In this document: positions 1 to 64,000 of the stretch, piece after piece
Position numbering within the stretch: the stretch's first letter is position 1
How the letters are laid out: every line of letters starts with the position of its first letter
Source of the DNA: Tubulanus polymorphus
Lineage: Eukaryota; Nemertea; Palaeonemertea; Tubulaniformes; Tubulanidae
Length of the DNA stretch: 64,000 nt
NCBI RefSeq assembly: GCF_964204645.1
Contig: NC_134032.1
Coordinates: 10,410,275 to 10,474,274 of the forward strand
Direction of reading: 5' to 3'
Notes under the pieces: model-generated
What the model was told of the DNA's origin: nothing
The model's input: only the letters and a program-made list of their open reading frames with translations
The model's database searches: none
Program-made: the position numbers and the translations under genes

Positions 1-68
1 CAATTTGATTCAGCTAAACTTATCCGTCATGATGTGAAATACCGGTACCTGGTACTGTATATGTTATC

Positions 69-308
69 GTGTCTACGCTGAGATTACCTGATAAAATATA
101 TCATTTAAAAGTAGATTCAGAACTTGCAACTGAAACTGGCCGATGGGGGATGAAAATACGGAGAGATGATAGGATTTGTCCTCATTGCAACACGGCTCTA
201 GAGGACGAATTTCATTATTTCTCATGTTTTCCAGTCTAAGTTTTAAGGGCCAAATATATTGACAAAAGATTTTATGTGTATCCAAAACCAGTATAAATTC
301 TCCTCGCT
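69..308 (+). pseudogene. Decayed LINE reverse-transcriptase C-terminus
   Basis: Reading from 69, the plus strand gives a recognisable non-LTR retrotransposon ORF2 tail: a 'TLRLPDK' stretch, then ETGRW, then a zinc-knuckle-like CPHCN, EDEFHYF, and after an in-frame TAA at 237-239 the continuation RAKYIDKRFYVYP. The pattern C-x2-C-N, E-D-E-F/Y-H-F, R-x-K/R-Y-I is typical of the extreme C-terminus of many LINE polymerases. A second in-frame stop follows near 290, so the copy is dead. No 5' part is visible because the window starts here. The family (CR1, RTE or Jockey-like) cannot be told from this much. Confidence 0.6.
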
Positions 309-775
309 CTTGCATGCAGAAGAGAAACGTGTATTATTTTTTCTATTTTTGTCACTCATATTGTCAAAGACCTTCAGTTTTTCTTGTTGCTATGTACGGG
401 TGGTGCGACATCCGGGGATATGAAAATTTGAATTTATTCAGAAAGTCTTTGTTCTTTATTCTGTAAAATTGTGATGAAAGTGACCAAAATATTCACATGA
501 TTTACAAGTATTGGCGGATTTAGGACGGTATCTCTTGGTGTGAAACGTAGGATGAATAACTGTTGGGGGAAAACGGAATCTTGCAAACTAACTAAGCTTA
601 AGACTCTAGTAGTATAAATGATGCGTGTGTTTATGTACATCACTAAAATCTTTGTCGTTTTCTAAAAGTTTAATTTTCTACTAATATTTGTAAATACTTC
701 ATATAGTTTTTCTTCATGTACGATAGAAATGGTTGGAGTGTAAATAGATAATTCGTACTATTTCGCAAAGGAAAA
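309..775. other. Intergenic, no gene recognised
   Basis: This AT-rich stretch holds only short open frames with no family resemblance. It separates the LINE remnant from the duplicated GPCR unit that begins near 776. It may include the decayed 3' untranslated tail of the LINE. Confidence 0.4.
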
Positions 776-2950
776 CTGACAGGATTATTAATAGTTTTAT
801 GTATTCTGATGCAAGTAGTCCATCATTTCGTTAACGACAGCCATCCACGACATTATGCCCTCATATATATCTATGGATTGAAGGCCTAATAGATGGGAGT
901 AAAATGAACTCCACCGTGACGGATCGCGCGAACCGATTTGGCGGTTTAGCCTATGCTCGTCCGGCTCGCGAGTTTTTCTACACATATCTGTTTACGCCGA
1001 TTCTTTTCGGCGGAACTTTCGGGAACTTTTTCGTAGTCGCGGTGTTCATTAAGCAAAACGAGTGGAACAAACCCGGTGTCATCTATATGTTCTGTTTAGC
1101 TATAACAGACGGCTTATATTTGATGGCGTCCGGTCTTCCAGTTTGGCTTATATACGGTCTTCTGTCGATGTCTGGAGGCAGATATAGTATCGATGTTACT
1201 ATCCTCAGCCAAGCAAGTTGCAAAACATTAGGCATCGTACTTTTTTGGAGTTTAGGCGCGTCAGCGTTCATCACGATAACCATGACATTCGAACGCTTTT
1301 GCGCTATTCAATACCCGCTGCAAACATTGCGTGTAACGCAGAAGATGCGGGTCGTGTTTTTGTCGTGCGCCGGTTTGCTTTTCGCCTTACTCGAAGTCAG
1401 GCAAGCTTTCATATTTGAAGTAGCTCCCGCAACCAGCGGGAACCCTCATAAACTCCTCTGCACTGAAAACCGCTCGATTGATGATGAAATCTTGTTCTCA
1501 ATTCGCTATCTCTTATTAATTATAGGTTACTACGTTTTACCGTCGGTCCTACTTTTAGTGATAAACGCTCTGATATGTTTAGCTTTATTCCGAGCGCGTT
1601 GGTCGTCGCCATCTGACAACCGCGCATCTCTGAGCACCGGCGGCAAGCGACACGAAATATCTATCAGTATAACGCTGATGACTGTGGCTACGATGTTTAT
1701 CCTGTGCAATTTACCCATGATTTCTGGACTTTTCTACGGTTATTACGTGGTAAAAAACCCGCATTTGACAAGTCGTCGGGACAAAGCGAATCTTGGTGAA
1801 TTGTATTGGCTTTGTTCTAGCATACCATTCGTAAACAACGCCACAAACTTCCCTCTTTACGTCATCAGATTGTCCTATTTTCGCAGGCATTTGTGTGAAA
1901 TGTTCTGTTGTTTATGCCGCCGTTCAAAAAGAAAATGACAACTTGAATAAGAAAATCAAACTTTTCAAGATTTTCGTTAATTCATAAATTTCTGTTAAAT
2001 GCAGTCATCAATTTGATGTATGTAACTGCCGACTTCTGCCGTCTAAACCGTTAGATATCTAGACGATCGTGATTATTTAGCGAAATCTTGATGCCCGTTT
2101 TCCACGCATGGTGCATGTCCGCGGGTCAGGTGAAATTTTGTTTGTTCATTATCAAACATACATTTTCTTAATCTTGCGAGGAGAATAGGTGAAGTGTAGG
2201 CGATCAGTTATTTTAAGGATAATCTATCGATTATCCGATGATGGCTCAGATAGAATATTGACAGCTGAATTAAACCTTGGAGTAAAATAGCTCCAAACCA
2301 ATAGCTTTGTAAAATTGAAAAAGAAACTTGTAGAAAATAACGAATTCATTTGCCAGATCGTGGGTTTCGGCCAGCAGTGAGCGAGAAAATTTTATCAAAG
2401 TTTGCGGAAATTTGAGAAACTTGAGAAAGTTAAATTCTATAATCAACAGCCTTCCAGCAACACCATATCGTAATCATTTCGCTTTGCATTACGGTGATGC
2501 CCATGGCTCACAAGAAATAACGGGTCTTCTTTTCCAACACCGCGGTTACACCTCTGCGGTTAGAGTAATGCCCACATGCAATCTTGTACGAGCAAGAAAC
2601 CGTAAAAACGATGTTACGAGAAACACGTTTGTTCCAGTGTTCCCTGCGTCTGGGTTGCGCATAATGGGTCGATTCAAGCACTGGATAAAAGCATCGCGCC
2701 TTGACTGTTGTAATCATCTCCAAACGTTGGATGAAAATCAGATAGAACGATTATGGATATAACTGTTTATAAATCTACATAAATTTTATATTATCGTTAG
2801 TGCATTTCTTCACAGTTAACAAGTAAAAATAAGACAGCAGATTGAACTTTGAGATATGAAAATAATACGTGGGTTTTTTTATGGAGAACACAATACAGAA
2901 ATGCTTCTACTCTGTAGTACACTAATTTATGTATAGAAAAGATCATACTT
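776..2950. repeat. Duplicated segment, copy 1 (GPCR promoter, gene and 3' flank)
   Basis: Three blocks recur elsewhere. The 5' flank plus the first ~360 bases of the GPCR (776-1290) recur at 8641-9125. The block 2430-2960, starting ATAATCAACAGCCTTCCAGC, recurs from 9177. The block 2020-2370 recurs, without the gene, at about 11590-11780 and at 13990-14580 (around a LINE insertion). The copies are diverged by substitutions and small indels, so the duplications are not recent. The intergenic open frame at 2412-2762 lies inside the repeated 3' block; its frame is broken by an insertion in the second copy, so it is probably not coding. Confidence 0.7.
904..1938 (+). CDS. Class A (rhodopsin-like) GPCR, intronless, neuropeptide-receptor-like
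   Basis: The predicted protein has 344 residues with seven hydrophobic helices and most class A landmarks: GN at 40-41 (TM1), D69 in TM2, C106 at the top of TM3 paired with C186 in extracellular loop 2, E-R-F (130-132) in place of DRY, P213 in TM5, FILCNLP ending at P271 in TM6, and NFPLY (315-319) in place of NPxxY. The N-terminus carries an N-glycosylation sequon at N2 (NST). The tail is short, basic and cysteine-rich (C331, C335, C336, C338), fitting palmitoylation. It should sit in the plasma membrane and signal through a G protein. The overall look is of invertebrate peptide receptors, but the ligand cannot be inferred. The frame is one uninterrupted exon starting at the ATG after AGTAAA. 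A broken paralogue lies at 8748-9140. Confidence 0.88.
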   Translation: MNSTVTDRANRFGGLAYARPAREFFYTYLFTPILFGGTFGNFFVVAVFIKQNEWNKPGVIYMFCLAITDGLYLMASGLPVWLIYGLLSMSGGRYSIDVTILSQASCKTLGIVLFWSLGASAFITITMTFERFCAIQYPLQTLRVTQKMRVVFLSCAGLLFALLEVRQAFIFEVAPATSGNPHKLLCTENRSIDDEILFSIRYLLLIIGYYVLPSVLLLVINALICLALFRARWSSPSDNRASLSTGGKRHEISISITLMTVATMFILCNLPMISGLFYGYYVVKNPHLTSRRDKANLGELYWLCSSIPFVNNATNFPLYVIRLSYFRRHLCEMFCCLCRRSKRK

Positions 2951-3628
2951 GAGAAACTTGTTCATTTAAATTAATGAATCTAGTCAACGCAGATACAGGA
3001 ATTGTAGTTGTAATACCATTAAAACAAGCATATATAGAAAATTAATATACGAAATGTAATGATACTAAATATAACAATAATACAGATAATGGTCCTAACA
3101 AATTGCAATCATATAAATAATAATACAATGATGGATATCACAAGCTATTACGGTGTTATTGATACAAGTAGCTTTCTTTATCGGGGTAAAATTTGTAAAA
3201 GTTGTAAAGTCCGAATCAGTTAGACAAAATCGATTCGGCCCAGTGATGAACTACGGTTTGAACTTAGGGTCTACATAAATTTACTGTGTGATCAGTTTCA
3301 GAAAACTCTCAAAATCAATTCAATTTTTTCATTAATTCAGTTACATCTATTTGAAATCAAGCCATTTTCTGGAAGTGAGTCCAGATACATATTTAGTTTT
3401 AACCGCAACTTCACAGCCGAGAATTCGCTGTTTGTGTGGAGACACCCATCCCCGGTGGGCAGTACTTCGAAATATGGCTTGGCTGCGAATATTGACAAGA
3501 GTCGTTTCATTGGAATATAAAACTCTGAAAAAGATCAATTTTGCCGGCCCAGGATAGCTAGTGATAACGGATTATCGATTCAGAGCACCCCGCGCATCAT
3601 CCATGGCAAAACACAAGTTCTTGTTCAT

Positions 3629-4168
3629 TTATGACCCTAAAACGGCGCATTTCGTATTTCCTCCCGAGCATCTCAACTTCTTTCCAACCACGATCAAAAT
3701 TGAGCCCAAAAAAATCTGGGCCAAACAAGCCATGACCCCGACCCCTAGAAGCGGGTCGACGACGTGATGGGTAGCTGCGCTAGACCTGTCTTTCTGCGTG
3801 AGGAAGTCCGTATGAAGCACGTGTCCGAGAATCAGACTAAATAGATAGCATACGAAGAGCATACAGTTATAGACGGTAAGAGCAATTGCAGCGCCATAAA
3901 TACTTCTCGTAGACTTGCAGCATTTGTTCGACTTGACCGCGCAGGCGATCATTAGTGCAAACCCGATAGTTCCACACGGGATGTACGTCTGGTAGGCGAA
4001 GTTATACGACTTGACGTAGAGACCGATCTCGACTCCGAGATTGATCATGGCCAGCGCGATTATGATCTTGGCGACCATGCCAGTGATCTTGGCTGCGGTT
4101 TCGTCCAGTTTCGGTCCGCCGCCCTCGGCATCATCAACCTTAAAGCTGCTACAGTTCATGTTACCCAT
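3629..4168 (-). CDS. Four-helix membrane protein, paralogue 1 of 5 (unknown family)
   Basis: The protein has 179 residues: a short polar N-terminus (MGNMNCSS...), TM1 about 30-52, TM2 62-79, TM3 91-118 and TM4 137-162, with a short basic cytosolic tail. Signatures shared by all five paralogues are NLGVEIGLYV at the end of TM1, YQTYxPCGTI in TM2, LILGHVL after TM3 and VVDPLLGVGV entering TM4. The even number of helices and the absence of a signal peptide suggest both termini are cytosolic. The topology and size recall the MS4A/CD20-like group, but I see no diagnostic motif, so the family is left open. On the minus strand the ATG immediately follows an AG, and a strong donor (GTAAGTACATGTAC) lies upstream at 5641-5654, implying a 5' UTR intron. 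The coding region is almost identical to 10101-10646. Confidence 0.75.
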   Translation of the reverse strand: MGNMNCSSFKVDDAEGGGPKLDETAAKITGMVAKIIIALAMINLGVEIGLYVKSYNFAYQTYIPCGTIGFALMIACAVKSNKCCKSTRSIYGAAIALTVYNCMLFVCYLFSLILGHVLHTDFLTQKDRSSAATHHVVDPLLGVGVMACLAQIFLGSILIVVGKKLRCSGGNTKCAVLGS

Positions 4169-4442
4169 CTTTCAACTAGAAATACAATCATAAATCCAAC
4201 TTAAACATTATCATAATTAGTGATTGTTCCTTATTTTTCTAATAATTATAAATCATATACGATTAATTCAATTAAACTTTGAATAGAAGTGTCCAGGTGA
4301 ACATGTTTTAAAGTTTTCTTCCCTTGTGGCAACAGGCATCCAAATAAAATTTCATTTTCACCCACACACACGGTTTTCTACTACAATGTTTCATGATAAA
4401 TAATGTAAAATCAGGGGCAGAACCAGTGGGATAATTGTGAAG

Positions 4443-4625
4443 AAGTTGTCACATCCCAAAAGGGAACTTTAATGTCCGAAAAGGCGGTCACTTCCAAACC
4501 GAGGGGATAATCAAACCGTACACCTCTAGCTGTTCCTCGGAGACAAATTTTCTTACAGGTCCTGAACTTGTCACATCCCAAAAGACACGTTGATGTCCAA
4601 AAAGCAATATTAAGCGTACACTCGC
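4443..4625 (+). repeat. Dispersed repeat, two adjacent copies (TTGTCACATCCCAAAAG type)
   Basis: Two related blocks, 4443-4525 and 4564-4625, both contain a 'TTGTCACATCCCAAAAG' core followed by 'TGTCC(G/A)AAAA'. The first continues into GAGGGGATAATCAAACCGTACAC. The same block occurs inverted at 28275-28362 in an intron of the tetraspanin gene. Three copies in 64 kb suggest an interspersed family. No ends or target duplications are visible. Confidence 0.6.
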
Positions 4626-5654
4626 ACTGAAATGCACCAGCATTTTGCTTGTTGACAAATTGAAAAAGGACGCTAAAAACTTTGTTGGAATTTTACAAGT
4701 TTGAATATCCGTAGTCTAGCAAAAAAGTACAAATCTCATTTACTAATCATTGCGAACATTTTCGGGGGTTACATTTTCCCTCTTCGGGCATAGTGCATAG
4801 ACTTTGACATCACACTGGTATTTTATGTGAAAATAAGACAAAAGCTAATTACAAAGAATTTTGAAATACATAGTAATGAGAAACAATGAGAATAAAAGGT
4901 ATGATTGACGAAAGGTGTTACTTACTCAGCGACGAACCTTAACTTTATCGTTTTACAAGTCTCACAAGTCCCCTGGATTCGCTCCCGAAAATAGATATAC
5001 AGTAGTTGAGGTTTATCGATAAACTAATTCATAGGGTTTCTTCACCAGCAATTTATAGAATATTCTAGGGAAGGTGATGATTCAATACCTCCGGTAAATT
5101 GGTCATAAACTAATGCTGTTAGGTCAGTAACCGGACCGTGGTTAATTTTTGTCAGTCATATTATTCATGTCGTCATCTACTCGTGTTAATTGGCTATATA
5201 TCATAGGTACACAACAACGCAAAAATTAAACACTCCCGGCTTTTATTTGCCTAAACCGGTTATGGGTTTGAAAAGTAGACCGCCAATCTATTAATCAATT
5301 TCAGTGAGTCATCGATTTACGAACAAAGAATTGAAATTTAACTATAAATACACGCATGCCATACAATCCAACTCAATATTCAATCACTCAATAATCAATA
5401 TGGTACACCCAACACCACTGCGGGGGTCTTGGTTCCATGAATCCTAGTTATTGGCTTAACCCAGGAGTAATTGGTCTGATTACACTCCAAGGCTTAACGT
5501 AACTCCCTGCTACAGTTCTCTGTGATTTTAAGCCTAGCTTTAGGGAACGAGACAGGTTTATTTTCTCACCACTACCTCAGAACGTTCGCGAATACGAGCC
5601 AAGTCTTAAAAACTGCGAGTCCCCCTATTCCAAACCGATAGTACATGTACTTAC

Positions 5655-5720
5655 TTTTCAATCCCTCTGAATCCGGGTTTAAAAAAAAATGTCAACGCTG
5701 TATTCCACGGTGTTAAAGTA
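5655..5720 (-). other. Candidate 5' UTR exon of the 3629-4168 gene
   Basis: On the minus strand the sequence ends in an optimal donor GTAAGTACATGTAC (5641-5654). The same 14 bases form the donor upstream of paralogue 4 at 13425-13438. Splicing from here to the AG at 4169-4170 would place the ATG as the first bases of the second exon. The 5' end of the exon is not defined. Confidence 0.45.
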
Positions 5721-6738
5721 CTATATAATAATAATGTGTGGTTCGGTTTTACAACGTTTTCGCGTGGTCGTATCGAACAGAGCTGTGTGTATGTGAGTAC
5801 TTAGTCACGCAGGCCACAGGCGCGTACACGGAAGCTCCGTATACGATCCGTTGTTGCCAGAGTAACAACAGCTTATGGTGAAAACCTGTTTACTCGACAG
5901 CGGTCACCTTGAGTTTCATAGAAGTGGCGGCAAAATAAGCCATGGGAGCACTTTAGAAATTGTTAATTTTTAAAATAGTTTCTCACGGTGGCTGTTCTCT
6001 AGGTTGCCAATCCTTGGGATAACTTTGATACCCATGGAACCGGGCTATCAGCAAAATCAAAAATATTAAACAATGATTCCTATTTTGGTATCTGTTTATG
6101 TTCATGGAATGTCATATGGTAGTCTTAATAAAAGAAGAGAAATAATTGAAAACACGCCTATTCAATAAGAAATACAAATGATTTAACAAATGATTCGAAC
6201 AACGTTACAAATTGAATTCTATTTCATTTGGTAATATTTCATATGTCTGTCTACTGTCTATGTTTTATGCCATCATCTTATTATGGGTCCAATGTTTTAA
6301 TTTGTATAGATATTTTATGTAAAGGGCTGTAAATAAATGTTATCATAATTAACATCACTATAGTTTTTTGTTTTGAGAATAAGTATGCTAAAATTTATAT
6401 AATATAGCTAATCATTTTTTAATTGCTAGAATATAACGCGAATTGAAAACATTGAAATCATTTAAGAAATCGCACTTTTTGGATACATTTTGCATCTTTT
6501 TTCGCAGAGTAAAATGCGGAATGTGGTGGGAATGTGGAAGCCACCAAAAATTAATTTCAAAGGTATCAAACGGAAAAATATGGTAGCATCGGTGGTGTTT
6601 TATTGTTACGAGTAGATACCTGAGTTTTTATGAATTTCTACGAAGTTCCGAGGAAACACAGATCAGTGTTATGTCATAAGGTGCATTTACTTTTCAGTTT
6701 GCATTGAAATGATTTGCTTGAGTAACTATACACTGTTT
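5721..6738. other. Intergenic, no gene recognised
   Basis: The block near 5740-5925 (TTTACAACGTTTTCGCG ... GTCACCTTGAG) resembles 11090-11285, so it is another boundary piece of the duplicated array. The rest (5930-6738) is AT-rich and shows no gene. An AATAAA-containing AT-rich stretch at 6280-6350 could be an old LINE tail, but this is weak. Confidence 0.4.
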
Positions 6739-7326
6739 TTATTCCAAAGAGTCGACTTTATTGTGTCCGTGGCCGTTTAGGCGGCTTTGTTTTGTTGAGA
6801 TCAGTCGTCCTGAATTTCTTCTCAATTTCTTCCCAACCACGACTACTATCGCGCCCAAGAAAATCTGCGCCAGGCTGGAAACAACACCAGCTCCGAGTAG
6901 CGGGTCGACTACCTGATGAACGGACGGGTTGCTCCGTTCCGGATCCATAAACCAGCCTTTAGTGTTGATCAAAGCGTGGCCCAGAATCACCATCACGAGA
7001 TAAACGATAAACAGAATAACATTCTGAAAAATGATAATGATTCCATACGTGTATATCGATTTGAAAAAATCGTCGCGCATGTATTTCTTCAATCGATAGA
7101 TGATCGCAAATCCGTAACCGATACATCCACAGGGGATGTAAGTCTGATAGCAAAGGTTATACGACATAACGTAGAGACCGATCTCGACTCCGAGATTGAT
7201 TGTTGCCAGCACGACTATGATCACAGAAACCATGCAAGCTATCTGGGTAGCTGTTTCGTCTAATTTCACCCGTTCGGCATCAGCTTCATCGAATCTAGAA
7301 AAATTGCGGTTCATTTGGTTTCCCAT
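6739..7326 (-). CDS. Four-helix membrane protein, paralogue 2 of 5
   Basis: The start is set at the MGNQMN methionine (7324-7326), not 13 codons upstream, because MGN is the N-terminus of three of the four other paralogues and an AG directly precedes this ATG. That gives 195 residues. The four helices and the shared NLGVEIGLYV, YQTYIPCG, VILGHAL and VVDPLLGAGV motifs are present. The loop between TM3 and TM4 is longer than in paralogue 1 (NTKGWFMDPERS versus HTDFLTQKDRS). The tail extends about 25 residues past TM4 and is rich in basic and polar residues. A possible upstream donor is GTAAGT at 7625-7630. It is the most diverged member of the array and has no recognisable GPCR remnant beside it. 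Confidence 0.72.
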   Translation of the reverse strand: MGNQMNRNFSRFDEADAERVKLDETATQIACMVSVIIVVLATINLGVEIGLYVMSYNLCYQTYIPCGCIGYGFAIIYRLKKYMRDDFFKSIYTYGIIIIFQNVILFIVYLVMVILGHALINTKGWFMDPERSNPSVHQVVDPLLGAGVVSSLAQIFLGAIVVVVGKKLRRNSGRLISTKQSRLNGHGHNKVDSLE

Positions 7327-7630
7327 CTTCCGTCTAGAATTAAACATGATAAGCCAAAGTTCCATCGAGAACTATCTGTAACACAGGGACCGCAGGTTTA
7401 CACATAAGCACTTGCTACTCTATTCAAAAGGATGGCGTGGTGAGCGAGGTAAACCAGTAAGCATTCACATGAAAAAATATGACCCGTGCTAATAGTTGGC
7501 ACGGTCCAAATCTAGCCCACATCAAACAGGTACGGGCCCATTTAGCGCCAGTGTGAAAATAGGTGCAGCCCTCAGCCACGGACCAATTATCGACTGTAGT
7601 TTCTTTTCACCCAACGTAAACTTTACTTAC

Positions 7631-7690
7631 CCTATACTCGTTTCTCTGCACTCTCTAATTATGTTGGGCTTCCGAAATTATGATTAGGTA
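7631..7690 (-). other. Candidate 5' UTR exon of the 6739-7326 gene
   Basis: The minus strand reads ...GAGTATAGG followed by GTAAGTAAAG at 7621-7630, a good donor 304 bases upstream of the AG that precedes the start codon. Its sequence does not obviously match the other paralogues' donor regions, so support is weaker than for the 13439 and 15893 exons. Confidence 0.3.
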
Positions 7691-8399
7691 TATATTCGAG
7701 AGGTATATATCAGTATCAAACGAATGTAAACTGCGTAGATATTGAAATCAATAATCCTTGTATGCCTGATGTAAAACGTATATATCTGAAATAGCTTGAT
7801 AAGGTCACCTTGAAGTAACCTATGGTACACGGAAATAATGTCATGTTCGATATCTAATCAGTCGAGTCGTGTGGGGTAGTGTGATCCAAGTTCCCAACAA
7901 ATATATCTTCCGCGTCTTGACCTGTGTCAGCATATGCGCATTTTACCCTGGCTAGCTTTAGGTCGATTTGCACATCTAGAAATAGGATTCCGTGAATTCC
8001 CAAAGATTCCACCATTCCGTTTTTAACAATACAGACAGTGTTGTGAGGCATCTCGGGATTTACATTCGGGCGATGACTAAGAACACAGTGATTTTATCGA
8101 CGAGAAATCGTATTTCAAATGGTATTAGTTTATGAACTTTTAAGTTGAGAAGAATGTCAAAAATACTTTCAAATAGGCTAGATGCACGTGATTTGCTATG
8201 AACATATTTAGATTTACAATCCATTGGAAGTAGAATTAATGTACTATCGTCACAAGGGACGTTCATTGAGGAAGTAATTTAAGGGTTTCGACTGGGTATA
8301 TTCAAACCCCCAGAAAACAACTGGCTTATTAAATGATTATATCTTAATCAAGCTGTTATCATAGTTTACTTTGATTGCATTTTGTGTGTTAAGGGTTGA
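7691..8399. other. Intergenic, only unrecognised short frames
   Basis: Two adjacent minus-strand open frames (7854-8051 and 8060-8266) show no recognisable domain. They could be pieces of a degraded element. A GTCACCTTGA string at 7804-7813 matches the boundary string seen at 5906 and 11275, so part of the stretch belongs to the duplicated array. Confidence 0.35.
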
Positions 8400-8605
8400 C
8401 TGTGAGCATATTATTTTCTTTATTGCATTTCTCTTTTTTTCTTTTCTCTTTTGAGGGGCCTGTTTTATACAAACTATTCCTTAGTTTCTACAGGCCCCTC
8501 CAGGTCTAATTTACTGTATTTTGTATTATGCTTTGTACACTATGCTGTAAATTATATTTGAAAAATAAAGTGTTCAAATCAAAATCAAATCAAAAAATCA
8601 AATAG
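8400..8605 (+). mobile_element. LINE 3' end with stem-loop and CAAAT-repeat tail
   Basis: A perfect 11-base inverted repeat (GAGGGGCCTGT at 8453-8463, ACAGGCCCCTC at 8490-8500) is followed by a T-rich 3' region, AATAAAG at 8563-8569, and a simple-repeat tail of CAAAATCAAATCAAA units (8575-8604). A 3' hairpin plus a short-unit tail is characteristic of 5'-truncated non-LTR elements of the CR1/L2 type. No coding part is left. The insertion sits just upstream of the duplicated GPCR pseudogene copy, which resumes at 8641. Confidence 0.6.
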
Positions 8606-8640
8606 TCTTTGGATTGCTTATAGATGACGCTGTTACCGAC

Positions 8641-9680
8641 AGGATTTACAATAAATCTGTGTATTCTGATGTACGTAGTCCATCAGATCGGTAACGACAT
8701 CCATCAACGACCCTACCCTCATATATCTTTGGATTGAAAGGAGGATGATGAACTCGACAGTGATTCGTGCGAACCGATTTGGCGGTTTAGCCTATGCTCG
8801 TCCGGCCCGCAAATTTGTCTTCACCTATTAGTTTACGCCGATTCTGTTAAGAGGAACTGTCGGTAAAATCTTTCCTAGTCGCGGTGTTCATTAGACGCAA
8901 CGAGTGGAACAAATCCGGCGTCATCTTCATGTTCTGTCTAGCTATAACAGATGGATTGTAAATGATGACTATGGGTGTTCATACCCGGCTTATATACATC
9001 TGCCGGGGACAGAGATATAGTATCGACATAACTGTTCGAAGCCAAGCAGGATGCAAACTATAAGCCGTCATACTTTTTTTGAGTTAAGGCGCGTCAGCGT
9101 TCCTCGCGATAGCCATGGCAGCTTTGTCAGCTTTCACGGTCATGTGACGCGAACTTGAAAAATCGTTGGATCTTATAATCAACAGCCTTCCAGCAACACT
9201 ATATCTTAATCATTTCGCTTTGCATTACGGTAATGCCCATGGCTACACAAGGAATCACGGGTATTCTTTTCCAACATTGTGGTAACCACCTCTTCGATTA
9301 GAGTGATGACCACATGCAATCACATACGAGCTGGACCGGGGCGTCTAACCTTGACCGTAAAAACCTCCTACCCTTTGTTGCAGAAGAAGATTGAATAACT
9401 TTTAGAATAACCTCTTTTAAAATTCTATATATGTTTAGAATAATTTATTTCGTTTATTAACCCATTTCTTCTCAATAACACGTAAAAACAACATAAGCAG
9501 ATAACTTTTGAAATCCTAAATCAATACACATGTAATGGGATTCATTCACTGAACACGATTACAAAAATGCCTCGTTTTGTACACAAAATATATAAATGAT
9601 TGTTTTAGAACATGTTATTTCTATGAATGAAATTTTAAAACAACGCAGATATCATAGTTATACTAACATGAATAAATGAA
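8641..9680. repeat. Duplicated segment, copy 2 (with internal deletion)
   Basis: This aligns with 776-1290 and then, after a junction near 9150, with 2430-2960. The missing middle corresponds to GPCR helix 4 to the C-terminus plus about 500 bases of 3' flank. The order and orientation relative to the adjacent four-helix gene are the same as in copy 1. Confidence 0.7.
8748..9140 (+). pseudogene. Truncated GPCR pseudogene (paralogue of 904-1938)
   Basis: The sequence from ATGAACTCGACAG follows the intact receptor through its N-terminus (AYARPARxF) into TM1, where an in-frame TAG (8829-8831) replaces a leucine codon. Later there are frame changes, for example around GGTAAAATCTTTCC. Similarity runs to the TM3 region (GCGTCAGCGTTCCTCGCGATAGCCATG), just before the E-R-F motif would appear, and is then lost at the deletion junction. 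The gene is therefore non-functional. Confidence 0.8.
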
Positions 9681-10100
9681 CGTATGTACCTAAATGATAA
9701 TGACAAAAATAAAATAATAGATATAGCAGGAAAGCAGCAATAGTTGATTTTCTGCATTAATAATGACCTTGCTCTGATTGCGAATTTTTTGTCCACAAGT
9801 GTGATTCCGCTATTTTGTTCGCACTGCGCATTCTTTTTGCAGTGATTTACAAAACTGGACGTACAGGAAAGTCAAAGCCACGTCAAAATGATGAATCGAT
9901 GACATCTATAAATTTGCGAACCGTTTATCTAATACTTGAACCTGAGAATATTGGACCGGGAGTGAGTTTAGTCATTCGACTGAAAAACGTTAAAACCATT
10001 ACCGGCCCAGAATACTTGATGAACAAATGCCATCATTATTTTCTACGCGTTACTTCATCATCACCATCATCAAACCAACGCTGCCGAAATATAAGTATTT

Positions 10101-10646
10101 TTAAAAAGGTTTCTTAATTTCGAGGCATTTCGTATTTCCTCCTGAGCATCTCAACTTCTTTCCAACCACGATCAAAATCGAGCCCAAACAAATCTGGGCC
10201 AAACAAGCCACGACCCCGACTCCTAGAAGCGGGTCGACGACGTGATGGGTAGCTGCGCTAGACCTATCTTTCTGCGTGAGGAAGTCCGTATGAAGCACGT
10301 GTCCGAGAATCAGACTAAAAAGATAGCATACGAAGAGCATACAGTTATAGACGGTAAGAGCAATTGCAGCGCCATAAATACTTCTCGTAGACTTGCAGCA
10401 ATTGCTCGACTTGACAGCGCAGGCGATCGTTAGTGCAAACCCGATAGTTCCACACGGGATGTACGTCTGGTAGGCGAAGTTATACGACTTGACGTAGAGA
10501 CCGATCTCGACTCCGAGATTGATCATGGCCAGCGCGATTATGACCTTGGCGACCATGCCAGTGATCTTGGCTGCGGTTTCGTCCAGTTTAGGCCCGCCAT
10601 CTTCGACATCATCAACCTTACATCCATTACAGTTTCTGTTACCCAT
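10101..10646 (-). CDS. Four-helix membrane protein, paralogue 3 of 5
   Basis: The protein has 181 residues and differs from paralogue 1 at only a handful of positions, mostly in the N-terminal 20 residues and the last few (…NTKCLEIKKPF versus …NTKCAVLGS). Helices and motifs are as in paralogue 1. The near-identity is confined to about 10128-10640; both flanks are strongly diverged, which suggests gene conversion between the two copies. The AG that abuts the start codon in the other four paralogues is AT here, so splicing, if it happens, must use another acceptor such as TTTAG nine bases upstream of the ATG. The frame is intact. Confidence 0.72.
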   Translation of the reverse strand: MGNRNCNGCKVDDVEDGGPKLDETAAKITGMVAKVIIALAMINLGVEIGLYVKSYNFAYQTYIPCGTIGFALTIACAVKSSNCCKSTRSIYGAAIALTVYNCMLFVCYLFSLILGHVLHTDFLTQKDRSSAATHHVVDPLLGVGVVACLAQICLGSILIVVGKKLRCSGGNTKCLEIKKPF

Positions 10647-11089
10647 ATTCCAGGCCTAAACAAATATGATTATCATCCAAGCATTAGTATCATAATCGTT
10701 ATTATTACTATTACTGTGAGCCAATGATTTTTGTATGTTTTTGTTTTTTATTTGTAGTAACCAGATTACTAAATTTAGATAATGCTGCAATTTAAAGTTT
10801 GATTTTAGGTAGTTAGCCGATCTAGATATCAGATGATTCCTGCTTCTGGTCAGTGTATAATATATCAAAAATACCAGGCTACACTGTATAGTATTACCTG
10901 GATGAAACTGAAAAGAATATGTTCATTTTCCCGAAATGTTCCCCGATTGACCCGATCTAAGATTGCAACCCTACTTTCAAATCAAACGTTTATATTATCG
11001 CTACTCACTTTTTCCGTCCTCCTTTTGAATCTGTATTGTTTATTATGGAATTTCAACACAATATTCAGTGCTTAGTATTAATCTTTAGG

Positions 11090-11785
11090 TGTGGCTATAT
11101 TTCTGTTTCTGAAACAACGTTCTCGCGTCACGACATAGAGGAATCAATATACGACAACGTACGTATATGGAACTACGCAGTAACGTACTTGAAAATAGCA
11201 TAGCTTCGTCACGCGAACAGGCTTGGTTGTTGAACTGTAGATGCTAGAGTAACCAGACAGTTTACTCGATAGGGGTCACCTTGATAATAAATCCTCATTC
11301 GTCAGGTGTACGTCCGTTGGCAAGGTGAGAATGTTGTTCATTGTCAAACATAAATCTCCTGGCCCGGTTTCAAAGAGTATAAATCCTCCATTTGGGTGAC
11401 AGCCATCAGTAATAATCAGCAACACCATGGTGACAAATTTCAAAACGTGTCCAGGGCCCAGTTTCACAAAAAGGTTTAACTCTTAAATCGATTTAATTTC
11501 TTCATTTATTCAATTTATCTTAAATCGATTTAGGCCTTAATCCTTTTTGTGAAACTGGGCCCTGGGATCATTTTGCATCTGCATTTATGAAACCCAGCCC
11601 TGAATCTAGAAAAGAGAAATGGTGAAATTTGGGCGATCTGAAGGATGGGCGGATTGTCCGAGGATGGATGACACAGAGAGCCGATTGAAAGCTGTATTAG
11701 ACCAATGAGCTTTGTAAAATAAGAATAATAAACTTATATAGAAAGTTACGAATTTATTGGACCGTGACTTATTAAGAAGAGCAAA
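11090..11785. repeat. Duplicated segment, copy 3 (no GPCR left)
   Basis: The left part (11090-11285) resembles 5740-5925, including the AGAGTAAC and GTCACCTTGA strings. The right part (11590-11780: GGCGATCTGAAGGATGG ... TAAACTTATATAGAAAGTTACGAATTTATT) resembles 2180-2350 and 14430-14575. Between them lies a 113-bp palindromic element (11452-11564). No receptor sequence remains. Confidence 0.55.
11452..11564. mobile_element. MITE-like element with perfect 23-bp terminal inverted repeats
   Basis: The ends are CAGGGCCCAGTTTCACAAAA... (11452-11474) and its exact complement (11542-11564). Inside, TTAAATCGATTTAA-like strings are again mirrored, so nearly the whole 113 bp is palindromic. There is no coding capacity. 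It belongs to the GGGCCCAGTTnCACA family that recurs at 18114, 26917, 28912, 42823 and 52053, and it is the least decayed copy in the window. Confidence 0.8.
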
Positions 11786-12270
11786 AAAACATTCATCCGC
11801 AACGTATTGTTATTGTCGACCGTGTGACACCAAGGTTCAATGTTATGATTCATAAGATAATTGTGTTCGGATTCTTAACACGGATATCGTCACAACAAAT
11901 TCATGTCTCTGTGTATAAGATAGATATCTTTTTATTTTCATCTGAACACGTAATCGGAAATAACGAAGGCATATGAATAAATATACAATAAAAGTTATCG
12001 TGATCCCGATGATAAGGTTATAATAGGAATTGATATCATAAAACATAAGAAAAAGTCCCGCTTCCCAAGAATGGCTTTGTGTCATGATAAATGATCTAAA
12101 AAATGAATTTCTTTAAAAAACGCCATAGATTTAAAGGAAATATGCATCTTAGTCGGATTTATTTCGTTTATCAAACTCATAGTGGGTATTCGACAACAAC
12201 TCTTGGTGGAATTTTACACACACGTTTCAGCTTAACCGAGTTCGGAGACAGAGTCTGAAACATTTTCTTT

Positions 12271-12816
12271 CTAAATGGGTTCGTTATTTGTAACGATAAG
12301 CTGTCCTCGATATCTGATCTTTTTCCCAATTACGATCAGTATCGCACCCAAACAAATTTGGGCCACGCTGGATACGACACCGACCCCGAGAATTGGATCG
12401 ACTATGTGATGGACGGCCGGGGTGTTTCGTTTGATTTCCGTGAACCAGCCGGGAGTTTCCATCAAAACGTGGCTCAAAATCAAGGTCATAAGATAGCAGA
12501 AAAACAATATACAGTTATAGACGGTGATGACGATGCCGTAAATAAAGATCGATTTAATGATCCCCGATTTGTTTTTCTTGATTCCGCTAGAGGTCACTGC
12601 GGCGAAAGCGATAGTTCCACACGGGGCGTACGTCTGACAGCAAAGGTTAAATGTCATGACGTAAAGACCGATCTCGACTCCGAGACTGATTGTTGCTAGC
12701 AGTATCAGGAAACCAGTGACCATGGAAAGGACCTGTTTCGCAGTTTCGCCTATTTCAATCCTTTCTCCGTCGACATCGTCGTTATACGACATTCGCCTGG
12801 TAATTTGGTTTCCCAT
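12271..12816 (-). CDS. Four-helix membrane protein, paralogue 4 of 5
   Basis: The protein has 181 residues beginning MGNQITRRMS; Gly2 with Thr6 fits an N-myristoylation signal better than in the other members. The four helices and the shared SLGVEIGLYV, CQTYAPCGTI, LILSHVLMETPGW and IVDPILGVGV motifs are present. The start codon lies directly after a textbook acceptor (TTTCTTACAG on the minus strand), with a matching donor GTAAGTACATGTAC at 13425-13438, so the gene has a 5' UTR intron of about 620 bp and a single coding exon. It is closest to paralogue 5 (shared VTSSGIKxN loop and PGWFTExxRN). Function is unknown; a plasma-membrane or endomembrane location is inferred only from the helices. 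Confidence 0.78.
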   Translation of the reverse strand: MGNQITRRMSYNDDVDGERIEIGETAKQVLSMVTGFLILLATISLGVEIGLYVMTFNLCCQTYAPCGTIAFAAVTSSGIKKNKSGIIKSIFIYGIVITVYNCILFFCYLMTLILSHVLMETPGWFTEIKRNTPAVHHIVDPILGVGVVSSVAQICLGAILIVIGKKIRYRGQLIVTNNEPI

Positions 12817-13438
12817 CTGTAAGAAAGGGATAAAGAGTGTACAAGGCTACATCGAATAACAGCTAGTCGTGCGGTCATGCGCTCTTATCACGTGCAATGC
12901 CATATCGACGGTCAAACACGATGGTCGATTTACATGACGAATCCCTGGAACCATATTTCATATCTTTTGTTTTATGTATGGCAAGTCTCCTACACTGAAG
13001 GATAAAATGATCTACACCACGGGACATTCATAGGGGTTTTCACCAAGAACACAGTTCTATATATATAGTCACTAAATGCGACCAGGACTCGTAAACGAAA
13101 TCCACCATAGCTGGAACGTTGTAATTAAGTCCCCCGCACCACTTTAGGGACAAGGGTTTTCCAAAAATCCGTGTTATCTTCACGGCGTCTGCGCGTGAGA
13201 GATCTGTTCTATACAGTCACTCCATACACACAGCTGTGAGGGGAGAGTTCACCACGAACCCAGGCGAGAGGAGTCCATATATTTATTCATCATCCACACC
13301 AGTCCATACGGTTCTTGGTGTACTCTCGGTCACCTCACATAAATATCCGTGGGAGTTACTACAGTTAAAGCGGAGTATCTGTGTGTGAAGTAGGAGCGAT
13401 CTGCAAATATTTACTAAACTGTCGGTACATGTACTTAC

Positions 13439-13510
13439 GTTTAGTTTTTCGACTCCAAATAGAGCGAGAGCAGGAAAATCGATATTTCTGATGTAACAGT
13501 CACGTGACGA
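13439..13510 (-). other. 5' UTR exon of the 12271-12816 gene
   Basis: The region 13439-13530 is clearly homologous to 15893-15975: both read, on the plus strand, CGTTT..GTTTTTCGACT, then GAT(A/G)TTTCTGATGTAACAGTCAC-like sequence and AAAGTCATGC. Both end at the same position in a GTAAGTAC donor on the minus strand. Conservation of this non-coding exon and its donor between paralogues supports the two-exon gene model. Confidence 0.6.
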
Positions 13511-13930
13511 AAGTCATGCGCGGTTCTTTTCGATAGTAGCCATGAACTTACATAGACGATTAACCCGACAAATATCGCGATTGCAAATATCGGACAGATT
13601 TATTTTTAAGTCTTCGTAATAAATTTTCTTACGCGCTGATTTCATAAATCATATTAACCTTAATTGATAAAATTTCATACAAGCGTCGTGTAACATATAC
13701 CGGTATTTATGCCCGGCGAGAAGAAAAGCATTTTACAAAAAAAGTTACATGCATCTTACAGTCGTCATGCAGCCATTATAGCGATCGATTGCCCTCTGAA
13801 AGGATTTAAACTTGTTTTAGACGTGTTGAAAAAAGGTGTAGGAACTTCTCCCAGAAAAAAACCTGAATCCTAACCATTTTACAATCGACTGACGATTTTT
13901 GAGATGTCTTTCTGATATGCTACTGGCGGT
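13511..13930. other. Upstream region of paralogue 4, no gene recognised
   Basis: This region holds the presumed promoter of the 12271-12816 gene and AT-rich sequence. No open frame or repeat that I can name. Confidence 0.35.
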
Positions 13931-13989
13931 GGCGACTTGCAGTCGTATCCTTGGGCGTTACGGCAGCAATTCGTGCAGGTATCAATTTG

Positions 13990-14580
13990 CTGTCTGTACC
14001 TACCCTTAGGTAATCTACCGCCTGAACCGACGATCACCTTTTGCGAAGTCTTGATGCTCGTAGTCCGCGCATGGTGTAATTTAGAGGTGATGGGGGACGA
14101 ATATCACTTTTTTCACGTCTGCCCGCATTTCCAGGAATTCAGAGCTAGATACATCCCGGAGCGCTATTGGAGATTCCCCAATAGCGTCAAGTTGTACAAT
14201 TTATTCAATTAAAATTGCCAAACCCTTAAAAAACTGGCGTTGTATATTACGCAAATGTTTAATACATTTCTAATGACGATAAATGTTGTAATGTATATTA
14301 TAAAATACTTTTGTGCTCTGTGCAGTTGTATAGTTGTGGAGTAAATTAATTAATTGTAATTGTAATTTTGCCTGGGTCAGGTGACAAATGTTGTTCAATT
14401 TCAAAAGGAATTCCTTGAGTCTTGAAAGGAGAATTAATGAAGATAGGACGGTACGTTTTTTCAAGGATGGCTTTTGTCCGAGGATGGTGATACAGACAGC
14501 GCATGGGCAGGCATTAGACCAAGCTAGAAAAAAATAGAATGATAAACTTGTAGCAATTTACGAAATTATTTGAACTGTAA
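13990..14580. repeat. Duplicated segment, copy 4, split by a LINE fragment
   Basis: The block 13990-14075 (…CGCGCATGGTG) matches 2030-2115. The block from GGGTCAGGTGA at 14372 matches from 2125 on. In copy 1 the two halves are only about 10 bases apart, whereas here about 300 bases of LINE sequence lie between them. This fixes the insertion as later than the duplication. Confidence 0.65.
14076..14371 (+). pseudogene. 5'-truncated LINE insertion (reverse-transcriptase tail)
   Basis: Translation gives GDEYHFFHVCPHF, then R-x-RYIPERYWRFPNSVKLYNLF and a stop at 14210-14212, the same C-terminal signature as the remnant at 69-308. About 160 bases of 3' UTR follow, ending in TTAATTAATTGTAATTGTAATTTT, a short-unit tail. 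The piece interrupts a duplicated block, so its limits can be read by comparison with copy 1. Because the ORF end is intact, it looks younger than the 69-308 copy. Confidence 0.7.
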
Positions 14581-15049
14581 ATTTCTACGAGTAAAAAAGC
14601 TACATGCGTACCAATTATTGCCTGAATTCAGGGCAGTGACGCCAATCTTAGCAACGGTTGGATATTATCATTTACAGGCTTCTATCGACAAAAATTGTAT
14701 TCATTTCAAATACCGACATTATCACATCAAATTCAGGTCTCTCAGAAATGTTTTTTCTTTATTTTCATTTAGCACAAAATCGGAAATAACAAGTACGTAT
14801 GAATAATATGTACAACCAATTTAATTGTATTGTCAATAACATCATAATGATGGCTTTTAAGGATGAAATCAGATAAATCCATTTAAAAATAAACGCGATT
14901 GATAAAGGATAATATACAAAAGCTAGTTGGATTCATCGGGCTCCGAATCAATATTCGACACCAACTCGGAGTATGTACAGTTTTTCCAGGGTCCGTCGTA
15001 TATTACTTGAATTCGTTGGACTGCAGTCCTCGGCGAACTATTATCGTTT

Positions 15050-15601
15050 CTAAATGGGTACATTATAAGTAACAATACGTTTCCCTAGGTATCTGAATTT
15101 TTTGCCAATTACGATGAGTATCACGCCGAAGAAGATCTGGGCCGCGCTGGACGCGACACCGACCGCGAGAAGTGGATCGACAACGTGATGGACGGCTTGG
15201 GAGTTTCGGTTCTTTTCCGTGAACCAGCCAGGAGTTTCCAACAATGCGTGACTCAAAATCAGGGTCATAAAATAGCAGAAAAACAATATACAGTTGAAGA
15301 CGGTGATCAAGATGCCGTAGGTAAAGATCGATTTGATAGTTCTCAAATTGTTGTTCTTTATTCCGCTAGAGGTCACTGCAGCGAAAGCGATAGTTGCATA
15401 CGGGGCGTACGTCTGATAGCAAAGGTTAAACATCATGACGTAGAGACCGACCTCGACTCCGGTGTTGATTGCAGCTAGCGGTACTATGGCAAGAGCGACC
15501 GCGGAAAGGATCTGGCTCGTAATTTCATCTATTTCGATCTCCTCCTCTCCTCCGTCGACATGATCGTTTTCAGAAGATCGATCGATTATCTGGTTTTCCA
15601 T
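15050..15601 (-). CDS. Four-helix membrane protein, paralogue 5 of 5
   Basis: The start is placed at MENQIIDRSS (15599-15601), 10 codons inside the longest frame, because this ATG abuts an acceptor (GTCTTTAAG) and aligns with the MGN start of the other copies; this gives 183 residues. Gly2 is replaced by Glu, so unlike some paralogues it cannot be N-myristoylated. The N-terminus is very acidic (GGEEEIEIDEI). The four helices and family motifs are present (NTGVEVGLYV, YQTYAPYATI, LILSHALLETPGW, VVDPLLAVGV); the PCG cysteine of TM2 is changed to Tyr. The 5' exon lies at 15893 and beyond. Confidence 0.75.
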   Translation of the reverse strand: MENQIIDRSSENDHVDGGEEEIEIDEITSQILSAVALAIVPLAAINTGVEVGLYVMMFNLCYQTYAPYATIAFAAVTSSGIKNNNLRTIKSIFTYGILITVFNCILFFCYFMTLILSHALLETPGWFTEKNRNSQAVHHVVDPLLAVGVASSAAQIFFGVILIVIGKKFRYLGKRIVTYNVPI

Positions 15602-15892
15602 CTTAAAGACAAGAATAAATATGAAAACCAAGAACCCACAGCTTCTTCCGTGTCTGTTGTAAGTCTACTTTGGAGGCACGGGAATTTTTCCTAATCATAT
15701 ATAGTTCGTTCTAGCAATGAGCATGGACGTATAAACTAGTTCTCCTGTAATCTAGTCCATGCATCGAGCAGCATTGCTCATAGTCATTCCACATCTTAAG
15801 GCTGAGCGATTATGGTTGAACGTGCAAAGATACCTATATCAGATAAGAAGGTTTTTGCACAAACGCGTAGGCCTAGTGCCCTGGGTACTTAC

Positions 15893-15975
15893 GTTTCGTT
15901 TTTCGACTTCGAGCGTGTCAATTCCCACCAGTAGATCGATGTTTCTAATGTATCAGTCACATGAAAGTCATGCTC
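15893..15975 (-). other. 5' UTR exon of the 15050-15601 gene
   Basis: The minus-strand donor GTAAGTACCC (15883-15892) closes an exon homologous to that at 13439. The intron to the acceptor at 15602-15603 would be 291 bp. The transcription start is not visible. Confidence 0.58.
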
Positions 15976-15989
15976 AGTGTTTATAGACT

Positions 15990-17135
15990 TTTTCAAGTTA
16001 TCGAAAACCTTGAAGATTTTTATCATGCGATTTTTGACATGTCCTAGAAAAATCGTTCCACAGACAATTTTTCATGCGCTTATTTAAAAAATCATATTCG
16101 TTGAAGTTGTGTGGATCGTTTGACCACGTTTTGGGTTTAAATCAACTTTGGACCCAGTTCCACAGTAAAAGTGGATTTAATCTAACTCTAATTTGACCAG
16201 TTACATAAATGAGGCCTTCATTTTGACGCTGACCCAGTTACTAAGTTGCCCGGTCTTTACCTATGAGACTATAACTACTATCAATAATACAAACTTTATT
16301 TTAAAACACTCAGTCATGTCTAATATCGTACCACTAGACATCTTTAACTATCATTTCGAAATAACAAGGTCGATAACACAGAAGTCACACTAAAATTAGG
16401 TCACCTCGTATCGCAAATACTGCTACGAAAAACATTATACGTAGTACTTCTAAATTCTCTATGTACTTATACCTATTTTTTCTATGGGCCAGTAGCGTGC
16501 AATTTTTAATAAACCCACGTTGTTAACCTTGTTGACTAAACCTCAAAACCTGGATCCAACCGCTGCAAAAATAGTATAGACTTTCCCATGAATTAATTGA
16601 CTTCATTGTTTTTAATGGATCTGAAATGGTTCACGGCCATATATTTGCGCGTCCTTATGGGACGGACAGGGGTCGGGAAACGCCACGAAAAAAAATTACA
16701 AGACAGTTGATTACGAACAAACAGCTTGACGCATTGGAAGAAATGTAAAATGTTCAGGGTAAGGTGCTTAGATCGAGCAAAGCGTCCGCTGTTTAGAGAA
16801 ATTTGCGAAAGTTTCAATTGCTGAAATTGTGGGATTCTGAAAAATAGAAATTCATAATTTCGGTTTATGCATTTACAACAATCTGTTCAGGGACTAGGTG
16901 GTACTTAAAAGAAAAAGGCTCGGTCCCAGAATCCAACGTCAAAAGATAAATCCTTCGAGGCCTACGTCGTCCTAAGCCTACGTCGAGGTAAAAGAACGCT
17001 ATTATCTATGGGGGCTGTTCGTTAGATCTTGCCCTAGGGTTCGACACGGTGAAATTATGATCGGTGGTCTTCTAACATCACTATAACATTGGGGTAAGGC
17101 GAAGAGTACGCAAGAACAGATTGGGTATGGTACGC
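15990..17135. other. Intergenic, repeat fragments only
   Basis: This stretch contains a partial GGACCCAGTTCCACAGT end at 16148-16166 (one end of the palindromic MITE family). Otherwise it is AT-rich DNA with no gene I can support. Confidence 0.4.
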
Positions 17136-17315
17136 AGTTCATTCCAAGGGCTTTCTCAAAAACACTTTCCTGCCAGGCAAGGTCGCAGGCAACTGTCTAA
17201 GAGAGCACCTACCACGGCGATGGACCGATGATATCCGTTCGCGGACAGACTTCGTGATGAAGTAGAGGCTGCTGATATCGGATGTTTGTGCTGCCCCCGC
17301 GCAGCCGATATGATG
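17136..17315 (+). pseudogene. Decayed LINE C-terminal fragment (RRWTDDI motif)
   Basis: Plus-strand translation gives LPGKVAGN...REHLPRRWTDDIR around 17170-17240, then a stop (TAG at about 17264) and a shifted continuation. The pattern G-K-V-x-G-x(4-8)-R-P-R-x-R-W-x-D-D-I is common at the C-terminus of another class of LINE polymerase-endonuclease proteins. Only about 60 residues are recognisable and the frame is broken. Confidence 0.4.
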
Positions 17316-17722
17316 GTCAAAAGAAAAAAACTATGACGACCTTCTTGTTCTCTATGATTTCAACGAATCAATGAAATACATTCGGCTACAGTGACGACAA
17401 GGCCTGTTCATTAGAACTAAGAATACTTCTATTTTCGATTGATAGAATTACGGGATGGTTTGCCAACTACAAAAAGGAGTGTCAGGGCGCAGGCGTAGTA
17501 TCGGCAGTCAAAACCATCGTAAGCGAAAATTTCCAATCGATAATGACTCATAATGTATGGTTCACAAACCACTACCAACAATTATCGGAAGATACCGATA
17601 TCTAATCTGATAAAACGTGAATCGCTAAATTCATTAATTCGCTGCCGTTGTCATCGATATAGATATGCAGTTTACTCAGATGTTCGATCAGCGTCATTGA
17701 AATTATTACTAATTGAGTTTTT

Positions 17723-18120
17723 CGAATAATTTTCGAACAACGTCTGTACAAACAGTCAGATCTTGCGGTTGTAGCGAAATAACGGCTTTTGAATTTTCAA
17801 ATATAACGCTCGTCGTCTGGTGGTCAAAATGACAGTTAAATTTCGAATTTTCAAATACAACGCTCGTCGTCTGATGGTGCAGTGGTAAAACGACGGTTAT
17901 TTTGTAATCTTTTAACAAATCGTTCATCATCTGGTTAATCTATCACCACGCCATGGTTAAATGGCGGTTTATTCAAATTTTCAAAATAACGTTCATTTCG
18001 GTTAAACGCCAGTATACGGAGCGTCGCGAACTTTCGGGACTGGCTGAAGTCGTCTGGTCGAAATTAGGAAATGGTCGTTATTTTTTCGAATTTTCAAATA
18101 CAACGCTGGTCGTCAGGGCC
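17723..18120. repeat. Irregular minisatellite, ~55-68 bp unit
   Basis: The module CGAATTTTCAAATACAACGC followed by TCGTCGTCTGG and a CGGTTATTTT-like spacer recurs with starts near 17725, 17791, 17845, 17906, 17974 and 18088. Intervals are about 66, 54, 61, 68 and 114 bases, so units have gained and lost spacer sequence. The open frames here are by-products. Confidence 0.65.
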
Positions 18121-18260
18121 TATTTCCATAGTCATGGCTTAGACTTAAGACCACAGCCTAAGACCATGTTAGTTATATAGCCAATCTAACAACTTAAGGC
18201 CAACCTTAAGACTTAAGCCAATATTTGAACTTAAGTCTCGACTGTGGAACTGGCCCCTGG
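18114..18260. mobile_element. MITE-like palindromic element (GGGGCCAGTTCCACAGTC family)
   Basis: This ~147-bp element has imperfect inverted ends (CAGGGCCTATTTCCATAGTC and GACTGTGGAACTGGCCCCTG) and internal mirrored CTTAAGTCTTAAG strings. In reverse orientation it is nearly the same sequence as 52053-52192 in an intron of the giant-protein gene. It lies inside a 137-codon minus-strand open frame (18169-18582), which is one reason not to call that frame a gene. Confidence 0.75.
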
Positions 18261-18809
18261 CAGGGGTGGATTTTGGGGTTTGGTCGCAGGAGTCCGGGCC
18301 CCTACCTTCGCACTGAGGTTGCCCCTTTTCGTCAAGACTGAGATCATCTAAACGTACAAGTTTGACATTCATCCTCACTGCATTTGCATCTTTTAGGATG
18401 TATATCTTCAAATATATATACACCGATGGGTGTACCATAGTGGCCCTTGACCTGACTGCCTTATACCCAAAGGATGCTGTTTCTTTTCTTTTGGACACTG
18501 GCTTCCCCAGCTCCACCCCTAAACTCCGCCATTTCTTTTCAAAACAACGCAACTGAATTTCTGAATTTGCAAACCGAGTCATCCCACCATAACCCTAGCC
18601 TTCAACTCCGACGAAAATTCGCGTAGGCAATAGTTTTTCGTACCGTACAAATTCTCCTCACGGCAGAAATCAGAAAACAAACATTACATCGGTACCACGT
18701 GACTCGATACTTTGCCATAGGTTTGCTTTTTTTCTCTTAATTGTTTGCGCAGAATTTAATTAACGCGATCGCGAACAGCCGTAATGTAAATATTACCAAT
18801 TATATGTGA

Positions 18810-18903
18810 ACCCCCTATTTATAACAATATGTATAAATATCGCGTACAGTTTGAGTTTGAGGCAACTTCAACAGTCGCAGTTTGGAGTCTCTCCTCTCAA
18901 CAG
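18810..18903 (+). promoter_or_regulatory. Promoter and 5' UTR exon of the FN2-multicopper oxidase gene
   Basis: A TATA-like GTATAAATAT (18831-18840) is followed about 25-60 bases later by an untranslated exon ending CTCTCAACAG at 18903, next to the donor GTAAGA (18904). The matching acceptor AACATTACAG ends at 19950, one base before the start codon. The exact transcription start is inferred. Confidence 0.6.
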
Positions 18904-19259
18904 GTAAGAAATTTCATCTGTCACATTATTTTTTTCATTCAATATAGATATTAAAGAATTTAGAATCAAGTTTTTAAATTCGGTTACCGTAAGTAATGAA
19001 ACCATTTTACAGTTGCTATAGCAACCGTTTTGTAGGGTACTTATGTCCTGCATTGTTGGGTCAGTTTTTCTCTTCTCTATAAACTTTTTGTGATGCGTGA
19101 TTTCATCACCGATCCCGAGACAGATTTTGAAAACTTCGGCAACATTTAAACCGCTTGAATCTCTAGTTTTTAGTTGCGTAAAATTAATTTCTCAATTCCG
19201 CAACAATGCGACATGTGAGCGATACAAAAAAGTGGTCAAGTTTGCCACACGCGTTCATA

Positions 19260-19500
19260 TTTGGGGTACTCAACTTTAAAGCTGGTCATTTTCACTGAAA
19301 GATTTTGAAAAAAACTCCCCCTTGAAAATGAAATTTAAGATTTTAAGATATTTAGCCAAGTTTCCATTTCAAGGCTATTTCATGGCAGGTTACTCAACTT
19401 AATAAATCTCGTTATTTTTTTTGGAAAGATATTCGAAAAATTCAAACATTTCTAGGCCCCTTTTTAATGGAATTCAAAATTTTAAGATATCTTGCTGACT
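19260..19500. repeat. Two diverged direct copies of a ~125-bp block in an intron
   Basis: GGGTACTCAACTTTAAAGC ... AAAATTTAAGATTTTAAGATAT (19262-19350) is repeated as GGTTACTCAACTTAATAAAT ... AAAATTTTAAGATATC (19388-19487). It lies in the first intron of the multicopper oxidase gene. Confidence 0.45.
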
Positions 19501-19951
19501 TTTTATAGCGGCGTGTCTTTTGTCATTCCGAGATTCAGCGCTATTTTCGACGTGCCTGTTTCACCTCTCGGGTGTAGTTTGTTTTCATTTTCACTACGAT
19601 GGTCTCTTCTGAAAAATGGTTTTTTATTCAAATGAAAGTACGTTGAACGGTAACTGCCACTCGTCTCTATATTCTACGCTGCGAGTTAGATAGGAAATCA
19701 AAATGGCTTAACCTCGTACATCAAATGATTCGAGGTCTTTACTTACCAATAAGTGAAATCCAACAAGTTCTACCGCCTAATATGTCACAAGAAGCAAATC
19801 CAAGTGATGACTACAATCTTCACATCCCTAATACGATGTATTTTTGAATTTCTTTAAAAAGTACTCAGTTAAATTGAGTCCACACTGCAACTGATATACT
19901 GGATAAAGAATTGAACCGAATAGTTGTCTTAGATTAATTAAACATTACAGA

Positions 19952-22900
19952 ATGCTGCACGTTTCGGTTATTGTGGTGACGATTTTCGTTCAAGCGATTG
20001 ATGTGGTATCGGGTCACGGTGGAGCTATTAACCTCTACCCAGGACAGCCCGCTCCAGGTAAGAACATTTTGAAATAGTTTTCACAGATTTTACAAACAAT
20101 GTTGGTGATGTCATAGGGGGATTTACGAAGGAGGCAATCTTGGGGTCATTTTGATGTTTTCCTTGAGGGTTAGACTTCTTAGGAGGAGGTAAACTTCTTT
20201 CCAGGGGACGGAGCCTTAAGGGGATAATTTGAGACTAGAAAGGCATCCATCTTTTGACGAAAATGGGTTATGACGTCATGGAGGATTTTTCGAAGCGACA
20301 GTGAAGTGAAGTTTTTTCGAAGCCACATTTCAAAGGGATGAATAGTTCAATGATATTCTCACAGAGTTTTAATGAAACGAAAACGATTAATTTTTTAATC
20401 AAAAATTGAATAAATAGATTAGGTCACTGAATTAGCTGCTTTATTTCTTTATTTTCAGCTGCACCTAATTTGATTCGTGAGTAATGAAAAACGTGTTTTC
20501 GCATGGGTTATCGGTTGCATGTAGTAGTGCTAGGCAATGTGTTACACACTATGCATATTGTTGAATTAGTAGTTTATTTTACCTTATTTTTATAGCATTT
20601 TATTCTTAACACAGTCTAAATGCATATGTCTGATGTATTTCCAATCTAATAACATAATGTACATGATATAAAGATCTGAAATGTATCCAACTAGCACACC
20701 TAGCGGGTACTCAATTGCCAGAAGAGGAACCTCTACTGCGGCATCTGATATATTGCTAGAAAAGTGAACTAATTATGCGCACCACTCGGGGGTCCTCGAC
20801 TGCCAAACGAGGAATCCTAGGCGTATTTACCTTGATATTTTCTTTTGAGTACATAATTTAGAATTAAAACTAGGATATCAGTGCCGCGCACATGTGGATC
20901 CTATAAACGCCACATTTGATCTCTAATAACAGATATCTTGTAAAATCTAAGATAATTACTTATCGGACTATCCGACTAGGGATCAGGCGGATCCCCGTTT
21001 GCTAGTGGCAATTATCTTTAAAAGTAACTTAAGTCTTTTGCTGTCACCACTCGGTAAAATATCATAATTGATATATTATGTAAACCTACTGCAAAGTATA
21101 AAACTCCTAAATGCTAACTTAATAGGCTTACTCGTAACCCAGGCCATGGTAAACTCGATCGCATATATAAAATAAATGAAATGAAAATAGATATGAATAT
21201 AAATTGGTTGAAATGAAAATCTATCGTGACAGAGACCTATTCGGGGAAGCCGTGTGTTAGCCAGTACACGTATAATGGAGTTACATACAAAAACGAATGC
21301 ACGAAAGCCAGTTACACGAAATACTGGTGCGCAACATCAACCGACTTCCCGGTTAACTCCAACGCCTGGAGCGTATGCGGTGAGTATAGTTGAAAATAGG
21401 AAACTTCAAGTCACATCGAATGAAATAGTAGATGAAAAAAAGAAATGTTCAATTTTTCTCTATATTCCCGTTTTTGTAGACCACGATGTCGGCGTTAAAA
21501 GTTACACTCGTAAGTTTTAATTTGTAAAATTATCCAAGAACAAGAAGGCAAAAATCGGAATTCTCCTCACAAAACTCTGAAGCCGAGTTCAGTTTATTTC
21601 ATAATGTTTAATGGAATTGCGTTGTTGATTTATTTGCGGCGGTACAGTTACGAAAAAAGGCCGAAACTGTTATTTCCCGTTTCTCTACAACGGTAAACAG
21701 CACTACTCGTGCGTCGAATGGGAAAAGACCGGTAAAAAATGGTGCCCGACGTCGAGCATTTATTCCAGTTATGCGTTCACATGGAAAAATAAATGGGAAT
21801 ATTGCAGTAAGATTTAAATTTGAAGTTTAAACTGAGGATCTATCTGAAACGTCTTTCTAACCGTCTCGGGATATGGATTTATACTTCTGTAAAACAAAAT
21901 CTTTAAGCAACTCTGGTACTAAATTGAGTAACGCCTAGCTTAAACTGAACTTATCTTTTGACCATCAAACTTAAACTATTCTAAATTTCACCTCGAAGTT
22001 ACTCTATAGTCTTTAGCGTAACTGAACGTAACCTGTTAATCAACTTAACTAACCCAATTATTTAACTGCTCTTTAAGTTGATATGGCTTTAATCAATACA
22101 GAAATCCGGTCGTAAACTGATTAAAAGTATAAAAATAACTTAATGGAAAATTTGAAATGTTCAGTTGTTGGAGCATTTCAAAATTTCAGCAATGGCTTTA
22201 GTCATTTCAAGTGTTTCTACTTAAGTTAATGTTCGCAGACCATTCATCCTCAGTTATTCATAAAATACTTTTCAATTCCAGTTGCTGCTTTTTGGTGTCA
22301 GTACAGCTTATTTTCCGAATCTGCAAAGATTGTACAATTTTTATGTATGCATGCTTTTTTCTGAATGAAATCTTTTTCAAAAGTTATCGATAACGATACC
22401 ATCGATCATAGATTGAGTTCCTTATACTGGAATTCATGAAAAGAACAGTTGCATGGTTGGCTTACTAATGAATCAACCCTTCTCGAAGATGGCTGCCTGT
22501 ATAAATCATTTATGATGTCATCAAACCCAGTGTTTCTCGTGGTGTTTACGTGCTTATTCCTTCGATGATGTCATGAGGGGAATGTAGAGGCAGGCATCGT
22601 TCATTTCATGGTAGCAGCCATCTTTGATATTGACGTTTCAGAGAAAGATAAGAAAAAAGGCGGTTCGGATGAAAGCTCTGAGGAGGAAAAAGATGACTCT
22701 TATAGGATTCCAGGTAAGCTGGGCCCTTATAGGTTAGAAATGCGTGAAATACTATAAGACGGATCGAATTTGTAGTATGTTTGTAGAATTGCCTATTGCC
22801 ACTAGTCGGTAATCTGGTGGGATAGGTAGTGCTCTAAAGCTGGTTAGAACATTTGACCTGCCCAGATTTGGGATTAAGGGATGGTATCTTAAATCGGGTA

Positions 22901-25900
22901 ATGGCTATTCTTAGAAACCCTATAATCTCAGAATAGGTAGACCTACTGTTAGCGATGAGATCATATGGAACCTGCCTTTTTAAGTCAGGTTCCAGTCAGT
23001 CTCCAGAATACTGACTGAGGTTGTCCTAGATGAGCCAAGCCATAGACTGGAGGGAAGAAATAAACTTAGACCTGCCTTATCTTCAATTTTAGCGCCTGCT
23101 GTACCCTATGACCCACTTTATCCTCGTACCTGTAACCCAAACGATAAGGTTTGTGTGATCACGCTGGTTGTGGAAGAACATCTGACAATGGTTTACAATA
23201 AAGAGTTGATGACCGCTAAAAACGGAAAACTTCTTGATAAGGCAAACAATATTGTCGATTCAAACAAGGTAAGAAAAGTACCAGAAAAAAAAGATTTGAT
23301 GAAGGGTCTTCTACTCCTCCCCATTTTCTCTCTCTCTCTCTCTCTGTTTACCCTCTCTTTCCAGGCCCCCTCGTCTTTCTTCTCGTCGTCCCATATCACT
23401 CTTTTCTCCTTCCACTATTTCTTCCCATTCTCTCTTATCACAAACCTCTATCGCCTTAAACCCCTCTGACCCAAGCTACATGTTACAAAGATTTACCTCG
23501 ATAATTGAATCAAGTCTTATTCAATTTCTATTCCAGGTTATTGTCGGTGACAACTGGTATTTGCCACGTAGGGCTATAGTCGTCAATGGGACACTCCCGG
23601 GGCCGCGACTGGACGTTTACGAGGGGCAGAAACTTGTCATCAACGTCCATAACAAAATGTTCAGCGACTCCACGACTATCCATTGGCACGGGCTTCACTC
23701 CAAGTCTACCCCCTACTTCGACGGCGCTTCGTTCATCAATATGTGCCCGATTCCACCCAGTCTGATCGTCACAAGTCCGATTATGGCGGCCCCCTACGGC
23801 ACACATTGGTACCACACGCATGTCGGGTTCCAGATGGGCGACGGGATGTTCGGACCGTTGATAGTGCATAAGAAAAACGCCCCTCAATACGCAGGGGATT
23901 TCGTGATGACGCTTGCTTTGTGGAATCACCATCACGGCACGAACGAATGGTTCCTTTACGAGGAGAATCACAAGATGTTCTCACAACTGAACAAAAAGTA
24001 AATTTGACTTGAATGTTTTATAAAAGATCTTTTGAACTATGATCAAGTCCAGACAACTCAATAGACCACAATCCACTGTCCAGGCCCAAGTTTCAGAGCT
24101 CTTTATTAAGATTTGGCTCTAATTTCAAATCATTGGAAATAAGGACTCTTCTATCTTCACGCACAACTTTGGAACTGTATCCAAATCTTAAGTTTTTTCC
24201 TCACTGTTGAAACGACAAGTTAAAATTCACTTCGTTCTTTCCTACAGATATCACAATGAAACTAAATTCCGTCGATTTTCGAGCGGTTTAATCAACGGTA
24301 AAGGCAGGTTCCAGGCAGTAGACGGTACCTTCATCACGGACGGACCTTTGGAGACGTACACCGTCGAACCGGGCAAGAAATACCTGTTCCGTATCATCGG
24401 CGCGCAGGCGCACAAGCAATTCGCCGTCAGCTTCCACGGTCATCAGTTCCAGGTTGTGGCGTCAGATGGCGCCGACATCAAACCGTTCATGGCCACGTCT
24501 GTCATAGTAAGCGGGGGCGAGCGATTTGACGTCATTTTGACGGCCGACCAACCCGTCGACAATTACTGGATCGAAGGTTACACGAAGGATAACTGGAAGG
24601 CCCACGCGATCTTACACTATAACGGCGCCCCCAACGCCGACCCGACTGGTCCATTGAGAAATCCGCTCGTTTGCTCGGCCGCGAAACCTTGCACCGAAGT
24701 CTGCGACTACCCGAAACCGAAATCTTCGAACATCAATTGCGAGACCTTCGGAACGATCAAGTCTCTACCGGCCGTGCCGCCGCCCGCGATGACGCACAAT
24801 TCCCCGAAAGACATCTTCTTGAATTTCGGCCGCCCCGGTTACACGGGTAAAGGTCCACCTACGATCAACGGCATTCAATTCAAATTCCCAACGACGTCCG
24901 TCCTGAGCGACCCGAATACCGGTATCACGGAATGCGACCCGTCGAAGTGTGGTACGGACAAGCTTTGCGCCTGTACGCATCATTATCATATCCGTAAGGG
25001 TTCCACTATACAGATGGTGTTCATGAGTATGGGCAAGGGCCGCGGCACGCACCCTATACATCTTCACGGTCACTACTTCAGCGTGTTGAAAGTCGGTTAC
25101 CCTCGAGTGGACGCGAACGGCAAATTCCTCGGTGATAACTCGGATATCGTCTGCGACGGGTCGTTCTGCAATCAGGGCAGTTGGAAGGATCCCGCCTGGA
25201 ACAAACAAATACCGGGTCTCAATTTGGTCGATCCGCCGCTGAAAGATACTCTGAATATCAAACCAGGTGGCTACGCGGTCGTGCGCTTCAAGGTTTGTAA
25301 ATAGATAAGATATTTTTGATTTCTTCAATGGGAATTAGGTTATGTAGGAATCGAGGATCTGGCAGATTGGACAGGGTGAAGTCAAGCTCCCGAAGTGATG
25401 TAGGGTCCATTAGGTAGCACTAGTGGTGTGAGGATGTTACTCTATAACGGGTAATTGGGGAACTGGCAATGCGACTGTGGCAATCGAGGATTCATCAGGG
25501 GCGCTAATGTGAAGTCAGAATTACAAAATATGAAACTATGTATACCGATTTATATAATACTATCAGAGTTTAAACGATATGAATAATTTTCATATGAAAT
25601 TTTCACAAGATCACTGAAAAAAACAGCGTAAAGAGGCATTAAAACTATAATAATGCTACATTAAGGACTGCTTCGAAGCAACAGTAATACGTAGCTTGTA
25701 CAAGAAGTCAGCCATCAGAAAATTAACAAAATGAAATAAAGAGACATACTAATAAGGCGAAAAGACATGATACAGATCAGGAAACTTATTACTTTCGTGG
25801 CTTTTGGAAATTAAGAAAGTGACGATAATCTTTTTTTTTCTTTGATATCTTCTTCAGGCGGATAATCCGGGAGTTTGGATATTGCATTGTCACATCGAAG

Positions 25901-26362
25901 AACATTTGGCTGGAGGTATGGCGCTGGTATTCCTGGAAGGTCAGGAAGAATGGAATGTACCGGACGAGTTTCCTCAGTGCGGTCACTACACACCTTTCTT
26001 TACTCGAAAAGCTGCCAAAATGAGTAAAAAACGTTCGCAGCTCAGGTAAGCCCGATTACTCGTTCATACCTTCACATATAATTCACATTTCGAATGCTTC
26101 CACTGATATCCCCATGACATCATCAAAAGTCCTATTCATATCCCCCCTGAAAAGATGGCTGTCTGCATGAACCCCTTCACGATTTATCCGTACATAGACC
26201 ATTCTTGTAGACATGAATCATCAAATCATCCAAAAGACCCATTCTAGACAGATGTTAGTAAATCCCCCTAGACATGGTCAATTCTTCCCTGAAACTGGCC
26301 TAGCAGTGCCCTCGTCATTCAAAATTTCTTTTTCTTCGGTTATTTTCAGAAAACGGTCATAA
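19952..26362 (+). CDS. Secreted multicopper oxidase (laccase-like) with two N-terminal fibronectin type II domains
   Basis: Coding exons: 19952-20057, 20459-20476, 21233-21379, 21480-21509, 21648-21806, 22642-22713, 23093-23268, 23537-23997, 24248-25292, 25858-26045, 26350-26362. They sum to 2415 nt (804 aa) with consistent phase. Order: signal peptide (1-20), FN2-1 (C49-C90, four Cys, WCATS), FN2-2 (C108-C153, [15 protein letters not shown]), acidic/lysine linker (154-177), then three cupredoxin domains. All copper motifs are intact: HWHG (285-288), HWYHTH (326-331), HPIHLHGH (658-665) and [12 protein letters not shown] (748-759) with Met as presumed axial type 1 ligand. It should oxidise phenols, amines or metal ions with reduction of O2 to water, outside the cell; FN2 modules commonly bind collagen or gelatin, so matrix or cuticle targeting is an inference. 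FN2 exons are phase 1-1, as expected for shuffled modules. Substrate unknown. Confidence 0.88.
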
Positions 26363-26812
26363 CCAGACGCGGAAACAAACGTTTGAACAATATACGCATT
26401 GATTTACACTTTTATCATATTAATCCTATAACTCTTGCTACTTGAATTTCAACATCAGAATATAAAGCTTGATGATAGAAATCACGAGAAACAACGATTC
26501 CAGACGTTTTTAACTCGTTACTGTGACAGTATTTGGAAATGCTGGTAGATTCGGAAAGCAGTGAATACTTTCACATTTTCTTTGAATCGAACCGACTTCC
26601 CTGTGGTTTTCTTTATCGAAGCCGTCCAACATTCGTCAGTGGTCATCACTAAAGTTTTTCCTTTCATAGGATAGAAAAGAACATTGATAAAGATAAAGCT
26701 AATTTTCTAAGATCAACAATTCCAATTTTATTTTTAAAATATATCTAACATGCAATTCATTGACTTAAAAAAAAAAATTCATTTCTATAACATAAATATC
26801 TTTTTCTCAATG

Positions 26813-26835
26813 AATAAATAGATAGACACAATAAA
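26813..26835 (+). terminator. Possible polyadenylation signals of the multicopper oxidase gene
   Basis: Two AATAAA hexamers (26813-26818 and 26830-26835) lie about 450-470 bases after the stop codon. Nothing else distinguishes them from chance in AT-rich DNA. Confidence 0.35.
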
Positions 26836-26916
26836 GAAGATGATTGAATTGGGCTAGGACTTTAAAAAAAGTGGTTTCAACTTTCGGATAATCTGGGTCC
26901 AGTTTGCTTGAAACCT

Positions 26917-27033
26917 CTGGGCCAGTTTTATAGGCTCATGTCAACTTAAATCCGGGACTAACTCAATTTATCGGCAATTAACAATTGAGTTCTCCTGAAT
27001 TTAAGTTAATGCTAATCTATAAAACTGGGACCT
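26917..27033. mobile_element. Degenerate palindromic element, ~117 bp
   Basis: The ends are TGGGCCAGTTTTATAG and CTATAAAACTGGGACC, complementary with few mismatches. The middle has mirrored TTAACTTAAAT-like sequence. It lies between the convergent multicopper oxidase and tetraspanin genes and is related in its ends to the 11452 element. Confidence 0.55.
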
Positions 27034-27384
27034 GAACTTGCTTTTAATCGGAATGTAAAATGATCTTTCAATTTATTGAGACCACTCACAAAATTAGCTA
27101 GAACATCTAGCACCGTTTCAGAGATCCGAACAAAGTCTGTGTCTGGAGTTTACTAAATCATTTCACTAATATTTGACTTAAAGAGCAAAATCCAAACTCA
27201 GATCTGACTCCTTTTTCATAGTTGATGGTTAAATTTGATTCCATGTTAGTCAAAATTACGGTAATTCCTAATATAACTATCTCTAGAGTTTTAAGTATCG
27301 AATGCAGGCATATGTGCTGATAAGTTCTGTGACTCCAGTATCAGTTGGGAGTCATAAAGATCTTCGCTATCATCGATGAATTTT

Positions 27385-30076
27385 CTAGACGGCTTTTTCT
27401 CCGGAGTTTTTGAGGAAAATGGCGGCACCGATACAAATCAACTCCAGCAACACTAAACCAATCGCCACTCCTATCACCCACGTGCTGTATTTGCTGACGT
27501 ATGACGTGATCAATGAGATGCAACTCTGCAATTAGTTAGATAATATTTATATAACTATTTATACAAAAATACATTACAATCATTAATCAAATTCATCTGT
27601 CGAATAGATCTTCATTGAATCGCTAGTTGGCAGTTTGATGATGTCATAGGAGGATTTATGGAGGTAGCCAGGTTTTTCGAACGGAGATTTGACGATGTCA
27701 CCATACCGGGGGACTTCAATCTTTTAAGGAAGCCCTGAAAGGGTTTATATGGGTAATCTCGTGATTTCATAGCAATTTCATGGGGTATTTATGGAGGCTA
27801 CTCATATTGGGGGATTTAAGGAGCAATTTAATGATATCACAGGAGGGGCGGTGGTGAAGCTTAGTCGGAGAGGTGGTTCAAGGAATTTTGACGATGTTAT
27901 TAGAGACAAATGGCAGCGATCTTTGCTCAATGGGAATCAGAAAAACATCATATACTCACGGTTTGGTAGTACGAGTTAGAAGTGGTCGGGTATTCAGGAC
28001 AGCTCGAGTTGACAGGGTTAGGGTAGCTAGGCGGCACGCTGGCTTTGTTTGAAAGGAAACAACACGATTCGGGAACTTGTTTCGATCCGCGGTTCCAGTT
28101 GGTGGCGTTCTGTAGATCGGTGTACGAGTCAACCCCGCAACATTCCAACTAGAAAAAACGATTACAATTTGCATAAATCATTGAGATCATTAAGCGTGTA
28201 AACATGTAATTCGATTGTCAATTTTAGTGCCTTTTCTCATTTTGTCAACGAACAAAAAGTTAGTGCATTTCATTGGGAGTGTACGGTCTGATTATCTCCT
28301 CAGTGCTGAGGTGACCTAATTGTTTGGACAACAAAGTGTCCTTTTAGGATGTGACAAGTTCTTCGAAACTAGCTTCTGGATCCGCCTTGCATTCATCTTT
28401 TTATAGACGTGTTTAAGGTACAATTTGATGACGTCATGGAGGCATTTTGTCAGAAAGGTCTATTGATGTATTGAGGTATTTGATGGAGGCAGCGATCCTT
28501 TCTGCCCCGGAAGGGATCATATGACAATATGGCTGTGATCTATAAACTTACTTGAATTTGGAGAGTTTCGACGAAAAGCGACGCGGCGTTTCCACTCCAG
28601 CTACCGGTGTAGTCGGTAACGATGACGGCCTTCAGTTTGGTTTTAATCGCCGGGATGGCGTCTTGCGAATAGATGCCAGCCAAGATACCAGCGGCTATTT
28701 GTAAAATGACAACCAGTGCAACGAGAATAGCGTACTGCAAGGGAAAGAGAATAATTCAGTAAAATTATGATTAGTTAGACGACCTCCTTCTCATTCGCAA
28801 TGATTTCAATGGTTCGGTAATATCATGAATGAAATACTTTATCGGTAAAGATAAGTCAGAATTCCATTGCAAAATGAATGTCAATAAACACATTGTGACT
28901 AGTTGCTCAGTACCCAGTTCCACAGTTGTGAGTTAGATTTAACTCTGAGTTAAAGTTAGTTCATTTTCAATGAGTTAACTCAGAGTAAAATCTTAATTCG
29001 GAACTGTGAAACTGGACCCAGATCGTTTAGATTCAAGACCAGTTAAGGATCATCCATTCTCAGTTTTATAGCCTAATAGCTTGATTGAGGCCAGTTTTAT
29101 GATTTAGGGCCAGTTTGACCTTATTCAAACACGATGCAACTGGGCCCAGTCAAGTCGAAAAACTTCATGGCTGCGAGACCTATTGAATGGCCCATAGAAT
29201 TGGATCTAAACGTCAAGGGTGCTCATTTAGTTTTTTCTTTATAACGTAAATCTTTTACTTCAAATAGTAATAGACAGTCGTTTTTCTATGGAAAGCAAAA
29301 TGGCTGCGAGATTATTGAAAATTCGAATATTACGATTGATATCTAAATTATTGAAATCTTGATTGAACTTACGATGGACAGGCAGAGTTTGTTTTCGCGG
29401 TAAGCGCCGCAGCATCCGAAGAATCCGAACACGAATATGAAAGCTCCGACTGCGATCAACACGTATATGGAACTAGCCAATAGACTGATAATACTGTCAT
29501 TTCCGGTGACTGGTATCATGTTGATCACCGTGGATACTATAGTTGAGTCGAAATACATAGCTATTCCCAAACCCAGCAGAGCGCCACCTACCAGCTGAAA
29601 TGGAAAACATAAGAAGTCGAAATTTATGCAAATGTATGCAACCACATGCAAATCGTGAAAATATCTTACATGGCGCAGTTTAATAGTAACGAGTATGATT
29701 TAAACGGGGCGAAACTTATTCAACTTCCAGATATCTTAATCTGACTACTATATAGTCAGATTTTTAGAACTGTGGGACTGGGTCCAGTCATTATATCTTA
29801 GACACAAAAATAGCTGCCTCATTAAATCCCGATTTGACGTCGTCTGTTGGTCTCTATAGAATTTGGCTCTAAATCGAACAATCTGTGATTATTAGGGTAG
29901 TGATGCAATTAGGAAAAGGAGTCTCGTGAATGGTTCGAATATCGTTTGACAATTCGATGACGTCACAGGGGGATTCGACGATAGCGACCATGTTTGTTGT
30001 AACGATAATCGATACTTACGAAGAACACGAGGTTAAACGCGCACAGGAAGTACTTCGCAAAAGTTGCCGTACACAT
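27385..30076 (-). CDS. Tetraspanin
   Basis: Five coding exons on the minus strand: 30020-30076, 29373-29594, 28552-28734, 27960-28148 and 27385-27525. All junctions are phase 0, total 792 nt (263 aa). The N-terminus KYFLCAFNLVFF leads into TM1; TM2 ends in GCCGAYRENKLCL (79-91), TM3 is YAILVALVVILQ, the large extracellular loop has LECCGVDSY with the defining CCG at 157-159 and further paired cysteines (ESCC, SSC, SC), and TM4 closes with WVIGVAIGLVLLELICIGAAI. Cysteines next to the helices suit palmitoylation. NAT and NSS sequons lie in the loop. Such proteins organise membrane microdomains with integrins and other partners. The start ATG lies seven bases after an acceptor (TTTTCAG), so a non-coding first exon must exist further right; its position was not resolved. 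Confidence 0.92.
28275..28362 (-). repeat. Third copy of the TTGTCACATCCnAAAAG repeat
   Basis: Read on the minus strand, the block runs GAACTTGTCACATCCTAAAAG...TTGTCCAAAC...GAGGAGATAATCAGACCGTACAC, in the same order as 4443-4525. It sits in an intron of the tetraspanin gene. Confidence 0.6.
28912..29020. mobile_element. MITE-like palindromic element in a tetraspanin intron
   Basis: It spans ACCCAGTTCCACAGTTG (28912-28928) to GAACTGTGAAACTGGACCCA (29001-29020). The inner arms TTAACTCTGAGTTAA and TGAGTTAACTCAGAGT are also mirrored, giving an almost full-length hairpin. Fragments of the same family follow at 29085-29150. Confidence 0.7.
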
Positions 30077-30240
30077 TTTGATTCTGAAAAGAAAAACAAA
30101 CCGTTGAAACCGTTACTTTTGAATTTAAACAGTGTGTATAAATCTGATTATTTGGAGAAAAAAAATATTAATTTTTCTTTTGTCAACTGATAAAGAAAAT
30201 AAGATAATTGTTCGTATCATTGTCGTAAGTACCTAAAAAG

Positions 30241-30385
30241 CCAACTGAACTTCAATGCTTTAAACTAACTAAACTGCAGTGCCTAAAACCAACTAAACTA
30301 GATTCTCTAAAACTAATTTAACTTCACTACCATAAACCAACTTAAACTTTCGTCCCCAAAACCAACTAAACCTTAATACTTTAAT
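30241..30385. repeat. Six tandem 24-bp units
   Basis: Units of the form CCAACTAAACTnnAnTnCCTAAAA start at 30241, 30265, 30289, 30313, 30337 and 30362 (five of 24 bases or so, one of 25). Sequence similarity between units is about two thirds to three quarters by eye. It lies just upstream of the first coding exon of the tetraspanin gene, in its 5' intron or promoter. Confidence 0.75.
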
Positions 30386-30399
30386 TAAACTAACTGCCT

Positions 30400-33300
30400 A
30401 ACTGATAACTTACTTGTTAAGTTGGTTCAGAAAATTAACAGGATTTGTCTCTAAACCCTTATAGTTTACTAATTGATTTCATAGAATGATTATAGTGCGT
30501 TGTGTGCGTATGCTTGTTGTGACCGCGCTTGTCGTTGATATGACAACCGTCACACCCTGACCAGGCTGGCGCAATGCCCCGTCGTCAAAACAGGTCGCAA
30601 ATATATTTACTCAAATTATTGCCCGAAGATCCAAACACATTCTTGTTTTAACCCCTTAAACTAATATTCTCCCGTGCGTAAGTGCTTAGACCCTTACAAA
30701 TCAATTCCTTAAATAAACTTTTACTAGCAATTTGAGACGATAAAACTGTTCGGTTCTATTATCTAAATGTATTATTATTATCATTGTTGTCGTTGATTTC
30801 TGTCTTTGTTTTGTTCCATTAACAAAACACCAAACCGTTAATTTTTAACGCATTCTTTAAGACGTTGCACTAAAGCACCTTGGCCCATTCAGTTAACTGT
30901 TAATTCGAACCGAATTTGTTCTAGATATAGAATATTTCTAGAAATAAAATCTATCAATTAATGAACGTCGAAGTAAAATGAATATTAGAAATAATCATGA
31001 TTTTTCAATATCGAATATTTGATTATTCAAATACTTCATAACATAAATACTTCAAACTCACTATATCTGTGTTATGACGATAAATCTCTGAAAAATCCCA
31101 CAATAACGAAAGAATATTAAGTCTGAAAATGTTTCTTTGGTTATTCTTTGACTATTAGAATATACCGTAGTCGAAACGTCGAATAAACTATTACTTTTTG
31201 GAAACATTTTCGGACTTGATATTTTGTTTCATTATCATTGCTGGATTCCCTAAAGATCATCAATTATTGTACTGAAATTGCTCAATCATTTTACTGAAAA
31301 TGTTTACATTGTACGGAATGCTTGTACTAGATGATTTATAAAAGAATTCTAAGTGTAAGTTTTGACGACAAGGTCGAATTTATATCAAAGACAAAATGTA
31401 TTATTTTTATATGGTTTTCATATTATTCTTTTAGTTCCTGGTATTTTAGAATATATAATTGATGAAAAATACTAAATTCCTACCTTAGTTTCTCCTTATA
31501 ATTGCAATAAATTCCGGGTCAGTCCTGACACTACTATCCTGTTTGTTTCAGGATTTTGATCTGTCCACTGTCAGCACCGGCGTATTAAAGGTGTAATATA
31601 CGCAGGCCTAAACGTAATTGAGCAGTTGTTTTGAGCAGTACCTGCCAACTCACTACTGCTAGAACCACTGGCCCGAAACTTTGTTTTGGAGACTCGCCAT
31701 CAACAAACCGCTCGGACAATAGCAGTAGCCCGGTTTACTGTCACTAGTGACGTCAATAATTACGACCCCACCCGAGCAATTTATTAATTAATTTCGGCAG
31801 AGAGTCATCTATGCATGAGCACAACTCGTTCAACGCAAATTGGCACAACCATCAACAGACGAACTTATTTATATAATATTCGTTACAGTCTTTGATATCA
31901 TGCCCAGGAAATCACCTAACCTTACTCATGCACTGGCCACTAACGCCATCGAGTACTTACACCTTATTACCAACTGTAAAATTCATCAAACTAATTGATT
32001 TTTATCTGCGTATTATGTACATCGCTTCATACGTGTTATGTTAACACTGAAGTCAAAATGAACAAATTCCAAATACTAGAAATTAAATGCCCTTTTATCC
32101 GAAACACCCGCACAAAATTCTTAAAACCGTTTTTCCGAACTAGAACAAGCGCGCACAAATTTACCCAACTAATAAAATAAAGAAAAACAGCTTGACACAA
32201 CTTACCGAATTTATCGAAGCCGCTTCCAAACTTCTTTAAGTCCTTTTGTATACGTCGCTGTATAATGCGTTTGTATGTGTATGCGCATCTATGTATGCTA
32301 AATATTTGTTAATTTGTAAATCGCTTCATTTGTTTTAACTTCTATAATCTCCGTTTTCGTTTTTGCGCTCTAACTCTAAGCAACTGTATTTTCGTCGAGC
32401 AATAAAACATATTCTATTCTGTACACGGAAACCGCGTTTTTCGCGGCTTACGCGTGAATGCTACTACTTAACTTACAAATATCGTAAAGACTCTTGTACC
32501 GCGTTAGACGGTATATTTGAATGTATTGTTCGCGCAAGGGTTCTTCAAGAAAAATAATAGATCAAAACAATTTCACCAAAATAAAAGTTGTTGAAATGAA
32601 ACGTTCTGAATTCAGTTCTGAGGAAAAACTCGAATTCAATGAAATTATTTGATTGACTGAAACATCCAACCAATTTCTGGCGCCCACTCTAAAACCAAGT
32701 TTCAGCGAACAGATTGACTTAATTTCTTTCCCTCAAGTGGAATCGATTTAGGAGTTAATTTCCTCTGATATTTCGAAATAGATCTCAATATTCTATTGTC
32801 ATTGGCAAAGATTGAGATTAATGCAAAAAGTCATAATGAAAAAATCATTAGAATGCAACTAATTCGCAAATTACTTTGACGTCATATAAAGGTTTATGGA
32901 TGTAGCTTTCTTTGCAGGTAGTAAAGGCTTTCTATAAGATATGGGGGCATCCTCTCTAGCAGCACCTTTCACGATTAATGTAATCAATTACAAGTCTAGT
33001 TTTAGTTTTGGGGTAAACGTACTCACTAAATTCGAACGAAAAATATATTACTGAGTACGACCCCAGGACCCTTCCGAGTCATCGAGATAAATAAAATTAA
33101 TTTTCGGTGAGAAAAAAACTCGATTTAGGAAATAATCGTTTTCATTTCCGACCGATGCTTTCGTTCGCGGCGGCTCTTCGAAATTATCGCGCCGTTGTTT
33201 CCGCGGGTTGTTAATGTAAATTCGTTGTCGTTTGGCGCTAAATCGGCTTAAATATCTTCCCCAACCGTTCGGAATCGGCTCACCGGTCGGGTAGGCGATA

Positions 33301-33652
33301 TTTACGCAGCCTGAAACCGAAGATCCCCGGCGACATCGCGCGGTGTGTGCTCTGCGCAGCTGGAGAAGCAGAATACCCGGATTATTCACGCCCGTTCACC
33401 GAGATTAGGCGAGATTAGACGAGAATTGCCGAGACTCGCTGTTTGTTCAACGGATTTCAACTATTACCGCGGTTGCTGTTGGTGGTAAGCGTCATTTGAA
33501 TAGCGCGCACCTGCAGCAATATGGTAATTAGACCCGACGCGTTCTGATTGGTCGATCGGATCGTTACGGACCAAATATGGCAGAGGTAAACGGCCGCATC
33601 TTCATCTGAGTTGCAGACGAATATCTGGAATTTACGCCGGACGTTTTCAATC
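30400..33652. other. Divergent promoter region between tetraspanin and osr
   Basis: No protein-coding exon is recognised in this 3.2 kb. Candidate minus-strand donors (for example GTAAGTTGTG with its exon end at 32206) could close the non-coding first exon of the tetraspanin gene. The last 500 bases (33150-33650) are visibly richer in G+C and CpG than the surroundings, as expected for the promoter and 5' UTR of a developmental gene. A short direct repeat GCGAGATTAG / ACGAGAATT occurs at 33398-33430. Confidence 0.4.
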
Positions 33653-36752
<3,100 letters not shown>

Positions 36753-37126
36753 TAGACCTACACGGCTTGGAGAAAAATTTCATCTATTCGAAACCGAAAT
36801 ATCCTAGTGTTGATTTTTCAAAAGAACAGCGCCAGTGATAAACTGGGTCTCTCTTGATTTGATTCTACAGCATGTATACCGATTCAAATTAGTTAATTTT
36901 CGTAATCGTAACTTGCAATTGTTGATGTAGGTCCTGAATTCAAGTTACCTCAAAGAGTTTAGATAAGTTCATTTTCATGTATTTCAACTGAAACGGACTC
37001 GAATCTTTCTCGTTTTATCAATGTGGGATTCTCTGTCGTCACAACACGGACAGAGTGTTTCATCAATGGTTAATATTGAAATCAATTTTTTTATTAGAAG
37101 CATTTATTTCCAAGTCATTGAGTACA

Positions 37127-37132
37127 AATAAA
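37127..37132 (+). terminator. Polyadenylation signal candidate of osr
   Basis: AATAAA lies 375 bases after the osr stop codon; the next downstream sequence is a repeat array. Confidence 0.35.
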
Positions 37133-37439
37133 ACCTAGAATATTTAAATTCATACTGTCTTGCCACAGTATTTTGACCCGTGAGGGATATTTTTAGAAAG
37201 GACGGTATAATGCTATTGGACGATAATGGATCGGTCACTGGCAGGCGAGTGTGCGCTGGACTGTTACACGTTCTAATATGATTGTGTTTCGTTCCGAATG
37301 TCGTCATGGCGATACTTAACGGACTTTGACGACGATATAAAATCAGGACTTCAATTAAACAGCAACGCGCGAACCGACGATCACGTTTCAATTCGACCAA
37401 AGACGCTGAAAAGATGGCTATCTACGTACTATCTAGAAA

Positions 37440-37912
37440 AGACGGCTGCCTTTTAAGAATCCCCTTTGACATAATCAAATCTACCCCTACGAACACTTCC
37501 AATCAAGATCTACATATATCTTACTATGGCTTTTAGAAATGATGGCTGCTCCATAATCCCCCTATGACATCACCAAATCACCTTTTAGACACTTTCAGAC
37601 AAGATGGCTACCTCCATATACCCCATATGACGTCATCGATTCACCCCGACACGTTTCCAGAAAATATGAAAGCCTTCAGAAATCGCACCACATGACATCG
37701 TCAATATATTCACTTTTGGACATTATGTTAAAAAAGACGTCGGCCTCCATCATATCGCTCTGTGACATCATCAAATCACTAGATACGGCAATATTAGCCA
37801 CCAGTTACGGAAAACAAAAGCCATTTCTGGTTGGTTTTTCATATCCCCCTATGACATCATCAAATCGCTAAATACGGCAATTTTAGCCGCCAGTTACGGA
37901 AAACAAAAGCTC
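37440..37912 (-). repeat. Array of the TGATGTCATAGGGGGAT dispersed repeat
   Basis: Read on the plus strand, units of the form AAGATGGCTGCCTCCATAT..CCCCCTATGACATCATCAAATCAC recur about every 70-110 bases (ATCATC sites near 37470, 37568, 37630, 37700, 37770 and 37855). The last two units are close direct copies including TACGGCAAT(A/T)TTAGCC(A/G)CCAGTTACGGAAAACAAAAG. The unit carries TGACATCA/TGACGTCA, a CRE-like palindrome. Single or paired copies in either orientation are scattered through introns and spacers from 20 to 40 kb. Confidence 0.7.
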
Positions 37913-37929
37913 TACTGGCATTACTGGTT

Positions 37930-38390
37930 GTAAATACTCATTAATGATACACAATAGGCATCGCACAGATAACGATACTCTGTATTCACTATTATAAACA
38001 ATGGCAGATCTGCGTTGATACAGTTGATTGCTATAATGCGTTATATCAACGGTGAAGATATAATATATTAGTGCCGTGTCAAGGCAACCAGAAAATCTGC
38101 GCCACAACACGTGAGTCTCAACGAAACAGGTCACCGATGTCGTTTCAGCGGGTTTGTAATTACGAGTTAACACTTTACGTCAGCCGTCCCTTATCGCGAT
38201 CGTAAACACGGAATTTGAGGATTTTTCCAGTCCGGGTTTTGTGGCATATTAGAAAAATCCGAACCAGAAAATAACTCGTGCAGCTGGATTTAACTCAGAG
38301 GGATTTTTTTTCCGGGAGAGGATTTTTTTTTCAACATTTGATTTAGTTATCGTCGAACGACCCAAGCCGAGGGAGTTTTTAGTGTAGAAA
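37930..38390. other. Presumed promoter region of the 38391 gene
   Basis: No exon is recognised. The sequence just before 38391 contains T-runs (GGGATTTTTTTTCC) and reads into ...TTTTTAGTGTAGAAATG. Confidence 0.3.
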
Positions 38391-41300
38391 TGTTGGAGGT
38401 AGACATAGACGTGGTAAGTCAGAAGAAAAAACTTCTTTGTAGTAATTAACAGAAATCTTGAGTTTAAGACGATGCTGTTTTGTTAAAGGCATTTCTAAAA
38501 CTGGGACCCAGTTCCACAGTTGCTATTAGACTGAAATATATTCAAAATCAGTTAATTTATTGTTACTTAAGCTAGATTCAGCCCACGCAATTCTAGTACC
38601 ATAGATAAATATTTTAGAAACAATTCAAAACTATTATTTCATTTTAAAGAAATCGCGTAATTATCAAAATTATCAATGTTATGACGACAAAGAAAGCGAC
38701 AAAATTATCAGAGCATAATGAAACAAAATTTATCAACGTCATGAAGGTTACTGTTTAGTAGAAAAACATGTTTTCAAAATTTTCTTCAATTTCTTGACAT
38801 TAATTCAGTAATTTTTCCACTGTATAGTATATCGTATAGAATACAAGGCCACGGTGTTTCGCTTATTTCCTTAAATGAATTAAGCTGCTAGACTGGATTA
38901 ACTATAGGGGATTTAAGAAGAATTAACGCGTATGTCGATTTTATAACCGTGTCATTAAGATAGAGCGCTTGTCGAGACGCGCTTCACGGGTCCGGAGTTT
39001 ATTCGGCAGTTGAAAAGTTCACAGTTTAAAATCATTGCCCATACCGTTACAAGTTCATTAAATGATTTAAAATCAACCAGGCATACCTTATCTTCAAAGT
39101 CCACTTAATTTTCTAAACCTCAATTTTCATTTATGGAATATACGTATGATTCAGCAACCTCTGTGGCGCCCCCAGCCGACGATTTCAAGAATTTCAATGA
39201 ATACCTTCATTAGGGATTCACGCATTTTAAATAACTATATATTTCTTGAATGATCGTAATTACAGGAAATGTGATGATGTCATAGGGGGTTTGTGAGGAG
39301 GCCATAGTTTGTGGAAGGATCTAATAAGGTCTTATTTAATGACGTCATACGTAGAAGGCTTTATAGTGTCAGCCATTTTTCGGATGTTTTCTTACGCGAG
39401 AACGTCAATTGGAAAAATGAAGTATCTGTTTTCATAACGCCTCCTGTACAAAAGGTTCTGAAACGGGTTTTTTACGGTTCAGTGAACTAACAGTAGTATC
39501 TACACCGGGGCTAAACGAGTTTTGTTGGCAGTACTGTGAGCGGTATAATAGGTCTCAGCACACCAGGACTTGACTATTAAAACCTGATTAATCAACTCAG
39601 TATACTGGAAATTACGTGTGAGAACAAAAAACCATTAAATCCTAGCGGAATGCATTATTGTATTGAGCATTGCAGGAAATCAATTGAGCGAAACGTTATT
39701 TAACGGCAAAATTCTTCGACATAAAAAAACGAAATAAAACAACTTGAAGATAGGAGGCCGCTGTGGTTGAGAATGTTTTCAGCGCATTATTTTCTAAATG
39801 CTATTGTTTTAAGATTTCTAGATCTTCGCAGATATTAGCAGCAACTGTGGGATTTTTCCTCAGTTTTGGAAAACCTTGGTTCTTTGCTCCTAATTTCAAT
39901 GAAAATATTTTCTCTAAGTATAGGGCCTATACTGCTATACATACGGTTGGGAGAGACTTTGGAAGGGACTCAAAGGGTTCAGTAAAGTGTAAGTTTAACG
40001 AAACCATAGGTATTTCAGACATTGGGTTCAAACCCTGTACATTACCGCGTAGTGTCCCCGGGCAACTTATCCTCAGGAGTAAATGGGTAGCTGGTTTGAT
40101 TAGACGACTCCTGACTGAGCACCTAGCAGCTGCTCGGATGTTACTTCTCAACAGGGAGAGATGACTGATAAATGTTTAGAGCTGGGGGTAATAATACCAA
40201 TATAATGGAATGCGCCGTTGAACATAGTATCACGGTGAAGAGGGCGCTTTAGAAATCAAACCACTATTACAATCTCATATTACATCTTTCTGGAAGTGTC
40301 TTTATGATATACTTGCCTACAAAGGTGTCATAGAGATATTTATGACGGTAGCCAGTCTTTTTCTCAAAGGGTCTACGCGCTACCTAATAATCTACTGATG
40401 TCATATACTAGGTAATCACGGAGGTAGCTATCATCATTCCAGGATGAATCTACTTATTGTCAAAGGACGCTCGACTAATAGAAAATGTTGGCGTGTCTCC
40501 TTAGAAACGACCGTACCTCCCGCGTAGTAAGATCCTTTGACGACCACGCACGGGGTATTGTCAACAAACTATCCGGCATTGTGATCTAAACAATACGTTT
40601 TCATCAGTAATTCATGTAACTGCGGAAACAGCCCCAGTTTGCGGCCCTTCAATAGAAACTGTATATTACAACATGGTTATTAGTATATTAGGTAGATATC
40701 AACAAGTAAACTGTGGATTTTACGCACAGCTAGGGATTTATTTAATGCAGTTGAGTCCGAGGCCAGGTAAACAATTTTCAGGTATATATATTCGGATAGA
40801 ATACTGTAGGGACTCAGTTGGGGTAAGATTCTGAGTCAGTAGACTCAGTCTCTCACTCGGTAACGTTGAGTCCGGTAAAATCCAAACCCAAGTTAGCGTC
40901 AAATACTGAATAAGAGTTTGTGAAATAATATACAGTAGACTCTGTTTCTAACTGCGATAACGTTGAGACTGGCTTAATAATCCTTCCCCGAGCTCTGTCC
41001 CTTATATTGGAGACAATACCTGGTAAATTTGAGACCGTTTAATATTCGCGGCTGCCGATAAGAATGCCAAGTAAAAGGTTTGGGAGCCGAGCACAACTTT
41101 TACGATTCAAAATCTGTGTCGGGATAAGTGATAACTAACTTAGTCAGCACTGGTTGGGTTTAGGTAACTCATTCTAGTTCAGTTGGATTATTTGGAAGCC
41201 CTTTCTTTCTCTGTCTAAATCAGAATGCACAAGGAGCTAGTCTAGAGCTGTCGTTTGGACAAGACCACGATCAAAAACAAACGGATAATGGTAATTCGGC

Positions 41301-43067
41301 TGCGAATACAGAAAAAAGCCAAAAAGTTGTAGATGAAAATGCTGATGATTATGAAACTAGCGACGATAAACGAGAAAAGAAGAAACCCGTTACGCCAGTT
41401 GAGAACAAGAAGCGAGATACTGCACCTGTAGCGACAGGAGGCGAAGAGGGCCGTAAAAACCAGGAAAATAACCAAGAAGAGACGATTCATCACAGATCGA
41501 AGAAAACTAAGACTGCTAAAGCTACGGGAGGCAATCAGCATCAGAAAAATAACCAAGAAGAGACAAGTGATAGGCAGAAGAAAAAGAAGACCGTTAGCGT
41601 TACGATAGGAGGCAGTGGGAACCAGGAAAATAACCAAGAAGAGAGAAGTGATAGGCAGAAGAAAAAGAAGACCCTTAGCGTTACGATAGGAGGCAGTGGA
41701 AACCAGGAAAATAACCAAGAAGAGACAAGTGATAGGCAGAAGAAAAAGAAGACCGTTAGCGTTACGATAGGAGGCAGTGGAAACCAAGAAAATAACCAAG
41801 AAAAGACAAGTGATAGGCAAAAGAAAAAGAAGACCCTTAGCGTTACGATAGGAGGCAGTGGAAACCAGGAAAATAACCAAGAAGAGAAAACTGGTAGATC
41901 GAAGAAGAAGAAGAAGACTATTAACGTTACGACAGGAGGTAGCAAGGACCATGATACAGATAAGAAGAAGGACAAAAAGACGCTAGCCATTTCGATCGGG
42001 TTCGGGAACGACAAGGACGACGCCGCGAAAGAGGGTGACGACCGCGATCAGGACGATAGCGGAAGTGAAGGAGGTGAGTTACGCGTTATTTCTCCGCCTT
42101 ATCATAGCTCGCTTGCCAGGGCTGGCTCACTAACATCGTAATCCCTGCGAATTAATCTCCTGCACGACACGTAACCGCTGTATAGCGAGCAAGTTTTTAC
42201 TTTTTGAAATATCCTTTTAGAGGCTTTACTTTTGAGAATAGCAGGGCTTATCTTTTGAAATATCCTTTTACGAACAGGGTTTCATTATCAGAATATCCCC
42301 TTAGGCTCAATTTTGAATTTTATATCATTTTGGAAGCGGGGCTTTAATACTTCAATCATCCCCTTAAAACGTGTGACCTACGTTTACACTAAACTTCAAT
42401 TTTCGTTTAAACATATCCATTTTACGAGCTCGCTTATTTTAAATCCGCGAATGAATATGTACATAAGCGCACGCTCTACGGGCCTGTTATTCAACTCCCC
42501 ATTAAAAGCGAGACCACTTTTGATTCCTCGAATAAATAAAGAAGAATGTATATAGCATATCATACGTGTATGTGCATACGTTGGCCTGCAGAAAGCGTAA
42601 CCAGTTGATTCTTATCAAAGCCGTGCGTGTTTGGATAGTTCTTTCTCAATTTCTCATGGATAATTCGGAAGAAACCGAGCCGGTTTCCTCTCGTAAGTCG
42701 TACTTTCACTAGGCCACCTTTAGAATCTAACTTCAACCTGGAATTTTATAGGGAAATACTTAGTTGTTGAATGAATAGGGAATGTTTGGACGATCCCTTA
42801 ACTTCGATGACTAACAATATTGAGCCAGTTGCACAATCAGGATTTGGATTTGAGACCAATCTCGGAAATAGAATATCAGCCAATTTTACGATAGTCTTTG
42901 GATGAGTCCTAACATTCTAGACCATATTTGGACTTAAATCAGGGTCCGAATGTGCAACTATAGGCCCGAACGAAACCTTAGTAAATCATTCTATCGACTT
43001 ATCAACTAACATCAATTATTTTTCTCTTTCTCGCTTACCTTTTCTTCATATAGCTGGCTTTCTGTAG
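38391..43067 (+). CDS. Charged low-complexity protein with ~27-residue tandem repeats
   Basis: Model: exon 1 38391-38414 (MLEVDIDV, donor GTAAGT), exon 2 41224-42073, exon 3 43054-43067 (acceptor after a long pyrimidine tract, ending AGFL-stop); 888 nt, 295 aa, phases fit. Exon 2 is open throughout on the plus strand from its acceptor and codes mostly D/E/K/N/Q residues. Its core is six repeats of NQENNQEETSDRQKKKKT followed by VSVTIGGSG. It has no signal peptide and no helix; the protein should be soluble and disordered, with KKKK blocks that could be nuclear signals. Function is not recognised. Long minus-strand frames over the same bases are shadows. Alternatively exon 2 belongs to a 5' extension of the following giant gene, which begins 230 bases later in the same direction; exons 1 and 3 are predicted only from signals. 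Confidence 0.5.
39752..40165 (+). mobile_element. tRNA-derived SINE-like sequence, interrupted
   Basis: GGAGGCCGCTGTGGTTGAGAATG (39752-39774) resembles a tRNA A-box head. GGGTTCAAACCCTG (40024-40037) resembles a B box, followed by GTGTCCCCGGGCAACTTATCC, AAATGGGTAGCTGG and GCACCTAGCAGCTGC, as in tRNA-derived SINEs of marine animals known to me. The A-to-B distance is far too large (about 270 bases), so either unrelated sequence was inserted or the head is a chance match. A 133-codon frame starting at a GTG overlaps it and is not a gene. Confidence 0.4.
41458..41940 (+). repeat. In-frame coding minisatellite, mostly 81-bp units
   Basis: Unit starts at 41458, 41533, 41620, 41701, 41782 and 41863, giving lengths 75, 87, 81, 81, 81 and 78, all multiples of three. 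The three central units differ at only a few bases, while the outer ones are more diverged, as expected for unequal crossing-over in the middle of an array. Confidence 0.85.
42185..42365. repeat. Degenerate short tandem repeat in an intron
   Basis: The module (G)GCTTTACTTTTGAAATATCCTTTTA recurs imperfectly about five times at 30-55 base intervals. It lies in the last intron of the 38391 gene model. Confidence 0.45.
42823..42967. mobile_element. Diverged palindromic element, ~145 bp
   Basis: The ends are TGAGCCAGTTGCACAATC and GAATGTGCAACTATAGGCCCG, imperfect complements, with mirrored GGATTTGGATTT/AGTCCTAA-like inner arms. It is a decayed relative of the GGGCCCAGTT family. Confidence 0.5.
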
Positions 43068-43295
43068 ATGCTTGTGGAGAATTTACATGGTAACCCCTTA
43101 GAACACTCCACATTTATGGTAACATGGTAACCCGTTAGAATACAACATACCCTAAAATCGCATCATGGCAGTCGAGGGCAATTTTTCTTATAACGTTAAC
43201 TGACAAAGAACGTCGGAAAATACCGATTTGAATTTGAAATTTGAAAACAAGGCGTTTCGAAGAAAGGATTCGAATCGATAGAATTCGCCTCAAAT

Positions 43296-46200
43296 ATGAG
43301 TAGAATTAGCGAAAACCTTCCCTCCCGTAGCGGTGGACCAGGTTCCGGTTGGTTATTTGCGACGCTTAATGCTAATCGCCGCTTTCTCAAGGTCGTTAAA
43401 GAGAGTCGTCGTCTTGCCTCCGAACAGACGGCTGGCCATGGCTACCAGGTCGGCGTGTTCACGAAACCCGAAGTGCTCGCTGGTCCCGCCAGCTCGATGG
43501 AGACGCCGGAGTCCGGTGATATAACCAGCGATGAGGAAGGCTCCGAAAACCAAATAGCCGATGTCGAAGTTACTATAAAAAAGACCGATTACAACCTTAA
43601 CGAAATGGAAGTATTTATTGAGCCTAGCCGGCAGCCAGCATGTTCTGCCGATGCGGATATCAGATCAAATGGAGGTGAAGGTCATATGGACAACGTCTCT
43701 TTGACATCCTCTCTTTCCACAATCGCGAACACGGAAACACGTGATGAGCCGACCGGAAGTGACGACGAAGAATGGGACCTCGATAAATTGACGGCTCCAC
43801 CAGAACCCGAGACATACGACGCTCAGAAAATGAAAGATGGCTCCTGGCTATTCGTGACATTATTTTCAACGCGAAAATTCCTCAAGGCCAAAGACACTGA
43901 CGGACACCGAAACGACGAGAATTTCATCCACAGTAGCGATACTGAAAGCGACATGATCGAGCTTGAAAACGATTCAGACAAACCGTCATCACTATCCGGG
44001 GAAGCTCTCGCTCGTCTCGGTAATTCGTCGACCGACATTACCGTCAAGGATCGGGAATTTCCGGCGCACCCGAGGCGAGTTTCCGCCGCGTCGACGGTTT
44101 TTAGCGAGAACGAGGCCGCGTGCGTCGAGCGCGTTATGGCGGAAGCATCGGAACGGACGAACTCCGACGTGTTCGAAAACGACGATTGGGACTACACGAA
44201 TTGTCTACATACCAGCCATCTCGAACCGGGCGATACAGAGCCCGAGATGATGTCGGTACGTGGAGGTGCAGTTGACGATATGAGTCCCAATGAAAGCAGG
44301 CCTGATTCAGAGAATGATAAGAAACGGATACGAAATGAGGTTGAAACAACAGACGAAACTAAGGAGATCACATCAAATGTGATGGCTTATAATGTCGAAT
44401 TAGACCAAAGCGAAATCGATGAAAGGTCGATTCCGAACGAATTGAAAACGAACAATACGGATGTATTCGAACGCGATTCGAACCTCATAGAGAATTCATT
44501 ATTGATGTCTTCATCACCTGAACATACTAGCCGACACAGTCCTGTTGACAGTTCAAAGGGGGATATGTCAAGAGATGGATTTCTGGGTGGATCTGGGAGC
44601 TGTAAAGATGCTGTTCTAGATACGAATAACATGGACGATGTTGTAGATTGTGGCGACGATTTATCCAAAACTCAAGACGTGGATGGTGACGAAAGTGGAA
44701 AAACCGATGACGTAGTCGGCGTAGAGTTAACGAATACCGATGACGTAGATGATGATAAATCTACGAAAACTGATAATGTCGATGATAACACGACAAACAC
44801 AGATTGCGTAAGCAATGAAGAAGAAGCCAAAACTAATGACGTAGTCGATAAGGGATCAGTGAATACCGATGATGAAGATAGGTATGAAATAACGAAAACT
44901 GACGACGTAAATTATGAAAAGGAATCTGGAATCGACGACGAAGATGGCAAAGAAAGCCCTAACCAGGGAGATCTTTCCGAAGCGCAAATTAATTACGTAA
45001 ATTATGATACAAAAACTGCTGACGAAGATGAACATAACTCTAACACTAAAATTAATGCTGATGCGGTAGAAAGTAATGGTGAGAAAAGCGACGAAATGGC
45101 AAATGGATATATTTCAACAGGGAGTTACGGGAATGTAGATTCTGATGAAACTTCAGCTCACGATGAAATACAGCACTGTGTAGTGATCGAAGGTGTTGCT
45201 TCTAAGTCGTCACTCGGTGACGCACGTAACCAATTACAACAAATTAGCGAAAACAGAGACTCGCAGGAAATCACGTATTCACAAGTTTCAAAGCGCGAGC
45301 CGCCGGTTGATACTAGTCAGAATATATCAAATTCAGACAACGGAGTTTATAACTGTAGCGATATCGTGGAGGAACATTTAACTATGGCAACTTCTGAGAA
45401 ATCGGATTCTGGATTCAATGCGATAGGGACCGCAAATACTGGTGACGTAGTTGGTGGTAACATCCTAAAAACGGGAGACGCGCGTGGCGACAATCCTGCT
45501 GAGACTGCTGACGAAAATTTCACGGAATTTGGGGAAAATGAGGTATTTCTGGCAAATGAACCGGGAAATGTTATAGTGGAGAATTCTGAGGCGTTAAATC
45601 CAACAGAAAGTCGATCAGATACTAACAATATCGATAAGGTGCCGCTAGACGGCGCACTAGGTTTGACTGCCACGGAGGAACACGATTTTCAAAAGTCCAC
45701 GGTCGATTCCGAAAAGGATGAAGCAACTCTGTTGGATTTAGGGATGGAAAATGGAGAAATCAAAGATGTTTTTGTAAATGGTTCGAATAATAAGCCAGTC
45801 ACAGTACAGGAACATAAAAGTGCCGAACCTGATTTAGCCAACGACGTGACTGACCTTGACGGTCAGGAAATAGGATGCAGAATATCGGTTTGTAAACAAG
45901 AAGAACAAATCCATAGCGAATTGTCGATCTGTGCCCAGGAAGAAGGAAAGTCATCGAGTGGGGAATACGGTGCAGACAATTCGCAACTCACACCTGATAA
46001 AAATGGAAGAAATGTAACAATGGAGGAGACAAGGATTGAAGATGGAAGAGCTGAACGTGACCTTATATCGAAAGAGAATTTGGAATTACAGCTGGACGAA
46101 AACAATAAAGGTACCATCGGAAATTTCGATTTGGACCTTAATTCGGAACAAGTGCAAGACAACGGTCATGGAATTGATGGTGATTTGAAATTGAAAACCG

Positions 46201-49200
46201 AACCCAATAAGTTCAATGGGGAAGACCGTGTAAATTCTGGCCTATCAGGCGATACGAATGGCAACAATACAAACACCGGCTTATACCAAAATAACATTCT
46301 TTCTGGTCACGTCGATGGAATCACGGTGGTAGATAATGCTTTCAAAGGGATGGATCTAGGTGAAAAAGATGCTAAAATCGGCCAAGTAGATTCAGCCTCC
46401 AACGGATTGGAGATGGATAGCGTAGTCCAGAGTGAAATATCTCAGGATATCGAGGGAATACGCTTCGGTCAGGATGTTACCAGGGACAAGAAAAGTGACA
46501 TATCCGATGAATCGAATACAACAATTGCCGATAAGCAGTCCATTAGTGAAAAACACGGTGCTGAAAGTGTAAAGACTTATTCGAGCGTAAAAGAGATTTT
46601 TGACAATGACGCCACCAGACCGTCACCCCTCGGTGAATCGATCAGCTCCAGGGGGCGCCATGTGTCTCTGAACGCGTTAATCCCGACGAGATACAGCCGA
46701 ACTCCGACTTACAACGATAGTAATCGCTTGAGCCCGGGATATGTGCATCCCAACCATCGATTGTCAACGATGACCGACTCATCCAGACAGTCCCCACTCA
46801 CCGGAGTCTACTCGCCCCTGAGTTACACAACAGGCGTGTCTGACGGTTCGAATCCCGCTAGCGAGCTGCTTCTCACGTCAGACGGAGCTAACAGCGCGAG
46901 TTTATTGGGAATAGACCGCACTGAAATGAGCAACGAGCCAGGGTTCAACCAAGCCAACAATTACAATATCAATCTCGATAACAGTTTGTGCATGTCGGAC
47001 GATATTGACACTGGTATAACCACGCTTTTCGGTGCGACCCGTGAGAATGCCGATAATGACGTCATCGCAGGACGTGATCAGTCGCGTGATAACATAAGCT
47101 TAGAACTGGGTGAGTTTCGCGGATCGGGCGTGCGACAAGAGTTGGAAAGAAGGCCACAATTCTACGACAATCCCAGCTACGAGGCGGATGAGGAAGAACA
47201 AAATGGCGTTGTCGATGAAAGCGAAAGTTTGCACACTAAAGGCGGCGGCCGTGACGGCAGGTCATTCGTACCCTCATCGAAGTTGAGCGCTAATTCGTTA
47301 GCCATCCCGACCATTAAAAAACATCGCTGGAGCGTCATGAAAATCGATCAAGACGGCCACGTGATCAGCGAGGAGGACTATCTAGTGCCGTATCGTGAGT
47401 CGCGATGTAATTCGGCCGTCGTAGTTGATGATATTCGTGAAAAGCCGGATGCGGACGAGGAATGTAAAGCGGCCGACGGCGTTTTAGCCGGTGAAAATGT
47501 GGACGTTTCCGCGAATGTCGTCGTCACGGAAATCGAGCCAGTGACGAAAGCTGATGATGGAACCGACTGCTTAATATTAAAAGAATCTGCTAGCGTGGAT
47601 GAGCGCTATCGAAAATCTCAGCCGGAAGAGCTCACTAGATCAGCAGAAAATATTAGCACAGAAAATGGTACTGTGTGCAGGGGAAGCGAGTTATCGATAG
47701 ACAGCGCTGATATTCCGAAATATGGCGCTGAACTACCACCGACTAGTGATACCGATGTCACTGAGCTACCACTAAGAGCTTGTGCTGAGTCATCGACTAC
47801 AGATGGCGCTGATGTCGCTGAAATGCCACCAACGGTTGGCACCGATTTCACTGAAATATCACCGGCAGCAGACAGGAGTGCTGATATGAGTGAATTACTG
47901 CCTACAGACGGCGCTGATGTCATTGAACTACCACCGACAGACGGCAAAGTGAACGACTCTTTGGAACTCAGCAGTCAGCATTTTGGCGAAGATGCACATG
48001 ATAACTGTACTGATATAAAGGCTCCCCGCGGTACAGATGAGTCCCAAATTGAACCGAATGAATTTGTTATGAATGAGAAGATAATCATGAATTCAGATAG
48101 TCGGCGGATGTCTAATACATGTAACAGTGAAGCCGGTTCCGAGTTGGAAAAACATAACGCTGTGTCGAATATGGTCAGCGATTCTGTATCAAATGTTGGT
48201 ATCGATGAAAAGTGTAGCCACGATAAAGAAACGCCCACTCCGAATTTCAATGCGATCTTTTTAAACTCAAACATCGATACTGAGGTACAACCCGATTCAC
48301 CGCGCCGAACTTCAGGGTCAGAAAAGGATTCGGACTCAACACCAAATACTGGGAATATTGAAGGTGATGACTTGACCTTAACTACTGTGGTTTTCTCGGC
48401 CGATCTTACTGAAGACCCTTTGTTGAAAGATGGCGTGGAATATCCCTTACTTGACGATAGAATCTCCGAATTAACTAGAGATGGGGAGGATCCTTGCTAT
48501 CCGGTTTTAAAAACAACCGTCACAAAGGATGAATCCCAATCCGAGACACAAGACCATGCTCCTAGAAGTGAATGCTACCAACCTGGAGAGGAAAACGTCG
48601 ATACAAGTAACAAAATGCGCAGTGATAAAGTCAAATTGGAAAGCGCAACTCTTAAAAAGACGTACAACGACGACAAAGGGATTCCTTCAGCCAAAAGTGA
48701 AACTGAAAGAAATGAAGATCAGATGTCCATCATAAGTTTGGAAAATAAAGGCTCAAATAAAGTTTCAATGGAACCAGCCAGTGAAGGTTTAGGAGCAATC
48801 GATACTGAGAAAGTAGGCGTGGAACCGACATCGCCGCAGAAACGAGTAATTGACAGTTTTGACCCAACAACAACAGATGCCACGTTCAATCGACACGTTA
48901 AATTCAAAAACAACGGCCGAGATTTGCGGAAAGTAGATGACACTGGTAGTTTCGGCAGTTCAGACCAAGGTCACCGGAAGACAACTGGCAAAGAAGCGAA
49001 AATTGCGGTTAAAAATTCGAGGACTAGTACTTTGAATAAGCTCGGGGATAGGGCGGAGAGGGATTTAAAACCCACGCCACCAAAATCGACTGCAAGGGCA
49101 AAATCATCCGTTCGTACCCCGATTACGCGAACACATCCGCCACCGGTGTCCGAATCCGCGAAACGGCGACCAAGAACTAGCAACGCTATAGCAACGAAAC

Positions 49201-52200
49201 TGCATGGTTACGATTCCGTAGGTAACGGAACTGGGCGTAGCGCGGCAACGGTTGCGCGGGTGGCGGCGAGCGAGGAGGTGCCGCGATCAACATCAACAGC
49301 GAGAGGCGTGAAAAATACAAGCAGTAGGGATTTACGAGATAGAGTGAGCGAAACTTCAGCGGAACGAGCACCAACTGCGACCACGCGGCGCGTTTATAGG
49401 AATGCTACGCTAAAGACTCTGACTGTTACAGTGAAATCGTCTGCCGAACCGGGTCCGCTGAAACGAGCGAATACCGATTTATCCGCAGCGGCGACTAGAA
49501 ATCGTAGCCATAAAACTAGTCCTTACTTACAGAGACTTTTAACGCGGAGATTAGTTTCTCAAAATCCGGATTTCGTTCGACCGCATTTACCGAAACCGAA
49601 CAAGCCACCGGAGGTCGCCACTCGTGCCCGACCGGCGACGACTAGTGACGTCGTTGATAATAGTGACGTCAGAACAGCCGCCTGGTCCGATTCGGATTCC
49701 GGGCACGATAGTCCGCGGACTTTGTCGCGCTGGACGGAAAATACGGGCGAATCGCGAGTGACGTTAATCAGCTCGGCCTCGGAAATTGTCATGACGGGTG
49801 TCGCGAAAGGTAAAGAAATTCTCCCTGCTGTGTTTTTTGAGAAAAAAATCACAATTCTTTTTACGGCACCCTTGCGATAGAGTGCTAGAAAAACATGTTG
49901 CAATTTCACTTCACTTTCCCCTTGTTACTTTCATTCAAGCAATCACGGGTTCTGTGCGGTTATAATCGCGTATTTGAAACGAACAAAATAGGTCTCTTTG
50001 TGGTCATCCGTTGCACGCACGATTTTCCTGGACTAAGGTACGTAGTTCTTGGTTAGGTTCGACTCCGTAAAATCAGTTTATTTTCAAAGTCGGATATGAA
50101 CCGAGAACTATGGAACTGGGTCCTAAGTTGATACACGCACAAAAATATAAATATATAAACTAACCGGTTTGCAGTGTGAAGAATATTTTCTACTTTTCAG
50201 AGAGGAGAATCTAGCTATTTTTGCTGGCGACCAAGTGACATATATTCAAACGTTTGAAAAAGATTTGATATTAATTTTACATGTGTTCTTAATCATAGTT
50301 GTTCGTATCAGTTGAAAGAACAGACAATTTCCTTTTCGCCTAATCGATCTTTCTCTCCGTTTTTTTTCTTCGCAGACGAGAGCCCGAAAAGCGGTCGAAA
50401 GAAGCAGAAAGAATATTTCAAAGAGGAACTGAGACGTCTGCAAGAGGGACTGAAAAGAGAATCGTCGAAGATTAAGCCGCCGCCCGTGTAAGTAGGCCCG
50501 CAATGTCGGAACTGAGTTTACATTCTGTTTTACATAGAATACAAAATAAGCATACGTCATAACACAAATATCGACGACGTCATCAGAAATTGTTTACATT
50601 TCTATTTATAGACGTGAACACTTCCCGAATGTTTACACAGATCTACAGCCGTATTACAATACATATACAGTGAAATATTTAATTGACGAGGTATGCACTA
50701 GAGGGCGTTCATGTTCGATGGATTTGCTGGCATTAAACTTCTTAAGTAATTAAAAATACACAGGCCTGTTTTGGATTATAACAGTAGTATCACATGATTG
50801 GTATTGTTCATGTTGTTTGTGCGATTCATGATTTAATTTCCATCATATATCCTGCTCAAAATAGAAAATTAGTCCTGTTTTTTTAATTGAACTGTTTCAT
50901 TTTGTATCCCTTACAAACCAGACCCTGGTTAAAGCGATAAACTATCCCAATTTATCCTAATCTATCTTATATGTTATAAATAAACAGCATTTATCTTCTA
51001 TCTTATCCTTTCAATACAAAATTGATGGAATGTCATTGTTCTTAATTTGTGTTATTTTTTTAGGAAGAAGAGCCGATGACGCAACGGGTAAGTCGGGATT
51101 AAGAGATTGAGAAAGCCGACCACGAAACGTGTGGCTAATGGACTATCTATAGGTTAATATTGAAACGATTCTGAATTTCAGGATGAATCGGCAGTAAGCG
51201 GCGGCTCGACCTACAGGACTAGACCGACCGCTACCGGGTTGGTTGACCCGTGGATGGATCTGGACATGGACCGTGGGCTCTTACCGAAAATCGAACACAA
51301 AGATTCGGCGACTCCCAGAGAAAAGAAAAAGTAAGAAATCACCAACTATTTTTCAATTCTCATCTCTTGCACTTATTATCACCATGGTACTCCATGACGA
51401 CGAATTCTGTACACGCGATTTGCGGCAATATTACGTCATTGAATACTTCATCTGAAATCGAATGACGTCATAGTGGGTTTGCTAGTTTATGCTAAGCTAT
51501 ATTAAATTCACGTCACAGAGAAAAATGTTCCCAGATTTTGAAAGTTTCTATCTGTCGAGTTTACATCATCGATTTCGGCACCTCATTTTCCAGGAAACGC
51601 TCAAGCGAAAAACGGCCTCCGAAAGAGGGCAGCACACGTCTTCCAAAATTCCCATCGGTTAAAGTGGAAGGGCAAGATCTGGCGCGTGAGCTCACTTATA
51701 AAGATGTTCCGTCTTTAAGGTAGGATTACACTGGCGGCATTAGTGTATCCTCAACCATCCCCTTCTGGCAATCGACAGACTACCGCCATCCTTGAAATCC
51801 TGACCACCAAGACTTCACCAAGTCTCTTCTCTGAAACGAACCAAGCCTATTATATTTAAAAGTGAATGATGTTTTGTTTTACCAGATCCCATTGGTATTT
51901 ACAGACGCAATCGGGAGGGGGGGGGGGTATTCCAGGTTGCCGATTGCCTAGGGTGGATCTAGGCTGTAGATTAAGGCATTTTTGAGGCTCTAGATTATCT
52001 GATGGGGTTGGGTGGTTCCAGACTTCGAATTATCTAAGAGTGGTAATAGGCTGGGGCCAGTTCCACAGTCGAGACTTAAGTTCAAAAGTGGGCTTAAGTC
52101 TTAAGATTGGTATTTAGTTGTTAGATTGGCTATAGAACTAACATGGTCTTAGACTGAGCTTAAGTATAAGCCATGACTATGGACCGGCCCCTGTAGATTT

Positions 52201-52672
52201 AGGGGTGTTTTAGGCTGTATATTGTCTGATGGGGATAGGATACTTTCGGGCTGCAGATTGTCATAAGAGATGGGTTTAGGCTACAATCATATATATAACA
52301 GCAACATTTTGAATCTATTTTCACTTCAACATCTTTATTTACAGGGAAGATTTGAAGCGGTCATATAGTTTGAACGCGCAGCGCAAAATCGACGAAGATT
52401 ACACGAGAACGAAGCAGGATTTCTATCGCATGCAACTCGACCGAATGGAAGAGGTTCACCCGAGAAGTCGACCGCACATGCGCTCCGTATATTTCGCCTA
52501 TTTGCAGAATACGCCCGGTTCTAAGAAAGCCCTGTACGAATGCGTCGGCCAACTGGAAAAACACCAAGATCAAGAAAACGAAAACAACAATCATAAAGAA
52601 CAACCTCAAGAGCAGCAGGAGCAACAGCAACAAGAAAAACAATTTCAAATGGAAGTTCAAATACAAGCTTGA
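43296..52672 (+). CDS. Giant acidic, mostly disordered protein with conserved-looking C-terminal region
   Basis: Exons: 43296-49809, 50376-50487, 50612-50690, 51064-51087, 51182-51330, 51594-51719, 52345-52672; 7332 nt, 2443 aa, phases consistent. The 6.5-kb first exon encodes D/E/N/S-rich sequence. Visible modules: a duplicated motif W-L-F-x-T-L-x3-R-x-F-L-K (W19-K32 and W184-K197); a T-D-D-V repeat region (44640-45040); a P-P-T-D-G-A-D-V repeat region (47725-47945); and a basic S/T/R-rich stretch (48960-49680). The small exons encode an ordered-looking tail: KKQKEYFKEELRRLQEGL (coiled-coil-like), FPNVYTDLQPYYNTYTVKYL, GLVDPWMDLDMDRGLLPK, and RKIDEDYTRTKQDFYRMQ followed by a Q/E-rich end. 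I do not recognise the family. There is no signal peptide or membrane helix. The start is the first ATG after an in-frame TGA (43242-43244). Confidence 0.82.
52053..52192. mobile_element. MITE-like palindromic element in the last intron
   Basis: The ends are GGGGCCAGTTCCACAGTC and GACTATGGACCGGCCCCT. It is inverted relative to, and nearly identical over most of its length with, 18114-18260. It has split a degenerate simple repeat (units like GGCTGTAGATTGTCTGATGGGG, 51940-52050 and 52194-52290), which also includes a G10 run at 51917-51926. Confidence 0.75.
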
Positions 52673-53629
52673 ATTAACCGATCAAATCCTTACAAACCCA
52701 CAACCCAATCACACACAGCGTATCATTCTTTGGTTTGCATTATGTAGATTTTCTCACATCGACCAACCAAATCCATCGATAGATGTAAGATCATTTTTGA
52801 CTAGCCTATTTGAATATGCAAATGACGATTCGGGTATTATCACCCGATCAAATTCTAGATTACACTACGTTACACGTTTACTAGAAAATACTTGGTTTTG
52901 AATTTGCAATAAATTTGAATATGAAATAAATTTGAATATGCAAATGAGGTACTGGACCGCTGACGAATATATTTCAGATCATGTTCAAACGTAAATGCGT
53001 TATAAATGTGGTATAACTTGTCGTTACGTTTAATCTTTCTTCACTTTTAAGGAAATAATCTTCTTTTGTACAGTCTTCAGTCCATTTTCACGAATTCACG
53101 AATTTATGATTCATACCTATAGTTAATGGAAATAAACATTACCACGTACGTATTGTATTCTTCAATTTAACTTTGTTCCATTCTCGATGTTTCACAAACA
53201 CTGGTAACTGATTAGCGCTTGATAATCTCAATTTTCTGCTGTTGTCGACTATACTTTTGTCTTAAATTTATTCGTTATTAACTGCATGTACTATATATTA
53301 TTTGAAGCAAATAATCTTAGGTTTTTGAAAAAAATCTGATTCCAGCGTCGAAGAAGCAATTTCTGTGATCTGTAAAAGTCTTGTTGTAAGATGTAAATAA
53401 TAAAACAGAGTGTCTATATTACTATACTTGAATCTATTTGTTTGTCTATCATTTATGGTAATCTGGCTGTGACACGGTTTATGAATTTATAGGATGTCTT
53501 GGGGTTAAATACATGCATTTACTTCCCCCCCCCCCCGGCCCAAGATGAATAGTTGATAGTCGTATTTTCGCGAATAAGATATTTCCAATTTTTAGGGTTC
53601 GAACACGATGCGATGATACGCCACGAAAG
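52673..53629. other. 3' UTR and spacer between convergent genes
   Basis: Several AATAAA hexamers occur; the most plausible for the giant gene is at 53399-53404. A run of 13-14 C lies at 53526-53539. No exon is recognised. The part near 53450-53600 (GGCTGTGACACGG...GATGATACGNCACGAA) belongs to the conserved 3' flank of the receptor units, seen again near 55250, 59230 and 63250. Confidence 0.45.
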
Positions 53630-54607
53630 CTAACGTGCATATCGTGAAGTTTTGTTGTCACGAATTCCACTAATTCTTATCAAACGAACCAAAGTGTTTT
53701 TGAATTTTTCGTTCGCGATTGTAAAAACAATGAAATTCACGCATGAATTTAAAAGTGACGTAACCCCGTAAATTTCATTTAACACATCCTTGTAAAGTGT
53801 TAATCCGCCGATCTTACTGATGAATCCGGGCAGTTCAAGAACTGTGAATACGATACTCATTGTCAGCACCATTTTAGTGGCTTTCGTTTGATTTTCAGAC
53901 GATGGAATCTTCGTTGCTGACAGAGTTTTGCGTTGCTTACTTTTGACGCGTAAGACAACAATGAGAGCTATGTTCGCTGCCAGAACTAAGATGTTTGAAA
54001 TGAAAACACGGATGATTGGATCGACGTACCTATTCATGATAGTGTAAATCCGTTTATAAAAAAGCAAAGATGTGTAATGATCAGATCGAAACTCTTTATA
54101 TTCCCTTAACAATTTCGCCCTCATCGTAATCGGGTAGTAAGCGCTTATAGATAATGAGAGTATACCCGTAATGATGATAAGTGGCTTCAAGCTACGTTTT
54201 ACGCGGAGCGGAAAAATGATAGTTACCAATCTTTCACATTGAATTATGACGATCAAATAGTTTCGAAACATCAAAAATCCTTTAAAAAACATACTTCCCC
54301 ATATGCTTATGTACACCGGGGAAATTCGGTAATTAGGAAATTTCTTGATAGATTCGCCATACCACGCGTAGTGAATGTAATAACGAACTGAGAACGTGAT
54401 AAACGTTGCCAGCAAAAACATGATGTCGACGAGTGCGAGGCATTTCAGTAAATCGAAGCAGCGGTTTTTTGTTTTCTGTTTGTGAAATACGACGATAACC
54501 ATCGCGTTGAATATAACGCCAACTATGACTAGCGGAGGTACGATGTACGCGTAGCTAATCCAAGCGTACACCCTAACTGAATCGTAAACATATACACGTT
54601 TTTTCAT
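53630..54607 (-). CDS. Orphan class A GPCR, subtype A, copy 1
   Basis: The protein has 325 residues in one exon. N-terminus MKKRVYVYDSVRVYAW marks subtype A. Seven helices are clear: FN in TM1, LALVD in TM2, C-E-R-L in place of DRY at the end of TM3, a proline-containing LELPGF in TM6, and NSCVNFIVF in TM7, where the usual final Tyr of NPxxY is Phe. Extracellular loop 2 and the top of TM3 have no cysteine, so the canonical disulfide is absent. The tail is longer than in its relatives (RISGIRDNKTSRYAR). It is the most diverged subtype-A copy and lies at the 3' end of the array. Ligand unknown. Confidence 0.85.
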   Translation of the reverse strand: MKKRVYVYDSVRVYAWISYAYIVPPLVIVGVIFNAMVIVVFHKQKTKNRCFDLLKCLALVDIMFLLATFITFSVRYYIHYAWYGESIKKFPNYRISPVYISIWGSMFFKGFLMFRNYLIVIIQCERLVTIIFPLRVKRSLKPLIIITGILSLSISAYYPITMRAKLLREYKEFRSDHYTSLLFYKRIYTIMNRYVDPIIRVFISNILVLAANIALIVVLRVKSKQRKTLSATKIPSSENQTKATKMVLTMSIVFTVLELPGFISKIGGLTLYKDVLNEIYGVTSLLNSCVNFIVFTIANEKFKNTLVRLIRISGIRDNKTSRYAR

Positions 54608-55434
54608 CTTTTCGAAAAACCTGATTCGTCTGCTTTACGTAAGCCTTGGACGCGCCTATACCTGCTGAAACACCTAAACCCATGCGTAAATTCTTAACGG
54701 ACAATACACACAGCATGTAATGTACAGACTACGACTAATTCTGTCGCATCGGGAAGCAAATTACCTAATGTGTATGTCAAATGAACTAGATTTGAATACG
54801 CATCTGACGTACATTCAAAGCTTTTAGGACGAGAAAGAAAATGGACGTGAACACGGTTTTCACAAAATGTGAAAAGCCTATCGTTAGTTAAAATGTAAAT
54901 CAGCAGTTCACCACTATAGTGATCCACGACGCTCTACGATCCTAGTATGACAACTATATATGCTGACAATTTCTAATGATTTCCCCCAAATTCTCCGATC
55001 CACAAATTCTTCGAGATTATTTCTTACAATTCAATCTTGCTATCGACGATTTTTAGTTATCATCCTACCTAAATTCATATATATTCAATCAATTAAATTT
55101 AAATCGGAGCAAAAGACTTTTTAAACCGGATTCCCGACGTCGAAAGAAAAATCATTTTTCTCTGATCTGAAAAACTTGTTTCATCAAAATATACTCGTTA
55201 CATAACTATGAAAATAATTAGCTTATCATTTGTGGTAACTGTTTGGCTGTGACCCGGTTTATAAACATATTATATAGTATGTCTAGGGAGTCAATCGTTA
55301 GTCGAAAATATCTATTAGATAATCGATAACCAGTTAGCAATTAATCTTAGGCGAAAACGAATTTCCATCTTAATTTAGGATTCGAACAGCATACGATGAT
55401 ACGTCACAAACTACCGTTCATATCGTCTGATATA

Positions 55435-56367
55435 TCAGGTCATTTTCAATAAATGAAACAGCGTATTTCTGTATTGTTTATTCACGATTACATAAAGAAT
55501 GAAATTCACGCATGAGTTGAGGATCGATGTCCATCCGTAAATGTCGTTAGATACTCTATTGAAAGATGTACTTCCTCCGATCTTACCGAGGAAACCCGGA
55601 AGTTCTAATACGGCGAATACGATACTCATTGAAAGCGCCATTTTAGTGGCTTTCGTTTGATTTTGAGACGACGAAATCTTGGTCGCTGACAGAGTCTTAC
55701 TTTTGACGCATAATACAATAATGAGAGCAATGTTTGCCGCGAAAACAACGATATTTGAAATAATAACACGGATAATCGGATCGATGAAATTGTTCATTAA
55801 ATTATAAATTCGTTTATAAGGAGTGAAAGTAATGTAATGAACAAATCGAAACTCTTTGTATCTGCGCGACAACCTTGGTCTCATTGAAATCGGGTAATAG
55901 GCACCTATAGACACTGATAATAAACCCGTAATGATGACAAGTGGCTTCAAGCTACGTTTCAGATGAAGCGGATAAGTGATAGTAACCAATCTTTCACATT
56001 GAATTATGACGGTCAAATAATTACGAAACAACAGAAATCCTTTGTAAAACATGCTACCCCATATGTTCAAGTACACCGGTGAAATTCGGTAATTAGGAAA
56101 TTTCATGATTGATTCGCCATACCACGCGTAGTGGATGTAATAACGGACGGGAAACGTGATAAACATTGTTAGCAAAAACATAATGTCGACGAGTGCGAGG
56201 CATTTCAGTAAATCGAAGCAGCGGTTTTTAGTTTTCAGTTTGTGAAATACAATGATAACCATCACATTGAATATAACACCGACTAGGACTATCGTAGGTA
56301 CGATGTATGCTATGCCAATCCACACCAAAGAATACGTACTCAATCTCGGGTTGTTAGTTTTATTCAT
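55435..56367 (-). CDS. Orphan class A GPCR, subtype B, copy 1
   Basis: The start is set at MNKTNNPR (four codons inside the longest frame) to match the other subtype-B gene, giving 310 residues. Residues NKT form an N-glycosylation sequon at position 2. Subtype B differs from A in its N-terminus (VWIGIAYIVPTIVLVG) and in loop 2 (FTPYKRIYNLMN). It shares C-E-R-L, LALVD, LELPGFLGKIGG and NSCVNFILY. The third loop is two residues shorter than in the other copies (VKSKTLSATK). No loop-2 or TM3-top cysteine is present. One exon. Confidence 0.86.
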   Translation of the reverse strand: MNKTNNPRLSTYSLVWIGIAYIVPTIVLVGVIFNVMVIIVFHKLKTKNRCFDLLKCLALVDIMFLLTMFITFPVRYYIHYAWYGESIMKFPNYRISPVYLNIWGSMFYKGFLLFRNYLTVIIQCERLVTITYPLHLKRSLKPLVIITGLLSVSIGAYYPISMRPRLSRRYKEFRFVHYITFTPYKRIYNLMNNFIDPIIRVIISNIVVFAANIALIIVLCVKSKTLSATKISSSQNQTKATKMALSMSIVFAVLELPGFLGKIGGSTSFNRVSNDIYGWTSILNSCVNFILYVIVNKQYRNTLFHLLKMT

Positions 56368-56819
56368 TTTTGTTTTCAAAGTATCCGATTCATCTGCAGC
56401 TATCTAAACCAGGGAGCACCTACCAACTGAAACCGAATTTCATAACTGAAACGGTTCGTAGATTCTCATATCCCACAAAACACAGAGCTTAATTCGTGCA
56501 TAAAGTCACTATATTTGAGTCGGAGTCAGAGACACTTTATTCAATGTGAACGTCGAATATGATAAACAGTATGCAAACTACCTGATGAACATTCAAGGCT
56601 TTTATGACGAGAACGAAAATATGACACAGAGCAGTTAGATTGCTACAGAAAAACTTCGCGCATGCAGAAATTATAGCTTGCAATACAGAGCAGCTGATTA
56701 TAGTGATACATTTACACATAGAAATATGTACAAGTTTTATTCAGGTCGAAAAAAGTGTGATTCAAACGCTTCATGTTAGTCAGTATATATACACTGCGGC
56801 AGAAACGTAGCTGCATTAA

Positions 56820-57068
56820 TTAAATGCCTCCCTCTTCCAAAACTTCAATATCCGTCGTCTGCGAAACTGCGTTATCAATGCCGATGACGTCATCATTTTT
56901 TGTGCCGACTGGTCGGAAACAGCAAGGAGGCATGGTGAAGCATTCCCTCATTCCCGCACCCGGGCAACAGCAAATACTGCATCTATCCTCACACATATAA
57001 TAGGCCTTGTCCCCGGAGTCGACCTTGGAAAAAATTGCTTGATAAAAATTTTTCAACATGAATGGCAC
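56820..57068 (-). other. Cysteine-rich open frame, copy 1, coding status uncertain
   Basis: An 82-codon frame contains EDRCSICCCPGAGMREC, PPCCFRP and DDVIGIDN. A matching stretch is open in the next unit (60759-60985: KDRCSVCCCPGAGMREC, HPCCFRP, DDVIGIDN). The two are in frame with each other only across the central ~45 residues; indels that are not multiples of three shift them on both sides. A possible acceptor (CAATTTTTTCCAAG) precedes both. It could be a last exon of an unrecognised gene that decayed in one copy, or repeated non-coding DNA that is open by chance. Confidence 0.3.
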
Positions 57069-57627
57069 AACGTATTGAATGATTCATAAACCACTGAAAC
57101 ATATTCAAAATGGACGGCGCGGTAACGTATTGAATAAATTAACCACTAAAACACGTACAAAATGGGTGATGAAATATTCAAATAGTACGTGAAAAACTAC
57201 TGGTATATTCAAAAAAGCATGACAATACTACTAAACGTATCCATTTAAACTGATTGACGAATTGCAAATTCTGCCACGAGAAACTTCTTGAATTTAGAAA
57301 TTACGGTGCGCAATGGCGAAAGGCTTATGATGTATTGCCATGTAAGTTATAAGAAGTTTGAAATAATATATAACATAAAATCCATTCCCTTCCACAACAA
57401 TGCATTGAAAACATTTATATATCATTGAATATTTGATTTCATTACTTTTCGATAGTAGTCAAAAGCAGGTCTAACATAACTTTAATTAAGGTTTGCCTAA
57501 TTGGGCCCCTTAAAAACGACGAAACAACCAATGGACGCGCAGGTAAGGTGCAGGGGATGTATTTTCAACTTTTAGCATTCGAACCCGATACGTCACTAGC
57601 TATTATTATTCAAATCCTTGGTAATCT

Positions 57628-58566
57628 TCAACAAATAAATAAATGAAACAGCGTATTTCTGAATTGTCTACTTACGATTACATAAAGTATACAAATCACG
57701 CATGAATTGAAGAAAGATGTCCAAGTGTAAATTTGATTGAATACAATATTAAAAGATGCACTTCCTCCGAATTTAGCGAGGAAACCTGGGAATTCTAAAA
57801 CGGCGAATACAATACATATTGTAAGCACCATTTTAGTGGCTTTCGTTTGATTTTGAGACGGTGAAATCTTGGTCGATGAAAGAGTTTTGCGTTGCTTACT
57901 TTTGACACATAAGACAATAATGAGAGCAATGTTTGCCGCGAAAACAAAGGTATTTGAAATGATAACACGGATGATCGGGTCGATGTACTTGTTCATTAAA
58001 TTGTAAATTCGTTTATAAGAAATTGAAGATATGTGATGAACAAACCGAAATTCTTTATATCCACGCAAATATGTTTCCCTCATTGTAATCGGGTAATAAG
58101 CACCTATAGACATCGATAAGAGACCCGTAATGATGACAAGCGGCTTCAAGCTACGTTTCACATGTAGTGGAAAGCTGATAGTAACCAATCTTTCACATTG
58201 AATTATGACGGTCAAATAGTTTCGAAACACCAGAAATCCTTTAGAAAACATACTTCCCCATATGTTTAAGTGTGCCGGGGAAATGTGGTAATTAGGAAAT
58301 TTCATGACAGATTCGCCATACCACGCGTAGTGTATGTAATAACGAACAGAGAACGTGATGAACATAGCCAGCAAAAGCATCATGTCGACTAGTGCGAGGC
58401 ATTTCAGTAAATCGAAGCAGCGGTTTTTAGTTTTCAGTTTATGAAATACGGTGATAACCATCGCGTTGAATACAACACCGACTGTGACTAGCGGAGGTAC
58501 AACGAACGCGTAGATCATCCAAGCATACACCCTAACTGAATCGTAAACATATGAAGTCATATTCAT
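57628..58566 (-). CDS. Orphan class A GPCR, subtype A, copy 2 (TM7 motif altered)
   Basis: The protein has 312 residues in one exon. Helices are about 15-40, 51-77, 100-130, 139-160, 196-222, 245-265 and 278-299, with N34, D61, E125-R126-L127 and P260 at the class A reference positions. The start MNMTS carries a sequon. In TM7 the usual NSCVNFILY is NSCVICILY, so the conserved Asn of the NPxxY motif is Ile here. The reading frame is intact. It is almost the same protein as the 61644 gene apart from a few residues. The missing disulfide cysteines are as in the whole array. Confidence 0.86.
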   Translation of the reverse strand: MNMTSYVYDSVRVYAWMIYAFVVPPLVTVGVVFNAMVITVFHKLKTKNRCFDLLKCLALVDMMLLLAMFITFSVRYYIHYAWYGESVMKFPNYHISPAHLNIWGSMFSKGFLVFRNYLTVIIQCERLVTISFPLHVKRSLKPLVIITGLLSMSIGAYYPITMRETYLRGYKEFRFVHHISSISYKRIYNLMNKYIDPIIRVIISNTFVFAANIALIIVLCVKSKQRKTLSSTKISPSQNQTKATKMVLTICIVFAVLEFPGFLAKFGGSASFNIVFNQIYTWTSFFNSCVICILYVIVSRQFRNTLFHLFIC

Positions 58567-58775
58567 TTTCAGATTAATCTAATTCGTCTGCGGGACGCGC
58601 CTACTTGCTGAAACTTATTATCCTATCATAACCCACCGCGTAAGTTTTTAACGGACAATACGCAGAGCTCGTATAACTTGTACAGGTTACATCTGATTTT
58701 GTCGCTTCGGAAAGCAAATTATTTTATGTCAATGTTGAATATTATAAACTTGACTATACAAACTAGCTGGTGTAT

Positions 58776-58815
58776 ATTCAAAGCTTTTAGAATGAAAAAG
58801 AAAAGATAGACGCGA
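58776..58815 (-). promoter_or_regulatory. Conserved upstream block of the receptor array
   Basis: ATTCAAAGCTTTTA followed by an A/G-rich run occurs at nearly the same distance upstream of five receptor starts: 54812 (205 bases from the ATG), 56591 (224; one mismatch), 58776 (210), 60520 (218) and 62802 (220). It is shared by the A and B subtypes, whose other spacers have diverged. That constraint suggests a promoter element or a short 5' exon; which of the two cannot be told. Confidence 0.5.
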
Positions 58816-59363
58816 ACTTAGTTTGAGTTAAGCTGAGAATTCTGGAATTCAGAATATACGCTTCACCACAACAACATTGGACAACCCTCACATCGTTTTA
58901 GTTCTGAGGCAGAGCAGCAATTCACCACAGTGATCCATACAGCTCTACGATCCTAGTGTGACAACTACATGAGCAGACAATTTCTTATAATTTTACAAAT
59001 TCTCCAATCCACTCAGATATTCCTTCTCTAACATTTCCAGTTTTAAGTGTTTTTCAGTAATCCTACCTAACTTCATTTTTCTAAGCTATCGCATATATAT
59101 TGAATTTAAATCAGAGTGAAACTATGACTTTTGAAATATGAATTCGACGTAAAAAAATCCATTAAATCTTGTTTTGATGCGGAAATAATGAAATAGTGAT
59201 AAATTACTGGTTTATTATGTACAGTAACTGGCTGTGACCACGTTGATGAACATGTATAGCATGTCTCATGAGTCAATGACTCGATGACAAATATTTCCAA
59301 TTTCTATGATAGGACCCGCATACGATGATACGTCACAAGCTACCGTTCCTATCGTCTGGTATA

Positions 59364-60302
59364 TCAATTGATTTTAAATAACTGAAACAACGTATTTCTG
59401 TATTGTTTACTTACGATTACATAAAGTAAGAAATTCACGCATGAATTGAGGAACGACGTCCATCCGTAAATGTCGTCAAATACTCGATTAAAGGATGTGC
59501 TTCCTCCGATCTTACCGAGGAAACCCGGAAGTTCTAATACGGCGAATACGATACTCATTGTTAGCGCCATTTTAGTAGCTTTCGTTTGATTTTGAGATGG
59601 TGAAATCTTGGTCGATGAAAGAGTTTTGCGTTGCTGACTTTTGACACACAAGACAATAATGAGAGCAATGTTTGCCGCGAAAACAAAGGTATTTGAAATG
59701 ATAACACGGATGATCGGGTCGATGTATTTGTTCATTAAATTGTAAATTCGTTTATAAGGAGTGAAAGTAATGTAATGAACGAATCGAAACGCTTTATATC
59801 TGCCCGAAAACCTTTGTCTCATTAAAATCGGGTAATAGGCACCTAAAGCCATCGATAATAAACCCGTTATGATGACAAGTGGCTTCAAGCTACGTTTAAC
59901 ATGAAGCGGATAAGTGATAGTAACCAATCTTTCGCATTGAATGATGACGGTCAGATAATTCCGAAACACCAGAAATCCTTTAGAAAACATACTTCCCCAT
60001 ATGTTCAAGTACACCGGAGAAATTCGGTAATTAGGAAATTTCATGATAGATTCGCCATACCACGCATAGTGGATGTAATAACGGACGGGATACGTGATAA
60101 ACATTGCTAGCAAAAACATAATGTCGACTAGTGCGAGGCATTTCAGTAAATCGAAGCAGCGGTTTTTAGTTTTCAGTATGTGAAACACGACGATAACCAT
60201 CGCGTTGAATATAACACCGACTAGGACTATCGTAGGTACGATGTACGCAATGCCGATCCATACCATAGAATATGGGCTTCTCGGGTTGTTAGTTTTATTC
60301 AT
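59364..60302 (-). CDS. Orphan class A GPCR, subtype B, copy 2
   Basis: The protein has 312 residues starting MNKTNNPRSPYS, in one exon. LALVD, C-E-R-L, LELPGFLGKIGG and NSCVNFLLY are intact; loop 2 reads RFVHYITFTPYKRIYNL. The C-terminus is very short (LFQLFKIN). In TM5-loop 3 it is closer to the neighbouring subtype-A genes (VKSQQRKTLSSTKISPSQ) than to the subtype-B copy at 55435, which hints at sequence exchange between subtypes. Confidence 0.87.
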   Translation of the reverse strand: MNKTNNPRSPYSMVWIGIAYIVPTIVLVGVIFNAMVIVVFHILKTKNRCFDLLKCLALVDIMFLLAMFITYPVRYYIHYAWYGESIMKFPNYRISPVYLNIWGSMFSKGFLVFRNYLTVIIQCERLVTITYPLHVKRSLKPLVIITGLLSMALGAYYPILMRQRFSGRYKAFRFVHYITFTPYKRIYNLMNKYIDPIIRVIISNTFVFAANIALIIVLCVKSQQRKTLSSTKISPSQNQTKATKMALTMSIVFAVLELPGFLGKIGGSTSFNRVFDDIYGWTSFLNSCVNFLLYVIVSKQYRNTLFQLFKIN

Positions 60303-60758
60303 TTCTTATTCAAAGAATCCGATTCATCTGCAGCTATCTGAAACCAGGGAGCACCTACCAACTGAAACCGAATTTCATAAGTGAAACGGTCGCGTAAATT
60401 TATATATCACACAAAACATAATGTGTGCACGAAGAAAACATATTTGTGTTGGACTCAGATACACTTTATTCTATGTGAACGTCGAATATGATAAACAGTA
60501 TGCACACTATCTGATTTGCATTCAAAGCTTTTACGATTTGAACGAAAATATGACACAGAGGAGTTAGATTGCGGCAAATAAACTCGCGCATTCAGAAGTG
60601 ATAGCTTGCAATACTGAGCGGCTGATTATAGCGATACATTTACTCATGGAAATATATGTACACGTTTTACTCAATTCACAACAAGGCGTTGTTAGTCCGC
60701 ACAGACAGTGCAGCAGAAACGTAGCTGCATTAATCAAATACCCGTCTCTTCCAATACT

Positions 60759-60985
60759 TCAATATTCGCCGTCTGCGAAACTGCTGACGAATCGAGCAGC
60801 CAAATCGTCTTCGTTGTCAATACCGATGACGTCATCAGTTCTATCGCGGCATGGTCGGAAACAACAAGGATGTATGGTGAAGCATTCCCTCATTCCCGCG
60901 CCCGGGCAACAGCAAACACTGCATCTATCCTTGCACATAGGCCTTGTCCTCCGGAGTCGACCTTGGAAAAAATTGCTTGATAAAT
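60759..60985 (-). other. Cysteine-rich open frame, copy 2, coding status uncertain
   Basis: This is the counterpart of 56820-57068. Here the frame is open for 148 codons upstream to 61205, but the extension is not shared with copy 1. After DNEDD the C-terminus is replaced by AARFVSSFADGEY and a stop, owing to an insertion of about 26 bases. Confidence 0.3.
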
Positions 60986-61643
60986 GTTTTTCAACATGAA
61001 TGGCACAACGTATTGAATGATTCATAAACCACTGAAACGTTTTCAAAATGGACGACGCGGTAACGTATTGAATAAATAAACCACTAAAACACGTACAAAA
61101 TGAGAGATGGAATATTAAGATAGTACGTGAAAAACTACTGGTATATTCAAAAAAGCATGACAATACTACTAAACGTATCCATTTAAACTGATTGACGAAA
61201 TGCAAATTCTGCCACGAGAAACTTCTTGAATTTAGAAATTACGGTGCGCAATGGCGAAAGGCTTATGATGTATTGCCACGTAGGCTAAAAGAAGTTTAAT
61301 AATATATAACATAAAATTCATTCCCTTCCACAACAATGCATTGAAAACATTTATGTATTATTGTTCGAAGGCACAGCAGCATCAATAAATCCGATTTCTA
61401 ATTTCAAACTCTTCTTTTTTTCACTTGATTTAAGTACTTTTCAATACTTGATTTCAGTACTTTTCGATAGTAGTCAAAAGCAGGTCTAACATGACTTTAA
61501 TTAAGGTTTGCCTATATTGGGCCCCTTAAAAACGACGAAACAACCAATGGACGTGCAGGTAAGGTGCAGGGGACGTTTTTTCAACTTTTAGCATTCGAAC
61601 CCGTTACGTCACTTGCTACTATCATTCAAATCCTAGATAATCT

Positions 61644-62582
61644 TCAACAAATAAATAACTGAAACAGCGTATTTCTGAATTGTCTACTTACGATTACATA
61701 AAGTATAAAATTCACGCATGAATTGAAGAAAGATGTCCAAGTGTAAATTTGATTGAATACAATATTAAAAGATGCGCTTCCTCCGATTTTAGCGAGGAAA
61801 CCTGGGAATTCTAAAATGGCGAATACGATACTCATTGTAAGCACCATTTTAGTGGCTTTCGTTTGATTTTGAGACGGTGAAATCTTGGTCGATGAAAGAG
61901 TTTTGCGTTGCTCACTTTTAACACATAAGACAATAATGAGAGCAATGTTTGCCGCGAAAACAAAGGTATTTGAAATGATAACACGGATGATCGGGTCGAT
62001 GTACTTGTTCATTAAATTGTAAATTCGTTTATAAGAAATGAAAGATATGTAATGAACAAACCGAAATTCTTTATATCCGCGCAAATATGTTTCCCTCATT
62101 GTAATCGGGTAATAGGCACCTATAGACATCGATAATAAACCCGTAAGGATGACAAGCGGCTTCAAGCTACGTTTCACGTGTAGTGGAAAGCTGATAGTAA
62201 CCAATCTTTCGCATTGAATTATGACGGTCAAATAGTTTCGAACCACCAGAAATCCTTTAAAAAACATACTTCCCCATATGTTTAAGTGTGCCGGGGAAAT
62301 GCGGTAATTAGGAAATTTCATGACAGATTCGCCATACCACGCGTAGTGTATGTAATAACGAACAGAGAACGTGATGAACATAGCCAGCAAAAGCATCATG
62401 TCGACTAGTGCGAGGTATTTCAGTAAATCGAAGCAGCGGTTTTTAGTTTTCAGTTTATGAAATACGGTGATAACCATCGCGTTGAATACAACACCGACTG
62501 TGACTAGCGGAGGTACAACGAACGCGTAGATCATCCAAGCATACACCCTAACTGAATCGTAAACATATGAAGTCATATTCAT
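61644..62582 (-). CDS. Orphan class A GPCR, subtype A, copy 3
   Basis: The protein has 312 residues in one exon, nearly identical to the 57628 copy, but with the TM7 motif NSCVNFILY intact and LTMSIVF in TM6. Other differences are scattered single residues (for example LKYLALVD for LKCLALVD). It starts MNMTSYVYDS. No loop-2 cysteine. Confidence 0.88.
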   Translation of the reverse strand: MNMTSYVYDSVRVYAWMIYAFVVPPLVTVGVVFNAMVITVFHKLKTKNRCFDLLKYLALVDMMLLLAMFITFSVRYYIHYAWYGESVMKFPNYRISPAHLNIWGSMFFKGFLVVRNYLTVIIQCERLVTISFPLHVKRSLKPLVILTGLLSMSIGAYYPITMRETYLRGYKEFRFVHYISFISYKRIYNLMNKYIDPIIRVIISNTFVFAANIALIIVLCVKSEQRKTLSSTKISPSQNQTKATKMVLTMSIVFAILEFPGFLAKIGGSASFNIVFNQIYTWTSFFNSCVNFILYVIVSRQFRNTLFQLFIC

Positions 62583-63385
62583 TTTTCAGATTAATCCAAT
62601 TCGTCTGCGGTAAACCTTGGACGCGCCTACTCGCTGAAACTTATTATCCTATCTTAACCCACCGCCTAAGTTTTTAACGGACAATACGCAGAGCTCGTGA
62701 CACGTGTACAGGTTACATCTGATTTTGTCGCATCGGAAAGCAAATTATCTTATGTGAATGTTGAATATTATGAACTTGACTATACAAACTAGTTGGTGTA
62801 TATTCAAAGCTTTTAGAATGAAAAAGAAAAGATAGACGCGAACTTAGTTTGATTTAAGCAGAGAAAATTCTGGAATTCAGAATATACGCTTCACCACAAC
62901 AACATTGGACAACCCTCACATCGTTTTAGTTCTGAGGCAGAGCAGCAATTCACCACAGTGATCCACAGCTCTACGATCCTAGTGTGACAATTACATGAGC
63001 AGACAATTTCTTATAATTTTACAAATTCTCCAATCCACTCAGATATTTCTTTTCTAACATTTCCAGTTTTAAGTATTTTTCAGTAATCCTACCTAACTTC
63101 ATTTTTCTAAGCTATCGCATATATATTAAATCAGAGTGAAACTATGACTTTTGAAATATGAATTCTACGTAAAAAAAATCCATTAAATCTTGTTTTGATG
63201 CCAAAATAATGAAAATAGTAATAAATTACTGGTTTATTATGTACAGTAACTGGCTGTGACCACGTTGATGAACATGTATCGCATGTCTCATGAGTCAATG
63301 ATTCGACGACAAAAATTTCCAATTTCTAGGATTCGACCAGCATACGATGATACGTCACAAGCTACCGTTCCTATCGTCTGGTAAA

Positions 63386-64000
63386 TCAATTGATTTTAAA
63401 TAACTGAAACAACGTATTTCTGTATCGTTTACTTACGATTACATAAAGTATGAAATTCACACATGAATTGAGGAACGACGTCCATCCGTAAATGTCGTTA
63501 AATACTCGATTAAAAGATGCGCTTCCTCCGATCTTACCGAGGAAACCTGGAAGTTCTAATACAGCGAATACGAAACTCATTGTAAGCGCCATTTTAGTAG
63601 CTTTCGTTTGATTTTGAGATGGTGAAATCTTGGTCGCTGACAGAGATATGCGTTTCTTACTTTTGATGCATAAGACAATAATGAGAGCAATGTTTGCCGC
63701 GAAAACTAAGATGTTTGAAATGATAACACGGATGATCGGGTCGATGTATTTGTTCATTAAATGATAAATTCGTTTATAAGGAATGGAAGATATGTAATGA
63801 ACGAATCGAAATTCTTTGTACCCGCGCGACAATTTTACCCTCATTGTAATCGGGTAATAGGCACCTAAAGCCATCGATAATAAACCCGTAATGATAACAA
63901 GTGGCTTCAAGCTACGTTTCACATGAAGCGGAAAAATGATAGTAACCAATCTTTCGCATTGAATTATGACGGTCAAATAATTACGAAACACCAGAAATCC
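63386..64000 (-). CDS. Orphan class A GPCR, subtype B, copy 3 (5' end outside the window)
   Basis: The frame is open to the window edge; the visible part begins in TM3 (GFLVFRNYLTVIIQCERL) and ends LFQLFKIN. It has C-E-R-L, LELPGFLGKIGGSASF and NSCVNFILY. Loop 3 is IKSKKRISLSATKISPSQ. The N-terminus, TM1 and TM2 lie beyond base 64000. Confidence 0.88.
   Translation of the reverse strand, partial: GFLVFRNYLTVIIQCERLVTIIFPLHVKRSLKPLVIITGLLSMALGAYYPITMRVKLSRGYKEFRFVHYISSIPYKRIYHLMNKYIDPIIRVIISNILVFAANIALIIVLCIKSKKRISLSATKISPSQNQTKATKMALTMSFVFAVLELPGFLGKIGGSASFNRVFNDIYGWTSFLNSCVNFILYVIVSKRYRNTLFQLFKIN

Follow-up and report, generated by a model that had tools for sequence, protein, structure and literature searches.

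A multicopper oxidase gene with two fibronectin type II modules in Tubulanus polymorphus

The gene and its predicted product

The gene considered here lies on the plus strand of a 64,000-nucleotide stretch of Tubulanus polymorphus DNA (the window), and its predicted product carries two fibronectin type II (FN2) modules ahead of a multicopper oxidase. The rebuilt coding sequence has 11 coding exons at positions 19952-26362 that are read in one unbroken frame of 2415 nucleotides (804 codons and a stop), with GT-AG at every intron and intron phases of 1,1,1,1,1,1,0,2,0,2. The parts of the product follow in the order putative signal peptide, first FN2 module (FN2-1), spacer, second FN2 module (FN2-2), charged linker and, from approximately residue 178, the oxidase. 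When the gene was searched against the other oxidase loci of the genome, a paralogue was detected 6 Mb away on the minus strand, at C8:16483524-16487822. Its model encodes 790 amino acids, is 60% identical over the full length, and has the same order of parts. The features of the window gene are as follows.

18860-18903, plus strand: possible 5' untranslated exon, recognized by eye, with a TATA-like element upstream at about 18823-18840
19952-20057, plus strand: exon 1, with the start codon and a putative signal peptide, ending at a phase-1 intron; has a counterpart in the paralogue
20459-20476, plus strand: exon 2, 18-nucleotide microexon of phase 1-1; the paralogue has an 18-nucleotide exon at the equivalent place
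21233-21379, plus strand: exon 3, FN2-1 (C49-C90), phase 1-1; the paralogous exon is also 147 nucleotides long and is 55% identical
21480-21509, plus strand: exon 4, a spacer of 30 nucleotides that separates the two FN2 modules, phase 1-1; a 30-nucleotide exon is present in the paralogue
21648-21806, plus strand: exon 5, FN2-2 (C108-C153, with CYFPF), phase 1-1; alone over the Pfam fn2 cut-off
22642-22713, plus strand: exon 6, charged linker with YRIP at its end, phase 1-1; the YRIP/APA junction is kept in the paralogue
23093-23268, plus strand: exon 7, beginning of the oxidase part, ahead of domain 1; 176 nucleotides in both paralogues
23537-23997, plus strand: exon 8, cupredoxin domain 1 with H285, H287, H329 and H331; Cu-oxidase_3, 113 bits
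24248-25292, plus strand: exon 9, domain 2 together with the greater part of domain 3, with H658, H661 and H663; Pfam Cu-oxidase, 107 bits, and Cu-oxidase_2, 116 bits
25858-26045, plus strand: exon 10, end of domain 3, with ligands at 748, 749, 750, 754 and 759
26350-26362, plus strand: exon 11, last codons and stop, completing a basic tail that ends in KKRSQLRKRS

A similar arrangement of TATA element, short exon and intron also precedes the paralogue. On the Kyte-Doolittle scale, the hydrophobic core of the putative signal peptide in the window gene reaches 3.0, and an N-terminal hydrophobic core is present in both paralogues as judged by hydropathy alone. A check of the window gene for tandem repeats found none.

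Across the whole 804-residue protein, Pfam fn2 matches two stretches with 30.2 bits, above the curated cut-off. FN2-1 (residues 49-90) by itself scores 17.3 bits, under the cut-off of 22.2. We nonetheless regard it as an FN2 module, because its four cysteines are all present and because a profile built from two sequences of the FN2 pair picks up MMP2, MMP9 and fibronectin across both modules (E about 1e-13). An AlphaFold model of FN2-1 alone, made from the single sequence, had a pLDDT of 59, too low for it to be relied on. The three Pfam matches in the oxidase part are all far above their curated cut-offs, and all 12 copper ligands are present, namely ten histidines, one cysteine and the axial Met759. 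We take the ligands to be distributed among the centres as is established for laccases, with H658, C749, H754 and M759 at T1, H285 and H661 at T2, and H287, H329, H331, H663, H748 and H750 at T3.

The initial annotation had joined eleven exons into one 804-codon frame, and had read in it two four-cysteine FN2 modules and a complete three-domain multicopper oxidase with its His, Cys and Met ligands. The rebuilt model, with its GT-AG introns and matched phases, bears out the frame, as do the paired fn2 stretches and pair profile for the modules, and the three Cu-oxidase families with their 12 ligands for the enzyme.

Elsewhere in the window, a 7tm_1 receptor is encoded separately at 835-1935 (plus strand), and at least five intron-poor receptor-like genes form a tandem array at 53633-64000 (minus strand), of which the one tested has a weak match to 7TM_GPCR_Srx. 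At positions 3632-15664 (minus strand), a short frame of about 180-210 amino acids that resembles a membrane protein is present in tandem copies, and the two tested gave no Pfam match. An open frame of 2211 amino acids without a stop, also lacking a Pfam match, occupies 43245-49877 on the plus strand.

A proposed working for the FN2 oxidase

The matches of the FN2-pair profile, the laccase relatives of the oxidase part, and the chemistry of insect laccase-2, in which catechol oxidation cross-links and tans the cuticle (PMC7036934), together suggest a secreted phenol oxidase whose FN2 pair sits on a matrix ligand and whose products cross-link or pigment proteins. We assign this full working a probability of roughly 0.5. 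The secretion, matrix binding, substrate and cross-linking role that we infer would fit together as follows. The protein would be secreted, and its FN2 pair would hold the oxidase on a matrix ligand that, by family precedent, is perhaps collagen or gelatin-like. Electrons from phenols or catechols would enter at the type-1 copper and be passed to the trinuclear centre, where O2 would be reduced to water, and the quinones formed would cross-link or pigment proteins at the site where the enzyme is held.

By analogy with its relatives, the FN2 pair would most likely bind a collagen- or gelatin-like matrix ligand, and the initial annotation had likewise proposed that the pair anchors the oxidase to extracellular matrix. 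When the two modules are taken together, gelatinases and fibronectin give the best matches, and another FN2 pair in this genome adjoins an astacin and thrombospondin-1, which is a matrix-type context. These observations argue against the idea that the pair, although real, has some other ligand, such as a phosphocholine lipid (as for PDC-109) or a partner protein (as for IGF2R), or is a mere spacer. We consider that idea unlikely, but it has points in its favour. Among the weaker Protein Data Bank matches are PDC-109, the cation-independent mannose-6-phosphate (IGF2) receptor and factor XII. Also, the canonical FPF that usually follows the first cysteine is missing from FN2-1 in both paralogues, with QYxY in its place, suggesting that the ligand of FN2-1 may differ from the classical one.

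The substrates of the FN2 oxidase are most likely phenols or catechols. Iron is oxidized by some multicopper oxidases of animals, and the substrate is not readable from the sequence here, such that a ferroxidase or other metal oxidase might be proposed instead. However, the solved structures that score best against the oxidase part are those of laccases, whereas Fet3 scores lower (125 versus 198 bits) and ceruloplasmin matches only over a short stretch, which makes oxidation of metals improbable. At the position of the substrate-binding Asp of fungal laccases, as aligned by eye, the window gene has His and the paralogue has Asp, and therefore the two copies may differ in substrate.

A diverged paralogue with the same layout

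The two FN2 oxidases agree exon by exon over most of their length. Exons of 18, 147, 30 and 176 nucleotides are common to both, and the first eight intron phases are equal (1,1,1,1,1,1,0,2). The window gene differs in having two extra introns in its last part, with exon 11 and the intron before exon 10 being absent from the paralogue. Across the exon junction, both genes conserve the last residues of the linker and the first ones of the oxidase (YRIP/APA), but the middle of the linker is not conserved. That a diverged paralogue repeats the complete layout indicates that the architecture of the window gene is not due to chance. Within the FN2 exons, nonsynonymous differences between the pair are 0.32-0.33, compared to 0.76-0.84 at silent sites, which points to purifying selection. 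Since silent sites are saturated between the paralogues while FN2 residues are constrained, the FN2-oxidase fusion is older than the duplication, itself an old one. Two introns of the paralogue are filled with short tandem repeats, which are ACTCAGTGATTCAAGG-like and CATGTTATCCACAGCGGC-like (L026, about 4240-3790 and 3345-2955).

On the basis of the genomic sequence, we consider it nearly certain that the window holds one gene encoding both the FN2 pair and a complete oxidase, a statement that applies to the gene and its architecture alone. The decisive evidence that this is not two genes joined is the exon-by-exon repetition of the arrangement in the paralogue. Gene-prediction errors have generated false FN2 fusions in lancelets, even in orthologous pairs (PMC4967905), and this precedent, a gene model built from genomic sequence, and the potential polyadenylation signals AATAAA (21788) and ATTAAA (22120) close to the end of the FN2 exons would be compatible with an FN2 protein gene and a neighbouring oxidase gene that were joined on paper. 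We reject this very improbable reading, given the paralogue with its matching exons and phases, the lack, at both loci, of any signal-peptide start in the stretch that separates FN2-2 from the oxidase, a linker-oxidase intron of only 82 nucleotides in the paralogue, and flanking genes that differ between the loci. Upstream of the linker exon, just one ATG (22608) is in frame with it, and translation from there gives no signal peptide. No neighbouring genes were shared when frames of the window were compared with approximately 10 kb beyond each side of the paralogue's 10-kb piece. The 268-Mb genome has 65 FN2 matches in about 20 clusters, yet FN2 exons are found directly upstream and on the same strand at two of ten oxidase loci; as a rough count, this also argues against chance linkage.

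Origin, comparison with known enzymes, and relatives

Approximately ten oxidase loci are present in the 268-Mb genome: the FN2 pair of genes, four clustered genes and four singles. The clustered genes (L027, L028, L029) lie at C9:5.69-5.74 Mb and have few introns. In a tree of the oxidases of this genome only, the two FN2 oxidases form a clade (support 100/100) whose likely sister is the C9 cluster (90/94), a placement to be taken with caution in view of long branches. At the remaining eight loci, a genome-derived FN2 profile detected no FN2 within the 10-kb pieces examined, and within this genome the insertion is therefore confined to the FN2-oxidase branch. Searches with either FN2 region likewise recovered only the two FN2 oxidase loci as close relatives. 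Among GTDB genome contigs no relative of the gene was found, as expected for an animal gene. Searches for COX1 and, with no positive control, for the molluscan haemocyanin domain gave no match either.

Phase-1 introns bound the signal-peptide exon, the microexon, the spacer, the linker and both FN2 exons, the last being class 1-1 shuffling modules in both paralogues. Such boundaries are the classical setting for module insertion by exon shuffling. They suggest that the FN2 modules were inserted between the signal peptide and the catalytic part most likely by this route, after which the gene was duplicated, with its full layout kept in both copies. Supported by its paralogue, the FN2 oxidase is a clean example of modules that were placed behind a signal-peptide intron of phase 1.

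The initial annotation took this architecture as not known to have been described, and we found no description of FN2 with a multicopper oxidase or laccase in one protein in the searchable full-text literature. Terms for both occur in PMC9643190, which, going by its title and abstract, deals with blood coagulation proteins. The architecture of the FN2 oxidase is real and, as judged from that literature, a new combination of known domains rather than a new kind of system; with it, multicopper oxidases join the enzyme classes known to occur with FN2 modules.

Known systems resemble it in different respects. Enzymes with tandem FN2 modules include MMP2 and MMP9, which are the closest solved matches to the FN2 pair; these have three FN2 modules inserted inside the metalloprotease domain, whereas here two modules lie ahead of the oxidase. 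Animal laccases of the insect laccase-2/MCO2 type resemble it as three-domain enzymes with complete ligands and an extended N-terminal region, and also in secretion and phenol oxidation, which are probable for the FN2 oxidase, but insect laccases are described with a variable N-terminal part and a cysteine-rich region (PMC4203857, PMC7036934) where the FN2 oxidase has its FN2 pair. Insect multicopper oxidase-related protein (MCORP) is another animal multicopper oxidase family member that departs from the standard form; unlike the FN2 oxidase, which keeps all ligands, it has lost its copper ligands and is membrane-anchored (PMC4203857). In this genome, astacin loci at C1:20.53-20.59 Mb also set an FN2 pair beside an enzyme domain of secreted type, although that enzyme is a protease, the domain order differs, and the FN2 modules there are not the nearest relatives of the oxidase's own. 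One of them (L041, C1:20528000-20537999, minus strand) carries in succession an astacin protease, a pair of FN2 modules and thrombospondin-1 modules, and FN2 pairs of similar spacing occur nearby at C1:20.565 and 20.588 Mb.

If the FN2 pair docks the oxidase on matrix, an animal would have a cross-linking enzyme seated on collagen-like material through the type of module with which vertebrate gelatinases find collagen. Tentatively, the two genes might represent a lineage-specific, duplicated class of laccases that are guided by an FN2 pair to collagenous matrix and there carry out oxidative cross-linking, as an uncatalogued oxidase counterpart of the gelatinases.

Other oxidase relatives in the genome have lost copper ligands. 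Two long single-frame relatives, at C9:13.96 Mb (L031:4549-7644) and C10:1.86 Mb (L032:4050-7598), read IRSSFLG and HSTDVNE, respectively, in the HCHIExH region. Their N-terminal regions of 400-600 residues contain Gly/Met-rich or Gln/Met/Pro-rich repeats without a Pfam match, and judging from these sequences they look like structural pseudo-oxidases. A third relative with broken ligands lies at C9:13.846 Mb (L030:2718-1420 and 1264-719), where HSMVVDQ replaces HCHIExH.
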